Assembly (NCBI RefSeq): GCF_022347725.1
Contig: NZ_JAKRGB010000005.1
Coordinates: 62,001 to 126,000, forward strand
DNA from: Ruegeria sp. Ofav3-42
Lineage (GTDB): Bacteria; Pseudomonadota; Alphaproteobacteria; Rhodobacterales; Rhodobacteraceae
Direction: 5' to 3'
Length of the DNA: 64,000 nt
Both the position numbers and the translations under genes were made by a program. A model generated the notes under the pieces. The model ran no database searches. It was not told where the DNA came from and saw nothing but the letters and a program-made list of their open reading frames with translations. Shown here one piece after another: positions 1 to 64,000 of this stretch; position 1 is the first letter of the stretch, and each line of letters starts with the position of its first letter.

Positions 1-906
1 TTGATCGGTTTCTCGATCGCGTCGCCGAACTTCATGCAGACTTCGAACATGATTGCCATTCTGCAGGCGACGTCAGTCAACGGAGTGTTGGCCGTAGCGG
101 CGACCTTGATCATCATTACAGGTGGTATCGACCTGTCGTTGGGCACTCTGATGACGTTCTGCGCCGTCATTGCGGGCGTTGCGTTGACCTATCTGGGACT
201 ACCGCTGTTGCTGGGGGTGGCGGCAGCCATCGCGGCGGGTGCGTTTTGTGGTCTGTGCTCGGGCACGTTCGTGGCCAAGATGAAGATCCCGCCGTTCATT
301 GCTACGTTGGGAATGATGCTGATCCTGAAGGGGTTGTCGCTTGTGATCTCGGGCACGCGGCCGATCTATTTCAACGACACGCCCGGCTTTGACCAGATCT
401 CGCGCGGATCGCTGATCGGAGAAGTCTTCCCGGCATTGCCGATCCCCAATGGGGTGTTGATCCTGTTTCTGGTGGCAATCGCCGCTTCGTACATTCTGGG
501 TCGAACGGTGCTGGGCCGTTACACCTTTGCGTTGGGGTCGAACGAAGAGGCTGTGCGTTTGTCCGGTGTGAACACCGACATGTGGAAAATGCGGATTTAT
601 GCGCTGGCCGGAGCGATCTGCGGAATTGCAGGCATTCTGATCGCATCACGCCTCAACTCGGCCCAACCTGCGCTGGGTCTTGGGTATGAACTGGAAGCCA
701 TCGCCGCTGTAGTGATCGGGGGTACGTCTCTGTCCGGCGGGCGCGGCACCATTCTGGGTACTCTGATCGGTGCGTTGATCATGGCGGTGCTGACCAACGG
801 CTTACGCGTTCTGTCCGTTGCCCAGGAATGGCAGACCGTTGTGACCGGCGCGATCATTATTCTGGCTGTCTACGCCGACATGGCCCGACGCAAGAAAACC
901 GGCTGA
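1..906 (+). CDS. Sugar-type ABC transporter permease (RbsC family), 5' partial
   Basis: Inner-membrane permease of a carbohydrate-type ABC importer of the RbsC/BPD_transp_2 family. The visible 301 residues are strongly hydrophobic. They carry the family hallmark [14 protein letters not shown] near residue 36 and the cytoplasmic-loop segment [26 protein letters not shown] around residues 179-204, which contacts the ATPase in relatives. The frame is open to the first base, and full-length RbsC-type proteins have an extra N-terminal helix, so the gene almost certainly begins upstream of the window. It lies 46 bp upstream of a binding-protein gene on the same strand; the ATPase is presumably upstream. 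The substrate is unknown, with ribose, xylose or a polyol all possible. Confidence 0.9.
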
Positions 907-952
907 TCATTTTAGGAATCGAATAAAAAACGACCAACTGGAGGAGAAAATC

Positions 953-1897
953 ATGTTTACACGTCGTTTCATTCTGGGGGCGCTGAGCGCAGCCTCTCTG
1001 GCAGTGCCCGCTTCCATGGCCACGGCCGAACAGGTGTATATCCCGCTGGTGTCCAAGGGGTTTCAGCACCAGTTTTGGCAGGCGGTGAAGTCCGGAGCAG
1101 AGCAGGCAGCGGATGAATACGGAGTGACCATCACCTTCGAAGGGCCGGACAACGAGACTATGGTCGACCGGCAGATTGACATGTTGGCAGCGGCGCTGGC
1201 CAACAACCCCAAAGCCATTGGCTTTGCCGCGCTTGACAGCCAGGCGGCCATTCCGCTGCTGAAGCAGGCCAACGACAAAGGTATTCCGATCATCGCTTTC
1301 GACAGTGGTGTCGACAGTGACATCCCGGTTTCAACTGCCACCACGAACAATCTGGCCGCGGCGGGGTTGGCTGCCGACAAAATGGCGGAGAAGATCGGCG
1401 GAAAAGGTAAGGTTGCTGTGGTCGCACATGACCAAACCAGCCGCACTGGAATCGACCGCCGTGATGGGTTTGTAAACCGCATGGCCGAGAAGTACCCAGA
1501 CATTGAAGTTGTTACCGTGCAGTACGGGCAGGGCGACCATCTCAAATCGACCGAGGTAACCAAGGCAATTCTGACGGCCAACCCCGATCTGAACGGTATT
1601 TTCGGCACAAACGAAGGGTCGGCTATCGGCGTGGTCAACGGTGTGCAGGAACTGGGCACCCAAGGTCTGGTCATCATTGGGTACGATAGTGGCAAAGCCC
1701 AGAAAGACGCGATCAAGAGCGGTCTGATGGCCGGCGCCATCACCCAAAACCCTGTCGGGATTGGATACGAAACCGTCAAGGCAGCGGTTGCCGCGATGAA
1801 GGGTGAGGACGTCCCGGCTCTGATCGACACGGGTTTCTACTACTATGATGCGTCCAACATTGATGATCCGAAGATCGCCGCCGTTCTGTACGACTGA
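953..1897 (+). CDS. Periplasmic sugar-binding protein of an RbsB-type ABC transporter
   Basis: A 314-residue periplasmic substrate-binding protein (Peripla_BP_4/RbsB fold) that delivers its ligand to the permease encoded just upstream. A signal peptide is visible: MFTRR, a hydrophobic stretch, then a likely cleavage after ATA near residue 25. The RbsB-like pattern VSKGFQHQFWQAVKSGAEQA opens the mature protein, and IIAFDSGVDSD and VVAHDQTSRTGIDRRDGF form the usual ligand-cleft loops. The start is fixed by a strong GGAGGAG site about 7 bp upstream of the ATG. It is probably cotranscribed with the permease. No regulator for this transporter is visible here. The ligand cannot be assigned from sequence alone. 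Confidence 0.9.
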   Translation: MFTRRFILGALSAASLAVPASMATAEQVYIPLVSKGFQHQFWQAVKSGAEQAADEYGVTITFEGPDNETMVDRQIDMLAAALANNPKAIGFAALDSQAAIPLLKQANDKGIPIIAFDSGVDSDIPVSTATTNNLAAAGLAADKMAEKIGGKGKVAVVAHDQTSRTGIDRRDGFVNRMAEKYPDIEVVTVQYGQGDHLKSTEVTKAILTANPDLNGIFGTNEGSAIGVVNGVQELGTQGLVIIGYDSGKAQKDAIKSGLMAGAITQNPVGIGYETVKAAVAAMKGEDVPALIDTGFYYYDASNIDDPKIAAVLYD

Positions 1898-1917
1898 CAC
1901 TTGTTTACTGTAACCGC

Positions 1918-1942
1918 CCGGCCCACCTGTCAGGTGGGTCGG
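1918..1942 (+). terminator. Putative hairpin after the ABC operon
   Basis: An inverted repeat of about 12 bp (CCGGCCCACCTG facing CAGGTGGGTCGG, one G-U pair) lies 20 bp after the binding-protein stop codon. There is no T-run after it, so it may be a Rho-associated or mRNA-stabilising hairpin rather than a canonical intrinsic terminator. The rest of the 1898-2097 gap shows nothing recognisable. Confidence 0.4.
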
Positions 1943-2097
1943 ACTCGTATTGGATCTCGGTGCGCGGTAACAAATAGCGCCTTTACAAAGGTTTATGGGA
2001 GTTTCCGGGGGCGGGTTTTTCTCATTTCGTAAACACAAAACTTTTGTGCTACTGTCTGATTAGATTGCATTGATTTCATTCAAAGGTAATTTTTCTC

Positions 2098-2739
2098 GTG
2101 CCTGATAGTGCAAATAGTACGTTTAGATTGCGCCCGATGGAGCGGGTGGATTTGGAGGCAGTCATATCCTGGTTTCAGGATGTCGAAGACCTTGCGCGCT
2201 TTGACCGAACCTCTCGTGCTCCTCTGAGCCTGTCTCACGCTGAAGAAATGTGGAAGGGCACATTCACGTCGTCTGATGCCAGCCGAAATTGTTGGTTCGT
2301 TATTGAAACCAGCGGTGGTGAGGCGGTTGGACTGGCAGGGCTGGAGGCAATATCTAACATCAATCGCGATGCGGTGATTGCCATCTTTATCAGCAAGTCC
2401 GCCCGCCGGTCTGGTGTCGGGCTTCGCGCGACCGCTTTGCTGATGGACTTGGCCTTTCGGCAGTTGGGGCTGAACAGGTTAACGTCTTATTACCGCGCAG
2501 ATAATCACCACAGCCGCGATCTGGTGGCTAAGGTTGGTTGCCAAATTGAAGGAACAATGAGGCAGGCGTGGTTCGCCGACGGAGCTTTTCATGACATGAT
2601 CGTGGTCGGGGTTCTGAAAACAGATTGGATGGCGCGCCGTCAGGCTTTGGCCCAGGAACTGGATAGCAAAACAACCGTCATTTTTGGTCCGAACGATTGT
2701 GCCGCCTGGTCGTGGCCGCCTCACATCACGGCCTGTTGA
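2098..2739 (+). CDS. GNAT family N-acetyltransferase (RimJ/RimL-like)
   Basis: A 213-residue cytoplasmic acetyltransferase of the GNAT superfamily. It opens with FRLRPMERVDLEAVISWFQD, typical of RimJ/RimL-type proteins. A central VIAIFISKSARRSGVGLRATALLM corresponds to motif A, the acetyl-CoA pyrophosphate loop (R/Q-x-x-G-x-G/A), and NRLTSYYRADNHHSRDLVAKVGCQIEGTMR is the usual motif B region. The start is GTG; no strong Shine-Dalgarno precedes it, so a slightly different start is possible. The C-terminal 30 residues beyond the domain are unusual and lack recognisable features. It stands alone between the ABC operon and a cyclase gene. The acceptor substrate is unknown. Confidence 0.75.
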   Translation: MPDSANSTFRLRPMERVDLEAVISWFQDVEDLARFDRTSRAPLSLSHAEEMWKGTFTSSDASRNCWFVIETSGGEAVGLAGLEAISNINRDAVIAIFISKSARRSGVGLRATALLMDLAFRQLGLNRLTSYYRADNHHSRDLVAKVGCQIEGTMRQAWFADGAFHDMIVVGVLKTDWMARRQALAQELDSKTTVIFGPNDCAAWSWPPHITAC

Positions 2740-2834
2740 CCTGCAGTAATATTGAAGGTCTTCGGTCGTCAAAAGCATTTTTTGCTATATGTTGATCCCG
2801 GGTCCGATCAGAGTCCTAGAAACGAGTACCACCT

Positions 2835-4604
2835 TTGAGCACAACGATTTCGAACGTTTCAATAACCCAAAAACTTGGCGCGGTCCTTTTCGCCGATGTC
2901 GTGGGTTATTCACGGCTCATGAGCGAAAACGAGCTTGATACCTACAACGCATTGAAATCGCTTCTCGCTCTACTCGAAGCCTCGTGTGCCAAGTATCAAG
3001 GCCGTGTCGTCGAAGTGCGGGGCGATGGGGTTTTGGCTCTGTTCGAGACAGCAACCAGCGCCGTGGAATTCGGTGTGGAATTGCACCAGATCGCGCGCGA
3101 GCACAACCAAATGCGGCCAAAGGACCAGCGAATCAAGTTTCGTGCGGGGATTCACCTTGGGGAAATTCTGATCGACGAGCGCGGAATACATGGCGACAAC
3201 GTGAACATCGCGGCACGATTGCAAGAGATTGCCGAACCTGAACGCGTTTACGTCAGTTCAGCGGTTTATGACCAGGTCTGTAATCGTCTGCGTTATGGGT
3301 ACGAATTTCTGGGGCCTAAGCAGCTTAAGAACATTCTGAACCCGGTTGCCACCTATTGCGTCCGCAGTGAAGTCGCCGGTGCGACCATGGCTGGGACGAT
3401 GCGCCCGGACCTGCAGGGAAATATTCTCGAACGGCCGGATACCCCTTCGGTGGCCGTCTTACCTTTTAACAGCAGTGGTAGCGACGAATCCGACAGCTGG
3501 ATCGCCGAAGGCTTGACGGATGACATCATCATGAATCTGTCCAAGTTCCGGAATCTGTTCATCATCGCCCGGAATTCGTCATTTTTCTTCAAGACCCAAT
3601 CAATGCCGCCGAAAGAGGCTGCGCAAAAACTGAATGTTCGCTACATCGCGCGTGGCAGTGTGCGTCGTTCTGCCAGCCGTATCCGAATTACCGCCGAACT
3701 GATTGATGCCAGCACCGAACGGACGATTTGGGGCGAACGGTTCGACCGCAAGATTGATGATGTATTCGATATTCTTGACGAGGTAACGGAGTGCATCGTC
3801 GCCGCCACTGCGGTGATGATCGAGTCCCACGAAAAGCAGCGGATGATTCAGGCGATACCGTCTGACCTTGAGGCGTACGGCTCGGTGCTGCAGGGCCAGC
3901 ATCATATCTTCAAATACACTCGCTACGACAACCGCATAGCGCAAAACTTCTATCAATCAGCGCTAGAGCGTGATGGGGGCTATGCCCGGGCTGCGGCCGC
4001 ATTGTCGCGGACTCTGAACATCGACTGGCGTTATTCGTGGGCCAAGGATCCGTCGGGCGCGTTGGAAAAAGCCCTAAACCTGGCGCAGCGCGCAATTGAA
4101 CTGGACCCGACTGATGCGCGCGGATTTGGCGAGCTGGGTTACGTCCACCTCTACCGCAAAGAGCATGACGCGGCGATTCAGTCTTATCAGCGGGCGTTGG
4201 CGCTGAACCCCAATGACGCGGATATGCATTCGGACTATGCGGATGCCTTGGCCCATTATGGCGACAATGAAACCGCGATTACCCATCTTCAGCAGGCAAT
4301 GCGCCTGAACCCGTACTTCCCGGATCAATATCTGTGGCATCTGGGCGGGGCGTACTACAATCTCAGGCGCTATGACGACGTCATTGAGACCGTAAACAAA
4401 ATGAATAATCCGACCGAGGGGCAACGGATGTTGGCGGCCAGTTACGCACAGCTTGGCCAAACAGACATGGCCCGGCTGATTACGGATAAACACCGCGAGG
4501 CGCATCCCAATTTCTCCCTTGCGCGGTGGACAACCGTACAACCGGACCGGCTGGAAGAAGACACACAGCATTTCGTCGAAGGTCTGAAGAAGGCCGGGTT
4601 CTGA
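2835..4604 (+). CDS. Class III adenylate/guanylate cyclase with TolB-like and TPR region
   Basis: A 589-residue soluble signalling protein. Residues about 12-175 form a class III nucleotide cyclase domain: the metal-binding aspartates lie in FADVVGYSRLM and VEVRGDGVLALFE, and the GDNVNIAARLQE segment supplies the transition-state Asn/Arg. Residues about 200-330 resemble the TolB-N/FlgO-like domain (PSVAVLPFNSSGSDESDSWIAEGLTDDI). The C-terminal half contains TPR-like helical pairs, for example ARGFGELGYVHLYRKEHDAAIQSY. This architecture is common in rhizobial and roseobacterial CyaA-like proteins of unknown signal. The start is TTG, chosen because the cyclase domain follows directly; no better start lies nearby. 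It is monocistronic, with 217 bp of featureless sequence after it. Confidence 0.85.
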   Translation: MSTTISNVSITQKLGAVLFADVVGYSRLMSENELDTYNALKSLLALLEASCAKYQGRVVEVRGDGVLALFETATSAVEFGVELHQIAREHNQMRPKDQRIKFRAGIHLGEILIDERGIHGDNVNIAARLQEIAEPERVYVSSAVYDQVCNRLRYGYEFLGPKQLKNILNPVATYCVRSEVAGATMAGTMRPDLQGNILERPDTPSVAVLPFNSSGSDESDSWIAEGLTDDIIMNLSKFRNLFIIARNSSFFFKTQSMPPKEAAQKLNVRYIARGSVRRSASRIRITAELIDASTERTIWGERFDRKIDDVFDILDEVTECIVAATAVMIESHEKQRMIQAIPSDLEAYGSVLQGQHHIFKYTRYDNRIAQNFYQSALERDGGYARAAAALSRTLNIDWRYSWAKDPSGALEKALNLAQRAIELDPTDARGFGELGYVHLYRKEHDAAIQSYQRALALNPNDADMHSDYADALAHYGDNETAITHLQQAMRLNPYFPDQYLWHLGGAYYNLRRYDDVIETVNKMNNPTEGQRMLAASYAQLGQTDMARLITDKHREAHPNFSLARWTTVQPDRLEEDTQHFVEGLKKAGF

Positions 4605-4821
4605 ACGACGGAACGAAAGGTGCGTTTATCTCGTATCCAGAAACTGCTCCAGTGCTTTGCTTGATCTGTGTCTCCGCGGGCGGCGATGCCGGGGAATAAG
4701 TTATAGTACCAGAGAGATATGAACGCCGTTTCAAGCTGGGTCCAATTTACCCTGAATCCATGGGCGAAGACCGATCAGCCCGACCTGAACTGGCCCTAGT
4801 GGGCATCTTTGGTCGGTGAAT

Positions 4822-5451
4822 TCAGTCTCGAGACATCTGCGAGGAATAATAATAGGCGATGGCTTGGGTGCGGTTCTTCACGGCCAGTTTTTCATATATG
4901 TTGGACAGGTGGAACTTGACGGTGTTGGTGGATATCTGCAGTTCCTTTGAAAGGTCCCTGTTGGACATGCCCTGGGCCAACGCTTCGAGAATGGCGCGCT
5001 CTTTGCGGGACAGGCTCTGGATCGGGTCCTGCTGCATTTTCCGAACGTCGATGAACGGAAAGACCATCTTACCAGCGGCTACATCGGCACAGGTCTTTAA
5101 AAGACCTTCGACCTCGCCAGAGCGGGCGGCAAAACCGGCGGCTCCGGCCTGCATTGCCAGGCGTGGAATATCGCCCGCAGTGTCTCCATAGACGACAAAT
5201 CGCGGGGCATTTGGCTGTTCGCGCAGGACTTCGATCAGTTTTGCTGCGCCCAGAATAGGAAGATTCCAATCGACCACGCCGACCTTGACGGGGACCCGCA
5301 TCACGGTTCCCAGAAACCCCTCGGCCGTCGCTGATGTCGCAACAAGTGAGAATCGTGAGTCGCGCTCGAATATCTCGGACATCGCAGAAAGGACGAGCGG
5401 ATTGCTGTCGGCCAGCATGACGTCGATCGGGGCTTGTGGATTATCAACCAT
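4822..5451 (-). CDS. LuxR/NarL-type response regulator divergent from the serine-cycle genes
   Basis: A 209-residue transcription regulator with a degenerate receiver domain (about 1-125) and a C-terminal LuxR helix-turn-helix (about 145-203, LSRKERAILEALAQGMSNRDLSKELQISTNTVKFHL). The receiver keeps Asp15 and a phospho-acceptor-like Asp61 (VVDWNLP). The conserved lysine after beta-5 is missing (GAAGFAARSG), so phosphorylation-independent control is possible. No sensor kinase is nearby. It is transcribed away from sgaA across a 220-bp region rich in inverted repeats, which makes it the best candidate for local control of the serine-cycle genes. In Methylobacterium this role is filled by a LysR protein, QscR, so the family used here is different. 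Confidence 0.8.
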   Translation of the reverse strand: MVDNPQAPIDVMLADSNPLVLSAMSEIFERDSRFSLVATSATAEGFLGTVMRVPVKVGVVDWNLPILGAAKLIEVLREQPNAPRFVVYGDTAGDIPRLAMQAGAAGFAARSGEVEGLLKTCADVAAGKMVFPFIDVRKMQQDPIQSLSRKERAILEALAQGMSNRDLSKELQISTNTVKFHLSNIYEKLAVKNRTQAIAYYYSSQMSRD

Positions 5452-5475
5452 TTGATTTTCGCCCTGTTTTGCAGT

Positions 5476-5550
5476 TTCCCACCCATATGGGTAGGTTGAT
5501 TTTCGGTATACCTTGGTATTTTTACCAAAAAGGGTGGGAATATACCCATA
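5476..5550. promoter_or_regulatory. Inverted-repeat-rich regulatory region between the LuxR-type gene and sgaA
   Basis: Several symmetrical elements are packed into 75 bp. ACCCATATGGGT (5481-5492) is a perfect palindrome. TTCCCACCC (5476-5484) faces GGGTGGGAA (5532-5540). TTGGTA (5513-5518) faces TACCAA (5523-5528) across four T. TATGGGTA (5486-5493) faces TACCCATA (5543-5550). The elements sit just upstream of the LuxR-type gene start at 5451 and about 120 bp before the sgaA start. They are plausible operator sites for the divergent regulator, but no binding has been shown. Confidence 0.5.
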
Positions 5551-5671
5551 CTTTTAGATGTCCAAAAGCAGTAGTAAGTTACGTTGCGTCATAGGGCAAC
5601 CCCGCGTTTTCTACCCGGCAAGTCAACACAACGGGCCGCAGCGCCCCGCCAACAGCCGAGGTCGTCCAATT

Positions 5672-6913
5672 ATGACATTCCAGATTTTCCCTCCGCTTGA
5701 GATACCCGAGACTTTGGCCGCGGGTCCGGGGCCGGGCAATACAGACGCCCGTGTTCTGCAAGCATTTGCCAATGCCGGCGTTGCCGATCACATGCAGGGC
5801 GATGTCCTGAGGGGCATGGTCGAGTGCAAGCATATGCTGCGTAAAATCTGGGGCACCGAAAACGCCTATACCTTCGCAGTTGCCGGTACAGGCTGGAGCG
5901 CCCTGGACACGATGTTCTCGGCCGTAATGCCCGGCGATAAGGTTGTGGCTTTTTCCAACGGCACGTTTTCCGGAATCGATGCGCTGACCCTGCGGATCAA
6001 GGCTGCCACGCCAGAGGAACACGCAGCCAGCCCGCTTGACCCTCAGGCAGCCAGCGTCACAGTGATTGACGTGCCGCACGGCCAGCCAGTAACCGGTGAA
6101 ATGGTCGAGGCTGCGCTGGAGCAGCACAAGCCGAAGTGGGCCTTTATGGCGCATTGGGAAACCGGTTCCGGCCGTATCAACGATCTGCGCGGATTTTCGG
6201 ATGCTTGCCAGCGCCATGGTGTGATGGGCTTGATCGACGCCGTCTCGTCGTTGGGCGTCGATGATTTTTCGATCGACGACTATCCGGGGATTTCTGGTTG
6301 GGCGTCTTGCCCGCAAAAGGGACTGTGCTGTCTGCCGCTGACCTACGCTCCTGTCAGCTTCACGGACGCCTATATCGAAAATCTCAAGACAACGGGCGCC
6401 TACACCTACGTCCACAATCCGATTTTCGAAGCCCGCCACTGGGGAATCGTTGACGGCGCGGATGTCGAGAAAGGGACATATCACAGAACCCATTCCGGTT
6501 ATGCCGTTGCAGCTTTCCATGAATCTCTGCGCCTAACGTTGCAGGAAGGATTGGCCAGGCGGTCGGCGTCGTACAAGACCCACGAACGCGTACTGCGCGA
6601 TGCCGTGACAGCAATGGGATGCGAGGTGACCTCGGACATGCCCAGCCTCGTGGTGCTGAATTTGCCGCCGGAACTCGCCGGGCGCGAGATGGAACTGGTG
6701 CAGAACTGTCGGGCACGGAGTTTTGGTATTTGGCCAACGCTCAGCGCGCCTGTGCAGGTTCGGATCGGTATTCTCAATCAACTGAACCGCCAGGCCGTCA
6801 GCCGCATCGTACACCTGTTCGCCGAAGCCATGCGGGAACTGGGCGGTCAGGTCGATGCCGATGAGATCGAGGCGCTGCTCGAAAGCCGCTACGGCACGTC
6901 GATTGCCGCTTAA
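5672..6913 (+). CDS. sgaA: Serine--glyoxylate aminotransferase
   Basis: A 413-residue class V PLP-dependent aminotransferase. In the serine cycle this enzyme converts serine and glyoxylate to hydroxypyruvate and glycine. The family opening GPGPGNTDARVLQAF is present, as is the cofactor lysine in SGWASCPQKGLCCLP; the AVSSLGVDDFSIDDY segment precedes it. The frame is open further upstream, but the ATG at 5672, preceded by a GAGG site, gives the usual family length and starts at MTFQIFPPLEIP. It is the first gene of a tightly spaced run sgaA-mtkA-mtkB-hprA, which supports the serine-cycle assignment over related alanine--glyoxylate aminotransferases. Confidence 0.92.
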   Translation: MTFQIFPPLEIPETLAAGPGPGNTDARVLQAFANAGVADHMQGDVLRGMVECKHMLRKIWGTENAYTFAVAGTGWSALDTMFSAVMPGDKVVAFSNGTFSGIDALTLRIKAATPEEHAASPLDPQAASVTVIDVPHGQPVTGEMVEAALEQHKPKWAFMAHWETGSGRINDLRGFSDACQRHGVMGLIDAVSSLGVDDFSIDDYPGISGWASCPQKGLCCLPLTYAPVSFTDAYIENLKTTGAYTYVHNPIFEARHWGIVDGADVEKGTYHRTHSGYAVAAFHESLRLTLQEGLARRSASYKTHERVLRDAVTAMGCEVTSDMPSLVVLNLPPELAGREMELVQNCRARSFGIWPTLSAPVQVRIGILNQLNRQAVSRIVHLFAEAMRELGGQVDADEIEALLESRYGTSIAA

Positions 6914-6941
6914 TCACACTGCATGAACGGGAGGAATGCAG

Positions 6942-8138
6942 ATGGATATTCATGAGTATCAGGCGAAAGAGGTTCTTTCGAACTTCGGCGTCGCTGTTCC
7001 GTCAGGCGCTTTGGCCTATAGTCCGGAACAGGCGGCCTACCGCGCGCGGGAACTGGGAGGGGACAAGTGGATTGTCAAAGCCCAGGTTCACGCTGGCGGT
7101 CGCGGCAAGGCCGGTGGCGTCAAGCTGTGCAACACCGAAAGTGAGATCTACGAGGCCTGTGATGATCTTTTCGGTCGCAAGCTGGTGACCCATCAGACGG
7201 GTCCCGAAGGCAAAGGCATCTACCGCGTTTATGTCGAATCTGCAGTGCCGATCGACCGCGAGATTTACCTGGGGTTCGTGTTGGATCGGTCCAGCCAGCG
7301 GGTGATGATCGTCGCCTCGTCTGAAGGCGGGATGGAGATCGAAGACATCTCTGCCGAACGCCCGGACAGCATCGTGCGGTCTATAGTGGAACCTGCGGTT
7401 GGGTTGCAGGAGTTTCAGGCTCGCGAGATTGCGTTTCAGCTTGGGCTGGAACCGCGTCTGGTACAGCAAATGGTTCGCACTTTGCAGGGGTGCTATGCAG
7501 CCTTCAGCGAGCTGGATGCGACGATGGTCGAGATCAACCCGTTGGTCGTGACTGGTGATGATCGTGTGCTGGCGCTCGACGCAAAGATGAGCTTTGACGA
7601 CAACGCCCTGTTCCGTCACCCGCAAATCGCCGAATTGCGAGACAAAAGTCAGGAAGACCCACGTGAAAGCCGAGCTGCCGACCGTGGCCTGTCATACGTC
7701 GGGTTGGACGGCAATATTGGCTGCATCGTCAATGGCGCCGGTCTGGCGATGGCGACGATGGACACAATCAAGCTGGCTGGCGGTGAGCCCGCCAACTTCC
7801 TCGATATCGGCGGTGGCGCATCGCCCGAACGGGTCGCCAAAGCGTTCAGGCTGGTTCTGTCGGATGAAAACGTTCAGGCCATTCTGGTGAACATTTTCGC
7901 AGGTATTAACCGCTGCGACTGGGTGGCTGAAGGTGTCGTGCAGGCGCTGAAAGAACTGGACCTCGACATCCCTGTCGTTGTGCGACTGGCGGGAACGAAT
8001 GTTGAAGAAGGCCAGAAAATCCTCGCGAAATCCGGCCTGCCGATCATCCGCGCCACAACTCTGATGGAGGCCGCCGAACGCGCTGTCGGCGCATGGCGCA
8101 ACGATCTGACCCAAAACACCAAGATGAGGGCTGTGTAA
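6942..8138 (+). CDS. mtkA: Malate--CoA ligase, beta subunit (malate thiokinase)
   Basis: ATP-grasp subunit of a succinyl-CoA-synthetase-like ligase, about 398 residues. It begins [20 protein letters not shown], the standard N-terminus of SucC/MtkA, and has the ATP-grasp [16 protein letters not shown] and the C-terminal [17 protein letters not shown] and [16 protein letters not shown] segments. Sequence alone cannot fully separate MtkA from SucC. The location between sgaA and hprA, with malyl-CoA lyase downstream, argues for malate activation to malyl-CoA. An ATG at 6936 also exists, but the GGGAGG site lies only a base or so before it, so 6942 is preferred. The gene ends in TAATG overlap with mtkB. 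Confidence 0.9.
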
Positions 8139-9028
8139 TGAGCATTCTTCTCGACCGCGAAACACGCGTCATCGTGCAAGGCATCACCGGACGCATGGCG
8201 CGCTTTCATACCAAAGATATGCTGGCCTACGGTACCAACGTGGTCGGCGGAGTCGTACCCGGCAAGGGCGGCGAAACTGTCGAAGGTGTGCCTGTGTTTG
8301 ATACCGTCAAACAAGCCGTCGAGGCAACCGGAGCGGACGCCAGCCTGGTCTTCGTGCCGCCACCGTTCGCTGCAGACTCCATCATGGAAGCCGCCGATGC
8401 GGGTATCCGTTACTGCGTGTGCATCACCGACGGTATCCCGGCGCAGGATATGATCCGCGTTAAGCGCTATATGTACCGCTATCCCAAGGAAAAGCGCATG
8501 GTGCTAACCGGGCCGAACTGCGCGGGCACCATCAGCCCCGGGAAAGCGTTGTTGGGGATCATGCCCGGCCATATCTACCTGCCCGGAAATGTCGGGATCA
8601 TCGGTCGCTCTGGCACGCTTGGGTATGAGGCAGCTGCCCAACTCAAGGAACGCGGGCTTGGAGTTTCGACCAGCGTGGGTATCGGTGGCGATCCCATCAA
8701 TGGGTCTTCGTTCCGCGATATTCTGGAGCGGTTTGAACAGGATGAAGGGACCGAAGTTATCGCTATGATCGGCGAAATTGGTGGCCCGCAGGAGGCAGAA
8801 GCCGCGGAATACATCCGCGATCATGTGACCAAACCCGTTGTTGCTTATGTTGCGGGCCTGACCGCGCCCAAAGGCCGGACCATGGGTCATGCCGGTGCCA
8901 TCATCTCGGCCTTCGGCGAAAGCGCGTCCGAAAAGGTCGAAATCCTTTCGGCCGCGGGTGTCACGGTCGCTGAAAACCCGGCTGTCATCGGCGAGACTAT
9001 CGCCCGCGTCATGGGAAAGGCAGCGTAA
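8138..9028 (+). CDS. mtkB: Malate--CoA ligase, alpha subunit
   Basis: CoA-binding, phospho-histidine subunit that pairs with MtkA to form malyl-CoA from malate, CoA and ATP; 296 residues. It starts [29 protein letters not shown], contains the CoA-ligase motif LTGPNCAGTISPGK and the segment GIIGRSGTLGYEAAAQL, and carries the active-site histidine in TMGHAGAIIS. The ATG overlaps the mtkA stop (TAATG) and its own stop overlaps the hprA start in the same way, which indicates translational coupling across three genes. The alternative is the succinyl-CoA ligase alpha subunit SucD; operon context favours MtkB. Confidence 0.9.
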   Translation: MSILLDRETRVIVQGITGRMARFHTKDMLAYGTNVVGGVVPGKGGETVEGVPVFDTVKQAVEATGADASLVFVPPPFAADSIMEAADAGIRYCVCITDGIPAQDMIRVKRYMYRYPKEKRMVLTGPNCAGTISPGKALLGIMPGHIYLPGNVGIIGRSGTLGYEAAAQLKERGLGVSTSVGIGGDPINGSSFRDILERFEQDEGTEVIAMIGEIGGPQEAEAAEYIRDHVTKPVVAYVAGLTAPKGRTMGHAGAIISAFGESASEKVEILSAAGVTVAENPAVIGETIARVMGKAA

Positions 9029-9999
9029 TGGCAAAACCTTCGGTTCTTGTGACCCGCCGCTGGCCCGCTGCCGTCGAGGCGCAGCTGGCCGAGAATTACA
9101 ACGCTGTACTCAACACCGGGGACAAACCTATGTCCCCGGCTGAAATCCGCGAGGCTTTGAAACGCTATGATGCGGTACTGCCTACGGTCACCGACACTCT
9201 GAATGCCGAAGCCTTGGATGTTCCCGGCGCGCAAACCAAGATCCTTGCCAACTATGGCGTTGGATTCAGCCATATTTGCGAACCCTTGGCGCGCGAACTG
9301 GGCATGACGGTGACAAACACGCCCGACGTTTTGTCCGAATGCACCGCCGATATTGCCATGACCCTGATGTTGATGGTGGCCCGGCGTGCGGGCGAAGGTG
9401 AGCGTGAACTGCGCTCAGGCAATTGGACTGGCTGGCGACCCACACATTTGGTGGGCACCAAGGTTAGTGGCAAGACTCTGGGCATCATCGGATATGGCCG
9501 CATCGGTCAAGAGTTGGCTCGCCGCGCACATCACGGGTTTGGTATGGACATCCTCGTTTACAACCGCAGCCAGGTCTCGCCTGATGTATTGGCGTCCTGT
9601 AACGCGACCCAAGTGGACACGATCGACGATCTCTTACCTCAGTGTGATTTCGTGTCGTTGCACTGTCCCGGTGGCACAGCGAACCGGCATTTGATCAATT
9701 CGCGCCGTTTGAGCCTGATGAAGCCCGACGCATTCCTGATCAATACCGCGCGCGGTGAGGTGATCGACGAATGGGCCCTGATCCAGGCACTGATGTTCGA
9801 CATGATCGGTGGCGCCGCACTGGACGTGTTCGATGGTGAACCCCGGATTAGCCCGGACCTTTTGCAATGCGACAACCTTGTGATGTTGCCGCATCTGGGC
9901 AGTGCCACTCGTGAAGCGCGCGAAGCCATGGGCTTCCGTGTTCTGGACAACCTCGGAGACTTCTTCGCGGGCCGTGCGCCGCGTGATCGCGTGATCTGA
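9028..9999 (+). CDS. hprA: Hydroxypyruvate reductase / D-2-hydroxyacid dehydrogenase
   Basis: A 323-residue NAD(P)H-dependent D-2-hydroxyacid dehydrogenase. In this context it should reduce hydroxypyruvate to D-glycerate, the step after SgaA. The Rossmann motif [15 protein letters not shown] lies near residue 154, preceded by the catalytic-domain segment [10 protein letters not shown]. The later motifs [35 protein letters not shown] (catalytic Arg and Glu region) and [16 protein letters not shown] (catalytic His) are all present. The start codon overlaps the mtkB stop. A strong intrinsic terminator follows the gene, which separates it from glyA. A glyoxylate/glycerate dehydrogenase activity is also possible for this family. 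Confidence 0.9.
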
Positions 10000-10013
10000 C
10001 CCAATCCCCACTT

Positions 10014-10052
10014 GGCCGCTCACCGGCATGGTCCGGTTGAGTGGCCTTTTTT
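10014..10052 (+). terminator. Intercistronic terminator or attenuator between hprA and glyA
   Basis: GGCCGCTCACCGG (10014-10026) pairs with CCGGTTGAGTGGCC (10033-10046) with one bulged base and one G-U pair. It is followed at once by six T and then by the glyA ribosome binding site AGGAGG. It has the form of a Rho-independent terminator, yet the next gene on the same strand begins 15 bp later. Confidence 0.75.
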
Positions 10053-10066
10053 CAGGAGGTTTCAAA

Positions 10067-11362
10067 ATGAACGCCCCCCATCGTACCGACGGATTTTTCA
10101 CCCAGTCTTTATCTGACCGTGATCCTGAGCTGTTCGGCTCGATCACATCCGAGCTGGGTCGCCAGCGTGATGAGATCGAGCTGATCGCGTCCGAGAACAT
10201 CGTCTCTGCCGCCGTGATGGAGGCGCAGGGCTCGGTGATGACCAACAAATACGCCGAAGGTTACCCCGGTCGGCGCTACTATGGTGGCTGCCAGTTCGTT
10301 GATATCGCCGAGAATCTGGCCATCGACCGCGCCAAAGAGCTGTTTGGTTGTGAGTTCGCCAACGTTCAGCCGAACTCGGGCAGCCAGGCCAACCAGGGTG
10401 TGTTTCAGGCGCTGATCAAACCCGGCGACACCATTCTGGGCATGAGCCTGGACGCGGGTGGTCACCTGACCCATGGCGCCCGCCCGAACCAGTCGGGCAA
10501 GTGGTTCAACGCGGTGCAGTACGGCGTCCGCAAGGAAGACAACATGCTGGACTACGATCAGGTCGAGGCGCTGGCAAAAGAGCACCAGCCCAAGCTGATC
10601 ATCGCAGGCGGCTCGGCCATTCCGCGCCAGATCGACTTTGCCCGCATGCGCGAGATTGCCGACATGGTCGGCGCCTATCTGCACGTGGACATGGCGCATT
10701 TTGCCGGTCTGGTCGCCGCAGGCGAGCATCCCAGCCCCTTCCCGCATGCGCATGTGGCGACCACCACCACGCACAAGACCCTGCGCGGTCCGCGTGGCGG
10801 CATGATCCTGACCAATGATGAAGATATCGCTAAGAAAGTGAATTCGGCGATCTTCCCCGGCATTCAGGGCGGTCCGCTGATGCATGTGATCGCGGCCAAG
10901 GCGGTGGCCTTTGGCGAGGCGCTGCAGCCAGCCTTCAAGGACTACATCAAGCAGGTTGTCGTCAATTCGCAGGCGCTGTCGGATCAGCTGATCAAGGGCG
11001 GTCTGGACACCGTGACGCACGGCACCGACACCCACGTCGTACTGGTCGACCTGCGCCCCAAAGGCGTCAAGGGCAACGCCACCGAGAAGGCCTTGGGTCG
11101 CGCGCATATCACCTGCAACAAGAACGGCGTGCCATTTGATCCGGAAAAGCCGACCATCACGTCGGGCATCCGTCTGGGCTCACCCGCCGGCACCACCCGC
11201 GGCTTTGGTGAGATCGAATTCCGCCAGATCGCGGACTGGATCATCGAGGTCGTCGACGGCTTGGCCGCCAATGGCGAAGACGGCAACGGCGCGGTCGAGG
11301 CCAAGGTCAAAGCCGAAGTCGCCGAACTCTGCGCGCGATTCCCAATCTATCCGAACCTGTAA
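10067..11362 (+). CDS. glyA: Serine hydroxymethyltransferase
   Basis: A 431-residue PLP enzyme that interconverts glycine plus methylene-tetrahydrofolate with serine. In the serine cycle it is the C1 entry step. Family signatures are clear: [11 protein letters not shown] near the N-terminus, [26 protein letters not shown], and the PLP lysine in [16 protein letters not shown]. The start is fixed by AGGAGG about 6 bp before the ATG. The gene lies between a terminator hairpin and mcl, 18 bp from the next gene, so glyA-mcl may form its own transcript or depend on read-through from hprA. Third-position GC looks higher than in the neighbours, as is common for highly expressed genes. Confidence 0.96.
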
Positions 11363-11380
11363 GACAAAGGACCCTAAACC

Positions 11381-12358
11381 ATGAGCTTTCATTCCATTGA
11401 ACAAGCCCCCGGCCGACTGAACCGTAGCGAACTGGCTGTCCCCGGTAGCCAGCCCGGCATGTTTGAAAAGGCGGCCAAGTCCGATGTGGACGTCATCTTC
11501 CTCGATCTGGAAGACGCTGTTGCGCCGGACGAAAAGGAACAGGCGCGAAAGAACATCATCCAAGCGCTGAATGATATCGACTGGGGCAACAAGACCATGT
11601 CGGTACGGATCAATGGTCTGGATACCCACTATATGTACCGCGATGTGGTGGATGTGGTCGAACAGGCTGGCGAGCGGCTGGATCTGATCATGATCCCCAA
11701 AGTTGGAACCGCAGCCGATGTTTACGCCGTCGACATGCTGGTGACTCAGATCGAGGACGCCAAGGGCTACAAGAAGAGGATCGGGTTCGAGCACATCATC
11801 GAAACTGCGCTTGGGATGCAGAACGTCAGCGACATCGCTGCGGCGTCGAAGCGTAACGAAAGCCTGCATTTCGGTGTGGCTGATTACGCGGCCTCGACCC
11901 GTGCGCGCACCACGATTATCGGCGGTGTGAACCCTGACTATTCGGTTTTGACGGACGCAGATGCTGACGGAGGTCGCCTGACCCATTGGGGTGATATGTG
12001 GCACTATGCGCTGGCCCGCATGGTTGTCGCGGCGCGCGCGAACGGGCTGCGCCCGATCGATGGACCTTTCGGCGATTTCCAGGATCCGGACGGATACCGC
12101 GCCGCCGCCAAGCGTGCAGCGGTGTTGGGCTGTGAAGGCAAATGGGCCATTCATCCCAGCCAGATTGCACTGGCCAATGAGGTCATGTCGCCCTCCGACG
12201 CGGAAGTGAACAAGGCTCAGCGTATTCTGGTTGCCATGGCCGAGGCCGAAGCATCCGGTAAAGGCGCTGTATCCCTGGACGGCCGTCTGATCGACTACGC
12301 CTCGATCCGTCAGGCCGAAGTACTGGTGGAAAAAGCCGGTCAAATTGCTGCAGCTTGA
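11381..12358 (+). CDS. mcl: L-malyl-CoA / beta-methylmalyl-CoA lyase
   Basis: A 325-residue HpcH/HpaI-CitE superfamily lyase that cleaves malyl-CoA to acetyl-CoA and glyoxylate, closing the serine cycle. It opens with MSFHSIEQAPGRLNRSELAVPGSQPGMFEKA, the characteristic start of Rhodobacterales Mcl1. Visible features are the Mg-binding acidic segment VIFLDLEDAVAPDEKEQAR, the CoA/substrate loop MIPKVGTAADVYAVD, the catalytic-region Glu in FEHIIETALGM, and WAIHPSQIALAN near the C-terminus. The same enzyme could act on beta-methylmalyl-CoA in the ethylmalonyl-CoA pathway. A terminator hairpin follows the gene. Confidence 0.93.
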   Translation: MSFHSIEQAPGRLNRSELAVPGSQPGMFEKAAKSDVDVIFLDLEDAVAPDEKEQARKNIIQALNDIDWGNKTMSVRINGLDTHYMYRDVVDVVEQAGERLDLIMIPKVGTAADVYAVDMLVTQIEDAKGYKKRIGFEHIIETALGMQNVSDIAAASKRNESLHFGVADYAASTRARTTIIGGVNPDYSVLTDADADGGRLTHWGDMWHYALARMVVAARANGLRPIDGPFGDFQDPDGYRAAAKRAAVLGCEGKWAIHPSQIALANEVMSPSDAEVNKAQRILVAMAEAEASGKGAVSLDGRLIDYASIRQAEVLVEKAGQIAAA

Positions 12359-12382
12359 GCCGCCACAGTTCAAAACTGCCAA

Positions 12383-12418
12383 GGCGCAGGGCCATTTTGG
12401 CTCTGCGCCTCGTCTTTT
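12383..12418 (+). terminator. Terminator after mcl
   Basis: GGCGCAGGGCC (12383-12393) pairs with GGCTCTGCGCC (12399-12409) through a five-base loop, with one G-U pair, followed by TCGTCTTTT. It lies 25 bp after the mcl stop and ends the serine-cycle locus. The rest of the gap to 12616 shows only a direct repeat, ATACAGT, at two sites just before the AraC-type gene. Confidence 0.7.
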
Positions 12419-12616
12419 GAGGACCCCGGGTTGACCTGAGAAATGTATCACCACTCGAGTGGGACAGTCATACCGGTTGCTTCTTGCTTTCAATCTGTTG
12501 ATCGGTTCAAAGTAGCCGTTCGCCGAGTGATGTTAAGGCGCCTCAGCGACCGCTGACGGGGTCCGCATCCTGACTTAAGGGGCATCGCGCAGGCAAATAC
12601 AGTAAGATACAGTCGA

Positions 12617-13582
12617 ATGTTAGAACCTGCATCGAAATCGAAGACCGAACGACAGATAACCTTTGAGATTTTTGTCCAAGGGGAATTCGCATACCTTGAG
12701 CTTTCATCGATCATAGCCGTTTTGCAGACGGCAAATGACGTTCTCAACCGCGACCTCTTTCAGTGGCTGATAACGTCTGACACGCCTGGTCTGGTAACCA
12801 GCTGCTCTGACCTGATTGTGCGGGCAAAACCCGCAATTGCTGACCAATATCTCAGTGACTGTTTGTGTGTTGTCGGAGGCCAAATAAGTGACGTCAATTC
12901 CTGGTTGCGACGCGTTCGGGCGATGCAGAAACTCAAGCGACCGGTTGCCTTGTTTTCGGACGCGGCCAGAGAGTACATCAAGGCGACAGCCCCGCAGGGA
13001 GGACCTGTTACAACGCATTGGCGGGACGTCGGGTTGTTGCGGGAAGTCGGAGATTATCCGACACTTTCAGAATCCCTTGTCGCCCGAAACGGAACTGTCT
13101 TAACGTGCGCCGGTCACGGACATGCAGCCGAGGCAACTATCGGCATTCTTGCTGAGGTACTTGAACCTCAGGACCGCGCGGAACTCGCCTGCCAACTGAT
13201 GCTGAACAATGTTCGTGGCCACGCTCAGGAGCAACCCAAAGGCCTGAGCGCCAATCCAAACTTTCTTGAAAAGCGGCTTCAAAACGCGATCCGCATCATG
13301 GAGGAGAACACTGAGCATCCGTTGCCAACGGCCAGCCTTGCCCGACGCGTGGGCATTTCGACCCGGCAGCTTGAACGGCAGTTCATGCTGAATTTGGGTA
13401 CGTCACCCGGTAAATTTTACAGGAAGCTTCGACTGAAAAAAGCATATACTCTAGTCTCAAACACGCAGATGCCGGTCATTGATATTGCAATTGCATGCGG
13501 GTTCTCATCCACGTCCACGCTCGCACAAACTTTCAAGGCAGAGTACGGTAAGACACCGAAACAACTGCGGCGAGCTGAATGA
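12617..13582 (+). CDS. GlxA/GbdR-type AraC family transcriptional regulator
   Basis: A 321-residue regulator with an N-terminal DJ-1/PfpI-like (class I glutamine amidotransferase-like) domain over residues about 10-200 and a C-terminal AraC-type double helix-turn-helix over about 225-321. The latter is visible in LPTASLARRVGISTRQLERQF and IDIAIACGFSSTSTLAQTFKAEYGKTPKQLRR. The family includes GbdR and CdhR, which regulate glycine betaine and carnitine catabolism, so a link to methylated-amine or C1 metabolism is plausible but unproven. It lies on the same strand downstream of the serine-cycle genes with its own 200-bp upstream region. The start ATG has no clear Shine-Dalgarno site. Confidence 0.85.
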   Translation: MLEPASKSKTERQITFEIFVQGEFAYLELSSIIAVLQTANDVLNRDLFQWLITSDTPGLVTSCSDLIVRAKPAIADQYLSDCLCVVGGQISDVNSWLRRVRAMQKLKRPVALFSDAAREYIKATAPQGGPVTTHWRDVGLLREVGDYPTLSESLVARNGTVLTCAGHGHAAEATIGILAEVLEPQDRAELACQLMLNNVRGHAQEQPKGLSANPNFLEKRLQNAIRIMEENTEHPLPTASLARRVGISTRQLERQFMLNLGTSPGKFYRKLRLKKAYTLVSNTQMPVIDIAIACGFSSTSTLAQTFKAEYGKTPKQLRRAE

Positions 13583-13603
13583 TGTGAACGAGGGCCTTCG
13601 TTC

Positions 13604-13625
13604 GAACCGCCGTTTTTGGTGGTTC
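13604..13625. terminator. Small hairpin between convergent genes
   Basis: GAACCGCC (13604-13611) pairs with GGTGGTTC (13618-13625) across a GTTTTT loop in the 41-bp gap between the convergent AraC-type and cyclase genes, overlapping the cyclase stop. There is no T-run. It may act as a shared end signal; this is only suggestive. Confidence 0.35.
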
Positions 13626-15507
13626 ACCCCGCAGGAACACCATGGTCCTTCGTATCGTCGTTGTTGGGCACGTCATCAATTCGGTAGACGTTCACCTTTC
13701 CCTGTCGACCTCTAACAGGGAATTCGCCAACGTGAACCAGATGGAAAGACGCGCCGATTAGCTTTGCGGTCGCATCGCTGATCAGAATCTTGGTCTGGTC
13801 GTCGGTCGACAGATCCCCGGCCAGAGTTTCGATCCGGGCGCAGGTATTCACGGTATCGCCGATGACGGTGTAATTCATCCTTTCCAAAGCGCCAATGTTC
13901 CCGACAATAAGCGGCCCGGTATGAACTGCGATCTTGACGCCATACGTAACCCCAGCCTCGGCCAGAGACTGCTTGATGGCCACGGCTGCACGACAGGCAC
14001 GATCGGCATGATCTTTCTGTTCCCGAGGTGCCCCCCAGAACGCCATCGCAGCATCGCCGATATACTTGTCGAGGGTGCCGCCTTCGGCCTGAATGCAGCG
14101 GTTCAGGATCTCGAAGTGGTGGTTCAGCATCTCGGCCGTGGCTTGCGGGGTCATGGATTCCGATGCCGCCGTGAAACCTACGATGTCGGCAAACATGACG
14201 GTCAGTTCAACTTCGCGAGGTTCGACAACATCGGGGTCTCCGGTCTTCAACAGTTGCCGGACCAGAGTTCGGGGCAGGTATGTTTCGAACCAGCGCAGCC
14301 CGTCGAGCATCTTGTTGAAAGCCGCAGCCTGCAAATTCAGTTCCGCGACACGAGAAGGAGGCAGATAGTCGATCTGATCCAGATTCAGTTCGCTGATCTT
14401 CATAGCCTCTTCGGTCGACCTGTGGATCGGTGCCGCCAGCCTTCTGGCCAGCAGCAGCGCCGCAAGTACGGAAGCGATAAGTAACCCGCCACTGACCAGC
14501 GCCGCGTCACTCAGGCGCGACCATTGATTGCTCCAATCGCTAAGCGGGGAATACTGGCCGATGATCCACGGCTCCGCGCCAAACCCATAGACGGTGCTGG
14601 TCAGAACCAGTTGTTCGGTGTCTGCGACCTCGACCACATACCCATCAAATGAGCGGTCAGTGCCTTGGAATTCAGGCGCTTGTCTCAACATCTGCGAGAT
14701 GACCGCATCGCCCAGTGTTGCAATCGAATGCAGGGGTGCATCCGAATTCAACTCAGTTGCCGAAAGGTTCAGCAGTTTTGGGTGCGCCAGAACACGGTTC
14801 TTTCCGTACAGTATGAAACCGGTTGCACCGTATTTGCCTCCCAACTCACCGACAATGTCCGAGAAGTGATGCACTGTCGAAGAGACAAGCACAGCGCCCA
14901 GAAACACGTCGTTCTTGTAGGCCGGTACGGTCGCCGAGATGTGCGTTCTGCCCTGATCGAAAAAGGGTTCGTTCCAGAACAGGCCGCCATACCCCTTAAC
15001 GTCTTTCAGAAACCGAAGCGTCCCGGCAGCAGGGGGTTCGTTTTCAGAGACGAAGGTCGGCCCTTCAGGTCCAGCTATGTGAGTTGTGACGAAAAGGCTG
15101 CCGTCAGGGTAAACAACGGCAAGGTCGGTCAAATAAGGCGCCGACGCTGCAACACCTTTGAAGTAAGCCTCCAGAAATTCGGTGTCTGAAAGGTCGACGT
15201 CACCTAAGCTCGCGTCTTTCTGCAGGGATTTCGCAAGTTCCTCGATCGGCGTTGTCAGGCTGAAGATATTGTCCTCGATGGATTCGACGATCATCGAGGC
15301 AGAAGTGTTCAGCAATTCAGTAGTGTTTTGAACATTGGCGTATGTGGATACAAACAATACCGCTCCCGCCGAAAGCGCCACCAATCCACCGATGGCCAGC
15401 GCCAGCAGTGCAGAGATCTTGATTTTGATTCTGGATCGGGGGCTGTCCGCCCGCTTACCGGCTTGGACTAAGCCGGTGCGTTCCAGATGTTTGTCTTCTG
15501 TGACCAT
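13624..15507 (-). CDS. Membrane-bound class III adenylate/guanylate cyclase with extracytoplasmic sensor
   Basis: A 627-residue membrane sensor-cyclase. One transmembrane helix lies at about 29-55 (ALLALAIGGLVALSAGAVLFV). A large extracytoplasmic region with a dCache-like pattern follows (LTDLAVVYPDGSLFVTTHI, TGFILYGKNRVLAHP). A second helix near 340 (LVSGGLLIASVLAALLLARRL) leads to a HAMP-like linker and a C-terminal cyclase domain. That domain has metal aspartates in VMFADIVGFTAASE and YIGDAAMAFWGAP and the transition-state region MNYTVIGDTVNTCARIE. It should make a cyclic nucleotide in response to an external ligand. No effector gene is adjacent. It stands alone on the minus strand. Confidence 0.87.
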   Translation of the reverse strand: MVTEDKHLERTGLVQAGKRADSPRSRIKIKISALLALAIGGLVALSAGAVLFVSTYANVQNTTELLNTSASMIVESIEDNIFSLTTPIEELAKSLQKDASLGDVDLSDTEFLEAYFKGVAASAPYLTDLAVVYPDGSLFVTTHIAGPEGPTFVSENEPPAAGTLRFLKDVKGYGGLFWNEPFFDQGRTHISATVPAYKNDVFLGAVLVSSTVHHFSDIVGELGGKYGATGFILYGKNRVLAHPKLLNLSATELNSDAPLHSIATLGDAVISQMLRQAPEFQGTDRSFDGYVVEVADTEQLVLTSTVYGFGAEPWIIGQYSPLSDWSNQWSRLSDAALVSGGLLIASVLAALLLARRLAAPIHRSTEEAMKISELNLDQIDYLPPSRVAELNLQAAAFNKMLDGLRWFETYLPRTLVRQLLKTGDPDVVEPREVELTVMFADIVGFTAASESMTPQATAEMLNHHFEILNRCIQAEGGTLDKYIGDAAMAFWGAPREQKDHADRACRAAVAIKQSLAEAGVTYGVKIAVHTGPLIVGNIGALERMNYTVIGDTVNTCARIETLAGDLSTDDQTKILISDATAKLIGASFHLVHVGEFPVRGRQGKVNVYRIDDVPNNDDTKDHGVPAG

Positions 15508-15667
15508 TATTGAACGATATTTTGCTTGTGGGCTCGTTTCAACGCAGTTGAAGCCTTAACCTTGCGATATCGCGTGAGAGGTTGATGCAAAACGCGCGCA
15601 TTATTCAATGCGAGGCCAAAACCTGCGGACCTACTATGCCTAACGTATGATCCAGGCGACGCCGCTG

Positions 15668-16360
15668 CTAGCCGAGGTACTCTCGCAAGCTCGGCGGAGG
15701 GTTCTCAAAAAGCTGCTCGGTCACTGCAGGGGGGTGCGCTATCTCATCCGCCACAAGAACCGTTTGCTGGGCGATGCGGCGCGCGTCCTGCGGATCATGG
15801 CTGACCATCAATAAAGTGGTGTCGCTCTCGGCCACCAGATCGGCCACCAGATCAAGCATTTCGGCCTTGAGCGCAGGTCCCAGAGCCGCAAAGGGTTCGT
15901 CCAAAAGCAAAATCTCGCGCCGCTGCACAAGGACTCGGGCCAATGCGACCCGGCTTTGCTGGCCGCCTGACAGTTCCGATGGCCGCCGCCCTCCAAGCCC
16001 GGGCAGGGCGACCCGATCCAGTGCCGATTGCACTTGTGTTTCCTCATCTTTCGAAAGGCGGCCGTTTGGGCGCAGGCCCAAGGCGATGTTCTGTTCGGCC
16101 GTCAAATGCGGAAACAGGTTCCCGTCCTGAAACAGCATCGCCAATGGGCGCTTACCGGGGTGCAGATTGGAAACACACTTATGCTTCCAGAAGATCTGGC
16201 CCCGCTTGAGGTCTCGAAAACCCGCAATGGTTTCAAGCAATGTGGACTTTCCCGCCCCGGATGGGCCGATAATGGCAACGCTGGTTCCAGCCTCGATCTG
16301 AATGTTAGCGCGCAGGGTGAAATTGCCGTTTTTAATCAAACAGTCGTCAAGCTTCAGCAT
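15668..16360 (-). CDS. thiQ: Thiamine ABC transporter ATP-binding protein
   Basis: A 230-residue ABC ATPase that energises thiamine/TPP uptake with ThiB and ThiP. Walker A is IIGPSGAGKST, the signature motif is LSGGQQSRVALARVL, and Walker B is ILLLDEPFAALG, followed by the switch histidine in LMVSHD. The ATG at 16360 starts at MLKLDDCLI and overlaps the end of thiP by about 14 bp, a normal arrangement for thiBPQ operons. The TPP riboswitch upstream of thiB supports the substrate assignment strongly. The 160 bp upstream of it on the plus side (15508-15667) hold no recognised feature. Confidence 0.93.
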   Translation of the reverse strand: MLKLDDCLIKNGNFTLRANIQIEAGTSVAIIGPSGAGKSTLLETIAGFRDLKRGQIFWKHKCVSNLHPGKRPLAMLFQDGNLFPHLTAEQNIALGLRPNGRLSKDEETQVQSALDRVALPGLGGRRPSELSGGQQSRVALARVLVQRREILLLDEPFAALGPALKAEMLDLVADLVAESDTTLLMVSHDPQDARRIAQQTVLVADEIAHPPAVTEQLFENPPPSLREYLG

Positions 16361-17894
16361 GCCAGCGCCCTCCTCGGTCCAAAAGCCAGAATGCACCCAT
16401 CGACAGCAGCAGTAACAGTAGTGCGCCCCCCGCGGCGGCCTGCATCTGATAGGCCCCCATCAACCGATAAATCTGCAAGGGCAGCGTTGCGATCTGCGGA
16501 TCGGCAAACAGCGCGATCACGCCTAGGTCGCCCATGGATAGCGCGGCCCCAAGACCGGCAGCAAAGCAGATTTGCGGGCGCATACGAGGCAGCAGGACGC
16601 GCGCAAAAAATGTCCCTTTGCCCATGTCCAGTGAGATCGCAAGCCGACCGTGCCGAGTCACGACGTCACGCGCTGCGGGTACAAGAATGCGAAGGGCAAA
16701 GGGCAGAGCCATCGCCGCATTCACCAATGCCGTCACGGGCAGTGCGAGTGTTGTTGGATTTGCCAATGGGCGGATCAGGATGAACAGGCCAGTGCCAATC
16801 ACTAAAGGTGAAGCCGCCAATCCCAAAATACCGCTAAGCTCCACTATTCCATAACGTCCGGTCGCAACCGCGGCGGCCATGGGGAGTGCAAGTAACAAAA
16901 GAATGGCAGTGCTGGCTGCGGCAACAATGATTGAAGTCAGGGCCGCACGAAACACCATCGCGGGCATTTCAAACAGCCCTGCAAAACCGGAGATTACCAC
17001 TGACGCGAGTGGGAGAAGCAGAAAAGTGGCCGCTGTAAGAATCCAGAACGCGTCAAGTGTAGGTGTTCCACCGTCCCAGCGGCGTATGGCGCGATCAAGG
17101 CCTGTTCCAAATCCATCTCCGCGTGAAAACTTCAGCGCGGCGAATGCAGCGACGGCAGTCAGGGCCAATTGCAGCGCGGAAAGCAGCGCCGCGCGACCGA
17201 GGTCGAAATCATAGGTAAATGCCTGATAGATTGCCAACTCAATCGTTGTTGCCCTCGGACCTCCACCAAGGGTGAGCGCAACGGCGAAGCTTGTCAGGCA
17301 AATGGCGAAGACCACCGCCAGAACGCCCGGTAGAATGCGCAGGAGCATGGGCAGCTCGATCAATCGGAACATCGCCGCACCGTTGCAGCCCAGTTGCGCG
17401 GCCAGACGAAATCGCTCAGCGGGAATCTCCTGCCAGGCCTGCAGCACAAGGCGCGTAGCCAAGGGCAGGTTAAAAAACAAATGCGCCAGCACAACCCCGT
17501 GCAGCCCGTAGATGCGGATGGGCGGCAGGCCAAAAAGACCCAGAAGGTCAGAAATCCAACCGGACCGTCCGAAGACCTGCAACAGCCCAAGGATGGCTAC
17601 GATGACAGGAAGGATAAACGGTGCACCGAGAAGGGCGATCAAAGCGCGTCGGCCCCGGAACCGCCGACGAGCGAGGGCTCGGGCCACCGGAACGGCTAGC
17701 AAGACGCTGAACAGGGCTGACAGCGTGGATTGGGTCAGCGTGAACTTTAGCGCCGCCCAGTCGGCGGGGCTGAACCCGCTGCTGGTTTCGGCACGTAGTG
17801 CGACAGCCGCAAGTGTACCCAGTATCAGCGTGGCGACCAAAGCCGCCGCGCCGATACCCGGCCAGGGGCTTACTGGCTGAGCGCGTTCTGCCAT
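16347..17894 (-). CDS. thiP: Thiamine ABC transporter permease
   Basis: A 515-residue double-length inner-membrane permease, a fusion of two BPD_transp_1 modules as in E. coli ThiP. Each half carries an EAA-type loop: AWQEIPAERFRLAAQLGCNGAAMFRLIELPML near residues 168-200, and RHGRLAISLDMGKGTFFARVLLPRMR in the second half. About twelve hydrophobic segments are visible. The start overlaps the 3' end of thiB by about 25 bp and its end overlaps thiQ, so the three genes are one translationally coupled operon under the TPP riboswitch. Confidence 0.93.
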   Translation of the reverse strand: MAERAQPVSPWPGIGAAALVATLILGTLAAVALRAETSSGFSPADWAALKFTLTQSTLSALFSVLLAVPVARALARRRFRGRRALIALLGAPFILPVIVAILGLLQVFGRSGWISDLLGLFGLPPIRIYGLHGVVLAHLFFNLPLATRLVLQAWQEIPAERFRLAAQLGCNGAAMFRLIELPMLLRILPGVLAVVFAICLTSFAVALTLGGGPRATTIELAIYQAFTYDFDLGRAALLSALQLALTAVAAFAALKFSRGDGFGTGLDRAIRRWDGGTPTLDAFWILTAATFLLLPLASVVISGFAGLFEMPAMVFRAALTSIIVAAASTAILLLLALPMAAAVATGRYGIVELSGILGLAASPLVIGTGLFILIRPLANPTTLALPVTALVNAAMALPFALRILVPAARDVVTRHGRLAISLDMGKGTFFARVLLPRMRPQICFAAGLGAALSMGDLGVIALFADPQIATLPLQIYRLMGAYQMQAAAGGALLLLLLSMGAFWLLDRGGRWHAEA

Positions 17895-18850
17895 TCCGCA
17901 AGGGCCTGATCCCGCACAGCGGCGGCTTCATCGGGTGAGAACAGCAGGGAGTTCTCTGGCACGGTCAGGGTCTCGAAACCCTCGGGCAGACCTGCTGCCG
18001 GGGTCACGGCCGGGTACATCCAGTTGGTTGTCGGGATGATCTGCTGAAACGCATCCGAGACCACGAATTCCAGGAACTGATCCGCCAGTTCGGGCTGATC
18101 CGTTCCGGCCAGCTTTGCCGCCACTTCGACCTGCAGATAGTTGCCTTCGTCAAAGGCCGCTGCCGCTTTGCTCGCGTCTTCTTCGGCGATCAGATGGTAA
18201 GCTGGCGAGGTTGTGTAGCTAAGGACCATGTCCGACTCGCCTTCAAGGAACAGGCCATATGCCTCGGACCAGCCTTTGGTGACGGTCACGATGTTATCGG
18301 CCAGACCGGCCCAGATTTCTGGTGCTTCGTCCCCATAGGCCGCCTTGACCCACATCAGCAGGCCCAGACCAGGAGTGGACGAGCGCGGGTCCTGAATGAT
18401 GATCTTGGTGTCGCTGTCTGCCAGTTCCTTAAAGTTGGCAGGCGCCGATGCGTCTGCGTTGTAGACAAACGCGAAGTAACCCCAATCGTAAGGAGTGAAA
18501 GTGTCATCCTTCCACTCGATCGGAAGTGCGAAGTCCGCAGAGATGGAACTGGGCGCAAATAGACCGGTTTCCCGGGCCGCAGCGATCAGGTTTGTGTCTA
18601 GCCCCAACACCACGTCGGCGTCAGAGTTTTCACCCTCAAGCCGGACACGCGACAACAGGGCGGCACCATCTTCAACACCTACAAGGTTCAGTTCGCATTC
18701 ACAGGTCGCTTCAAAAGCTTCTTTCACCTGCGGGCCGGGGCCCCAATCGGATACAAAGCTGTCATAGGTGTACACGGTCAGCTGAGATTTATCGGCGGCG
18801 ATGGCCGAAGTTGCACTCAGTAGTCCCGCAGCAATCAGCAGATGTTTCAT
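17870..18850 (-). CDS. thiB: Periplasmic thiamine-binding protein
   Basis: A 326-residue periplasmic binding protein for thiamine, thiamine phosphate or TPP. A signal peptide is clear (MKHLLIAAGLLSATSAIA, then ADKSQLTV). The mature protein begins with the ThiB-typical LTVYTYDSFVSDWGPGPQVKEAFE and contains DVVLGLDTNLIAAA and YDWGYFAFVYN. The ATG at 18850 directly precedes the signal peptide; an ATG 12 bp upstream would only add four residues. It is first in thiBPQ, with a TPP riboswitch starting about 45 bp upstream, so expression should fall when TPP is plentiful. Confidence 0.94.
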   Translation of the reverse strand: MKHLLIAAGLLSATSAIAADKSQLTVYTYDSFVSDWGPGPQVKEAFEATCECELNLVGVEDGAALLSRVRLEGENSDADVVLGLDTNLIAAARETGLFAPSSISADFALPIEWKDDTFTPYDWGYFAFVYNADASAPANFKELADSDTKIIIQDPRSSTPGLGLLMWVKAAYGDEAPEIWAGLADNIVTVTKGWSEAYGLFLEGESDMVLSYTTSPAYHLIAEEDASKAAAAFDEGNYLQVEVAAKLAGTDQPELADQFLEFVVSDAFQQIIPTTNWMYPAVTPAAGLPEGFETLTVPENSLLFSPDEAAAVRDQALAEWQNALSQ

Positions 18851-18895
18851 GTCATCCTCCATTGCGGCGAGAGGGCAAGGATGGACGAAACCTTC

Positions 18896-18984
18896 ACCTT
18901 TCCCTCCGCCGGTTCTAGCCGGTTCAGGTTCTACGGGTTCGCTTGGTCAGCATCTCAGCGCGGCAGGCCGCGCTCCCCGAGGTG
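18896..18984 (-). promoter_or_regulatory. TPP riboswitch upstream of thiBPQ
   Basis: Read on the minus strand, the segment shows the TPP aptamer core. It starts CGGGGAGC, has a P3 hairpin GCGCGGCCTGCCGCGC, then the conserved CTGAGATG, an ACCC-containing strand, GAACCTGA, and a closing CGGCGGAGGGA. The CTGAGA and GAACCTGA blocks are the pyrimidine-sensing and pyrophosphate-sensing signatures of the THI element. The short distance to the thiB start suggests control of translation initiation. Confidence 0.93.
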
Positions 18985-19108
18985 AGGCCGTCACTAGGGG
19001 GGATTGGCCGAAAAGACAACCTAATAAAATTGCGCCGCGAAGGGGCCGAAGTTTGTGTTTTCGCAAGTCGAGGCGATTTGGGTGCCTCACCGCCTGTCGG
19101 AACTTGAA

Positions 19109-19153
19109 GCCCTTTGAACCAGCAACGCTTTCAGCGCGCTTGATTCAAAGGGC
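19109..19153. terminator. Inverted repeat downstream of the antiporter gene
   Basis: GCCCTTTGAA (19109-19118) faces TTCAAAGGGC (19144-19153), a perfect 10-bp repeat with a 25-base loop, directly downstream of the nhaD-type gene on the minus strand and upstream of the thiB riboswitch. No T-run follows. It may help to end or stabilise the antiporter transcript. Apart from this and the riboswitch, the 18851-19160 gap shows nothing else. Confidence 0.35.
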
Positions 19154-19160
19154 CCTGAAG

Positions 19161-20525
19161 TCAGAAGTACCGCAGCCAAATGTACACGTTCGCGATCATC
19201 AACGTCAGGATCATGATTGGGAACGCGATTTTGGCGAAGGCAATGAAGCCGATAGGCTGTTTTGCCTTCTCTGCAAACGCGGCGACCGTCAGGTTGGCGC
19301 TGGCCCCCAGCAATGTGCCGTTGCCGCCCAAACAAGCCCCAAGCGCCAGCGACCACCACAGGGGTTCGATCGCATCCTTGCCGCCAAACGTGTCGGCGGT
19401 GGATTCGATCAGCGGGATCATCGTGGCTACGAAGGGGATGTTGTCCAGAATAGCGGACAGGATGCCAGAAGCCCAGAAGATGAAGAACGCAGTCCACATC
19501 ATGTCGCCCTGGGTCAGTTCCAGCACTTTCTCACCGAAGAAGGCCAAGAGGCCAACATGTTCCACACCGGCAACGATGACGAACAGCCCACCGAAGAAGA
19601 AGATCGTGACCCATTCGACTTCACCAAAGATGTGGTGAACCGACTCGGATTGTTCCTCGCCGCTTTGATGGCCATAGGCCAGAAGCATCAGAAGACCCGC
19701 ACCGGCCAGCGCCGATGTGCCAGGTTGAATCCCATAGCTGTGCCCCAGCGTGAAGCCCAGCAGCACCAGCGCCAGAACGGCCAGAGACTTGATCATCAGG
19801 ACAACATCGGTGACAGCTTCGGATTCATTGAAGCCCATGATCCGCTCACTTGCCGATTTCGGGATGCTGGCCAGTTCCTTGCGGTTCATCAGGTAGATGA
19901 TGCCGGTCAGGACAACGAGACAAATGGCCGAAATAGGAGCCAGGTTCACTACAAATTGGTTAAAGCTCAGCCCTGCAGCCGAACCAATGATGATGTTGGG
20001 CGGGTCACCGATCAGAGTGGCGGTGCCCCCGACATTCGAGGCCAGGATTTCGGCAATGAAGAACGGAAAAACCCGCGTTTCCAGCGCTTCGGTGATCAGC
20101 AGCGTGATCGGAGCGATCAGCAGGACGGTTGTCACGTTATCAAGAAGCGCGGAAAACACTGCAGTGATCAGCGTCAGCATGATCAGGATGCCGGTTGGAT
20201 TGGCTTTTACCGCTTTGGCGGCCTTGATCGCCACGTATTGGAACAGCCCGCATTTGCTGGTGATGCCCACGATGACCATCATACCGATCAACAAGGCCAG
20301 GGTGTTGGCGTCCACGCCCGCCACCGCCTGTTCCTGATTGATGATGCCAAACAGGACCATCAGGGACGCGCCCAGCATGGCCAGAATGGCGCGATTGACC
20401 TTCTCGGTGATCAGGACCGCGTAAACCAAAATCAGGATTCCGGTTGCGACCCAAAGGGGATCGATTCCCAATAGTTGTGGAACAGAGAGAGCGCTCTCTC
20501 CGTGTGACGTCGAATGCGTTGCCAA
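19161..20525 (-). CDS. NhaD/ArsB-type ion transporter (probable sodium:proton antiporter)
   Basis: A 454-residue integral membrane protein of the ion transporter superfamily (NhaD/ArsB/CitMHS). About eleven to twelve hydrophobic helices are visible. Two re-entrant-type signatures are present: SALLDNVTTVLLIAPITLLITEAL and SAILDNIPFVATMIPLI. The segments ASNVGGTATLIGDPPNIIIG and GACLGGNGTLLGASANL match the NhaD pattern best. In a marine bacterium, Na+/H+ exchange for pH and salt balance is the likely role; arsenite or dicarboxylate transport is less likely. It lies 24 bp downstream of a CBS-domain gene on the same strand, so the pair probably forms an operon. Confidence 0.82.
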   Translation of the reverse strand: MATHSTSHGESALSVPQLLGIDPLWVATGILILVYAVLITEKVNRAILAMLGASLMVLFGIINQEQAVAGVDANTLALLIGMMVIVGITSKCGLFQYVAIKAAKAVKANPTGILIMLTLITAVFSALLDNVTTVLLIAPITLLITEALETRVFPFFIAEILASNVGGTATLIGDPPNIIIGSAAGLSFNQFVVNLAPISAICLVVLTGIIYLMNRKELASIPKSASERIMGFNESEAVTDVVLMIKSLAVLALVLLGFTLGHSYGIQPGTSALAGAGLLMLLAYGHQSGEEQSESVHHIFGEVEWVTIFFFGGLFVIVAGVEHVGLLAFFGEKVLELTQGDMMWTAFFIFWASGILSAILDNIPFVATMIPLIESTADTFGGKDAIEPLWWSLALGACLGGNGTLLGASANLTVAAFAEKAKQPIGFIAFAKIAFPIMILTLMIANVYIWLRYF

Positions 20526-20549
20526 GGTTTTAGTCCGGTTCGTATAGGG

Positions 20550-21038
20550 TTAGCTGAGTGCGCGATCCAGAAGCGAGTTGGCGCTTACGGTGCCGACGAA
20601 ACGGTTGGTTTCGGGCTCAACAAGGATCACGTGCCGTTTGTATTTGTAGATCAGGAAGATGCCTTCCATCACCGGCGTGTCGGGTGCAGCAACAGGAATG
20701 TTGGATGGTCTCGACATGTTGTCGCGAACAGTCTCAGTCTTCAGCCGGTCCAGCTGTTGTTCGAAATCATCCCTCGTCAAGTTCATGAAGCTCAGAGATT
20801 CGATCGGGACGCGGGACGCATCATCGTTCAGACCGATGGTTGCCGCTTTGGGCAGGATCAACTTCAGAAGTGTGGGGGCGGTGAAAACGCCAACATAGGT
20901 TCCATCTTCGGCCACCACCGGCAGAAAACGCGCCCGGCTGCCTCTGATGATGTTGAAAGCCGTCGCGATGCTTTCATCCGGCAGAATGGTATTCTGTACC
21001 TCAGACGGTACCATTACATCATAGCAGGTCAGGCCCAT
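20550..21038 (-). CDS. Tandem CBS-domain protein paired with the NhaD-type antiporter
   Basis: A small cytosolic protein of 162 residues built from two CBS motifs, at about 1-65 (YDVMVPSEVQNTILPDESIATAFNII, then RFLPVVAEDGTYVGVFT) and about 95-162 (VRDNMSRPSNIPVAAPDTPVMEGI, then HVILVEPETNRFVGTVSANSLLD). Such pairs bind adenosine nucleotides and often gate transporters. The frame is open upstream, but the ATG at 21038 has a good GAGGGA site and starts just before the first CBS motif. It precedes the antiporter gene by 24 bp, so a role in sensing energy or ionic state for that transporter is a reasonable inference. Confidence 0.8.
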   Translation of the reverse strand: MGLTCYDVMVPSEVQNTILPDESIATAFNIIRGSRARFLPVVAEDGTYVGVFTAPTLLKLILPKAATIGLNDDASRVPIESLSFMNLTRDDFEQQLDRLKTETVRDNMSRPSNIPVAAPDTPVMEGIFLIYKYKRHVILVEPETNRFVGTVSANSLLDRALS

Positions 21039-21473
21039 GAGTTCCCTCTGACTTCGATTGGCCGCCGAGTGGTTTCCCATCTGAACAGCCACAAAAAACG
21101 CCCGGCTGGACTTGCGGAAAGCCTGCCAAAGCGAATCAAAATTTGCTGATGCGCACTGCATTTCATCGTCAACCAGAATTGGCCACCCCACTTATGAAAT
21201 TAAATTGATATCGCTACCGTCATCTGCGGCGTCGGTCGGACAAATGACCGATAATTTGCTACTGATTTTGCGGGCGGAAGCGAGGTGCGGCGCCTACGGG
21301 CCGGGCACCGGGGAAATGCACTCCCACCCATTGCAGTCGGCGGTCCTGCTTTCATCGGTCAGGCACACGCCCCTTGGCCCGCGCTTGGCAGTTTGGCTGG
21401 CCGTACATCTGGACGCATGACGCGGTAAAACTGGAACTTGCTTCTTCGTTCTCTCTCAGGCTAGACGGTCCTT

Positions 21474-23490
<2,017 letters not shown>

Positions 23491-23502
23491 GTGTAAAACG
23501 TG

Positions 23503-23534
23503 GCGCCGGAGCCGCTTTCGGCTCTGGCGCTTTT
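23503..23534 (+). terminator. Rho-independent terminator after thiC
   Basis: GCGCCGGAGCC (23503-23513) pairs with GGCTCTGGCGC (23520-23530), one G-U pair and a six-base loop, followed by TTTT. It sits 13 bp after the thiC stop. The rest of the gap to 23748 holds only a short perfect palindrome, AGCGGTACCGCT, at the end of the next gene. Confidence 0.85.
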
Positions 23535-23748
23535 CTGCAAGGCCCTCTCAATGGCCATCCGACAACGCAGCACGGGCTAAGGTTTGCATCGGGCAAGGTG
23601 ACACAGGCCGACATTCCCAACAAAGCGACATACTTTGAACCCGCCGAACAGAGCTTAGGCCAGATGTCGACAGACTTTCCAATCGGACGCTGAAGGATGG
23701 ATGGTCTTTGGATACGGTAATAGTGGTACTGTTCTACAGCGGTACCGC

Positions 23749-24513
23749 TCAACCGTAGTTTGGCGTCCTTTTTTGAAGTTTGGCCGCGACGCTTTCGGCG
23801 AAATCCGGCGATTGCAACTGCTGCGCAAAGATCTTGATTTCATCGGCCATGTGGCCGGCCACTTCGTCACGCTGACTACGGATCAGGGCTTTGGATTGAC
23901 GGAGCGCGACAGGTGCCGAGGCGGCAACTTGCCGAGCGATCTCCTGTACTTTGGTCATCATTTCACCGTCAGAAAAGACTCGGGCGACCAACCCATGGTC
24001 CAATGCCTCGGTCGCGTCCAAGATACGACCAGCAAGCAGGACGTCGTTAGCGACGGCCATGCCGACCGAAGCGGGCAGCAACATCGACGACCCGGCCTCG
24101 GGCACCAGACCCAGCTGCACAAACGGAGCGCTGTATGTGGCGCTTTGCGCGGAATAGACCAGATCGCAGTGCAGCAGCATGGTCAGGCCAACTCCGATCG
24201 CCGGGCCGTTTACCGCCGCGATCAGGGGCTTGGGACAATCGCGGATCGCGTTCAGAAAGCGCACGATTGGATTTTCTTCAGCACTTGCCGGAATACCGCC
24301 AGCCATGAAATCCTGCAGGTCATTGCCAGCCGTGAACATATCGCCGGAACCGGTGATGACCAGCGCACGCGCTCTGTCGGTTTGTCCGTATTCTTCGATG
24401 GCCTCGGCCATCGCTGTGTACATGGCAAAGGTGATCGCGTTTTTCTTTTCCTCGCGGGCAATGGCTACCGTTGTAACGCGATCCTGGGTGCTGACGATGA
24501 TGTTTGCGCTCAT
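23749..24513 (-). CDS. Enoyl-CoA hydratase/isomerase family protein
   Basis: A 254-residue crotonase-fold protein. The family core is visible: the first oxyanion loop ITGSGDMFTAGNDLQDF, the second AAVNGPAIGVGLTMLLHCDLVYSA, and the catalytic-region segment QLGLVPEAGSSMLLP with a glutamate at the usual hydratase position. The substrate is not defined by sequence; relatives include general enoyl-CoA hydratases and PaaG-like isomerases. It is monocistronic on the minus strand, convergent with thiC. A 20-bp near-perfect palindrome about 90 bp upstream of its start is a likely operator. A role in beta-oxidation of an imported acid is an inference only. Confidence 0.85.
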   Translation of the reverse strand: MSANIIVSTQDRVTTVAIAREEKKNAITFAMYTAMAEAIEEYGQTDRARALVITGSGDMFTAGNDLQDFMAGGIPASAEENPIVRFLNAIRDCPKPLIAAVNGPAIGVGLTMLLHCDLVYSAQSATYSAPFVQLGLVPEAGSSMLLPASVGMAVANDVLLAGRILDATEALDHGLVARVFSDGEMMTKVQEIARQVAASAPVALRQSKALIRSQRDEVAGHMADEIKIFAQQLQSPDFAESVAAKLQKRTPNYG

Positions 24514-24602
24514 GGGGTTTGTCCTTGGGGCTTCTGCGGAACTTGTGCCGGCTTGGAAGTGGGTTTCGGTTCAGACGATGGCAGCCGCATCTTTAGCGAC
24601 TT

Positions 24603-24622
24603 AGTTCAACACGTGCTGAACT
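24603..24622. promoter_or_regulatory. Palindromic operator candidate upstream of the enoyl-CoA hydratase gene
   Basis: AGTTCA and TGAACT flank a CACGTG core with only the central flanking pair (A/C) mismatched, giving 20 bp of near-perfect dyad symmetry. It lies 90 bp upstream of the hydratase start. The binding factor is unknown; TetR or GntR types bind sites of this shape. The rest of the 24514-24813 gap shows no gene. Confidence 0.5.
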
Positions 24623-24813
24623 GCGGCGCGTTTGCGATCCCAACGTGGCTTGAGAAACGCTGCATTGATCGGCTAGAAACCGCGTGCTGTGCGCCTTTTG
24701 AGCATGGTTGAGGGCTGAGATTTTATGCATCTTAATCAGTTCGTATGTTGGCGATAAGGCATCGTCAACAAATCACGGTAATGACCCCACGTCGCCTCTG
24801 CGCTGGCATACGA

Positions 24814-25695
24814 TTAGCCATTTTGCAGCGAACCAACGATTTTCTGCACGTCCGGATGTGACTTTAGCCTTTTTGGATAAGCAATCAGATAGTCCTGCGG
24901 TAGTGTGATCGGTGACAGGTCCATCTTGGTGATGTTGCCGGTTTTCAGATCCGTCGCGGCCATTTCCTGCGGGACGAGGGCAACACCCAGCCCATTGCGC
25001 GCAAAACTCAACGCGGTGCTGCTGTGCCCCACAAGTTGTCCGGCTGACCGATCAATGATCCGGCGTCCATCCAATGCGGTGTTCCAATCCGGGGAAGAGG
25101 CGAAACCCGGTCCCCAGTCGGTATGGATGAAACATCGATCCGGGACCCGGATCAGCCCGTGACTATACTGCGCGGCCAACTGCGGTGAAGCCACCGCAAC
25201 CAGAACATCTGAAAACAAGGATACGACCTGATAGTCACCATATAGATCGTGACCATAGAAAACCCGCATATCAATGCGATCGGCTTGGAAGTCCACGGGA
25301 TCTTCCTCGATCCGAATGCCCAGAGGTGTCTCAAGATTGTCAAACCCGAGTTTGGAAAGCTTCCGCGCCAGCCAGGTTTCGGCGACCGAGGGTGGGGCGC
25401 TCAGCACCAGCCGCTTTCGACGGGTGTTTGTCCGTTGCATCCTGTCGGACAGGTCAGACAGGCGCGTTATTGCACCCGCGAGTTCAGGATAGGCCATCTG
25501 CCCGGAGTCCGTCAGAGAAATCCTGTTTCCTTGCCGGATGAACAACGTCTCGTCCCAAAACTCTTCCAGCAATTTTACCTGTTGGCTGACGGCCGCGGCA
25601 CTGACATTCAGTTCGCGCGCAGCTTTGGTAAACGAGCCCGTTCTGGCCGCGGCTTCAAAAGCGCGCAGCGCATTGAGTGGAGCCGTGCGTTTCAT
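24814..25695 (-). CDS. LysR family regulator (GcvA-like)
   Basis: A 293-residue LysR-type transcription factor. The N-terminal winged helix-turn-helix is typical: PLNALRAFEAAARTGSFTKAARELNVSAAAVSQQVKLLEEFW. An effector-binding domain occupies about 90-293. The N-terminal style resembles GcvA, the glycine cleavage activator. It is divergent from the 2OG-oxygenase/DddP-like gene pair across 96 bp that contain a T-N11-A dyad, so it probably controls that pair and itself. The ligand is unknown. Confidence 0.87.
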   Translation of the reverse strand: MKRTAPLNALRAFEAAARTGSFTKAARELNVSAAAVSQQVKLLEEFWDETLFIRQGNRISLTDSGQMAYPELAGAITRLSDLSDRMQRTNTRRKRLVLSAPPSVAETWLARKLSKLGFDNLETPLGIRIEEDPVDFQADRIDMRVFYGHDLYGDYQVVSLFSDVLVAVASPQLAAQYSHGLIRVPDRCFIHTDWGPGFASSPDWNTALDGRRIIDRSAGQLVGHSSTALSFARNGLGVALVPQEMAATDLKTGNITKMDLSPITLPQDYLIAYPKRLKSHPDVQKIVGSLQNG

Positions 25696-25704
25696 GGCAA
25701 ACCT

Positions 25705-25717
25705 TTAGAAAATCTAA
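25705..25717. promoter_or_regulatory. LysR-type T-N11-A box in the divergent promoter
   Basis: TTAGA-AAA-TCTAA is a perfect interrupted dyad of the T-N11-A type used by LysR proteins. It lies 10 bp upstream of the LysR gene start and about 75 bp before the divergent oxygenase gene. Confidence 0.6.
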
Positions 25718-25791
25718 TGCACCCTAAAAAGAATACCTATTGATAAGGTCAGTGTTCAAGCCCTACTCAGGATTCAAGACTGGGAGGATCG

Positions 25792-26580
25792 ATGATGCGT
25801 GATGTGATCAACTTGGACTTATACCCGCTGGACCAGCCGGGCAGCGTGGCGTGGCAAGAGCTGATTGAACACTGCAAGTTGGAACTGACCGAGAATGGCC
25901 TGTTCAACTTGCCCGGATTTATCCGGGACCGCGCCATCCAATCCGCGGTTGCGGAGCTCAAGCCGGTTTTTAGCGAACACTCTTTTGTTCATGCACGTCG
26001 GCACAACATTTACTTCAAGAAAAGCATCGACGGTCTAAACGACGACCATCCCGCCCTTATCGAATTTGAAACGTCGAACCGGACAATATGCGCGGATCGG
26101 ATGGGGCAGTCTACTGTGATCCGTCTGTATGAATGGCCTCCGTTTGCGCAGTTTTTGGCTGCAGTGATGGAAAAGCCAGAGCTGTTCGTCATGCAGGACC
26201 CGCTGGCCCGGGTGAATGTCATGGCCTATGCGCAGGGGCAGGCCCTGAACTGGCACTTTGACAGATCGGAATTCACCACAACGCTGCTGCTGCAGGCGCC
26301 CGACTCGGGCGGAGATTTCGAGTATGAGAAGGATCTGCGCAGTGACGTCGACCCAAACTACGACGGGGTCGCTGATTTGCTGGAGGGGCGTCGCAAGCCG
26401 ACGCTCATGAAGCTGCAGCCGGGAACATTGAATATCTTCAAAGGTAAGAACACGGCCCACCGTGTTACACCCGTGCGGGGCGAGCGCGACCGCATTATCG
26501 CGGTATTTTCCTACTACGAACGACCGAATGTTCAGTTTACCGAGGAAGAGCGCATCGGGTTTTACGGGCGCGCATCATGA
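25792..26580 (+). CDS. 2-Oxoglutarate/Fe(II)-dependent oxygenase-like protein
   Basis: A 262-residue protein with the facial triad of 2OG-Fe(II) oxygenases: His155 and Asp157 in NWHFDRSEF, and His223 in KNTAHRVTPV. A downstream arginine (Arg232 or Arg234, VRGERDRIIAVFSYYERP) probably binds 2-oxoglutarate. The HxD motif, rather than HxG, argues for hydroxylation and not halogenation. The family hallmarks match ArpA/HalD-type small-molecule oxygenases, but the substrate is unknown. A GGGAGG site precedes the tandem ATGs. The gene overlaps the next one by 4 bp (ATGA), so the two products are made together and may act in sequence. Confidence 0.75.
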   Translation: MMRDVINLDLYPLDQPGSVAWQELIEHCKLELTENGLFNLPGFIRDRAIQSAVAELKPVFSEHSFVHARRHNIYFKKSIDGLNDDHPALIEFETSNRTICADRMGQSTVIRLYEWPPFAQFLAAVMEKPELFVMQDPLARVNVMAYAQGQALNWHFDRSEFTTTLLLQAPDSGGDFEYEKDLRSDVDPNYDGVADLLEGRRKPTLMKLQPGTLNIFKGKNTAHRVTPVRGERDRIIAVFSYYERPNVQFTEEERIGFYGRAS

Positions 26581-27827
26581 ACGCGGAAAGCGCCTTCAAA
26601 GATGATCGCAAGCTCACTTACCTGAACGCCGAGGGTGCGGATAAGCCTTTAAAAAGCCCCGTGCCCGACTCGGTTCTGAACCGGGCGCGCGTATACCGGC
26701 TGCAGCGTCTGCGCCAGCAGATGGAAATCGCGGATTGCTCTGCGCTGTTGCTCTATGACCCCTGCAACATCCGGTATGCATTTGACTGTTCCAACATGCA
26801 GGTTTGGACGCTTCATAACCCGATGCGATATGCGCTGATTCTGAACAATGGGCCAGCCATTATGTTCGAGTTCAAGGGTTGCCTTCATCAAAGCGAAGGC
26901 TTGCCCGGCATTGACGAAGTGAGGGTCGCCAGAACGTGGATGTTCATGGCCTCAGGCGACAAAACAGAGGTGGCAACAGACCATTGGGCCGATGAAATTG
27001 CCGAGATCGTCCGGGAATATGGCGGAGACAACCGGCGCATTGCCTGCGACACGCTCGAGAATGGGGGCGTCGATGCATTAAAGGCGCGTGGTCTCAAACC
27101 TATTGCCGGTTCGCCGCTTACAGAGATCGCGCGCTCGATCAAATCCGACGATGAAATCGAGCTGATGCGTTGGACTATCCGTGTGTGCGAGGCAGGCATG
27201 GCGCGGATCTACGAACACTCCACCCCAGGCACCACCGAGCGTGAACTCTGGGCGCACCTGCATTTCGAAAATGCGCGATCGGGTGGCGACTGGCTGGAGA
27301 CCAAGTTGCTGACCTGCGGTCCAAGGACGAACCCCTGGTATCAGGAGTGTTCGGACCGACCCTGCCAGCTGGGCGAGATGATTTCGTTCGATACCGACAT
27401 GATCGGCCCATACGGTTACTGCGCCGATCTTTCCCGCGCGTGGACCTGTGGATACACGCCCATGACGTCGACGCAACGGCGCCTGTACGACACGGCGCTG
27501 GACCAAATTCACCACAATCTGGATCTGGTACGCCCGGGTGTCAGCTTTGCCGAGTTCAACGACAAAAGCTGGCGCATTCCTGATCCTTACATTCCCTATC
27601 GCTATTCTTTGGCGGTTCACGGCGTCGGTATGGCTGATGAATGGCCGGTTGTTCCGTTGCAAGTGGATTGGGGCGAGGGCGCGATGTCCGGGAGGTTCGA
27701 GCCCGGAATGGTCGTTTGTGTAGAAAGCCTGATTGCCGAGAAGGGTTCGGAAAGCGTCAAACTGGAAACACAGGTACTGGTTACCGAAGATGGCAACGAG
27801 CGGCTGGACAGTTTCCCGTTCGAGTGA
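26577..27827 (+). CDS. DddP-like M24-family metalloenzyme (candidate DMSP lyase or relative)
   Basis: A 416-residue protein of the M24 (pita-bread) metallopeptidase fold with a creatinase-like N-terminal domain. The metal ligands are intact: two Asp in ISFDTDMIG, Asp in YCADLSRAW, His in AVHGVGMADEWP, Glu in VVCVESLIAEKG, and Glu in VKLETQVLV. From memory of the family, the segments FENARSGGDWLETKLLTCGPRTNPWYQEC and DTDMIGPYGYCADLSRAW closely resemble DddP, which cleaves DMSP to DMS and acrylate. The N-terminal 30 residues differ, and a proline-type peptidase remains possible. It overlaps the upstream 2OG-oxygenase gene by 4 bp. Which activity it has cannot be decided without comparison to proven DddP. 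Confidence 0.6.
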   Translation: MNAESAFKDDRKLTYLNAEGADKPLKSPVPDSVLNRARVYRLQRLRQQMEIADCSALLLYDPCNIRYAFDCSNMQVWTLHNPMRYALILNNGPAIMFEFKGCLHQSEGLPGIDEVRVARTWMFMASGDKTEVATDHWADEIAEIVREYGGDNRRIACDTLENGGVDALKARGLKPIAGSPLTEIARSIKSDDEIELMRWTIRVCEAGMARIYEHSTPGTTERELWAHLHFENARSGGDWLETKLLTCGPRTNPWYQECSDRPCQLGEMISFDTDMIGPYGYCADLSRAWTCGYTPMTSTQRRLYDTALDQIHHNLDLVRPGVSFAEFNDKSWRIPDPYIPYRYSLAVHGVGMADEWPVVPLQVDWGEGAMSGRFEPGMVVCVESLIAEKGSESVKLETQVLVTEDGNERLDSFPFE

Positions 27828-28047
27828 AGCCTGCGCTACTCGCCAGCTATGTGACGCCTGACTTGCATTGAGTATCCCGAAAGGCCTCAGCCTGATCCGC
27901 ATCAGCCGGACCATGCTGTTTGAATGTGTTCAGCAAGCTGACCATTCAGCGTTTCACAAACCGTGCATATTTATAAATTGTCTCTATTGACAAAAAACAA
28001 CAATCCCATAAATCATTTCTCCAAACTGGTTTCGGAGACCCTCGATC

Positions 28048-29340
28048 ATGAAAAAAGCGGTCAGGATGATTCTGCTTGTTTGCCTTTTGTTGCCGCTGCT
28101 GGTGGGTATTGCTTATTTCAGCTGGACAAGTATGGCCGAGCGCTATGTGGCGCTTGAGCCTGCGCCGCCCGCTCCGACACAGGTGCGTTGGGCTGAGGTG
28201 CGTGAGCAGGAGCTGCGCGACTGGATTTACGGTGAAGGTACTGCACGGGCGGTACGCCGCAGCCATCTGACATTTGAAGTGCCGGGCCGGGTTGCCGAGG
28301 TGGGCGACGATGTCCGCGAAGGCGCATCCGTAACTGGCCCGATAGAAGACCAGAAAGGTCAGTTGATCGCGCGTCTTGACGACGCTGATTACATCGAGGC
28401 GCTCAGAATTGCCGACACCGGCCTGACCCAAGCAGAGCGCAATGTGGATATGGCCAATGCGCAGTTGAAGCAGTCGAAAAGCACTGAGAACCTCTGGCGA
28501 ACGCGACTGGACCGGGCCAGGGTGCTGCTGGACAAAAAAGTGGTCTCGCAGCAGAAATTCGATGAGGCCACGGCCGAGCTGGAAGTGGCTATTGCCAACG
28601 TATCAGCCTCCGAGGCCCGCGTTGTCGCAAGTGAAGCGGGCGTGCTGGCCGCGCGAAACGAAGTATCGCAAGCGCGCCGAAATCTGGAACGAACTCGAAT
28701 TCACGCGCCGTGGGATGGTGTTGTTGCGCGGTTGAACATCCGCGAGGGTGAATATGTGTTGCCCGAGGAAATGAGTTCCCTTGACGACACATCCATGGCC
28801 GCAACGTTTCCCGTGACCCTGCTGGATGCGTCCACTTTTGAGATTGAAGTCGAAATTCCGATGCATCGGCGTGCAGAACTGAGGGTTGGCAATCCAGCCG
28901 TTGTTTTACGTGACGGGCTGGCCGGTCATGGTGTGGGGCAGGGCAAAGCCGACCTTCTTCATGCATCGGTGCACGCTGTGGCGCCGATGTTGTCCCCGGA
29001 CTCGCGCACTGTGCGCGTCACCCTACGCACGAACGAGGCCGATCTGGGCCTGATCGACGGAGAACTGACGCGGGTCAAAATTTTGAGGGCCGCCAAAGCG
29101 ACTCCGGTTGTACCGGTCGAGGCGCTGCTGCACCGGGATAATGAGGCGTACGTTCTGGTCGTCGACGCTGACACCAACACCGTTTCCGAACGTGTCATCC
29201 AGCCAGGAATTCGCGAAGACACGCTGGTTGAAGTCCCCGAGGGGTTAGAGCCAGGGGACATTGTCGTTACCGAAGGACGGCACAGGCTTCTACCCGGAGA
29301 TTCCGTTCAGCTGTTAGACCCCGAGGCCCGCAATGGATAA
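28048..29340 (+). CDS. RND efflux periplasmic adaptor (membrane fusion protein)
   Basis: A 430-residue HlyD/AcrA-type adaptor. An N-terminal signal-anchor (MILLVCLLLPLLVGIAYFSW) is followed by a lipoyl/barrel-sandwich half (TFEVPGRVAEVGDDVREGASV), a coiled-coil hairpin at about 120-215 rich in Ala, Arg and Glu (DTGLTQAERNVDMANAQLKQSK), the second lipoyl half RTRIHAPWDGVVARLNIREGEYV, and a beta-barrel. It overlaps the permease gene by 8 bp. No outer-membrane channel gene is adjacent, so the pump probably uses one encoded elsewhere. The 220 bp upstream (27828-28047) hold no recognised regulator site. Confidence 0.9.
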   Translation: MKKAVRMILLVCLLLPLLVGIAYFSWTSMAERYVALEPAPPAPTQVRWAEVREQELRDWIYGEGTARAVRRSHLTFEVPGRVAEVGDDVREGASVTGPIEDQKGQLIARLDDADYIEALRIADTGLTQAERNVDMANAQLKQSKSTENLWRTRLDRARVLLDKKVVSQQKFDEATAELEVAIANVSASEARVVASEAGVLAARNEVSQARRNLERTRIHAPWDGVVARLNIREGEYVLPEEMSSLDDTSMAATFPVTLLDASTFEIEVEIPMHRRAELRVGNPAVVLRDGLAGHGVGQGKADLLHASVHAVAPMLSPDSRTVRVTLRTNEADLGLIDGELTRVKILRAAKATPVVPVEALLHRDNEAYVLVVDADTNTVSERVIQPGIREDTLVEVPEGLEPGDIVVTEGRHRLLPGDSVQLLDPEARNG

Positions 29341-32300
29341 AAAGCGTGCCAAAGACAATCGCCTGTTTTCATTCTTCTTTGTCGATTCAATTCTGGCGAT
29401 ACTGCTGCTGTTGTTCATCACCGTGGGCGGGGTGTTTGCCTTTCGCGGCATGATCAAGGAATCGCTGCCGGATCTGCAGATTCCCATGGCTTTCATCCAC
29501 ACCAGTTGGCACGGCACGCCGCAATCCGTGATGGAGAAAGAGGTGACCGACCGGATAGAACAGGAAATCCGCGATATTGAGGATCTCAAGAAATTTTCCA
29601 GCGGTTCAACGCATTCGAATTCGGTTATTCTTGCGGAGTTCGACGCGGATGCGCCATTGCAAGAGTCCATCAGTCAGCTGCGCGAGCGGGTCAACAAGGC
29701 GCGGGCAGAGTTTCCTGAAGGGCCGAAAACACCTGTGGTTACACAGGCGTCAATCCGGTCGATGCCGATTGCATCCTTCGTTCTGTTCGGGAGAGTTCCC
29801 CCCAGTGAACTGGACACGACAGCCAAGCGTCTGAAAAAGCAACTGTTGCGCATTCCGGGTATCACCAAGGTCGACCTGCTGGGCAATCGAAAGTCCTATG
29901 TACGGGTGCAATTGCTGCCTGAACGGCTGCGCACGCATGATGTTTCACCGGTTGATGTGGGTCGCCTTATTCGCGCCCATGCCAAGGACTTTCCGCTGGG
30001 CGTTTATGAAGGCCCCGAGCAGTCCTTTAGTTTAAAAAGCGAAACGGCGATTTACGATGTCGAGCAATTATCCGATCTCGTCATTCGTCGCAGCCCGGCC
30101 GGATACGTCGTTCGTCTAAGCGACGTGGCGCGCGTCGAACAGGCCCTGTACCGGGCAGAAACGGAAACCTACTACTCAAGCGAAGGGCGCGATTTCACCC
30201 AGGGCGTGGCGCTGTCGGTGATCAAAGCGGATGGGCAGGACACCATCAAGCTGGTCGATGCGGCTACGCAGGTGATCGATAGGGCCATGCAGGCGCGCGA
30301 CTGGCCGGTCGGGTTGCAATACGACATCGTGTCGAACGACGCCGAAATCATCCAGCAGGAACTGGACAAGACGCTGGTCAATGGTTGGCAGTCAGTGGCA
30401 GCGGTGTTCGTCATATTGTTCTTTCTGCTTACATGGCGCGAGGCAACCGTGGCGGCGCTGTCGATCCCGGTCACCATGCTGGGTGGGCTCGCGGTGCTTT
30501 GGATGTTGGGATACACGTTCAACGTCATGGTGGTCATCGGCATGGTGCTGGCTTTGGGGCTGCTGGTCGATGACTTCATCCTGATGATGGAAGGGATGCA
30601 CGAAGGCGTTCACCGCAAGAAACTGAAATTTCGCGACGCCGCCATTCAAACAGTGAAGAAATTCGCGGTACCATCCCTGGCCGGGACGGTGACCACCGTG
30701 CTGATCTTTGTGCCGCTTGCCATGATCGGCGGGTTGGATGGCAAGTTCATTCGCTCGATTCCCGTCACCGCAGGCGTGCTGCTGGTGGTATCCTATGCGG
30801 TGTCGTTGCTCATCACGATCCCGCTGTCGCAGTTCCTCCTGTCACGCCGCGAGTCTGCTCAACCAATGCTGGTCGACCGGATTACGGAGCGTCTGGAAAT
30901 CTGGCTGCGCGGCTGGCTTGGTCGCACCGTGGTGCGCCGCCGCTCGACCTCATGGGGCTGGATCGCCGGTGGGGCCGCGGTGATTACCTCTTGCTTCATG
31001 CTGGGGTCACTGCTGCCGGTCACGCTGTATCCTTTGTCGGATGGGCGTAACATGGGGATCACGGTTGAGCTGTCCCCGGACAACAAACTGGAGGACACCC
31101 GAGAAGTCGCGCTGAAGATTGCTGACATTCTCCAAGACAAACCCTATCTGACCTCGACGTTGATGGTCGTTGGCCAGCGCGACTTTGTTTACGAAGGCTC
31201 TGCCGAAGATCGTTTGTCAGTTGCGACCGCTCGCAACATTGTTGGGTTTACGGTTCTGTACAAGCCCAAGGCAGAACGAGACCAGCTTGCATTTCAAACC
31301 GTGCCCGCCCTGCGTGCGGAGATCGAGCAAGCCTTGGCTGACGTCCCCGGTTACCGAATGCTGATCACCTCGGAAACAGGCGCGTCCACCAACGAAGACC
31401 CGTTGCAGATCAATATCTTCGGACCAGAGCTGGAGGGTGTTCAACGTATCAGCCAGCAAGTGCAGCAACGGTTGCGGCAGATTCCGGGCCTCAGCGATAT
31501 CCGTGACAATCTCGGCCAGTCTCGGGTCGAGGCGACGATCCAGCCGCGGCGCGAGGTTTTGCAGCGATACGGGTTAACCGAGGCTGACTTTAACGCTCAG
31601 TTGACCCATTACTTGGGCGACTATGAGGCGGCCAAGATGCGCACCAGTTCGGACGCGGATGATCTGGAGATCCGCGTCGAGACCTACTGGCCCTCGAAAC
31701 AGGGTCGGCTGGGTGGGCCAGAAACCTGGGAAGAATGGAAAAGCATCCAGATCCGCGTACCGGATGGACGTTGGGTTCCGGTTTCCCTGCTGGCCGAGCA
31801 GCGCACCGACCGTATCCCTCTGACCATCTCGCACAAGGACGGTCAGCGTACGGCAACGGTTATGGGTAAGAGTTTTTCCTACACCTTTAACCAACTACAC
31901 GATCTGATCGAACCCGAACTCAGGGCGATGCAGGAAGACTGGCCGCCTGGCTACACCTACAAGTTCGCGGGCGAGTTCGAGCTGGCTGGCGAAACCTATG
32001 GCGGCGCACAGCAGGCCTTTATTCTGGCGATGCTGGGTGTGGCGTCGGTGCTGATCCTGCAATTCCGATCTTTCCTTCAGCCAACAATTATCCTTGTCAC
32101 CGTGGTCTGCGGGCTGTCCGGCGTGGCCTTTGGATTTTTCCTGTTCGCGATCGAACTCAGCTTTCCGGCGGTCATCGGTATGATTGCTCTGGCCGGTATT
32201 GCGGTGAATGACGGCATTGTTCTTGTGGACACGATGAACCGGCATGTAGCCAAGGGTATGGATATCGCGCAGGCCGCTTGCCAGGGGGCAGCAGACCGTT

Positions 32301-32506
32301 TTCGCCCGATCGTGTCGACAACGCTGACGACCATGGTAGGTCTGGCACCCTTGGCGCTGGCGGACGAAGCGTGGAGGCCACTGTGCCTTGCCATCATATT
32401 CGGTCAGTTCGCAGCAACGATTGCTGCCCTGACAATGGTGCCCGCGCTGTTTAGCGTTATGGCTGGTCGACAGGGCTCAGAAGCGGAGGTTTTGCCTGCG
32501 GAGTAA
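29333..32506 (+). CDS. RND family efflux permease (HAE/AcrB-like)
   Basis: A 1057-residue inner-membrane RND pump. It has the usual two-fold organisation: TM1 at about 15-35, a large periplasmic loop, TM2-6 (VAAVFVILFFLLTWREATVAAL, then VVIGMVLALGLLVDDFILMMEGMHEG with the TM4 aspartates), and a repeated second half ending in IGMIALAGIAVNDGIVLVDTMNR and STTLTTMVGLAPLALADEAW. The TM4 Asp pair suggests proton coupling. It pairs with the adaptor just upstream. Substrates cannot be inferred; no local regulator of the pump is visible. Confidence 0.93.
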   Translation: MDKKRAKDNRLFSFFFVDSILAILLLLFITVGGVFAFRGMIKESLPDLQIPMAFIHTSWHGTPQSVMEKEVTDRIEQEIRDIEDLKKFSSGSTHSNSVILAEFDADAPLQESISQLRERVNKARAEFPEGPKTPVVTQASIRSMPIASFVLFGRVPPSELDTTAKRLKKQLLRIPGITKVDLLGNRKSYVRVQLLPERLRTHDVSPVDVGRLIRAHAKDFPLGVYEGPEQSFSLKSETAIYDVEQLSDLVIRRSPAGYVVRLSDVARVEQALYRAETETYYSSEGRDFTQGVALSVIKADGQDTIKLVDAATQVIDRAMQARDWPVGLQYDIVSNDAEIIQQELDKTLVNGWQSVAAVFVILFFLLTWREATVAALSIPVTMLGGLAVLWMLGYTFNVMVVIGMVLALGLLVDDFILMMEGMHEGVHRKKLKFRDAAIQTVKKFAVPSLAGTVTTVLIFVPLAMIGGLDGKFIRSIPVTAGVLLVVSYAVSLLITIPLSQFLLSRRESAQPMLVDRITERLEIWLRGWLGRTVVRRRSTSWGWIAGGAAVITSCFMLGSLLPVTLYPLSDGRNMGITVELSPDNKLEDTREVALKIADILQDKPYLTSTLMVVGQRDFVYEGSAEDRLSVATARNIVGFTVLYKPKAERDQLAFQTVPALRAEIEQALADVPGYRMLITSETGASTNEDPLQINIFGPELEGVQRISQQVQQRLRQIPGLSDIRDNLGQSRVEATIQPRREVLQRYGLTEADFNAQLTHYLGDYEAAKMRTSSDADDLEIRVETYWPSKQGRLGGPETWEEWKSIQIRVPDGRWVPVSLLAEQRTDRIPLTISHKDGQRTATVMGKSFSYTFNQLHDLIEPELRAMQEDWPPGYTYKFAGEFELAGETYGGAQQAFILAMLGVASVLILQFRSFLQPTIILVTVVCGLSGVAFGFFLFAIELSFPAVIGMIALAGIAVNDGIVLVDTMNRHVAKGMDIAQAACQGAADRFRPIVSTTLTTMVGLAPLALADEAWRPLCLAIIFGQFAATIAALTMVPALFSVMAGRQGSEAEVLPAE

Positions 32507-32655
32507 ACGGGAATGGCGGTTCAATCATCAGGTGTCACAGAACTGTTGCGATGCTGAACAAAATATTACCGCATAGCCCCCGGTTTTTTTGCGCGTACTT
32601 TGGGTCGCAACACATATATCCTGTCAGAATGAAACACTTGCACGATTGAGTACCC

Positions 32656-33906
32656 ATGCCCCAGATCAATGACCAACTGCTTCAGCAAATCCGTGACCGG
32701 TTTGCCCAGATCGACCATTGCCCACAGCAGGGGCCGCGCATTTTCTTTGAAAATGCCGGCGGCGCGCTGACGCTGAACTCGGTGGTGGAAACGTCGCAGG
32801 ACTATGCGGCCATCCCTGACAATCAGGGGCGTGACAATCCCGGCAGCCACGAACTGGTGCGCGTGATCACTCAGGCCAAAGAGGATATGGCCGTGTTCAT
32901 GAACGCGCCGGGCGGCCAGTTCTTCGTTGGCGAAAGCGGAACTGAGCTGCTGTTTCGCCTGATCATGAACGCCTGTCTGGGCACCGGCGCGGGTCAGGTT
33001 CTGGGCACGACGCTGGAACACCCCGCCACCCGCAGCGCTTGCGACCGCTGGGCGCGCGTAGCCGGGCAGAGCCATGTTCTGGTCGAGCATGACGACACTA
33101 CCGGCACAGTAACGGCCGAGGCTTATGCCGCAAAAGTCACGCCCGACACCAAAGTGGCAACCATTGTTCACACCTCGCCTGTCACCGGGATGGGGGTCGA
33201 CGTGGAGGCCGTGGCCGCAGCCATCCGGGCCGTTGCGCCGGACTGCTACATCATCGTCGACGGCATCCAGCACGCTGCACATGGCCGGATCGACCTGACA
33301 GCCTATGACGTGGATGGTTATGTGATCTCGCCCTACAAGGTGTTTTCGCGCCATGGCTATGGGGTTGCCTGGATCTCGGACCGGCTGACGGATTTGCCGC
33401 ACAACAGCCTGATCGACGGCCCAGCCGACAATTGGGAGATGGGCACGCGCGACACCGGGTCTTATGCTACCATGTCTGATGTGGTTGGCTATTTCGAATG
33501 GCTGGGTTCACAGGTCACAGATTCTGACGATCGACGCGACAAGTTTGTAGCAGCGGGCGAGGCGATCCATGCTCAGGAAAAGGCGCTGACCGATGCGATG
33601 ATCCATGGCACCGGGAATCTGCCCGGACTGGCCGAAATGGAAAAGGTCAGCATTTTGGGCGGCGATGACAATCCGGCCCGCGAGGGTCTGGTATCGCTGA
33701 TTGTGGACGGCGTACCTTCGGTCGACGTTGTGCGTTTGCTTAACGAGCAGGGCATCCGCACCCATTTACGGAAGGCAGATCACTATTCCGGTAACATTCT
33801 GGCACCACTTGACATGGACAGCTGTGTCCGGGTCTCGATGTGCCATTATAACAGCGTCGCCGAGGTGGCGCAGTTTCTTGGTGCCATGAAGACCATTGCC
33901 GCCTGA
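32656..33906 (+). CDS. Class V aminotransferase / cysteine-desulfurase-like PLP enzyme
   Basis: A 416-residue fold-type I PLP enzyme of the NifS/SufS/CsdA superfamily. It shows FFENAGGALTLNSVV near the N-terminus, THE PLP-phosphate region FFVGESGTELLFRLIMN, the aspartate in YIIVDGIQHAAHG, and the cofactor lysine in VISPYKVFSRHGYG. There is no SufE, IscU or related Fe-S gene beside it, so a role as a general cysteine desulfurase is unlikely; an amino-acid lyase or a related secondary function is possible. It is monocistronic, between the RND genes and the zinc locus. The substrate is unknown. Confidence 0.75.
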   Translation: MPQINDQLLQQIRDRFAQIDHCPQQGPRIFFENAGGALTLNSVVETSQDYAAIPDNQGRDNPGSHELVRVITQAKEDMAVFMNAPGGQFFVGESGTELLFRLIMNACLGTGAGQVLGTTLEHPATRSACDRWARVAGQSHVLVEHDDTTGTVTAEAYAAKVTPDTKVATIVHTSPVTGMGVDVEAVAAAIRAVAPDCYIIVDGIQHAAHGRIDLTAYDVDGYVISPYKVFSRHGYGVAWISDRLTDLPHNSLIDGPADNWEMGTRDTGSYATMSDVVGYFEWLGSQVTDSDDRRDKFVAAGEAIHAQEKALTDAMIHGTGNLPGLAEMEKVSILGGDDNPAREGLVSLIVDGVPSVDVVRLLNEQGIRTHLRKADHYSGNILAPLDMDSCVRVSMCHYNSVAEVAQFLGAMKTIAA

Positions 33907-34077
33907 CGCAGACGCTTGGAATGCCCCGGTCCTCGGGCAATTGCCGGTATCGTTGGTGCGATGAAATTCGGCAACTGTGATTAGGGGATGAATAGCATCT
34001 CAGTCGGAGTGTGATGGGGACAACGTTACTGGTTAATGTAAACCAACTGGGTACAGGCGTTGCCCCCAGCGATAGTC

Positions 34078-34109
34078 AGCCCATTCCAGGTATAGACGTG
34101 GAATGGGCT
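34078..34109. terminator. Hairpin downstream of znuA
   Basis: AGCCCATTCCA (34078-34088) pairs perfectly with TGGAATGGGCT (34099-34109) over a ten-base loop. It lies just after the znuA stop on the minus strand and after the convergent aminotransferase. No T-run is seen. The remainder of 33907-34120 holds nothing recognised. Confidence 0.5.
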
Positions 34110-34120
34110 GATCATTGGTG

Positions 34121-35305
34121 TCAAAGACACTCAGCCAGTGTTTTGGCCATGTTCCGAATGACTTCAGGGTATAGCGCCGTGCCGGGCTCCAGTTCAGCGC
34201 CCAGCGGATCGATCACGTTTGTTTTTGCTTCGGTTCCGTCCATGACAGTTTCGACCAGACCCGGGTTAAATTGCGGTTCTGCCAGAACGCAATCGATACC
34301 TTCATCGCGAATGCGGCCCTGAATCTCGGCAACGCGGGCCGGGCTTGGATCAGAGGCGTCGCCGATCGAAATCGCGCCGGATGCCGGGAAGTCGAAGGCG
34401 TTCTCGAAATACTGATAGGCGTCGTGGAACACGATAAAGCTGCTGCCGCGTACTGGCTTTAGCGTTTCGTTCACCTCTGCAGAAAGCGCTGCCATTTCTT
34501 CACGCGCGGCGGCGGCATTTGCGAAATAGGTGCCTGCGTTGTCCGGGTCCGCAGCGGAAAGCTGTGCGGCAATCACATTCAGCCATGCGTTGGCATTTTC
34601 AGGCGAGAGCCAGGCGTGCGGATCATGTTCGCCATGTGCATGATCATGATGGTCATCATGCCCGGCATGTTCTTCATGATCGTGGTCGTCACCTTCGGCG
34701 TGTTCGTCGTGGCCGTGCTCGTCCTCATGACCATGGTCATCGCCTTCGGCATGCTCGTCGCCGTGGTCATGATCGTCATGATCTTTGTCTTCGCCGTGAT
34801 CCTCGTGACCATGTTCACCGTCATGGTCGTGGTCGTCATGCCCTGCTTCGTCGGCATGGTCGTCGTGACCATGATCGTCGTGATCCTTGTCTTCGGTGTG
34901 TTCCTCATGGCCATGATCATCCTCATCGCCATGGTCATGCGCCTCAAACAGAGCGCTTTCGCGGAAATCAAGAAGTACAGTGCCATCCGATTCCAGCAGG
35001 GACGTGACTGTCGCGCCGTCGGCCAGAGTTTCAATCGCGCCTTCCATCCACGGTGTCAGATCCTCGCCGATCCAGAACACCAGATTTGCTTCCTGCAGGG
35101 CCGCCGCTTCAGAGGGGCGCAGGTTGTATTCGTGGGGCGATCCGCCGGGCTGTACGATCAGGTCCGGTGTTCCTACACCTTCCATGACGCGTGCCACCAG
35201 TGAATGCACTGGTGCAATGTCAACCGCGACATTCGGGACATCGGCCATAGCTGTGCCACCCATTAGCGCAGCAATGATCGAAACAGGAAGAAGCTTTCTG
35301 GACAT
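34121..35305 (-). CDS. znuA: Periplasmic zinc-binding protein with a very long His/Asp-rich loop
   Basis: A 394-residue cluster A-I substrate-binding protein that captures Zn2+ for ZnuBC. The signal peptide (MSRKLLPVSIIAALMGGTAMA) is followed by the ligand histidines in DIAPVHSLVARV and GGSPHEYNLRPS, then a His/Asp/Glu-rich loop at residues 123-230, then DPHAWLSPENANAW and the C-terminal domain with FIVFHDAYQYFE. The charged loop is about 108 residues long, several times that of E. coli ZnuA, and makes the gene repetitive at 34616-34939. It is divergent from zur with a palindromic site in between. Zinc rather than manganese is supported by the His loop and by the zur neighbour. Confidence 0.93.
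   Translation of the reverse strand: MSRKLLPVSIIAALMGGTAMADVPNVAVDIAPVHSLVARVMEGVGTPDLIVQPGGSPHEYNLRPSEAAALQEANLVFWIGEDLTPWMEGAIETLADGATVTSLLESDGTVLLDFRESALFEAHDHGDEDDHGHEEHTEDKDHDDHGHDDHADEAGHDDHDHDGEHGHEDHGEDKDHDDHDHGDEHAEGDDHGHEDEHGHDEHAEGDDHDHEEHAGHDDHHDHAHGEHDPHAWLSPENANAWLNVIAAQLSAADPDNAGTYFANAAAAREEMAALSAEVNETLKPVRGSSFIVFHDAYQYFENAFDFPASGAISIGDASDPSPARVAEIQGRIRDEGIDCVLAEPQFNPGLVETVMDGTEAKTNVIDPLGAELEPGTALYPEVIRNMAKTLAECL
34616..34939 (-). repeat. Low-complexity His-Asp-Glu coding repeat inside znuA
   Basis: About 324 bp encode runs of HDDH, HGHED, EHAEGDD and similar units. Imperfect in-frame repeats at DNA level are visible, such as recurring ATGGTCATC and TCGTCATG words on the plus strand. 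Such tracts vary in length by slippage and are prone to assembly error. The antisense frame is open throughout because of this bias and is not a gene. Confidence 0.8.
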
Positions 35306-35345
35306 CAGACCCTCTGTGTGATTTTATAACGTTGCGAGCGGCATA

Positions 35346-35364
35346 CATGATATGGAATAACATG
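35346..35364. promoter_or_regulatory. Candidate Zur box between znuA and zur
   Basis: CATG-A-TAT-GGA-ATA-A-CATG forms a 19-bp palindrome (CATGnTATnnnATAnCATG) that resembles the AT-rich Zur operators of proteobacteria. It overlaps the zur start codon at 35362 and lies about 40 bp upstream of znuA, where it could repress both directions when zinc is plentiful. Confidence 0.6.
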
Positions 35365-35874
35365 ACAAGTGAGACAACACCCGCACTTGCCGAAGACACG
35401 GCTCTGGTTGGGTTCCAGGAACATGACCACGAGAACTGCGTCGATAGTGCTCTGGCAATTGCCGAGTCGCGGTGCAAAGACGAAGGTCTGCGTCTGACGC
35501 CGGTTCGACGTAAGGTGCTCGAAATGCTGTTGCAGGAACACCGGGCTCTTGGTGCTTATGCAATCCTCGACCGTTTGCGCGAAGCAGGTTTCGGGTCTCA
35601 GCCGCCTGTAGCCTATCGGGCACTCGATTTTCTTGTCGACAATGGATTTGTACACAAGATCGAGCGTTTGAATGCCTTTGTGGCGTGCGCGCATCCCGGT
35701 GCCACACATTCGCCAGCCTTTATGATCTGCAGAAAATGCGACGCCGTAGCCGAAGCGCATTCCGCGCCCGCCAAGGGTGCTTTGGGTGCCGCTGCGCGCG
35801 CCGTGGGTTTCGAGATTGAACGGACAGTTGTAGAAGCCGAAGGTGTCTGCCCCGACTGCACCGAAAAGGCGTAG
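35362..35874 (+). CDS. zur: Zinc uptake regulator (Fur family)
   Basis: A 170-residue Fur-family repressor. The winged-helix region GLRLTPVRRKVLEMLLQEHRALGAYAILDRLREAGFGSQPPVAYRALDFLVDNGFVHKIE matches Zur. The metal-binding part has FVACAHPGATHSPAFMICRKCDAVAEAH, with the C-x-x-C of the structural zinc site, and a second pair, CPDC, near the C-terminus. The frame is open 30 bp further upstream, but that stretch is the palindromic operator, so the ATG at 35362 is preferred. It is followed at 2 bp by znuC, so the regulator and the transporter ATPase and permease form one operon. Confidence 0.92.
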   Translation: MTSETTPALAEDTALVGFQEHDHENCVDSALAIAESRCKDEGLRLTPVRRKVLEMLLQEHRALGAYAILDRLREAGFGSQPPVAYRALDFLVDNGFVHKIERLNAFVACAHPGATHSPAFMICRKCDAVAEAHSAPAKGALGAAARAVGFEIERTVVEAEGVCPDCTEKA

Positions 35875-35876
35875 AA

Positions 35877-36617
35877 ATGAACCTGATTACCGTAGAAGAC
35901 CTCAGCATAAGCTATGGGGCCAATACCGTTCTGCGTAACGTCGCAATGGCTGTTGAGCCGGGCGAGATCGTTACGATTGTCGGTCCCAATGGCTCGGGCA
36001 AGACCAGCCTTCTGCGGGCGATCATTGGTGCGGCGACACCGGCCTCCGGGCAGGTTAAGCTCAAGCCGGGTCTGAGAATTGGATACGTCCCGCAAAAGCT
36101 GCACATTGATCCGACCCTGCCCATCACAGTTGAACGCTTCATGCGCCTGACAAATCGCGTTTCGCGCAAAGACTGCGCGGATGCATTGAAAACAGCAGGC
36201 GTTCCCGACCTTCTGAAGCGTCAAATGTCGCAGCTCTCTGGCGGTCAGTTTCAGCGCGTGTTGCTGGCGCGGGCATTGATCAACCGGCCTGAAATCCTGC
36301 TTTTGGATGAGGCAACGCAAGGCCTCGACCAACCCGGATCGGCCGCGTTTTATCGCCAAATCGAAGCCGTGCGCCGCGAAACCGGGTGTGCGATCATCAT
36401 GATCAGTCATGAGCTGCACGTGGTTATGAGCGCTTCGGACCGGGTGATTTGTCTGAACGGCCATGTTTGTTGTGAAGGCTCACCGGCCGTTGTGGCCTCG
36501 GCCCCCGAGTACCGAGCGCTGTTCGGTACTGGCACGGGTGGCGCGCTCGCTCTTTATCGCCATGATCACGATCATGACCACACTTGCGATACGAACTCTC
36601 AGGAAGCCGCAGAATAA
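35877..36617 (+). CDS. znuC: Zinc ABC transporter ATP-binding protein
   Basis: A 246-residue ABC ATPase of the metal-chelate type. Walker A is IVGPNGSGKTSLLRAI, the signature is LSGGQFQRVLLARAL, Walker B is ILLLDEATQGLDQPG, and the switch histidine lies in MISHELHVVM. The C-terminus has a short HDHDHDHTCD tail that may bind zinc. It starts 2 bp after zur and its stop overlaps the znuB start by one base. Confidence 0.94.
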   Translation: MNLITVEDLSISYGANTVLRNVAMAVEPGEIVTIVGPNGSGKTSLLRAIIGAATPASGQVKLKPGLRIGYVPQKLHIDPTLPITVERFMRLTNRVSRKDCADALKTAGVPDLLKRQMSQLSGGQFQRVLLARALINRPEILLLDEATQGLDQPGSAAFYRQIEAVRRETGCAIIMISHELHVVMSASDRVICLNGHVCCEGSPAVVASAPEYRALFGTGTGGALALYRHDHDHDHTCDTNSQEAAE

Positions 36618-37414
36618 TGCTTGATGATTTTATGACCCGGGCAACGCTCGCTGGCGTTGGCGTGGCCTTTGCCGCAGCTCCGCTTGGATGTTTCGTGGTG
36701 TGGCGGCGGATGGCTTATTTCGGAGATGCTACAGCGCACGCTGCGATACTGGGCGTTGCGCTTTCTTTGACGTTTCAAATGTCGGTTTTCACTGGTGCGC
36801 TGGCCGTTGCACTTCTGATGGCACTGACTGTCACTTTGTTGGCAGGGCGCGGATATGCGATGGACACCTTGCTGGGTGTTATGGCGCATTCCGCTTTGGC
36901 CTTTGGTCTTGTGGCGGTGTCGTTTCTATCCGGCGTTCGCATTGATTTGATGGCCTACCTGTTCGGCGACATTCTGGCCGTCTCCCGCTCGGACCTGATC
37001 GTGATCTGGGGCGGTGCCGCGCTGGTGGTTGCTCTGATCACATGGCGTTGGTCCCAGCTTTTGACTGCGACGCTGAACAAGGAATTGGCCTATGCCAGCG
37101 GCTTCGATCCCAAGCGCGAGCAGTTGGTGCTGACACTGTCACTGGCGGTTACAGTGGCTGTTGCGATCAAAGTCGTGGGGGTTTTGCTGATCGCGGCGAT
37201 GCTGATTATCCCGGCGGCGGCAGCGCGTAGCCTGGCGCGGTCGCCTGAATCGATGGCGTTGATTGCCGCAGCAATAGGGGCGACGTCCGCTGTGGCCGGG
37301 CTGCGGGCGGCGTATGTTTTTGATACACCGGCCGGTCCGTCCATCGTTTGCGTGGCGGCTGTCCTGTTTGCGTGTTTCAGCCTGCTTGGGTGGCAGCGTC
37401 GGAACAGAGCCTGA
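36617..37414 (+). CDS. znuB: Zinc ABC transporter permease
   Basis: A 265-residue inner-membrane permease of the ABC-3 family. About eight hydrophobic helices are visible. The family segment VWRRMAYFGDATAHAAILGVALSL near residue 25 and KVVGVLLIAAMLIIPAAAARSLARSP near 190 are diagnostic. The ATG at 36617 overlaps the znuC stop (TAATG), so translation is coupled. It ends the zur-znuC-znuB operon; a hairpin follows and is shared with the convergent reductase gene. Confidence 0.94.
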   Translation: MLDDFMTRATLAGVGVAFAAAPLGCFVVWRRMAYFGDATAHAAILGVALSLTFQMSVFTGALAVALLMALTVTLLAGRGYAMDTLLGVMAHSALAFGLVAVSFLSGVRIDLMAYLFGDILAVSRSDLIVIWGGAALVVALITWRWSQLLTATLNKELAYASGFDPKREQLVLTLSLAVTVAVAIKVVGVLLIAAMLIIPAAAARSLARSPESMALIAAAIGATSAVAGLRAAYVFDTPAGPSIVCVAAVLFACFSLLGWQRRNRA

Positions 37415-37460
37415 GTACCTTTGAAAGGCTGAACAAAAGGACGGACTCCTGAGGATAAAA

Positions 37461-37487
37461 CGGAAGGCGCGAAAACCACGCCTTCCG
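37461..37487. terminator. Bidirectional hairpin between znuB and the convergent gbcB-like gene
   Basis: CGGAAGGCG (37461-37469) pairs with CGCCTTCCG (37479-37487), a 9-bp stem with a nine-base loop, in the 79-bp gap between two convergent genes. No strong T-run is present on either side. Confidence 0.55.
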
Positions 37488-37493
37488 CGCTAC

Positions 37494-38576
37494 TCAAACT
37501 TCGACTTCGACCTTGCCGATCGGGTTGGAACAACAGGCAAGGATATAGCCAGCTTCGATGTCGTCTTCTGAAATCCCGCCGTTGTGGACCATGTGAACTT
37601 CGCCCGAAGTCTTTCTGACCTTGCAAGTGCCGCAGACTCCGAAAGTGCAACCCGATGGAATGTTGAGGCCCACGGACCGAGCCGCCGCCAGCACGGTGTC
37701 AGTTTCGGCAACTTTGGCAGTTATGCCCGAGCTTGCGAAGTGGATTTCTGCACTGGTCTCTTCATCGGGGATGATGTCATCCAGATCGGGCTGATCGGCC
37801 TCGGTCTCAACGGGCGCGCCGAAGCTTTCCTGATGATAATTCTCCATATCGTAACCAAGGCCCGTCAGCGCATCCCGCACGGCTTGCATGAAGGGTTCCG
37901 GACCGCAACAATAGACCTCGCGATCCAGATAGTCCGGAGCCATCAACCCCAGCATCAGTTGATTGAACTGTCCCTGATATCCGGTCCAGGGCCGGTAGGG
38001 ATCGGCCTCTTCCACCACGAATTTCAGATCCAGACCTTGCGTGCGGCTGGCCATTTGTTCAAGTCGCTGGCGAAAGATGATCTCGGACGGGCGTTTGGCG
38101 CAATTGATAAAGACGATATCCAAATTGCGCCCTTCATCCCACATGCAGGTGGTCATCGACATCATCGGAGTGATGCCCGAGCCTGCGGAAATGAACAGAT
38201 ACTTGCCCGCAGTGCTTCGGGCATTTGTAAACAGTCCAGCGGGGCCGATGGCCTTTATCCGCATGCCTGGCTGAAGATTGTCAAGCATCCAGAGTGTACC
38301 AATACTGTCGGCCTGCGCTTTGGCCGTGATCGTAATGGATCTGGGTCGGGAGGGTGAGGACGAGATCGTATAGGTCCGATGCACTACTCCGCCCGGCTGT
38401 CCCGGAGCGGGGATCTCGAGTGTCAGAAACTGTCCGGGCTGGTAGGCGAACAGGGCGGCAGAGGGTGCGCGAAAGGTAAAACTGGCGGTGTTTGGCATCT
38501 CGGGCACGACCGAGACGCATTCCAGGGTTTCACTATCTTGCCACGTTGCTGCCAAGGGCGGGTTTAGATCTTTCAT
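37494..38576 (-). CDS. gbcB: Glycine betaine monooxygenase-type reductase (flavin/2Fe-2S)
   Basis: A 360-residue reductase that passes electrons from NAD(P)H through FAD to a C-terminal plant-type [2Fe-2S] cluster and then to the Rieske oxygenase. The FAD motif RTYTISSSPSRP and the NAD segment YLFISAGSGITPMMSM are visible. The cluster cysteines are Cys310, Cys315 and Cys318 in SGCTFGVCGTCKV, with Cys348 or Cys349 in LACCSNP. HMVHNGGISEDDIEAGY between them is typical of GbcB. The ATG at 38576 lies 5 bp after the oxygenase stop, with GGAG upstream. Operon partner and sequence style support GbcB over other class IA reductases; the exact substrate of the pair is not proven. Confidence 0.85.
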   Translation of the reverse strand: MKDLNPPLAATWQDSETLECVSVVPEMPNTASFTFRAPSAALFAYQPGQFLTLEIPAPGQPGGVVHRTYTISSSPSRPRSITITAKAQADSIGTLWMLDNLQPGMRIKAIGPAGLFTNARSTAGKYLFISAGSGITPMMSMTTCMWDEGRNLDIVFINCAKRPSEIIFRQRLEQMASRTQGLDLKFVVEEADPYRPWTGYQGQFNQLMLGLMAPDYLDREVYCCGPEPFMQAVRDALTGLGYDMENYHQESFGAPVETEADQPDLDDIIPDEETSAEIHFASSGITAKVAETDTVLAAARSVGLNIPSGCTFGVCGTCKVRKTSGEVHMVHNGGISEDDIEAGYILACCSNPIGKVEVEV

Positions 38577-38581
38577 AACCT

Positions 38582-40105
<1,524 letters not shown>

Positions 40106-40192
40106 ACAGGCACAGAATATTTCCGACCCGTTTCTGCGCTGAAATACTTGCGACAATTCCGCTTCCAAAACAGACATTTCGAAATCTGGTTT

Positions 40193-41104
40193 TCAGGCTT
40201 TCGACATGTCGCAATCGAACCACTTTTCGTCAGCGGCAGCCTTCAACAACCAATTCCGAAACAGTTGTACCGAAGGTGTTGGAAGCTTGTCCTTGGCCGT
40301 GAAATAGTAGGCCCATGGGCTGGTCAGATCGATTTCGAAGGGTTCGATCAACACTCCGCGTGCCACATAAGAACGGGTAAGAGATTTTGGCAAAACGACA
40401 CAGCCCAGGGACCGCACCGCCAATTCCATTGCCAGATTGGAGGCGTTTGTTCGCTGGCCCTCGTTCAGGTTCAGGTCGGTCAGGCCAAAATACTTGCTGA
40501 CAAGTTCCCAATAGGCAGGCCGACCGAGAATGTGGATCAGGCGCGTACGTCGCAACTGTTTCGGATCGCGCAGCGGCTTTCCATCCACTGTAAAGCCCGG
40601 CGCGCAGACGACTGTCAGTTTCTCCACCCACAATCGTTTCATATCAGCGGTCGCTTCGTCGACATGATGAATCGTGACCGAGACATCAGAGACGCTGTTT
40701 TCCACGTCGGTCCAAACCGTCCCGTGGACAGTCAGATCAATATCAGGATGAGCCGCGTTGAACTCGCGGATCACGTCCGGCAACCAGCTTTCCGCCAGAC
40801 TGAACGGGCAGGAGATGACCACTTTTCGGGTGTGCGGGCGTTGGCTAACGGATCGGGTTGCGACGTCGATTTCTTGCAGAGCGTGTCGCACAGACGGCAA
40901 ATAGGCTTCTCCGACGTCTGTAAGTGACAGAGAGCGGGGGTGGCGCACAAATAACGGGCGTTGGATGAATTCCTCTAGGGACCGCACGTGGTTGCTGACC
41001 GCAGATTGGGTGCAGTTCAGCTCTTCGGCGGCACTGGTGAAACTCAGGTGTCGTGCGGAAGCTTCGAATGACCGTAGGAAGGTGAGGTGGGGCAGGTTCA
41101 TCAT
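40193..41104 (-). CDS. LysR family regulator (GcvA-like) divergent from the MttB-family gene
   Basis: A 303-residue LysR-type regulator. The DNA-binding part reads LPHLTFLRSFEASARHLSFTSAAEELNCTQSAVSNHVRSLEEFIQ, a GcvA-like start, followed by the effector domain. Two adjacent ATG codons at 41104 and 41101 are possible starts; the frame open far upstream is not used. It is transcribed away from the mttB-type gene, with 309 bp between them, and lies upstream of the riboswitch-controlled gbcAB on its own strand. It is a candidate regulator of the methylated-amine genes on one or both sides. The ligand is unknown. Confidence 0.87.
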   Translation of the reverse strand: MMNLPHLTFLRSFEASARHLSFTSAAEELNCTQSAVSNHVRSLEEFIQRPLFVRHPRSLSLTDVGEAYLPSVRHALQEIDVATRSVSQRPHTRKVVISCPFSLAESWLPDVIREFNAAHPDIDLTVHGTVWTDVENSVSDVSVTIHHVDEATADMKRLWVEKLTVVCAPGFTVDGKPLRDPKQLRRTRLIHILGRPAYWELVSKYFGLTDLNLNEGQRTNASNLAMELAVRSLGCVVLPKSLTRSYVARGVLIEPFEIDLTSPWAYYFTAKDKLPTPSVQLFRNWLLKAAADEKWFDCDMSKA

Positions 41105-41175
41105 TATCGGGTTTCTCCCAGCGGCTAATGACCTGCATAGGGAAAGCAGCAGTGGGGTATCTTGTCCAATCGCGA

Positions 41176-41188
41176 CACCTCTCAGGTG
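41176..41188. promoter_or_regulatory. Short dyad in the LysR/mttB intergenic region
   Basis: CACCT-CTC-AGGTG is a perfect interrupted dyad of LysR-box size, 72 bp upstream of the LysR gene and about 225 bp before the MttB-family gene. The rest of the 309-bp gap shows no other clear element. The assignment is tentative. Confidence 0.35.
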
Positions 41189-41413
41189 CCAAATGCGACA
41201 GGATGCGAAGGCTAAGCTGCAAAAGTTCCCGACCCAATGCCCCAAGATTTTTTTCGTGCAGGCGTGAGAAATCCTCATGCTCTCTTTCCGACATAAAAGC
41301 GTCGCTAAGTGGCAAAACAGGGCTTCTGCGGTTGGTACTTTTTGAAAGTGCTGAACCGCGCAGCCGAGCGCATTTCGGCTACATCCAGAATCGGAAACGG
41401 GGGCAGACAGAAC

Positions 41414-42952
41414 ATGGCACGAGAAAGACGCGGAGGCGGACGTCGCGGTAAATCTGGCCGCAACGCAGCGGGTGTTGATCAGCTGCCGTGGCAACAGATC
41501 CGCAATGAGTACCCGCCGTTCGAGTTGCTGAACCCTGACCAGATGGACCAATTGCATGCGACTTCGATGCGGATCCTGTCCGAGGCGGGCATCCGCGTCA
41601 TGGGCGACAACGTCATGGATATCTTTGAGCGCGCCGGGGCAATTGTCGACCGAGACACCAAGACGATCCGTATGGATGAGAACATCGTTTTGGAAGCCCT
41701 CAAAACAGTTCCGCGCGAATTCACTCTGACCTCGCGCAATCGCGCCAAGCAGATCACGCTAGGCGGCAATCACGTAAATTTTGGGCTGGTGGCGGGGCCT
41801 CCGAACGTTCACGACTGTATCAATGGGCGACGTCAGGGCAATTTCGATGATTACTGTAATTTCATCCGCTTGGCCCATCATTTTAATGCGATACATCTGA
41901 TCGGCAATCAGGTGATGGCACCGATTGAAATGCCTGCCAACAACCGCCACTTGGATACCTACAACGCCAATCTGACGTATAGCGATCTGAGCTTTCACTG
42001 CACCGCTATCGGGCGCGGGCGGGCGATGGATGGGATCAACATGATGGCGATCTCGCGCGGACAAAAGCCCGAAGAGATGCGCGGTGATCCCGGTGTAATT
42101 ACGATCATATCGGTCAACTCGCCACGTCTTTTCGACGATGCAATGGGGGATGGCCTGATTGCGATGGCGGAATACGGTCAGCCTGTAACGGTGACGCCGT
42201 TCACCCTGATGGGGGCGATGACACCGGTCACTCTGCCCGCGGCGCTGGCGCAGCAGAATGCTGAAGCTCTGTTCGGTGTTGTTCTGACCCAACTGGTCAG
42301 CCCCGGAGCGCCGGTCATGTATGGCTCGTTCACGTCCAACGTGGATATGAAATCCGGCGCCCCGGCCTTTGGCACACCGGAGAACGCCAAAGCCAACATC
42401 GTGGGTGGCCAACTGGCGCGGCGCTACGGTATTCCGTACCGAACATCGAACGCCAATGCGTCGAACGTGGTCGACCTTCAGGCCGCATATGAGACAATGA
42501 TGGCGACCTGGGGCGCGGTTCTCGGCGGTGCAAATATTGTCTATCACGCCGCGGGCTGGTTAGAGGGCGGCCTTACGGCTTCCTACGAGAAATTCATAAT
42601 GGACGTCGAAATCATCCAGAACATGATGGAGTTTCTCAAGCCGATTAAGTTCGATGCCGACGAACTGGGCTTTGATACGATTAGTTCAGTGCCGACCGGG
42701 GGGCACTTCTTTGGCACCGAACACACGATGGCGCGGTATGAGACCGCGTTCTACAAGCCGATGCTGTCGGACTGGCAGAACTATGAAAACTGGGAGGCTG
42801 CCGGGGCAAAAGACGCATTGCAACGGGCGACAGATCTCTGGCAGCAGGCTTTGCGGGAATATCAGGCCCCGGAAATGGACCCGGCGATACGTGAAGAGCT
42901 GGACGCCTATATCGCCAATCGCCGCGAAGAGATCGGCAGTGGAGAACCCTAG
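41414..42952 (+). CDS. Trimethylamine methyltransferase (MttB) family protein, non-pyrrolysine type
   Basis: A 513-residue member of the MttB superfamily (COG5598). Characterised members move a methyl group from a quaternary or tertiary amine to a corrinoid protein; MtgB uses glycine betaine. The frame is complete with no internal amber codon, so this is the non-pyrrolysine branch. Family regions are visible: YPPFELLNPDQMDQLHATSMRILSEAGIRVMG, then SNASNVVDLQAAYETMMATWGAVLGGANIVYHAAGWLEGGL, and SVPTGGHFFGTEHTMARYE. The N-terminus is Arg/Gly-rich (ARERRGGGRRGKSGR). ATG 41414 is preferred, though the frame is open 105 bp further upstream. No corrinoid-protein gene (MttC type) is present in the window. 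The substrate is unknown. Confidence 0.85.
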   Translation: MARERRGGGRRGKSGRNAAGVDQLPWQQIRNEYPPFELLNPDQMDQLHATSMRILSEAGIRVMGDNVMDIFERAGAIVDRDTKTIRMDENIVLEALKTVPREFTLTSRNRAKQITLGGNHVNFGLVAGPPNVHDCINGRRQGNFDDYCNFIRLAHHFNAIHLIGNQVMAPIEMPANNRHLDTYNANLTYSDLSFHCTAIGRGRAMDGINMMAISRGQKPEEMRGDPGVITIISVNSPRLFDDAMGDGLIAMAEYGQPVTVTPFTLMGAMTPVTLPAALAQQNAEALFGVVLTQLVSPGAPVMYGSFTSNVDMKSGAPAFGTPENAKANIVGGQLARRYGIPYRTSNANASNVVDLQAAYETMMATWGAVLGGANIVYHAAGWLEGGLTASYEKFIMDVEIIQNMMEFLKPIKFDADELGFDTISSVPTGGHFFGTEHTMARYETAFYKPMLSDWQNYENWEAAGAKDALQRATDLWQQALREYQAPEMDPAIREELDAYIANRREEIGSGEP

Positions 42953-42960
42953 GGGCTGAC

Positions 42961-42986
42961 CGGGGCAGGGTGGTTGCCGTGCCCCG
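42961..42986. terminator. Hairpin between convergent mttB-type and racemase-like genes
   Basis: CGGGGCA (42961-42967) pairs with TGCCCCG (42980-42986) in the 41-bp gap between two convergent genes. It may end transcription from either side; there is no T-run. Confidence 0.5.
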
Positions 42987-42993
42987 ATCCAAG

Positions 42994-43731
42994 TCAAAGG
43001 TTATCGAACAGACTCCCGGGCAGGGCATCGTGGCGGGGCAGATTCAGGGCTTTCATCAAACCAAACATCATTGCCTGATTGGACGTGACGACCGGTTTGC
43101 CCAAAGCGGCCTCGATACGTTCGACCGCCTCGACCGAGCGCATGTCGGTACAGCTCAGGACAATTGCCTGAGCATCCGGATGATCGGCCTGACAGGCCAG
43201 ATCAAACACCTCGTCCGGCGTCAGTTCTCCTTGCCCATAATTGCCAAGTTCGCGACCAATATCGGCGCGGTTGACGGTTTCAATGCCGTTATGGGCCAAG
43301 AAATCTATCGCTTGATCGTTGATTTCACCCAGATAAGGCGAAGAGAAACCGACCTTTGTCGCGCCAACCGCTTTGATGCCGGCAATCAGCGCACCGGCTG
43401 CGGTTAAGGACTTAGCGCCTGAGCCAGCCTTGATCTGTTGCGCCAGATCGGCGTCAAAGGATGGTCCATGTGTCAGCGTTGCCGAGGTGCAGCCATACAG
43501 CACCACATCGGGGCGAACGCCCGAGATCATCCGCAGGTCATGGCTGATATCGGATGCCCCTAATCCGGCCATCTGGTCCGAGCCAGGAACCTCGTCCACG
43601 TCATAGCCGCCCATGCGCTGGAAATGGACCGTCGTGTTCGGCGGACGCAGCAGTTCCATATCCGGTTCAAGATTGGTGTTGGTGAAAGGCACCAGAACAC
43701 CGATCTTCGCGGTAGTTCGGGTCTCGGTCAT
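42994..43731 (-). CDS. Asp/Glu racemase-superfamily protein (maleate isomerase / arylmalonate decarboxylase-like)
   Basis: A 245-residue protein of the Asp/Glu/hydantoin racemase superfamily. Two cysteines sit in the expected catalytic loops: VVLYGCTSATLTHGPS near residue 80 and IVLSCTDMRSVEAVERIE near residue 195. The opening KIGVLVPFTNTNLEPDMELLRP resembles maleate cis-trans isomerase and arylmalonate decarboxylase. It is the last gene of a four-gene operon and overlaps the aminotransferase stop by ATGA. With hydantoinase-type genes upstream, racemisation or isomerisation of a hydantoin-derived acid is a possible role, but the substrate is not known. Confidence 0.75.
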   Translation of the reverse strand: MTETRTTAKIGVLVPFTNTNLEPDMELLRPPNTTVHFQRMGGYDVDEVPGSDQMAGLGASDISHDLRMISGVRPDVVLYGCTSATLTHGPSFDADLAQQIKAGSGAKSLTAAGALIAGIKAVGATKVGFSSPYLGEINDQAIDFLAHNGIETVNRADIGRELGNYGQGELTPDEVFDLACQADHPDAQAIVLSCTDMRSVEAVERIEAALGKPVVTSNQAMMFGLMKALNLPRHDALPGSLFDNL

Positions 43732-44795
43732 TTCAGAACTCCTTTCAGGATGGCCAGACAGCGATCCATTACTGGTGTCTCGCAGATCGTGGCGCGCAGA
43801 CAATCAGCCAGCCGGTATCCCCCCATGCCGCGCATCAGCAGGTTTTCGGCACGCAGGGCTGCATCTGCACGATGCGCGTCTTCCGCCGAGGCAAAGCGCA
43901 GCAGCACGAAATTGGTATGGCTTTCGGGGACAGTCAGGCCCAATGCCCGGCAATCTTCGGCAAACCGGCCCCGGATCCCAGCCGTTCGGAAAACCACGTC
44001 CTTCATGTGGTCCTGATCGCGCATCGCGGCTGCGGCAGCAGTTTGCGACGCGATAGAAATGTTGTTGGGGTTCAATAGCTTGCGCACTTCGTTCGCTATC
44101 TCTGGCGGGAAATACCCCCAGCCCGCGCGCGCGCCTGCCAAACCGTACGCCTTGGAAAACGTGCGCATCACCACGGTATCACCCCGGACTGCCAGAGCGA
44201 AAATCTCGGCCGGGTCATTTGCGTAGTCGGAAAACTCTGCATAGGCCTGATCCACGACCAGAAGAACGTCTCCGGGCAATCCGTCCCGCAGGCGCAGGAT
44301 TTCGGCATTCGGGATCAATGTGCCAGTGGGGTTGCCGGGATTGCAGACAAAGACGATCCGGGTTTTAGGCCTAATCGCGGCCAAGATGTCATCCACGGAT
44401 ACGGTCAGGTCGATCTCACGGGCTTTGACGTAGTCAGCCTGCACCTGCGCTGCGGCGGATGAGACGAAGGCGTATCCATAATCCGTTCCCAGCACGCGGT
44501 CACCAGGCCCGGCATAGGCCCGGATCAGGCAACCGATCAATTCCATGGAACCCGCGCCGCACAGCACCCGTGCTGGATCCAACCCGTGCACATCGGCGAT
44601 TGCGGTGCGCAGTTCAGGCCATTCCGGGTCGGGATAAAGCGGCAGGTCCGCCATCGCGGATCGGCCCGCTGCGATTGCAGCAGGGCTTGCGGCAAAGGCG
44701 CTTTCGTTCTGGGCCAACGAGATTGTCCCTTCACCACCGAGATCGGCCAGAGCATAGGCGGCCATTGCGCCTACATGGGGGACCGGGCGGATCAT
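43728..44795 (-). CDS. HisC-like class I/II aminotransferase
   Basis: A 355-residue fold-type I PLP aminotransferase of the histidinol-phosphate aminotransferase group. It shows LAQNESAFAASPAAIAAG near the N-terminus, FVCNPGNPTGTLIPNAEI, the aspartate/tyrosine segment LLVVDQAYAEFSDY, the cofactor lysine in MRTFSKAYGLAGARAGWG, and a C-terminal arginine region. Its place between hydantoinase B and a racemase-like gene, with ATGA overlaps on both sides, makes a biosynthetic HisC role unlikely. It probably transaminates a degradation intermediate of this operon. Confidence 0.8.
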   Translation of the reverse strand: MIRPVPHVGAMAAYALADLGGEGTISLAQNESAFAASPAAIAAGRSAMADLPLYPDPEWPELRTAIADVHGLDPARVLCGAGSMELIGCLIRAYAGPGDRVLGTDYGYAFVSSAAAQVQADYVKAREIDLTVSVDDILAAIRPKTRIVFVCNPGNPTGTLIPNAEILRLRDGLPGDVLLVVDQAYAEFSDYANDPAEIFALAVRGDTVVMRTFSKAYGLAGARAGWGYFPPEIANEVRKLLNPNNISIASQTAAAAAMRDQDHMKDVVFRTAGIRGRFAEDCRALGLTVPESHTNFVLLRFASAEDAHRADAALRAENLLMRGMGGYRLADCLRATICETPVMDRCLAILKGVLK

Positions 44796-46447
44796 GTCGC
44801 ACCTCCATAGGCTTTTGCGCCGTCTTCGCTGATCAATCCGCGCTTGAGATCCAAGGCAACTGCCTGTGCATCGCGTTCCGCCGGAAGGCCGAAGCCGCCG
44901 CCGCCGGGGGTTTCAAAGATCAGGTAATCGCCGTCCTCAACCCGCAATTCACCTTTGCCTGGAATGTCACTTTCGCTGTCACGGAATCGAATGCACCCGG
45001 GGGCGCCGGGTTGTCCGCCCCTGCGACCAAGCGCCGGAAACTTAAGGCGCTCGACTGAGAGGAACACAATGAAAGGCGCACCATTGGCCGAGGTCACCTC
45101 GATCCTCTGGCCCAGCCCGCCGCGATACTTGCCCGCGCCGCCGGAATCCGGACGCAACTCGCGCCGCCAGATGGTGACGGGCGCAACACTTTCGGTTATC
45201 TCGACCTGACTGCCGAATACGCCCGAGGGGTAGGCGGTGGCGGACAGCCCATCTGCATGAGGCCGTGCACCAGTGCCGCCGTTGTGGACCGGTTCGACCG
45301 CAAACTCGCGGCCACCATCGCGGGCCACTTCGGGGGCATGGCGCATCGGTAGATCGAACATGCACGATGCGCCCTCGGCCGGGACCGCATCGGGAAGCGC
45401 CTGATGCAAGCAGCCCAGCACCAGATCGGGCGTTACCTGTCCCAGCGTGTGCCGCATGGCAACCGGCACAGGGCGTTGCGCATTCAGGATGCAGCCCTTC
45501 GGTCCGTCCACGGTGAATGGCTCCAGCGATCCGGCGTTGTTTGGAATATCGGAGCCGACGATGCAGCGCAGCGCGAAAACGGTATAGGCGGTGGCATAGT
45601 TGAGCGGCACGTTGATGCCCTTGCGCGAACAGCCCGAAGTGCCTGTAAAATCCACATGCATGCCCGACTTGCTGACGGTCAGGGTTGCGTGCAGTTCCAG
45701 CTCATTCTCGTAACCATCCATCTTCAGCGCATTCTTGTAGACGCCTTCCGGAACCTCGGCGATCGCCTCCAGCGTACCTCGGCGCGAAGTGTCGATGATA
45801 TAGCTGCCCAGCCGGTCCAGATCGTCGATGCCGAATTCGTCCATCATATCGACTAACCGGTTCACCCCGGCCTCGCAGCAAGCGATCAGCGCGTAAATAT
45901 CACCTTCGTTTGCAATCGGCTCGCGGCTGTTGGCGCGGACAATGTCCAGCAGCAGGGCGTTCGGTACGCCCTCTACGACCAGTTTGCAGGGCGGAATCAG
46001 CAGACCTTCGTCATAGACGTCCGAGCCCTCTGGCCCCATACCGAGGCCCCCCAGATCGACCAGATGTGATGTGCAGGAGGTAAAGCCCACAACCTTACCG
46101 TTCTTGAATGCGGGCATCATCAGCAAAAAATCGTTCAGATGCCCGGAGGCCAGCCAGGGATCGTTGGTCATGTAGATGTCGCCGGGCTTCATGTTTTGCA
46201 CAGGGAAATGCGCGCGCAGATGCATCACCGCCTCGGCCATTGTGTTGATATGGCCCGGCGTGCCGGTGACGGCCTGTGCCAACATTCGCCCGGAGACGTC
46301 GAAAATCCCGGCAGAGATGTCTCCGCATTCTCGTACGATGGGTGAAAACGCCGCGCGGATCAGGGTCTGGCCTTGCTCTTCGACCACGGCCAGCAGGCGG
46401 TTCCACATCACTTGCAGGCGGGCGGGGGAAAGATCGGCAGTCATCAT
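44792..46447 (-). CDS. Hydantoinase B / oxoprolinase family subunit
   Basis: A 551-residue HyuB-type subunit. Together with HyuA it forms ATP-dependent hydantoinase, 5-oxoprolinase or acetone-carboxylase-like enzymes. Family motifs are clear: FSPIVRECGDISAGIFDVSGRMLAQAVTGTPGHINTM at the N-terminus, DIYMTNDPWLASGHLNDF, FTGTSGCSRKGINVPLNYATAYTVFALRCIVG, and the glycine-rich C-terminus YLIFETPGGGGFGLPAERD. Two tandem ATGs exist; the first overlaps the hyuA stop. N-methylhydantoin, hydantoin and 5-oxoproline are all possible substrates. Confidence 0.88.
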   Translation of the reverse strand: MMTADLSPARLQVMWNRLLAVVEEQGQTLIRAAFSPIVRECGDISAGIFDVSGRMLAQAVTGTPGHINTMAEAVMHLRAHFPVQNMKPGDIYMTNDPWLASGHLNDFLLMMPAFKNGKVVGFTSCTSHLVDLGGLGMGPEGSDVYDEGLLIPPCKLVVEGVPNALLLDIVRANSREPIANEGDIYALIACCEAGVNRLVDMMDEFGIDDLDRLGSYIIDTSRRGTLEAIAEVPEGVYKNALKMDGYENELELHATLTVSKSGMHVDFTGTSGCSRKGINVPLNYATAYTVFALRCIVGSDIPNNAGSLEPFTVDGPKGCILNAQRPVPVAMRHTLGQVTPDLVLGCLHQALPDAVPAEGASCMFDLPMRHAPEVARDGGREFAVEPVHNGGTGARPHADGLSATAYPSGVFGSQVEITESVAPVTIWRRELRPDSGGAGKYRGGLGQRIEVTSANGAPFIVFLSVERLKFPALGRRGGQPGAPGCIRFRDSESDIPGKGELRVEDGDYLIFETPGGGGFGLPAERDAQAVALDLKRGLISEDGAKAYGGAT

Positions 46448-48561
46448 GCGCCTCCTTTCTGGTCCTGGATCAGGACGAGGTTTCCAATGGCGTCCACTTG
46501 CGCCGAAAAGTCGGCCGAGACCAGCGTGGTGGTCTGCGGTTCGGTGATCAGCGCAGGGCCACAGACCCGATCGCCGGGGTTCAGGCTGTCGCGCGGCACA
46601 AAGCCAGCGAGTTTTGCTTTCCCGTCCACGTCGCAGGTGATGGGCCGCGTTTCAGCAGGCGTGATCGTGGTCAGAGATGGTGTTACGGGCAGGTCAGGTA
46701 TTTCGGAGTCCGGCGTGGCCACGCGCACGGCCCAGTTCAGGATCTCGATCTGCATTCCCGGCACCGGTCGCGAGAATTGCTTGCGGTATTCCGCCTCAAA
46801 AGCAGTAATCAGGGGATCGATGTCATCGGCTGTCAGGACGCGGTCGGGCAGCGCGATTTCGATCTCGTGGCCCTGACCGTTGTAGCGCATGAAGGCGGTG
46901 CGCTGCGTCTCGGTGGGGGCATCGCCCGCACCTTGAGCGACAACACCACTGGCCTCGGCAATCATGTCGGCAAACAGAGAGTTGATTCCGTCGAGGTCCA
47001 GTGTCTCCAGCAACGAGTAGCGCGAGCGCACGATCTCGAAGCTGACTGGTGCGAAGAGGAAACCGACTGCCGAGCCGACGCCCGGATTGGGTGGGATCAC
47101 AATTCGACTGACACCAGCGGATCGCGCCACGCGACTGGCGTGAAGCGGGCCGTTGCCGCCAAAGGCAATCATGGTGCGGGGACCAAGGTCTTTACCCGAC
47201 TCCACGGCGTGCATCCGGCCGGCACTGGCCATGCTCTCGTCGACGATCCTGCTGACCCCATCGGCTGATCCCGTCGCGTCGGTATCCAGCCGAGACCCAA
47301 TCACCCTGCTCAGCGCTTCTTTGGAGGCTTGAGGATCGATCTTGATATACCCTTCGGCAAATGTGTCCGGCACGATATAGCCTAAAGCGATGTCACTATC
47401 CGTCACCGTTGGTTCGGTGCCACCCCGTCCAAAGGCCACTGGGCCGGGTTCCGATCCGGCCGATTTCGGCCCAACGGTCAGCCGCCCCAGCCGGTCAACA
47501 CCGGCGATGGAGCCGCCGCCAGCGCCGATCTCGATCATCTCGATCACAGGGATGCGCACTGGCATACCCGAACCTTTGATAAACCGCGCTGCCCGCGCGA
47601 TTTCGAACTGGCGCGAGGTTTGAGGTCGTGCATTGTCTATCAGACAAAGCTTGGCAGTCGTGCCACCAACGTCAAAAGACAGAACCTCGTTGATCCCTGC
47701 ACGCGCCGCGATGCGCGCGGCAAGGATAGCTCCGCCCGCAGGCCCGCTTTCAACAAGACGGATAGGAAAGCGTGCGGCTGTCTGAACGGTGCACATCCCG
47801 CCGCCCGCAGTCATCATCAGGATCGGACAGGACACGCCCTCAGATTCAAACTGAGCTACAAACCGCGCCAGATAGCTTTCCATCAATGGCTGGATGTATG
47901 CGTTGGCGACTGTGGTGCAGAGCCGGTCGAATTCACGTGCCTCGGGGCTGACTTCGGACGAGATAGACACCGTGAGATCGGGTCGCTTTTCTGCAATGAT
48001 GTCACGCAACCTGCGTTCATGCGACGGGTTGGCATAGGCGTGCATGAAGCAGATTGCGACGGCCTCGGCGCCGCTGGCATCAAGATCGTCCAGCAGTGCG
48101 TCGACGGCACTGTCTTCCAAGTCAATCAACACGTTACCGTCGGCGGACATCCGTTCCCGGATCGTCAGCGCCCGTTCGCGGGGCACCAGCAGGTCGGGCT
48201 TTTCCAGGTTGATATCGTACTGTGAATAGCGCCGTTCGTAGGCGATCTCCAGAATGTCCCTGAACCCTTCGGTCGTGACCGTCGCTACAACGGCACCGCG
48301 CCGTTCAATCAGTGCATTGGTCGCCAGTGTCGTTCCATGGATGAAACCCGTTAACTCGCTTAGGGCACGGCCCGATTGTTCCATGACACGCATTGCACCT
48401 TCCATCGCGCCATCGGCCGGATTCTGGTGAGTTGTCAGTGTCTTGGTCGAAGCCAGTATGGTCTCGTCGCCCGAGACGAGTACCGTATCGGTAAAGGTGC
48501 CGCCAATGTCGATGGCCAGGCGCAACGATTGAGATGTCATGAAGTAATCCGAATTGTCCAT
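46444..48561 (-). CDS. Hydantoinase A / oxoprolinase family subunit
   Basis: A protein of up to 705 residues, the HyuA partner of the downstream HyuB. The N-terminus LRLAIDIGGTFTDTVLVSGDE is the actin-like ATPase phosphate-1 motif of the family. ETTAKLCLI-type ATP-binding follows in VLSFDVGGTTAKLCLIDNA, and IEIGAGGGSIAGVDRLGRLTVGPKSAGSEPGPVAFGRGG is the strongest hallmark. The frame starts at 48561, but the ATG at 48540 (MTSQSLRLAIDIGG) fits the family equally well, and neither has a strong ribosome site. It is first in a four-gene operon with ATGA overlaps. The 182 bp upstream hold no clear operator. Confidence 0.88.
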   Translation of the reverse strand: MDNSDYFMTSQSLRLAIDIGGTFTDTVLVSGDETILASTKTLTTHQNPADGAMEGAMRVMEQSGRALSELTGFIHGTTLATNALIERRGAVVATVTTEGFRDILEIAYERRYSQYDINLEKPDLLVPRERALTIRERMSADGNVLIDLEDSAVDALLDDLDASGAEAVAICFMHAYANPSHERRLRDIIAEKRPDLTVSISSEVSPEAREFDRLCTTVANAYIQPLMESYLARFVAQFESEGVSCPILMMTAGGGMCTVQTAARFPIRLVESGPAGGAILAARIAARAGINEVLSFDVGGTTAKLCLIDNARPQTSRQFEIARAARFIKGSGMPVRIPVIEMIEIGAGGGSIAGVDRLGRLTVGPKSAGSEPGPVAFGRGGTEPTVTDSDIALGYIVPDTFAEGYIKIDPQASKEALSRVIGSRLDTDATGSADGVSRIVDESMASAGRMHAVESGKDLGPRTMIAFGGNGPLHASRVARSAGVSRIVIPPNPGVGSAVGFLFAPVSFEIVRSRYSLLETLDLDGINSLFADMIAEASGVVAQGAGDAPTETQRTAFMRYNGQGHEIEIALPDRVLTADDIDPLITAFEAEYRKQFSRPVPGMQIEILNWAVRVATPDSEIPDLPVTPSLTTITPAETRPITCDVDGKAKLAGFVPRDSLNPGDRVCGPALITEPQTTTLVSADFSAQVDAIGNLVLIQDQKGGA

Positions 48562-48743
48562 TGTCTAGGCAGAAAGCAAAGGGCGCACAGCCCCTGCGAT
48601 CACCCGCTGACGACGAGGTCACAACCGGTTGCGCGGCGGTCCAGACGATTTGGAGCACAGATCATAGTCATAAGCGTATTTTTGCTTCGACCGGATCATG
48701 CCGCAAGTTGGTTTGCGACTAAATTGCCCGGAAACGACAGAAT

Positions 48744-49721
48744 TCAGGGTTTTGCCGCTTTGGCAGGATCGGACTCGGCCAGAACGCCGTCCATGATCAA
48801 GGCCTTCAGGCTGGTGCGGATTTCACTTTCGGGAAACTTGCCAATGCTCCAGTGCCTGAGGGACCAGACGTTGCACAGGAAATACAGATAGTTCGCCATC
48901 AATTCCGTATTCATGGGGCGGAACACCTTCTGCTCGACCCCTTGATCCAGAATGCCTTTCCAGCGTCCCATGAAGTCGCGTTCCATGTCGAATACACGCG
49001 CGCGGTTCTCGGCCGACATCGAGCGTGTTTCTGAGTAGACCAGATTTATATAGCGACGATTCTCGCCGATGTAGTCGATGTACCGGTCTACAGCCTTTTC
49101 AAGGTTCTGATCTGCGGGTCCGGTGAACAGCTCTCCGGTATCAAAGAAATCGATAATGTCCTGCATGCACATGGTGGTGATCAGATGCAGGATATCGTCC
49201 TTGTCCTTGATGTACTTGTACATGAGCGGAACCGACAGCCCGGATTCTTTGGCGATCTCGCGCATCGAGGCATTGCCGAACCCGTGCTTGGCGATCACCT
49301 TGCAAGCGCCTTCAAATATCTGCCGCCGCCGCTCCTCGGCTGTGTCGGACAGGGCGCGGGCGGGTTTTTCGGCCTGAGTGGTTTTCGGTGTTTCCATCAG
49401 ATCGGTGTCAACCGAGAACGTACAGGTCACTTCCATCAGAGTGGCGGACTCGCCCGGTTTGCGACCGGCCTGAACGATCGAAACACGGTAAGATGTCAGC
49501 GGCGAATCCTCTGGCGACATTCGCAAGGCCTGGGCTTCGATCTGGCCCTGTCCTGGTGTCGCCAGATTCGTGGCCGAGGTGTTGATCAAAGTCGGATGCA
49601 ATGTGTCACCCAGGCGCTTCAGTTCTTCCCGCGCAGCATCAATCGCCAGCGCTAGGCATACGCCATCCAGCTGTGATTTCTTAATGAATTCATCGACTTG
49701 CGCTGCTGAATATAAAAACAC
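48744..49721 (-). CDS. TetR-family regulator with an extra N-terminal domain
   Basis: A 325-residue regulator. A TetR-type helix-turn-helix lies at about 129-178 (ASMREIAKESGLSVPLMYKYIKDKDDIL), followed by a TetR ligand domain. Unlike normal TetR proteins of about 200 residues, it has some 105 extra residues in front. Their pattern (a helix at 8-38, then GQIEAQALRMSP, SYRVSIVQAGRK, ATLMEVTCTFSV) resembles a hotdog-fold thioesterase-like domain, which could sense an acyl-CoA. The GTG start at 49721 is supported by AAGGAGG about 8 bp upstream, so the extension is really translated. It is divergent from the monooxygenase/beta-oxidation operon, with a 24-bp palindrome in the shared promoter. Confidence 0.82.
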   Translation of the reverse strand: MFLYSAAQVDEFIKKSQLDGVCLALAIDAAREELKRLGDTLHPTLINTSATNLATPGQGQIEAQALRMSPEDSPLTSYRVSIVQAGRKPGESATLMEVTCTFSVDTDLMETPKTTQAEKPARALSDTAEERRRQIFEGACKVIAKHGFGNASMREIAKESGLSVPLMYKYIKDKDDILHLITTMCMQDIIDFFDTGELFTGPADQNLEKAVDRYIDYIGENRRYINLVYSETRSMSAENRARVFDMERDFMGRWKGILDQGVEQKVFRPMNTELMANYLYFLCNVWSLRHWSIGKFPESEIRTSLKALIMDGVLAESDPAKAAKP

Positions 49722-49860
49722 CCGGCCTGCCTCCTTAGGATCTTGCCCCGAGGCAACATGTTGAAATCCTTATGTCTTGTCCAGTTGGAAATCGTCGCAG
49801 TGCCCGGGCGACGCAGGGAAAGACATTTCGGGGCTTGACGAATTTGGCGGCCTCATGAGA

Positions 49861-49884
49861 GTGTTAGTGAACGTTCAATAACAC
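49861..49884. promoter_or_regulatory. 24-bp palindromic operator candidate upstream of the first luciferase-like gene
   Basis: The site is symmetrical over 24 bp with a single mismatched pair: GTGTTAGTGAAC on the left and GTTCAATAACAC on the right. It lies 17 bp before the monooxygenase start and 140 bp from the TetR gene start. The half-site TTAGTGAACG recurs upstream of the second monooxygenase gene, which points to one regulator for both. Confidence 0.7.
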
Positions 49885-49900
49885 GCCGGAGGACGCCTGT

Positions 49901-51034
49901 ATGAAGTTCAAGATTCTCGCCATTCCATTCGCGCGCCAGCATGGCGAGGACACCCAGCTTGCCGGGCGTGATCCTACGCGGTTCAACAAGATGATGCACA
50001 CGCTGCGCGATCAGATGGTACTGGCCGAAGAGCTTGGGTATGACGGCTTCTGCCTGACAGAGCATCACATGCAGGTCGAAGGTGTGGAATGCACAACCAA
50101 CCCGCTGTTCTGGAACATGTACATCGCTCAGCACACCAAGAACTTCACAGTGGGTCAGCTGGGAATGAACCTCACGGCGATGAACCCGATCAAGACGGCT
50201 GAAGACATCGCCATGCTTGATCACATGACTGGCGGTCGCGTCTTCGCGGGTTTCTCACGCGGGAACACACCGCGTTGGACAGCAACCATGGGGCAGCATC
50301 TGGACATCACCTCGGCCGAGTCCGACAAGTCCGAGGCAGACCAGCGCAACCGACGCGCGTTGTATGAAAACTGGCGTCTGATCAAGTCGCTTTGGACTGA
50401 TGACCTGACCGAACATCAGGGCGAATTCTGGAACTTCCCGTCGAACGTCGAGTGGGAGTTTAATCCGACCAAGCTGTGGGGTGGTGACAACCCGGTCGAT
50501 GAAAACAAGATCCTGCGCAAATCGGGTATCGTTCCGCGCCCGCTGCAAAAACCGCACCCAAAGGTGTATGCGCCGTTCTCTTACTCGATGGAAACCGCCA
50601 AGTTTTGGTCCTCGGAAGGGGCCAAGATGGTATCCTTCGTGACCGCCGACAAAGAAGAGTTCATGCCGGTGATCCTGGAGAATTGCCTGCAGGCAGCGCA
50701 TGAAAACGGACTGACGCAGACCACAAACAACGACGTTCTGGCCTTGGGCGCGCATCTGATGATGGGCAAGACCCCCGCCAAGACCAGGCAGTATCGCGAG
50801 ATGTTCGACAACCTATGGTTCTCAGCCTACGACGCGCCGCCGTATCACGTGCCGCTGGGTCGCGTCTGGGATGGTTCGCGCCAGCAGGTTCTCGATCAGG
50901 TCGGCGAACTGGCCGAACGGTATCAGATAGAAGAATTCTTCGTGTGGCACCACGTGAACTATTTCGGCGACGAGATTGAGCAGGAGGCTCTGATCGAATT
51001 TGCCGAAGGCGTCATCAAACCTCTGAACGGTTAA
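49901..51034 (+). CDS. Luciferase-like FMN-dependent monooxygenase (first copy)
   Basis: A 377-residue TIM-barrel flavoprotein of the bacterial luciferase superfamily (LLM class). It should use reduced FMN and O2 to oxygenate an organic substrate. Visible family parts are EELGYDGFCLTEHHMQ, the FMN-site region IAMLDHMTGGRVFAGFSRGN, and PYHVPLGRVWDGSRQQVLDQVGEL. A close paralogue lies at the far end of the same gene set. The start has GGAGG 8 bp upstream. It is the first gene of the operon and is followed at 10 bp by ribB. The substrate is unknown; type II Baeyer-Villiger oxidation and alkanesulfonate-type chemistry are both known in this fold. Confidence 0.87.
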   Translation: MKFKILAIPFARQHGEDTQLAGRDPTRFNKMMHTLRDQMVLAEELGYDGFCLTEHHMQVEGVECTTNPLFWNMYIAQHTKNFTVGQLGMNLTAMNPIKTAEDIAMLDHMTGGRVFAGFSRGNTPRWTATMGQHLDITSAESDKSEADQRNRRALYENWRLIKSLWTDDLTEHQGEFWNFPSNVEWEFNPTKLWGGDNPVDENKILRKSGIVPRPLQKPHPKVYAPFSYSMETAKFWSSEGAKMVSFVTADKEEFMPVILENCLQAAHENGLTQTTNNDVLALGAHLMMGKTPAKTRQYREMFDNLWFSAYDAPPYHVPLGRVWDGSRQQVLDQVGELAERYQIEEFFVWHHVNYFGDEIEQEALIEFAEGVIKPLNG

Positions 51035-51044
51035 GGAAAAGATC

Positions 51045-51692
51045 ATGTTCGACCTGCACGAGGTTTATCGGTTGTCGCCCATCGAAGATGTCATTGCGGA
51101 CTGCGCGCAGGGCCGCATGGTCATTCTTGTTGATGACGAAAACCGCGAGAACGAGGGCGATTTGGTGATCCCTGCCGCCTGCACCGACGCGGCCGCCGTG
51201 AACTTCATGGCGCGCTTTGGTCGGGGCCTGATCTGCATGGCGATCCCGCCGGAAAGGGCTGAAAAGTTCAATCTGGGACCGATGGCAGCGTTGAACACCG
51301 ACCCCCATCATACGGCGTTCACCATTTCGGTGGACGCAAAAGAAGGCACCACCACTGGCATTTCCGCCAGCGACCGGGCGCGGACCATTGCGCTCTTGGC
51401 GTCAGATACTGGGTCTTCGGTTGACCTAGTCTCGCCCGGTCACCTTTTCCCTCTGGTGGCAAAACCTGACGGCGTATTGGAGCGGGAAGGCCACACCGAG
51501 GCCGCCGTCGATCTGGCCCGCCTGTCGGGGCAAGGCGATTCCGGAGTGATCTGCGAGATCATGAGGGATGACGGTGAAATGGCGCGCTTGCCGGACTTGC
51601 TGGAGTTTGGAGCCCGCCACGGCCTCAAGGTCGGTACGATCGAAGACCTCAAGCGGTACCGTCAAGCTTTGCTCACCGACAAGGCAGCCTGA
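51045..51692 (+). CDS. ribB: 3,4-Dihydroxy-2-butanone-4-phosphate synthase
   Basis: A 215-residue single-domain RibB that makes the four-carbon riboflavin precursor from ribulose 5-phosphate. The acidic metal/substrate loop VDDENRENEGDLVIPA lies at residues 25-40; GTTTGISASDRARTI and the C-terminal REGHTEAAVDLARL complete the active site. There is no GTP cyclohydrolase II domain. It is embedded 10 bp behind a flavin-dependent monooxygenase gene, not in a rib cluster, so it probably boosts FMN supply when the pathway is induced. Confidence 0.92.
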   Translation: MFDLHEVYRLSPIEDVIADCAQGRMVILVDDENRENEGDLVIPAACTDAAAVNFMARFGRGLICMAIPPERAEKFNLGPMAALNTDPHHTAFTISVDAKEGTTTGISASDRARTIALLASDTGSSVDLVSPGHLFPLVAKPDGVLEREGHTEAAVDLARLSGQGDSGVICEIMRDDGEMARLPDLLEFGARHGLKVGTIEDLKRYRQALLTDKAA

Positions 51693-51731
51693 CAGCTGAC
51701 ACCCCCAGATACTTACGACCGAGGACATTCC

Positions 51732-52109
51732 ATGACCGCATTTGCCGATATCGAAGCTCTGATGCAGGCCTATATCGAAAACCTGCATGACGGCGACATC
51801 ACAAAAGTAGACCAGATGTTCCTGCCGGAATGTGACCTGACCTGCGCCAACGAAGATGGCAGCTACATCCACATGACACTGGACAAGTACAAAGAAGTCA
51901 TCGGTGGCCGCGAAAGCCCCAAGTCCAAAGGTTATCCCGTCTACGGTCACACAATCTCGATTGATCAGTCCGGCCCGAACACGGCGATGGTCAAGATCGA
52001 TTGTGCCGTTCAGCCGCGCTACTTCATCGACTATCTGTCGCTGGTCCGCACCGGCGAGGGCTGGAAGATCGCCGCCAAGGTCTACTACGTCCAGCGCACC
52101 GAAGACTGA
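51732..52109 (+). CDS. SnoaL-like / nuclear transport factor 2-like protein
   Basis: A 125-residue protein with the small alpha+beta cone fold suggested by ADIEALMQAYIENLHDGDITKVDQMFLP, a middle strand region, and the C-terminal YFIDYLSLVRTGEGWKIAAKVYYVQRT, typical of the SnoaL-like lumazine-binding group. The fold serves cyclases, isomerases, hydrolases and non-enzymatic proteins, so the role is open. A GAGG site precedes the ATG. It lies between ribB and an amidase gene in the operon. Confidence 0.75.
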   Translation: MTAFADIEALMQAYIENLHDGDITKVDQMFLPECDLTCANEDGSYIHMTLDKYKEVIGGRESPKSKGYPVYGHTISIDQSGPNTAMVKIDCAVQPRYFIDYLSLVRTGEGWKIAAKVYYVQRTED

Positions 52110-52141
52110 CACCCCATCTGATCGAGCCAGAATTCTCACCC

Positions 52142-53530
52142 ATGACGGCCCCTTATTCCCAACTATCGGCGCGTGCGATGGTGCAGGCCTTTGCCCGGCT
52201 GGAACTTTCCCCGGTCGAGGTCACGCAGGCCGCGCTGGATCGGATTGCTGCAGTCAATCCGCAGATCAACGCGATCTATCATCTGGATGCTGAACGCGCG
52301 CTGGATTCGGCACGCGCCTCAGAACAGCGCTGGCATGGCAATGAGGCGCTGGGACCGCTCGACGGTGTGCCGACGACGGTCAAGGATGCCTTGGATTGCA
52401 TTGGCATGCCAGCCTATCGCGGTTCCGCTGCAGGAGCGGTCGTGGTGAACACCACCGACCATCCGACGGTTGCCCGGATGCGCGAGGCCGGTTCCGTGAT
52501 CCTCGGCAAAAACACTATGTGCGACTATGGTATTCTGGCCGGCGGTGTCAGTTCCAAACATGGCGTCACGCGCAACCCCTGGGACTTGTCGCGTACGACC
52601 GGCGCGTCGTCCTCGGGCGCGTCAGCCAGCGTCGCCGCCGGGATCGAGCCGCTCTCGATTGGCACCGACATCGTGGGTTCGATCCGCCTGCCGGCGTCGT
52701 ATTGCGGGCTGGCCGGGCTGAAGCCGAGCCAAGGCCGGGTTCCCTACTATGTGTGTAACAGCCCGGCCATCACCGCAGGACCGCTGGCGCGTAGTTTTGG
52801 CGATGTCGCGTTGCACATGAATGTTCTGACCGGCGCGGATGGGCGTGACTTCACCGCCTTGGCCCGGGACGGGATGAATTATGTTTCGCGTTTGACCCGT
52901 GGCGACCGTGAAAACCTGTCTGTTCTTGTTGTTCCAGAGCTAGGCTTGGGCGAACCGGTGGCCGAAGATGTTCGTGCCGCGCTCGAGCGAACGGCGCAGG
53001 TTTTGCGGGATATGGGCGCCCAGATCACCTATCATGAAACCGCGCCGTTCAGCCGAACCGATTGGGAACCGACTGAGGCGTTCTATAAGGTCCGCACTCT
53101 GTCCGAACTGATGCGTCAGACCGAGGATGAGCAGGCAAAGACGCCTTACATACGCGATTGGAGCTATGACGCGCGGGCCCTGACGGCGGTTGAGCATCAA
53201 CGCAACTTCGATCACATGCAATCGTTGCGTGAACGTGCTTTGGCGCTAATTGACGGACACGACTTCGTCCTGTTGCCGTCGACACCGAACACCGCCTTTG
53301 CCGCAGAACTGCCGGGGTCTGACCCCAACAAGCCGTTCGAAAGCTGGGCCAACACCTTCCTGTTCAACCTGACAGAACAACCCGCATCCAGCATCCCCGT
53401 GGGACTAGATCGAAATGGGTTGCCGATCGGCATTCAGCTGGTCGGAAACCGGTTCGACGACTTGGGCGTTTTGCAGATGTCGTGGCGGATTGAACGGGAC
53501 ATCGGAGAGATGACGCCAGCGTCTCTGTAA
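52142..53530 (+). CDS. Amidase signature family hydrolase
   Basis: A 462-residue amidase-signature enzyme. The Ser-Ser-Lys triad is visible: the lysine in GVPTTVKDALDC, and the two serines in RTTGASSSGASASVAAGIEPLSIGTDIVGSIRLPAS. The usual GGSSGG is relaxed to GASSSGASA. A longer frame exists upstream, but ATG 52142 opens at MTAPYSQLSARAMVQAFARLELS, which fits the family. It could hydrolyse an amide or, less often, an ester intermediate of this pathway. It follows the SnoaL-like gene by 32 bp. Confidence 0.87.
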   Translation: MTAPYSQLSARAMVQAFARLELSPVEVTQAALDRIAAVNPQINAIYHLDAERALDSARASEQRWHGNEALGPLDGVPTTVKDALDCIGMPAYRGSAAGAVVVNTTDHPTVARMREAGSVILGKNTMCDYGILAGGVSSKHGVTRNPWDLSRTTGASSSGASASVAAGIEPLSIGTDIVGSIRLPASYCGLAGLKPSQGRVPYYVCNSPAITAGPLARSFGDVALHMNVLTGADGRDFTALARDGMNYVSRLTRGDRENLSVLVVPELGLGEPVAEDVRAALERTAQVLRDMGAQITYHETAPFSRTDWEPTEAFYKVRTLSELMRQTEDEQAKTPYIRDWSYDARALTAVEHQRNFDHMQSLRERALALIDGHDFVLLPSTPNTAFAAELPGSDPNKPFESWANTFLFNLTEQPASSIPVGLDRNGLPIGIQLVGNRFDDLGVLQMSWRIERDIGEMTPASL

Positions 53531-53569
53531 CCGAGGCAGATGCTGGCAACAAAAAATTTGGGAGGCAAA

Positions 53570-55219
53570 ATGAGCACCGACAAAGCAACAATCCCCGGCC
53601 AGATCATGACGATGCCGCTGACGGTGACCAGCATCTTCCGTCATGGCATGCGCGCACATCCCGAAGCGCAGATTGTCTGGCGCAACTCGGATATGACAAT
53701 CGACCGCTACAGCTTTGCGGATATGGGGCGCCGCACGCAGCAACTGGCGCACGCGCTGACTGAATTGGGCGTTGGTCCTGGGGACCGCGTCGCAACGCTG
53801 GCCTGGAATAACAACCGGCATCTTGAATTGTATTATGCGCTGGCCTGTATCGGAGCGATTTGCCACACGATCAACCCGCGCCTGCATCCCGACCAGATCG
53901 CCTTCATCATCAATGACGCCGAAGACACGCATATGTTCTTCGACACCACCTTCGCGCCCTTGATCGACGCCGTATCAGAACGCTGCCCAACTGTTCAGGG
54001 TTGGTACAGCCTGACAGGCCCGGAGCAAGTGCCGCAAATGAAGACGTCGGTCAGCGATTACGAGAGCCTGATCGCCGGCAAGCCGGACGTCTATGACTGG
54101 CCCGAACTCGATGAAAACGCCGCCATGGCGCTGTGTTATACCTCTGGCACCACCGGTAATCCCAAAGGTGTGCTGTATTCCCATCGCGGGACGGTGCTGC
54201 ACGCGATGGGCGTGTCTGGAGGCGAGTGGCTGGCTCTGACGGCGCGAGAGGCGGTTTTGCCAGTCGTGCCAATGTTCCACGCCTGCGCCTGGGGTCTGCC
54301 CTACGCCAGCATCATGAACGGAACCAAGCTGGTTTTGCCAGGACCGGGCATGGACCCCGCGCCGCTGCAAGAACTGATGGACGGCGAAGAGGTCACGATG
54401 ATCTCGGGTGTACCGACAGTCTGGCTGGGTTTGTACGAATACCTCGACCAGCGCGGCGAGAGACTGAAAACGGTCAAACGGGCGATGATGGGTGGTTCGG
54501 CGGCTCCGCTGTCGCTGATCGAAAAGATCGAGAAAGGTCACGAGACAGAGGTCGTTCACGGATGGGGCATGACCGAGCTGTCGCCGGTTGGCTCGCTGGC
54601 CATGCTCAAATGGGGCGAGGACAAGCTGCCCATTGACGAGCAGTTGCAGATCAAGACCAAACAGGGCCGCGCGCTTTATGGCGTTGAGATGCGCATCGTC
54701 AATGACGAAGGCGAACTGCTGCCCCACGATGGGATTGCTTCGGGCATGCTGCAGGTTCGTGGTCACTGGGTTGCCAGCAGTTATTGGGGCGGGGCAGGTG
54801 CCGATGCATTCACCGAGGACGGTTGGTTCTCGACTGGTGACGTCGCCGCAATCGACCCACAGGGATATCTGCGCCTGACCGACCGGACAAAGGATGTCAT
54901 CAAATCGGGTGGGGAATGGATTTCCTCAATTGATCTGGAAAGCATCGCCATGAGCCATCCTGATGTTCTGGAGGCTGCCTGTATCGCCGCCAAGCACCGC
55001 AAATGGGACGAACGCCCGCTGATCGTAGCGGTCAAACGCGAGGGCTCGGAGATCAGTCGCGAAGACATTCTGGCGCTTTATGACGGCCAAATTGCCAAGT
55101 GGTGGACCCCTGATGACGTGGTGTTCCAGGCCGAGCTTCCGCACACCGCCACCGGAAAGGTCTCCAAGCTGCATCTGCGTGATCAATACGCCGACTACAA
55201 GCTGCCCACCGACAATTAA
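53570..55219 (+). CDS. AMP-forming acyl-CoA ligase (DmdB/AlkK-like)
   Basis: A 549-residue ANL-superfamily ligase that activates a carboxylic acid to its CoA thioester. The P-loop [21 protein letters not shown] lies near residue 190; [24 protein letters not shown] at the N-terminus, [13 protein letters not shown] and [21 protein letters not shown] are all present. The N-terminal style ([22 protein letters not shown]) is that of medium-chain ligases including DmdB. ATG 53570 has GGAGG 7 bp upstream. The acid it activates is unknown. It is directly upstream of thiolase and dehydrogenase genes, so it starts a beta-oxidation branch. Confidence 0.9.
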
Positions 55220-55244
55220 ATTCAGCCTTTCAAGGATCTCTATC

Positions 55245-56426
55245 ATGCGTTCTGCCGTTATCGTCTCGACCGCCCGTACTGCAATTGGCAAAGCCTTTCG
55301 CGGAGCTCTCAATGACACTCACCCCGCCGTTTATGGCGGCCATGCCGTCGCCGAAGCGGTTAAACGCTCCGGGGTCGACCCGTCTGAGATTGAGGATGTG
55401 ATCATTGGCAATGCCGTGCCCGAAGGCGCGAATGGTGGCAATCTGGGCCGTCAGGTTGCGATGCGGGCCGGCCTGCCGGTGACGGCATCGGGTCAGACGG
55501 TCAACCGTTTCTGCTCGTCGGGCCTTGAGGCACTGACCCGGGCCTGTTCGCGGGTCATGGTGGATGGCTGTGACGTGGTTGTCGGTGGCGGAGCTGAAAG
55601 CATCTCTCTGGTGATGGGCCGTGAAAACACCCACCGGTTGGCCGAAGACTGGATCAAGGAAAACGTGCGGGGCTTCTACCATCCAATGATCCGCACTGCG
55701 GATACTGTGGCAGATCGCTACGGCATCAGCCGCGAGGCGCAGGACGAGTTTGCCCTGCAGTCGCAGCAGCGCACAGCCGCTGCGCAGGCAGCAGGCAAGT
55801 TCGATGACGAGATCGTACCGATCACTGTCACCAAAGCGAATAAGAACAAGGAAACTGGCGAGGTCACTTACGAAGAGGTCACGCTGACCCAGGATGAATG
55901 CAACCGCCCCTCGACCACGCTGGAAAGCCTTGCCGGACTGGCCCCGGTGATGGGAGAGGACAAGTGGACCACCGCCGGCAACGCCTCGCAACTGTCCGAC
56001 GGCGGATCGGCGCAGGTCGTGATGGAGGAGAAGCTGGCCGAGCAGCGCGGGTTAGAACCGCTGGGCCGCTACATGGGTTACGTGGTTGCGGGCTGCGAAC
56101 CTGATGAAATGGGTATCGGTCCCGTCTTTGCGGTCCCGAAATTGCTGGAGCGCAACGGCCTCAAGATGGACGATATTGGCCTGTGGGAACTGAACGAGGC
56201 GTTCGCGTCGCAAGCCCTGTATTGCCGCGACAAGCTGGGTATCCCGAATGAGATCCTGAACGTGGACGGCGGCGCAATTTCGGTGGGCCACCCTTATGGC
56301 ATGTCGGGCACGCGCATGGTCGGCCACGCACTGATCGAGGGCAAGAAACGCGGCGCGAAATACATTGTCGCCACCATGTGTATTGGCGGTGGCATGGGTG
56401 CGGCTGGCCTGTTCGAGGTTCTGTAA
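55245..56426 (+). CDS. Acetyl-CoA acyltransferase (thiolase)
   Basis: A 393-residue degradative-type thiolase. The nucleophilic Cys90 is in [13 protein letters not shown], the catalytic His349 in [14 protein letters not shown], and Cys379 in [12 protein letters not shown]. It performs the final thiolytic cleavage in beta-oxidation. It starts 25 bp after the ligase gene and ends immediately before the multifunctional dehydrogenase gene (stop and start adjacent), as in fadA-fadB-type pairs. The frame open upstream overlaps the ligase and is not used. Confidence 0.93.
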
Positions 56427-58724
56427 ATGAGCGCGATCAACAAAGTCGCCGTTATCGGTTCGGGTGTGATGGGGGCGGGGATCGCCGCGCACTTCGCCAA
56501 CGCAGGCGCCGAAGTGGTCCTGCTGGATATCGTGCCCAAAGATGCGGAAGATCGCTCGATGCTGGCCAAGAGTGCCATCGCGCGCATGACCAGAGGCCGC
56601 GCGCCACAGTTGGCGGATCCGGCCTACGCGGCGCGGCTAACGGCGGGCAATCTCGAGGATGATCTGGAACAGCTGCGCGACTGTGATTGGGTTGTTGAGG
56701 TCGTCCTGGAAGACCTCGCCATCAAACACGCGCTGTATGCGAAAATCGCGCCCTACCTGCGGGACGATGCGTTGCTGAGCTCGAATACTTCGACCATTCC
56801 ACTGGCCGATCTGGTCAGCCAGATGGGCGATGACCTGCGCAAGCGCTTTGTGATCGTGCATTTTTTCAACCCGCCGCGTTACATGCGCCTGATCGAACTG
56901 GTGACCGGACCCGATACCGATCCGGCGGCTGCGGAACGTGCCCGTGCCTTCAGCGACAAGTGCTTGGGCAAGACTGTCGTGCCCTGCAATGACCGCCCGG
57001 GCTTTATTGCCAACCGTCTGGGTGGGTTGTGGATGAACGCTGCTGCCCGCGAGGCAGTGACTCGTGGTATCACCGTGGAAGAGGCTGACACGGTCCTGGC
57101 TCGTCCCTTCGGCGTGCCCGGAACGGGCGTTTTTGCACTGATGGATCTGATCGGCATCGATCTGATGGGCAAATCGCGCCTGTCCATGCGCAACCTGCTT
57201 GAATCCGAAGACCCGCAGCAACTCCATACTAAGGGTCTGGAGCTGTTCGATCAGATGGCTGCCAAGGGGTTAGCTGGTCGCAAGGCGGGCGCAGGGTTCT
57301 ATCGTCGATCAAAGGATGCAAACGGAAAAACCGTGGCTGAAGTAGTCGATCTGGCGACGCTTGACTATCGTACGCAGGCCAAGGGGCCGGACCTGTCCAA
57401 GAGTTTCGGTGTCGACTTCATTGATCAAGCCGGTGATCGGTTGGCTGATTATGCTTGGGCCGTCATGGGGCCAGCGCTGTCTTATGCGGCCTATTGCGTG
57501 CCCGAAATCACCGCCAACCCGGCCGATATCGATGCCGCGATGGAGCTTGGGTACAACTGGCGCATGGGTCCTTTCAAGCTGATCGACAAGATTGGCGCAG
57601 ACAAGATTGTCGCCAGGCTGAAGTCTGAAGGTCTGGATGTGCCGCCGTTGCTGGAGCTTGCTGCGGAACGCGGCGGGATTTACTCGGGAATGGGCCGTGA
57701 CCGTAAGGTACTGCTGCCTTCGGGCGAGCAGGCAGAAGTGCCGCGCGGGCCGGGGATGATCTTTGCCTCAGACCTGACGGATGCCCCGGAGTTTCAGACC
57801 GAAGCGGTGGCGCTGCACGATATGGGGGATGGCGTTGCTTTGCTGACGATCACCGCGCCCAATGCGGCTTTGGACGATCAGGTGATGACTGGTGTCAGCG
57901 AGGCATTGGACGTTGTGGGCCGCGACTTCAAGGCGATGGTCATCGGGTCGGACGGCAACCACTTTTCGGTGGGTGCGAACCTGAAAAAGGCGTTGGACCG
58001 TGCCGATGCCGGAGAGTTGGACCTGGTTGAAGGGCAGTTGGCAATCGGTCAGGCCACGATGCGCAAGATCAAGTATGCGCCGTTTCCTGTGGTCTCGGCC
58101 GCATGTGGGCTGGCTTTGGGCGGTGGCTGTGAGATATTGATGCATTCGGATCGGGTTATGGCCGCGCTCGAAAGTAACATCGGATTGGTTGAGGCCAACG
58201 TCGGTCTGCTGCCGGCTTGGGGTGGCACAACAGCGCTGTTGTTGCGCAAAACGGCAGAACTGGGTGACCCGGTCAAAGGGGCCGAGGCTGCATTCGATGT
58301 GATCTCGGTGGCGCTGATGACCGGCTCCGCTCCGATGGCGCAGCATGCGGGCTATCTGAAGGCCACCGACGGAGTGGTGATGAACCGCGACCGCCTGCTG
58401 GCTGAGGCAAAGGCGGCGGCGCTGGCGCTGGCCGATGGGTATCAGCCTGCGTCCATGGCCGAGATCACGCTCGATGCCGCCGCAATCAATGCCGCGCTGG
58501 AGCCGAAGTTGGCCGCCCTAGCTGATGCCATGCCCGACGCACCCTACACGGTCGAAATAGCCCGCGAGACGGCGCATGTGCTGGCGGGCGGGGACGGTGG
58601 TACTTTGGACGAAGAGGCGCTGCACAAACTGGAAGCCGACGGCATGATGCGCCTGATCCGTCAGGACAAGACCATCGAGCGGATGCGTCACACCATGACC
58701 ACCGGTAAGCCGCTGAAAAACTGA
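56427..58724 (+). CDS. 3-Hydroxyacyl-CoA dehydrogenase / enoyl-CoA hydratase fusion (FadN-like)
   Basis: A 765-residue bifunctional beta-oxidation enzyme. The order is dehydrogenase first: NAD motif VIGSGVMGAGIAAHFANAGAEVVLLD at about 7-32, then VEVVLEDLAIKHALYA, STIPLADLVSQM and VIVHFFNPPRYMRLIELV. A crotonase domain follows from about 470 (MVIGSDGNHFSVGANLKKAL, ACGLALGGGCEILMHSD, LVEANVGLLPAWGGT). This is the reverse of FadB and matches the FadN-type arrangement. The start lies directly after the thiolase stop. It catalyses hydration and oxidation of an enoyl-CoA made by the acyl-CoA dehydrogenase downstream. Confidence 0.92.
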   Translation: MSAINKVAVIGSGVMGAGIAAHFANAGAEVVLLDIVPKDAEDRSMLAKSAIARMTRGRAPQLADPAYAARLTAGNLEDDLEQLRDCDWVVEVVLEDLAIKHALYAKIAPYLRDDALLSSNTSTIPLADLVSQMGDDLRKRFVIVHFFNPPRYMRLIELVTGPDTDPAAAERARAFSDKCLGKTVVPCNDRPGFIANRLGGLWMNAAAREAVTRGITVEEADTVLARPFGVPGTGVFALMDLIGIDLMGKSRLSMRNLLESEDPQQLHTKGLELFDQMAAKGLAGRKAGAGFYRRSKDANGKTVAEVVDLATLDYRTQAKGPDLSKSFGVDFIDQAGDRLADYAWAVMGPALSYAAYCVPEITANPADIDAAMELGYNWRMGPFKLIDKIGADKIVARLKSEGLDVPPLLELAAERGGIYSGMGRDRKVLLPSGEQAEVPRGPGMIFASDLTDAPEFQTEAVALHDMGDGVALLTITAPNAALDDQVMTGVSEALDVVGRDFKAMVIGSDGNHFSVGANLKKALDRADAGELDLVEGQLAIGQATMRKIKYAPFPVVSAACGLALGGGCEILMHSDRVMAALESNIGLVEANVGLLPAWGGTTALLLRKTAELGDPVKGAEAAFDVISVALMTGSAPMAQHAGYLKATDGVVMNRDRLLAEAKAAALALADGYQPASMAEITLDAAAINAALEPKLAALADAMPDAPYTVEIARETAHVLAGGDGGTLDEEALHKLEADGMMRLIRQDKTIERMRHTMTTGKPLKN

Positions 58725-58736
58725 GGGATTATAGGT

Positions 58737-60506
58737 ATGGACTATCAACTCCCCCAGCGGGACATTACCTTTCTGTTGGACGAGGTGCTGGACCTCGACA
58801 AGACGCTGGCATTGCCGGGGTACGAACACTGCGACAAAGACACGTTCTTTGCTGTCGTTGACGCGATTAACGGTTTCGTGCGCGACAACCTTGCCACTTG
58901 TAACGAGGCGGGGGACAGTCCCGGCGCGCGGCTTGAAGACGGTCAGGTCTATGCCGCCCCGGGATTTGGCGACGCCTACAAGGTGTTCTGCGAAGACGGT
59001 TGGAACGCGCTTGCATTAGAGGAGGAGTTTGGCGGCCAACAACTGCCCTTCGTCCTACATGCCGCCTTGCGCGAGGGGATGGCCGGAACCAATCTGGCAT
59101 TCGCTCTGATACACGAGTTGAATTTCGGTGTGGTCGAGGCCCTGATGGCCTACGGCTCGGAAGAACAGAAGGCGGTCTATTGCCCGCAGCTAACCAGCGG
59201 CAACTGGGCCGGAACCATGAACCTGACCGAGCCGCATTGCGGCACAGATCTGGGGCTGATCCGTACCAAGGCGCTGCGGAATGATGACGGATCTTATGCC
59301 ATCACCGGCAACAAGATTTTCATCACATGGGGCGACCACGATATGTCGGAAAACGTCGCCCACCTGATCCTGGCCCGGGTCGAAGGTGCACAGCCTGGCC
59401 CGCGTGGACTGTCTTTGTTTCTGGCTCCGAAATACATGTTGGACGTAGACAACAACACGACGGATCAACGCAATACGATCACCATTGCCGGGATTGAGAA
59501 TAAGATGGGCATCCACGGCTCGCCCACTTGCGCCATTTCCTTTGAAGATACCAAGGCTTGGATCGTCGGCGAAGAAGGCAAAGGTCTGGCCGCAATGTTC
59601 GTAATGATGAACGCCGCACGCCTGTCAGTTGGGCTGCAGGGGTTGGGCGTGGCCGAGGCTGCTGTGCAGACGGCAACAGCCTACGCCCACGAACGCCTCC
59701 AGGGCCGCGCGGATGGGGAGCCTTTGAATCCAAACGGTCCCGCCGATCCGCTGATCGCCCATGCGGATGTACGCCGTCGCCTGCTGACCGCACAAGGTGA
59801 GATGGATGCAGCCCGAGCATTGGCCTATTTTGGCGCAAGTCTGCTGGATGCGGCACATCGTGCCGAGACCCCGGAACTGCGCAAAGAAGCTGATACGCGG
59901 CTGTCGCTGCTGACCCCGGTGATCAAATCCTATCTGTCTGACATGGGCTCGCGCATGGCGAACGAGGCTGTGCAGATGCATGGAGGTCACGGGTTCATCA
60001 AAGATTATGGCGTTGAGCAATTGGTGCGCGACGTTCGGATCACCGAGATCTACGAGGGTACAAATGCGGTTCAGGCCCGGGATCTGGTCATGCGTAAAGT
60101 GCGCGGAGACAATGGTGCCGTCATCAAGGGGCTGATCGCCGACATGCTGGACGAGGCGGGCAAACTGGGCCCAGACCTCTCTGATGTCGAGACCCACTTG
60201 CGTGACGCGGCAACACGGCTTGGCCGGTCGACCGACTGGGTATTGGGGGCGGCGCAGGGCGATGTGCTGTCGGGGGCATGCGACTATTTGGAAATTGTGG
60301 CGCTGAGCCTTTCCGCCTGGATGTCCGCGCGGATCGCCCGCGTGGCCACGGTAGCGTCCGGAGACCAGTCGCCTGATTATTATGCGGATCGGGCGGATGC
60401 CGCGCGCGCTTTCATGGCCCGCGCGCTGCCTCGTGCGGTAAGCCACGAATTGATCATGCAAGCCGGTGAACCTGGCATTGTATGTCGGGCTGATCGCTGT
60501 CTGTAA
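58737..60506 (+). CDS. Acyl-CoA dehydrogenase of the long, DmdC-like type
   Basis: A 589-residue FAD-dependent acyl-CoA dehydrogenase, longer than the usual 380 residues because of a C-terminal extension, as in DmdC (3-methylmercaptopropionyl-CoA dehydrogenase) and its relatives. Family signatures are GNWAGTMNLTEPHCGTDLGLIRTKA, KIFITWGDHDMSENVAHLILARV, and AVQMHGGHGFIKDYGVEQLVRDVRITEIYEGTNAVQARDL with the probable catalytic Glu of ITEIYEGTN. The N-terminal MDYQLPQRDITFLLDEVLDL is also typical. It ends the operon; a clear terminator follows. Whether it acts on a sulfur-containing acyl-CoA cannot be told from sequence. Confidence 0.9.
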   Translation: MDYQLPQRDITFLLDEVLDLDKTLALPGYEHCDKDTFFAVVDAINGFVRDNLATCNEAGDSPGARLEDGQVYAAPGFGDAYKVFCEDGWNALALEEEFGGQQLPFVLHAALREGMAGTNLAFALIHELNFGVVEALMAYGSEEQKAVYCPQLTSGNWAGTMNLTEPHCGTDLGLIRTKALRNDDGSYAITGNKIFITWGDHDMSENVAHLILARVEGAQPGPRGLSLFLAPKYMLDVDNNTTDQRNTITIAGIENKMGIHGSPTCAISFEDTKAWIVGEEGKGLAAMFVMMNAARLSVGLQGLGVAEAAVQTATAYAHERLQGRADGEPLNPNGPADPLIAHADVRRRLLTAQGEMDAARALAYFGASLLDAAHRAETPELRKEADTRLSLLTPVIKSYLSDMGSRMANEAVQMHGGHGFIKDYGVEQLVRDVRITEIYEGTNAVQARDLVMRKVRGDNGAVIKGLIADMLDEAGKLGPDLSDVETHLRDAATRLGRSTDWVLGAAQGDVLSGACDYLEIVALSLSAWMSARIARVATVASGDQSPDYYADRADAARAFMARALPRAVSHELIMQAGEPGIVCRADRCL

Positions 60507-60536
60507 CTCCTCCTTCTTCACAGACAGCGGTGCTGA

Positions 60537-60566
60537 AGGGCGTTCTGGAAACAGGGCGCCCTTTTT
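60537..60566 (+). terminator. Rho-independent terminator after the beta-oxidation genes
   Basis: AGGGCGTTCTG (60537-60547) pairs with CAGGGCGCCCT (60552-60562), two G-U pairs and a GAAA tetraloop, followed by a T-run and more T further on. It sits 30 bp after the dehydrogenase stop and separates the first operon from the second monooxygenase gene. Confidence 0.92.
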
Positions 60567-60613
60567 GCATTTTTTGACCCAAATCAAGTTCTGCGGAGAG
60601 CGTGGCTAGTAAA

Positions 60614-60637
60614 AAATTAGTGAACGATAACTAAATT
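60614..60637. promoter_or_regulatory. Second palindromic operator candidate, upstream of the second luciferase-like gene
   Basis: The element is dyad-symmetrical over 24 bp with three mismatched pairs and contains TTAGTGAACG, identical over ten bases to the half-site upstream of the first monooxygenase gene at 49864-49873. It begins 35 bp before the second monooxygenase start. Shared sequence and position suggest the same TetR-type regulator. Confidence 0.65.
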
Positions 60638-60648
60638 AAGGCAAAGCC

Positions 60649-61785
60649 ATGAAAACCCATATCCTTGTTCAACCCTATATGCGTTCAAAAGGCGAAGATG
60701 TCGTGCTGCCGGGGTCGGACCCGGATCGGTACGAAACGCTGTTGGAGCGGACAACCGAGCAGATGAAATTCGCCGATGAAAATGGTTATGCCGGCTTTTG
60801 CATGACCGAGCATCACTTTCAGGTCGAAGGGATCGAGACCACAACCAACCCGCTGTTGTGGAACATGCACATCGCGGCGAATACCAAGAACCTGATGGTA
60901 GGGCAGGTGGGTATGGCACTAACGGCCCACCATCCAATGCGTTTGGCCGAGGATATGGCGATGATCGACCACATGTCTGGTGGGCGACTGTTCTGCGGCT
61001 TTGTCCGGGGCAACACGCCGCGCTGGCTGAATACGCTGGCACAGCATCTCGACATCACCACGACGCAATCCGACCGGTCCAAGGAAGATGCCCGGAACCG
61101 GCGATTGATGGAGGAAAGCTGGGCCGTGGTGAAAAAAGCCTGGACCAACGAAACGTTCAGCCATCATGGCGAATTCTGGAACATCCCCGCCGACAATATC
61201 ACATGGCCCTTCCCCCCGACCGCAAAATATGGCGGCGAGGGCGCGGTCGACGACAACGGTACCTTGCGCAAGATGGGCATCGTACCGCGCCCGCGCAAAA
61301 GGACCGATGGGCGTGATTTCCCGCCGCTCTATGTGCCCTTTTCGTGGTCAATGGAGACGGCGAAATTCTGGGCCAAGGAAGGTGCCAAGCTGGTCTCGTT
61401 CGTGTCCAAGGACGAGTTCATGGACATGACCATGCCGATCTATCTGAAAGAGGCACATCATCACGGCCATACCGATCTGACAGTAGGGAACACTCTGGTT
61501 TTGGGCGGCCACCTGACAATCGGTTCAACCGAAGCGCAGGCGGAACAGCATTATCGTGACTTTGAAGAGCTGTTCAATTTTGCCTACAACGCGCCACCCT
61601 ATCACGTACCGATGGGCCGCGTCTGGAAAGGCACTGTCAATCAGGTGATCGATCAGGTGGGCGCGCTGAAAGAGAAATACTGCACCGAAGAGTTCGTGGT
61701 CTGGCACCACGTCGGGTATTTCACTCAGGAAGAAGAGCTTGAGATGCTCGACAACTACGCCAAGGTCATCAAGGCGTTTTCCTGA
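60649..61785 (+). CDS. Luciferase-like FMN-dependent monooxygenase (second copy)
   Basis: A 378-residue luciferase-superfamily oxygenase and clear paralogue of the enzyme at 49901. The two share long stretches, for example TEHHxQVEGxExTTNPLxWNM, IDHMSGGRLFCGFVRGNTPRW, FSWSMETAKFWAKEGAKLVSFV and the C-terminal PPYHVPMGRVWKG. This copy has its own promoter region with a similar palindrome, and terminators on both sides. The pair may form a heterodimer, as in bacterial luciferase, or act on successive or related substrates. Only a weak AAGG site precedes the ATG. Confidence 0.87.
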   Translation: MKTHILVQPYMRSKGEDVVLPGSDPDRYETLLERTTEQMKFADENGYAGFCMTEHHFQVEGIETTTNPLLWNMHIAANTKNLMVGQVGMALTAHHPMRLAEDMAMIDHMSGGRLFCGFVRGNTPRWLNTLAQHLDITTTQSDRSKEDARNRRLMEESWAVVKKAWTNETFSHHGEFWNIPADNITWPFPPTAKYGGEGAVDDNGTLRKMGIVPRPRKRTDGRDFPPLYVPFSWSMETAKFWAKEGAKLVSFVSKDEFMDMTMPIYLKEAHHHGHTDLTVGNTLVLGGHLTIGSTEAQAEQHYRDFEELFNFAYNAPPYHVPMGRVWKGTVNQVIDQVGALKEKYCTEEFVVWHHVGYFTQEEELEMLDNYAKVIKAFS

Positions 61786-61808
61786 CGCACCGCGATTATG
61801 ACTTTTTT

Positions 61809-61839
61809 GACCCCGCGCACAGGCGATGTGCGCGGGGTC
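61809..61839 (+). terminator. Strong hairpin after the second monooxygenase gene
   Basis: GACCCCGCGCACA (61809-61821) pairs perfectly with TGTGCGCGGGGTC (61827-61839) over five bases, 24 bp after the stop. Only a weak T-rich tail (AGTCTATTT) follows. Confidence 0.75.
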
Positions 61840-61931
61840 AGTCTATTTGGGGTTGTGCAGGGCAATAATTTGACTAAATCACTCAGGATTGACTTCGAAC
61901 TGCATCAGCTTTGGTCCTAGGAGGTTTTTTT

Positions 61932-62747
61932 ATGGCGCAATCAAAAGGGCGAAATTTGCAGGTTGTCCGTGCATGGGATCTGAGCCCGAACATGCGACGC
62001 GTTGTGTTGGGTGGCGAAGACCTGCGCGACTTTCCTCAGGGCAATGAAAGTGGCTATATCAAGCTGATCTTTCCTGATGCCCCCCGCGCGCACCCCGATC
62101 GCCCGGTGATGCGAACTTATACCATCCGCGCCCATGATCCCGTACTCAATGAGTTGACAGTGGACTTTGCCCTGCACGGTGATTCAGGGGGCCTCGCAGC
62201 GGTCTGGGCGCAGAATGCGCAGCCCGGAAGCGAGATTCAGATCGCTGGCCCGGGAACGATCAAACAGGTTGACGCCAACAGCGACTGGGTCTTGTTGGCA
62301 GGCGACATGACGGCCATGCCCGCGCTGTTGTGTATTCTCGAAACCCTGCCTGATAGCACGGTGGGGGATGTGGTGCTGGAACTGACCAGTGCCGAGGACA
62401 CACCCGACGTACATCTGCCCAAAGGCATCACTCTGCATACCGTCATCAACCCCACCCCTCATGAACCGTCGACCGCCTTTGTGGACAAGGTTAGGTCGCT
62501 GCCCTGGCGTGATGGTCACGGGTCTCTTTGGGCCGCCTGTGAATTCAATTCGATGCGCGCGCTGCGAACCTATTTCCGAACCGAGCGAGGCGTGAGCCGC
62601 GATCAGCTGTATCTGTCGAGCTATTGGAAATCGGGTGCGACCGAGGAAGAGCACAAAAAGATCAAAGGTGCGGATGCGACGCAGCAAAAAGTTGCTGCGA
62701 TGCCCAAGGCGTTTCTGAATAAGCTGGCCGGGCAGGTGAGTGGCTAG
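61932..62747 (+). CDS. Siderophore-interacting protein-type FAD reductase
   Basis: A 271-residue flavoprotein of the SIP/ViuB family. Its FAD motif is MRTYTIRAHDP near residue 65, with LAGDMTAMPALLCILETLP in the NAD(P)H domain and the C-terminal YLSSYWKSGATEEEHKK, which is diagnostic of SIP proteins. These reduce ferric siderophores; they can also reduce free flavin. No siderophore transport genes are near it, and it follows a flavin-dependent monooxygenase, so a role as flavin reductase for that enzyme is possible. The ATG at 61932 has AGGAGG 8 bp upstream. Confidence 0.85.
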   Translation: MAQSKGRNLQVVRAWDLSPNMRRVVLGGEDLRDFPQGNESGYIKLIFPDAPRAHPDRPVMRTYTIRAHDPVLNELTVDFALHGDSGGLAAVWAQNAQPGSEIQIAGPGTIKQVDANSDWVLLAGDMTAMPALLCILETLPDSTVGDVVLELTSAEDTPDVHLPKGITLHTVINPTPHEPSTAFVDKVRSLPWRDGHGSLWAACEFNSMRALRTYFRTERGVSRDQLYLSSYWKSGATEEEHKKIKGADATQQKVAAMPKAFLNKLAGQVSG

Positions 62748-62759
62748 CTGAAACGGATC

Positions 62760-62780
62760 GGTGCCCGAATGCCGGGCACC
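62760..62780 (+). terminator. Hairpin after the SIP-type gene
   Basis: GGTGCCCG (62760-62767) pairs with CGGGCACC (62773-62780) over five bases, 12 bp after the stop. No T-run follows. It lies just before the thiolase remnant on the other strand. Confidence 0.6.
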
Positions 62781-62789
62781 GCATCAGGA

Positions 62790-62852
62790 TCAGTGTGCGG
62801 CTTCGCCGCCGAGAACTGTGGTGAATTTGTTCGAGAAGGTGCCGCCATTGGC
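62790..62852 (-). pseudogene. Remnant of a thiolase C-terminus
   Basis: On the minus strand these 63 bp encode ANGGTFSNKFTTVLGGEAAH and a stop. They match the last codons of the intact thiolase at 63769-63832 (NGGTFSNEFTTVLGSEAAL). The DNA match covers about 60 bp with a handful of changes and stops abruptly, with a Lys/Arg-rich unrelated frame upstream. It is best read as the surviving 3' tip of a duplicated thiolase gene. No gene function is expected. Confidence 0.7.
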
Positions 62853-62955
62853 CTGTGGTTTGCGCTTGCGTAGCCCTTTGCGCCGCCCTTTTTTCTGCCG
62901 TCGCAGATACACGACGTACGTTTCCTGAGGACCGTTTCTAGCGCGCCTCAGACAA

Positions 62956-63441
62956 TCACGTAGCAAGTCGGGTAAAGAAACGCGGTGGATGTGCATCTCT
63001 GCGTTCGAACCCAAGTGATGTATAGAAAGCCTGAGCTTCATGATTGTCTGGATGGGTTCCGACCGCCAAATAGCGGCATGACCGAGCGATGGCTTCGATC
63101 TTGCAGGCTTCAATGAGGCTCTGCCCCACGCCGCGACCCCTAAACTCCGCCTCCGTGAACAGATGATGCACGTCCATTCCCCGTGCCCCAAACTGTAACT
63201 TGATCAATCCGCACATCGCTGCGTATCCAATCAGTTTGTCGCCCATCTCAGCGACAAGGATCGAGACCCAAGGCTTTTCACCGAACAGGTCTCGAGCGAG
63301 ATCGTCTCGTGTAAGGGTCGGGGTATCGCCATGATGCGTGGCCAACTGTCTGACCATTTGGCAAATGCGTGCGGTATCCGCTGGTCGCGCGCGCCGTATC
63401 TCGCCGAAACTGGCGGGCAAAGGGAGGAGGGGTTTTGTCAT
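62956..63441 (-). CDS. GNAT family N-acetyltransferase
   Basis: A 161-residue GNAT acetyltransferase. It opens FGEIRRARPADTARICQMVRQLATHHGD; the acetyl-CoA loop is VHHLFTEAEFRGRGVGQSLIEACKIEA near residue 100 (R-x-x-G-x-G), followed by VGTHPDNHEAQAFYTSLGFERR. The ATG at 63441 has AGGAG 6 bp upstream; the longer frame to 63474 is not favoured. It is monocistronic, between the thiolase remnant and the intact thiolase. The acceptor may be a polyamine or an amino acid; this is not resolved. Confidence 0.85.
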   Translation of the reverse strand: MTKPLLPLPASFGEIRRARPADTARICQMVRQLATHHGDTPTLTRDDLARDLFGEKPWVSILVAEMGDKLIGYAAMCGLIKLQFGARGMDVHHLFTEAEFRGRGVGQSLIEACKIEAIARSCRYLAVGTHPDNHEAQAFYTSLGFERRDAHPPRFFTRLAT

Positions 63442-63695
63442 TTGAGGCTCCTGTTCCGCCGCAGGAGCCAACATCTATGCCACCATACGGCGGCAAAAAA
63501 AGTTCACCGCGCTCAGTTGAGGCGGCTGTAATACGTCATGAACTTGGCGGCGTTGTTAGTCATGCCGCTTTTCTGCATATCCATCCGTGTGTTTGTCAAT
63601 GGCGGCTTAGTATAACGTAATGATGTTTACCCGAAACCGGCTCAGCATCAGGCTCGGACCGTGGGTAGGTGGCCGCTTTGGTGGGTTTTGTCCCC

Positions 63696-63723
63696 AAAAA
63701 ACCCGCCAGTGTTGTGGCGGGTT
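63696..63723 (-). terminator. Rho-independent terminator of the partial thiolase gene
   Basis: On the minus strand AACCCGCCA (63715-63723) and TGGCGGGTT (63700-63708) form a stem with a six-base loop, followed by a run of T (A-run at 63696-63701 on the plus strand). It sits about 45 bp after the thiolase stop. The remaining part of 63442-63768 holds the upstream region of the GNAT gene and nothing else recognised. Confidence 0.88.
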
Positions 63724-63768
63724 GCTGTTGGTTATGCGTTAGTCGCTTCGACGCCAAAGTTTTTGGGC

Positions 63769-64000
63769 TTAAAGCGCGGCTTCGCTGCCCAGAACGGTGG
63801 TGAATTCGTTCGAGAAGGTGCCGCCATTGCCATGTGCGATGGCAATGTTCACGTCGTTGATCTGGCGGTCTCCGCCGTCGCCCCGGATCTGGGTTGCAGC
63901 CTCGATCAGGCAGAAAAGACCATACATCCCCGGATGAACACAGCTGAGGCCACCGCCATTGGTGTTTACCGGCAATGACCCGCCCGGTGCGATGTTGCCA
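63769..64000 (-). CDS. Thiolase (SCP-x / acetyl-CoA acetyltransferase type), C-terminal part only
   Basis: The last 76 residues of a thiolase encoded on the minus strand; the rest lies beyond the right edge. The visible sequence GNIAPGGSLPVNTNGGGLSCVHPGMYG, then IEAATQIRGDGGDRQI and AIAHGNGGTFSNEF, is characteristic of non-decarboxylating, lipid-transfer-type thiolases (SCP-x group), not of the FadA-like enzyme at 55245. The frame is open to the window end. A terminator follows at 63696-63723. It probably belongs to a further acyl-CoA operon adjoining this region. Confidence 0.85.
   Translation of the reverse strand, partial: GNIAPGGSLPVNTNGGGLSCVHPGMYGLFCLIEAATQIRGDGGDRQINDVNIAIAHGNGGTFSNEFTTVLGSEAAL

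Follow-up and report, generated by a model that had tools for sequence, protein, structure and literature searches.

FapR and SpxR/YtoI are transcription factors in which a hotdog domain has been described. In FapR, a repressor of acyl-CoA metabolism in Firmicutes, a linker helix connects an N-terminal DeoR-like helix-turn-helix (HTH) with a non-enzymatic hotdog at the C-terminus, which binds malonyl-CoA (PMC516016, PMC3536700). SpxR and YtoI are composed of HTH, DRTGG, CBS and HotDog domains, the hotdog being one among several predicted ligand-binding domains (PMC9888711). Two further groups are relevant to the protein considered here, namely the TetR-fold regulators FadR of B. subtilis and PfmR of T. 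thermophilus, and PaaI, YciA and other 4HBT thioesterases. Among the open-licence PMC papers listed, no protein combining a hotdog with a TetR regulator was found.

The present locus lies in a 64,000-nt stretch of the Ruegeria sp. Ofav3-42 genome (C52:62001-126000; hereafter the window, with its own numbering) and encodes a TetR-family regulator preceded by an extra N-terminal domain (N-domain) with a predicted hotdog-like fold (Table 1). It resembles FapR as a probably non-enzymatic hotdog fused to the HTH of a putative repressor of acyl-CoA metabolism but, compared with FapR, the domain order is reversed, the HTH is of the TetR and not the DeoR-like type, and the N-domain, which has no strand 1, stands before a complete TetR regulator with a ligand domain of its own. 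With SpxR and YtoI it shares the presence of a hotdog in a transcription factor, but those proteins have CBS and DRTGG domains and appear to have no TetR core. FadR and PfmR have the same TetR fold, aligned at residues 132-268 and 132-312, respectively, whereas their matched chains of 190-194 residues carry no extra N-terminal domain. PaaI, YciA and other 4HBT thioesterases are like the N-domain in predicted fold, from which the latter departs by having no strand 1, no sequence match and, by position mapping, probably no catalytic acid. In 4ICH, a Saccharomonospora viridis TetR protein with a 311-residue chain, the TetR part aligns at 104-272, so that about 100 residues precede it, as in the Ruegeria regulator; its N-terminal part gave no sequence match to the N-domain, and the 4ICH structure compared holds 193 residues only. 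As far as we have seen, the regulator would work like FapR but is not FapR, being a TetR-family member with an added domain.

Table 1. Features of the locus and of the surrounding gene cluster. Positions are those of the window unless a contig is given; residue numbers refer to the regulator. The SDR, aldehyde dehydrogenase and small TetR genes of the cluster are named by reading only.
Feature	Position	Strand	Basis or remark
TetR-family regulator with N-terminal hotdog-like domain	48744..49721	-	325 aa, GTG start; domain fold predicted
Extra N-terminal domain, residues 1-107	49401..49721	-	predicted hotdog-like fold
Long 'hotdog' helix, residues 6-36, holding invariant Ala26	49614..49706	-	separate N-domain model
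Four strands, residues 44-103	49413..49592	-	separate N-domain model
Linker, residues 105-125, variable, low confidence	49347..49409	-	alignment, AlphaFold2, dN/dS
TetR_N helix-turn-helix, residues 135-179	49185..49319	-	Pfam
TetR_C_24 ligand-binding/dimer domain, residues 201-286	48864..49121	-	Pfam
Shine-Dalgarno AGGAGG upstream of regulator GTG	49730..49735	-	
TTGACG, probable -35 box of divergent operon	49835..49840	+	
Site 1, candidate operator TTAGTGAACGTTCAATAA, upstream of first monooxygenase	49864..49881	.	intergenic conservation, genome motif search
Luciferase-like monooxygenase, first gene of divergent operon	49901..51034	+	
RibB-type 3,4-dihydroxy-2-butanone-4-phosphate synthase	51045..51692	+	
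Small protein, putative lumazine-binding domain PF12893	51732..52109	+	
Amidase	52142..53530	+	start chosen by us
Acyl-CoA ligase	53540..55219	+	nearest 3-(methylthio)propionyl-CoA ligase model, below its cut-off
Acetyl-CoA acyltransferase (thiolase)	55245..56426	+	start chosen by us
3-Hydroxyacyl-CoA dehydrogenase/crotonase, FadB/FadJ-like	56427..58724	+	
Acyl-CoA dehydrogenase-like protein	58737..60506	+	
Site 2, second candidate operator of the window TTAGTGAACGATAACTAA	60617..60634	.	ends 14 nt before second monooxygenase ATG
Second luciferase-like monooxygenase	60649..61785	+	55% identical to first
Site 3, between AMP-binding ligase and SDR-like gene			
Site 4, between aldehyde-dehydrogenase-like gene and RutF-like flavin reductase	C52:155657-155674 (L072:11657)		
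Site 5, between Rieske oxygenase and small TetR-like gene			
Site 6, 33 nt upstream of GPH-like transporter			

A preliminary description of this DNA, made from its letters, had claimed a protein of about 325 residues with some 105 of them ahead of the HTH, the extension being real and served by a good ribosome site, and the data bear this out. Pfam recognises TetR_N (41.8 bits, cut-off 24) and TetR_C_24 (51.3 bits, cut-off 26.4), and no family above cut-off in residues 1-107; since TetR_N begins only at residue 135, the HTH is preceded by a structured part of about 105 residues and by a linker. AGGAGG is located 8 nt upstream of the GTG codon. When the window protein is aligned with 11 full-length relatives, the start column is common to all 12 sequences (GTG in eight, ATG in four), and within the 45 codons upstream of the HTH there is no internal start codon common to all 12. 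Met96 is common to the eight Ruegeria-type sequences and has no Shine-Dalgarno-like sequence upstream. In these eight sequences (28 pairs, the distant loci L016-L019 being left out), the median dN/dS is lowest in the TetR part (0.017), higher over residues 1-104 (0.081) and highest in the linker (0.424), and the changes in the extension, summed over the 28 pairs, number 393, 171 and 1283 at codon positions 1, 2 and 3, with a clear dominance of the third position. The identity of the N-domain between the Ruegeria-type and Tropicibacter-type groups is 33-36%; nevertheless, the helix residues L25, A26, A29, A30, R31, E33 and L34 are invariant across both. A later start, including one near residue 110, is ruled out by the shared start column, the purifying selection and the lack of a common internal start. 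The extension is thus confirmed as a real protein domain under purifying selection, constrained, yet drifting faster than the TetR core, and could for that reason count for less than the core.

In the comparison of the complete model with known structures, the matches listed were all TetR chains, and the N-domain was therefore modelled and searched alone. In both the full-length and the separate AlphaFold2 models it consists of a helix (residues 6-36) and four strands (44-52, 61-67, 75-85 and 92-103), which in the full-length model are followed by a low-confidence linker and then by nine helices. Confidence in the full-length model is low (pLDDT <50) at residues 1-4, 106-125 and 318-325, and residues 1-106 modelled alone, on a shallow alignment of 12 sequences, reach a pLDDT of 88.5 and a pTM of 0.78. 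Disorder of residues 1-110, which the preliminary description had named, together with a start near residue 110, as speaking against its proposal, is accordingly ruled out, the only low values in that range being those at 1-4 and from 106 on. The thioesterase-like fold proposed for this region also emerges from the model, as a predicted structure and not as a sequence relationship. Thus, a VIA comparison of the N-domain gave hotdog proteins for all 50 among the matches listed, with Z scores of 9.3-10.8 that exceed the best Z of 7-8 stated by VIA as typical for models without a clear match; examples are 4xy5 (Z 10.5, 2.0 A, 87 aligned), 1tbu (Z 10.5, 1.6 A, 79 aligned) and FapR itself (4a12_B; Z 9.5, 2.3 A, 84 aligned). 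A Foldseek search of the PDB gave hotdog thioesterases for 47 of the 50 matches listed and chains of one SecB-like chaperone for the other three, none of them at E <= 0.001 (best E 1.7e-3). Where the title of a PDB entry names no fold, we take its hotdog identity as known. The similarity to hotdog thioesterases spans residues ~11-106 and comprises, in the prediction, the defining elements of the fold, an antiparallel sheet curled around a long central helix. In hotdog enzymes one strand precedes the long helix. The N-domain has no such strand 1, all four of its strands coming after the helix, and for this reason we term it hotdog-like and do not file it as 4HBT.

Sequence comparison recovers none of this relationship. 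Across the 12 members, the best hotdog family in Pfam is 4HBT_3, found in one of the 12 at E 0.22 and thus weaker than chance-looking matches to Maf_N (0.03), DLEU7 (0.10) and MlaC (0.11); hhalign of the N-domain against four hotdogs of the host genome, a thin four-sequence profile, gave a probability of 0.13%; and a sequence search of the PDB with the N-domain found no hotdog. It is therefore the predicted structure that carries the hotdog assignment, and it supports residues 1-106 being a hotdog-like domain.

Whether such a domain would still catalyse can be approached through the mutants named in the titles of the matched structures, namely Asp52Ala (4xy5), Asp44Ala (3bjk), Asp43Ala (5egk) and E64A (4qda), whose mutated residues we take to be the thioesterase catalytic acids; other mutants among the VIA matches (Thr68Ala, Q32A, N33D, and FlK T42S and F36A) were left out. 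Transferred without gaps through the VIA aligned ranges, and hence possibly off by a residue or two, the four acids fall on residues 26, 26, 26 and 27, which in the regulator family are the invariant Ala and an Ile or Leu. Residue 28, two positions from the mapped one, is Asp in seven, Glu in four and Gln in one of the 12 sequences, which leaves some doubt that catalysis has been lost. The alternative of an active thioesterase attached to the repressor, which would reset the switch by hydrolysing the inducer, would agree with this acidic residue in 11 of the 12 members near the presumed catalytic position, and also with the fact that the fold matches listed are nearly all thioesterases. In thioester enzymology, a free helix end near the active position polarises the thioester. 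The helix of the N-domain begins at residue 6, which would leave no such end nearby and, together with the Gln28 of one member, the invariant Ala26 at the aligned catalytic position and the missing strand, makes an active enzyme most improbable. Judging from the predicted fold, the N-domain is probably a non-catalytic hotdog.

The remainder of the protein has the attributes of the TetR family, with an HTH followed by an all-helical C-terminal domain (nine helices after residue 125 in the full model). All 50 among the VIA matches listed for the full model are TetR chains (Z 16.8-19.8), some by title and others by what we take their identity to be. The best NCBIfam model is FadR NF053878 (E 1e-15), whose 58.1 bits are below the cut-off of 200, so that the regulator is not filed as FadR, and the best solved sequence relatives in the PDB are PfmR, with the top score, a TetR protein presumably from Vibrio, and FadR. 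Arg233, invariant in 12/12 sequences, aligns with Arg109 of B. subtilis FadR, and PfmR has Lys and not Arg in this column. Arg109 is described as a key residue in the conformational change of FadR (PMC13176608). The preliminary description saw in the extension a possible sensor of an acyl-CoA from the neighbouring operon. Given its likeness to FadR and the retained Arg109 position, however, it is plausible that the core responds to acyl-CoA-type ligands and may itself be the sensor, instead of or alongside the hotdog, which would then be an addition to an acyl-CoA-responding core.

These same observations lend themselves to a simpler role for the extension, in which the hotdog-like domain only dimerises or spaces, binds no ligand, and leaves acyl-CoA sensing to the FadR-like C-terminal pocket. 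Hotdog folds are usually dimers. Such a role would also be in keeping with the FadR-like core and its Arg109 position, as well as with the stronger constraint on the core (dN/dS of 0.017 vs 0.081); however, the run of invariant helix residues from L25 to L34, maintained in spite of the low identity between groups, is perhaps more than a spacer requires, and we consider this role rather unlikely.

In search of the same fusion in other genomes, as the preliminary description had suggested, we found it only in Ruegeria and its near relatives among the matches examined. In a set with one genome per species, relatives occur at 12 loci, comprising seven Ruegeria copies that are 81-92% identical to the window protein, four distant copies from Tropicibacter, Falsiruegeria and a Rhodobacteraceae isolate (52-54%), and one truncated copy; a Ruegeria atlantica contig (L012) is among the carriers. 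Within the genus, the fusion is full-length in 8 of 54 genomes, with one further fragment, and six additional genomes match over the TetR part only (E <= 1e-15). Three of 198 sampled family genomes carry it; the N-domain alone matches four of these 198 at E <= 0.01, of which three are real and one (G085) is in an unrelated frame. Among 390 genomes of the order, six match at E <= 1e-25, all belonging to the genus and none outside it. The N-domain profile matches 10 of 385 class genomes at E <= 0.1, the host included, with no other fusion, as the other nine are, by reading, unrelated frames with no TetR part. The full profile matches 20 of 398 phylum genomes; apart from the host copy, the matches read were the four in frames of >300 aa, of which G1159 has two and G1053 and G1138 one apiece, and by reading none of them shows a hotdog-like domain. 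In 72,556 plasmid records there are 26 matches, and no other fusion among those examined; among the 25 listed, only the one from Bosea (H1) reaches residues 1-92, in a frame with stops. The Pseudonocardia match (H2) has stop codons further upstream and a short tail, that of Rhodococcus (H7) has a lysine-rich tail, and that of Azoarcus (H17) was examined through its annotation.

The N-domain might also be what is left of an old fusion, now decaying and without function, and it is true that it evolves faster than the core, is short of one strand and has no recognised sequence relatives. Against this, its dN/dS is still about 0.08, third-position changes dominate, and the domain is kept in all 11 full-length relatives, so that we regard a remnant as highly unlikely.

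The regulator is divergent from an operon opening with a luciferase-like monooxygenase. At E <= 1e-120, the first monooxygenase is present in 3 of 295 family genomes, namely the host, G038 and G073 (the last two at 92% identity), and these three are also the carriers of the regulator in the family sample. Inside the operon, a RibB-type gene and a putative lumazine-binding gene occur together, as though flavin for the operon were supplied from within it. At a distance of 44 kb from the first monooxygenase, a RutF-like flavin reductase has the same palindrome as the one upstream of the operon (see below), which suggests that the flavin reductase partner of a two-component system is co-regulated at a distance. 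The cluster consequently has the look of a pathway in which a two-component flavin monooxygenase delivers its products to beta-oxidation. Past the 3' end of the regulator, at window 41309-48561, are a caprolactamase/hydantoinase-like pair, an aminotransferase, an arylmalonate-decarboxylase-like gene and an MttB-like methyltransferase, possibly a separate pathway.

The space between the regulator and the operon contains a 14-nt stretch, TGAACGTTCACTAA on the reverse strand, which is invariant in 12/12 intergenic regions amid flanking bases that vary, and which in the window is part of a 24-bp palindrome that is perfect except for a single pair. On the side of the monooxygenase, TTGACG is found upstream of the core of the palindrome, at 33 nt in eight loci and at 32 nt in four, and no good -10 box for the operon was seen in the promoter region. 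If TTGACG is the -35 box, the palindrome lies over the transcription start region, as expected for a repressor. With the 18-bp pattern TTAGTGAACGTTCACTAA and up to 3 mismatches, the host genome contains 7 sites, compared with 0 for the reversed pattern, and 6 of the 7 are within one 65-kb stretch, C52:111864-177401. Over the 138 kb examined, these 6 sites (<=3 mismatches) compare with 0.02 on average when 60 sequences of the same length (138 kb) were randomised at a similar dinucleotide make-up; as the pattern was derived from one of the six, the independent sites number five. The mechanical ORF call of the left-hand gene, with a start that we judge to be too long, overlaps the palindrome at sites 4 and 5, both of which are upstream of the right-hand gene.

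The number of palindromes was compared between genomes with and without the regulator. In the nine further genomes found to carry it in full there are 4-9 sites each, 47 in total (reversed control 6), 44 of them on the contig of the regulator, whereas 11 genomes, taken from the 46 of the genus that have no full copy, contain 0-1 each, 4 in total (reversed control 7). The strict form of the motif appears in 2 of 198 family genomes, both regulator carriers, and the third carrier of that sample (G073) has a two-mismatch site. In the four Tropicibacter-type loci (L016-L019), two palindromes are seen at about 5795 and 5895, 95-100 bp apart, the weaker one by the regulator start. A similar site (TGAGTGAACGTTCAAGAA or TTTGTGAACGTTCAAGAA) occurs singly in four genus genomes devoid of the regulator (G305, G401, G043 and G257), where a different protein may be its owner. 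The truncated regulator of R. atlantica CECT 4292 adjoins an ORF that, by reading, is transposase-like (L020:4567-5547 and 6001-6294), and no monooxygenase operon lies within the 12-kb locus. Genome G528, which likewise has only a regulator fragment, and zero sites, is no clean test of ownership, because in view of the operon missing beside the transposase-like ORF the absence of sites proves nothing.

It must be taken into account that the palindrome sites travel with the cluster, which holds two further TetR-like genes (C52:164450 and C52:170841). The first of these, TetR2, is unlikely to be the owner, since five genomes that retain 4-6 sites have, by our own assignment, either no TetR2 or a broken one. 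The second, TetR3, has an ortholog, assigned by score and position, in 7 of the 8 genus genomes with the full hotdog-TetR, host included, and a similar TetR adjoins the hotdog-TetR in two Tropicibacter/Falsiruegeria loci; were the palindrome to belong to TetR3, the hotdog-TetR would have other targets. However, the palindrome is present in the divergent promoter region of the hotdog-TetR in 12/12 loci, a second copy with 3-4 mismatches is near its start in 4/4 Tropicibacter-type loci, and no site with <=3 mismatches is found upstream of TetR3 in the host genome, all of which leaves TetR3 as a candidate, but an improbable, owner. We infer that the palindrome belongs to the hotdog-TetR, which probably controls the 65-kb cluster of oxygenase and acyl-CoA breakdown genes.

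The reading that we favour, with a probability of about 0.5, is that of a TetR repressor with a FadR-like core that has gained a non-catalytic N-terminal hotdog and controls a flavin-monooxygenase/acyl-CoA regulon, the hotdog being accessory. In such a model, a dimer of the regulator would bind the palindrome that follows the probable -35 box of the monooxygenase promoter at a distance of some 30 nt, as well as the five further copies in the cluster, and would block transcription until an acyl-CoA of the pathway, or its acyl group, binds. The hotdog, held on a flexible linker, may serve as a second ligand-binding and/or dimerising module, in principle comparable to the effector domain of FapR.

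If this is true, the hotdog-TetR would add a non-enzymatic hotdog regulator to those represented by FapR and SpxR/YtoI, and would constitute a natural two-sensor repressor. Rather tentatively, it could represent a second evolutionary route, independent of FapR and SpxR, in which a pseudo-thioesterase placed before an acyl-CoA TetR protein gave a two-input regulator of a whole cluster, responding to two acyl-CoA signals or to one at two sites. As far as we have seen, the hotdog-TetR architecture is new, and the conserved 18-bp palindrome goes beyond the preliminary description. The predicted operator and regulon make this reading directly testable, with one DNA sequence, one protein and few candidate acyl-CoAs. 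They also offer a handle on the catabolic cluster of Ruegeria, where one switch seems to govern a flavin-synthesis gene and a flavin reductase along with the two luciferase-like monooxygenases.
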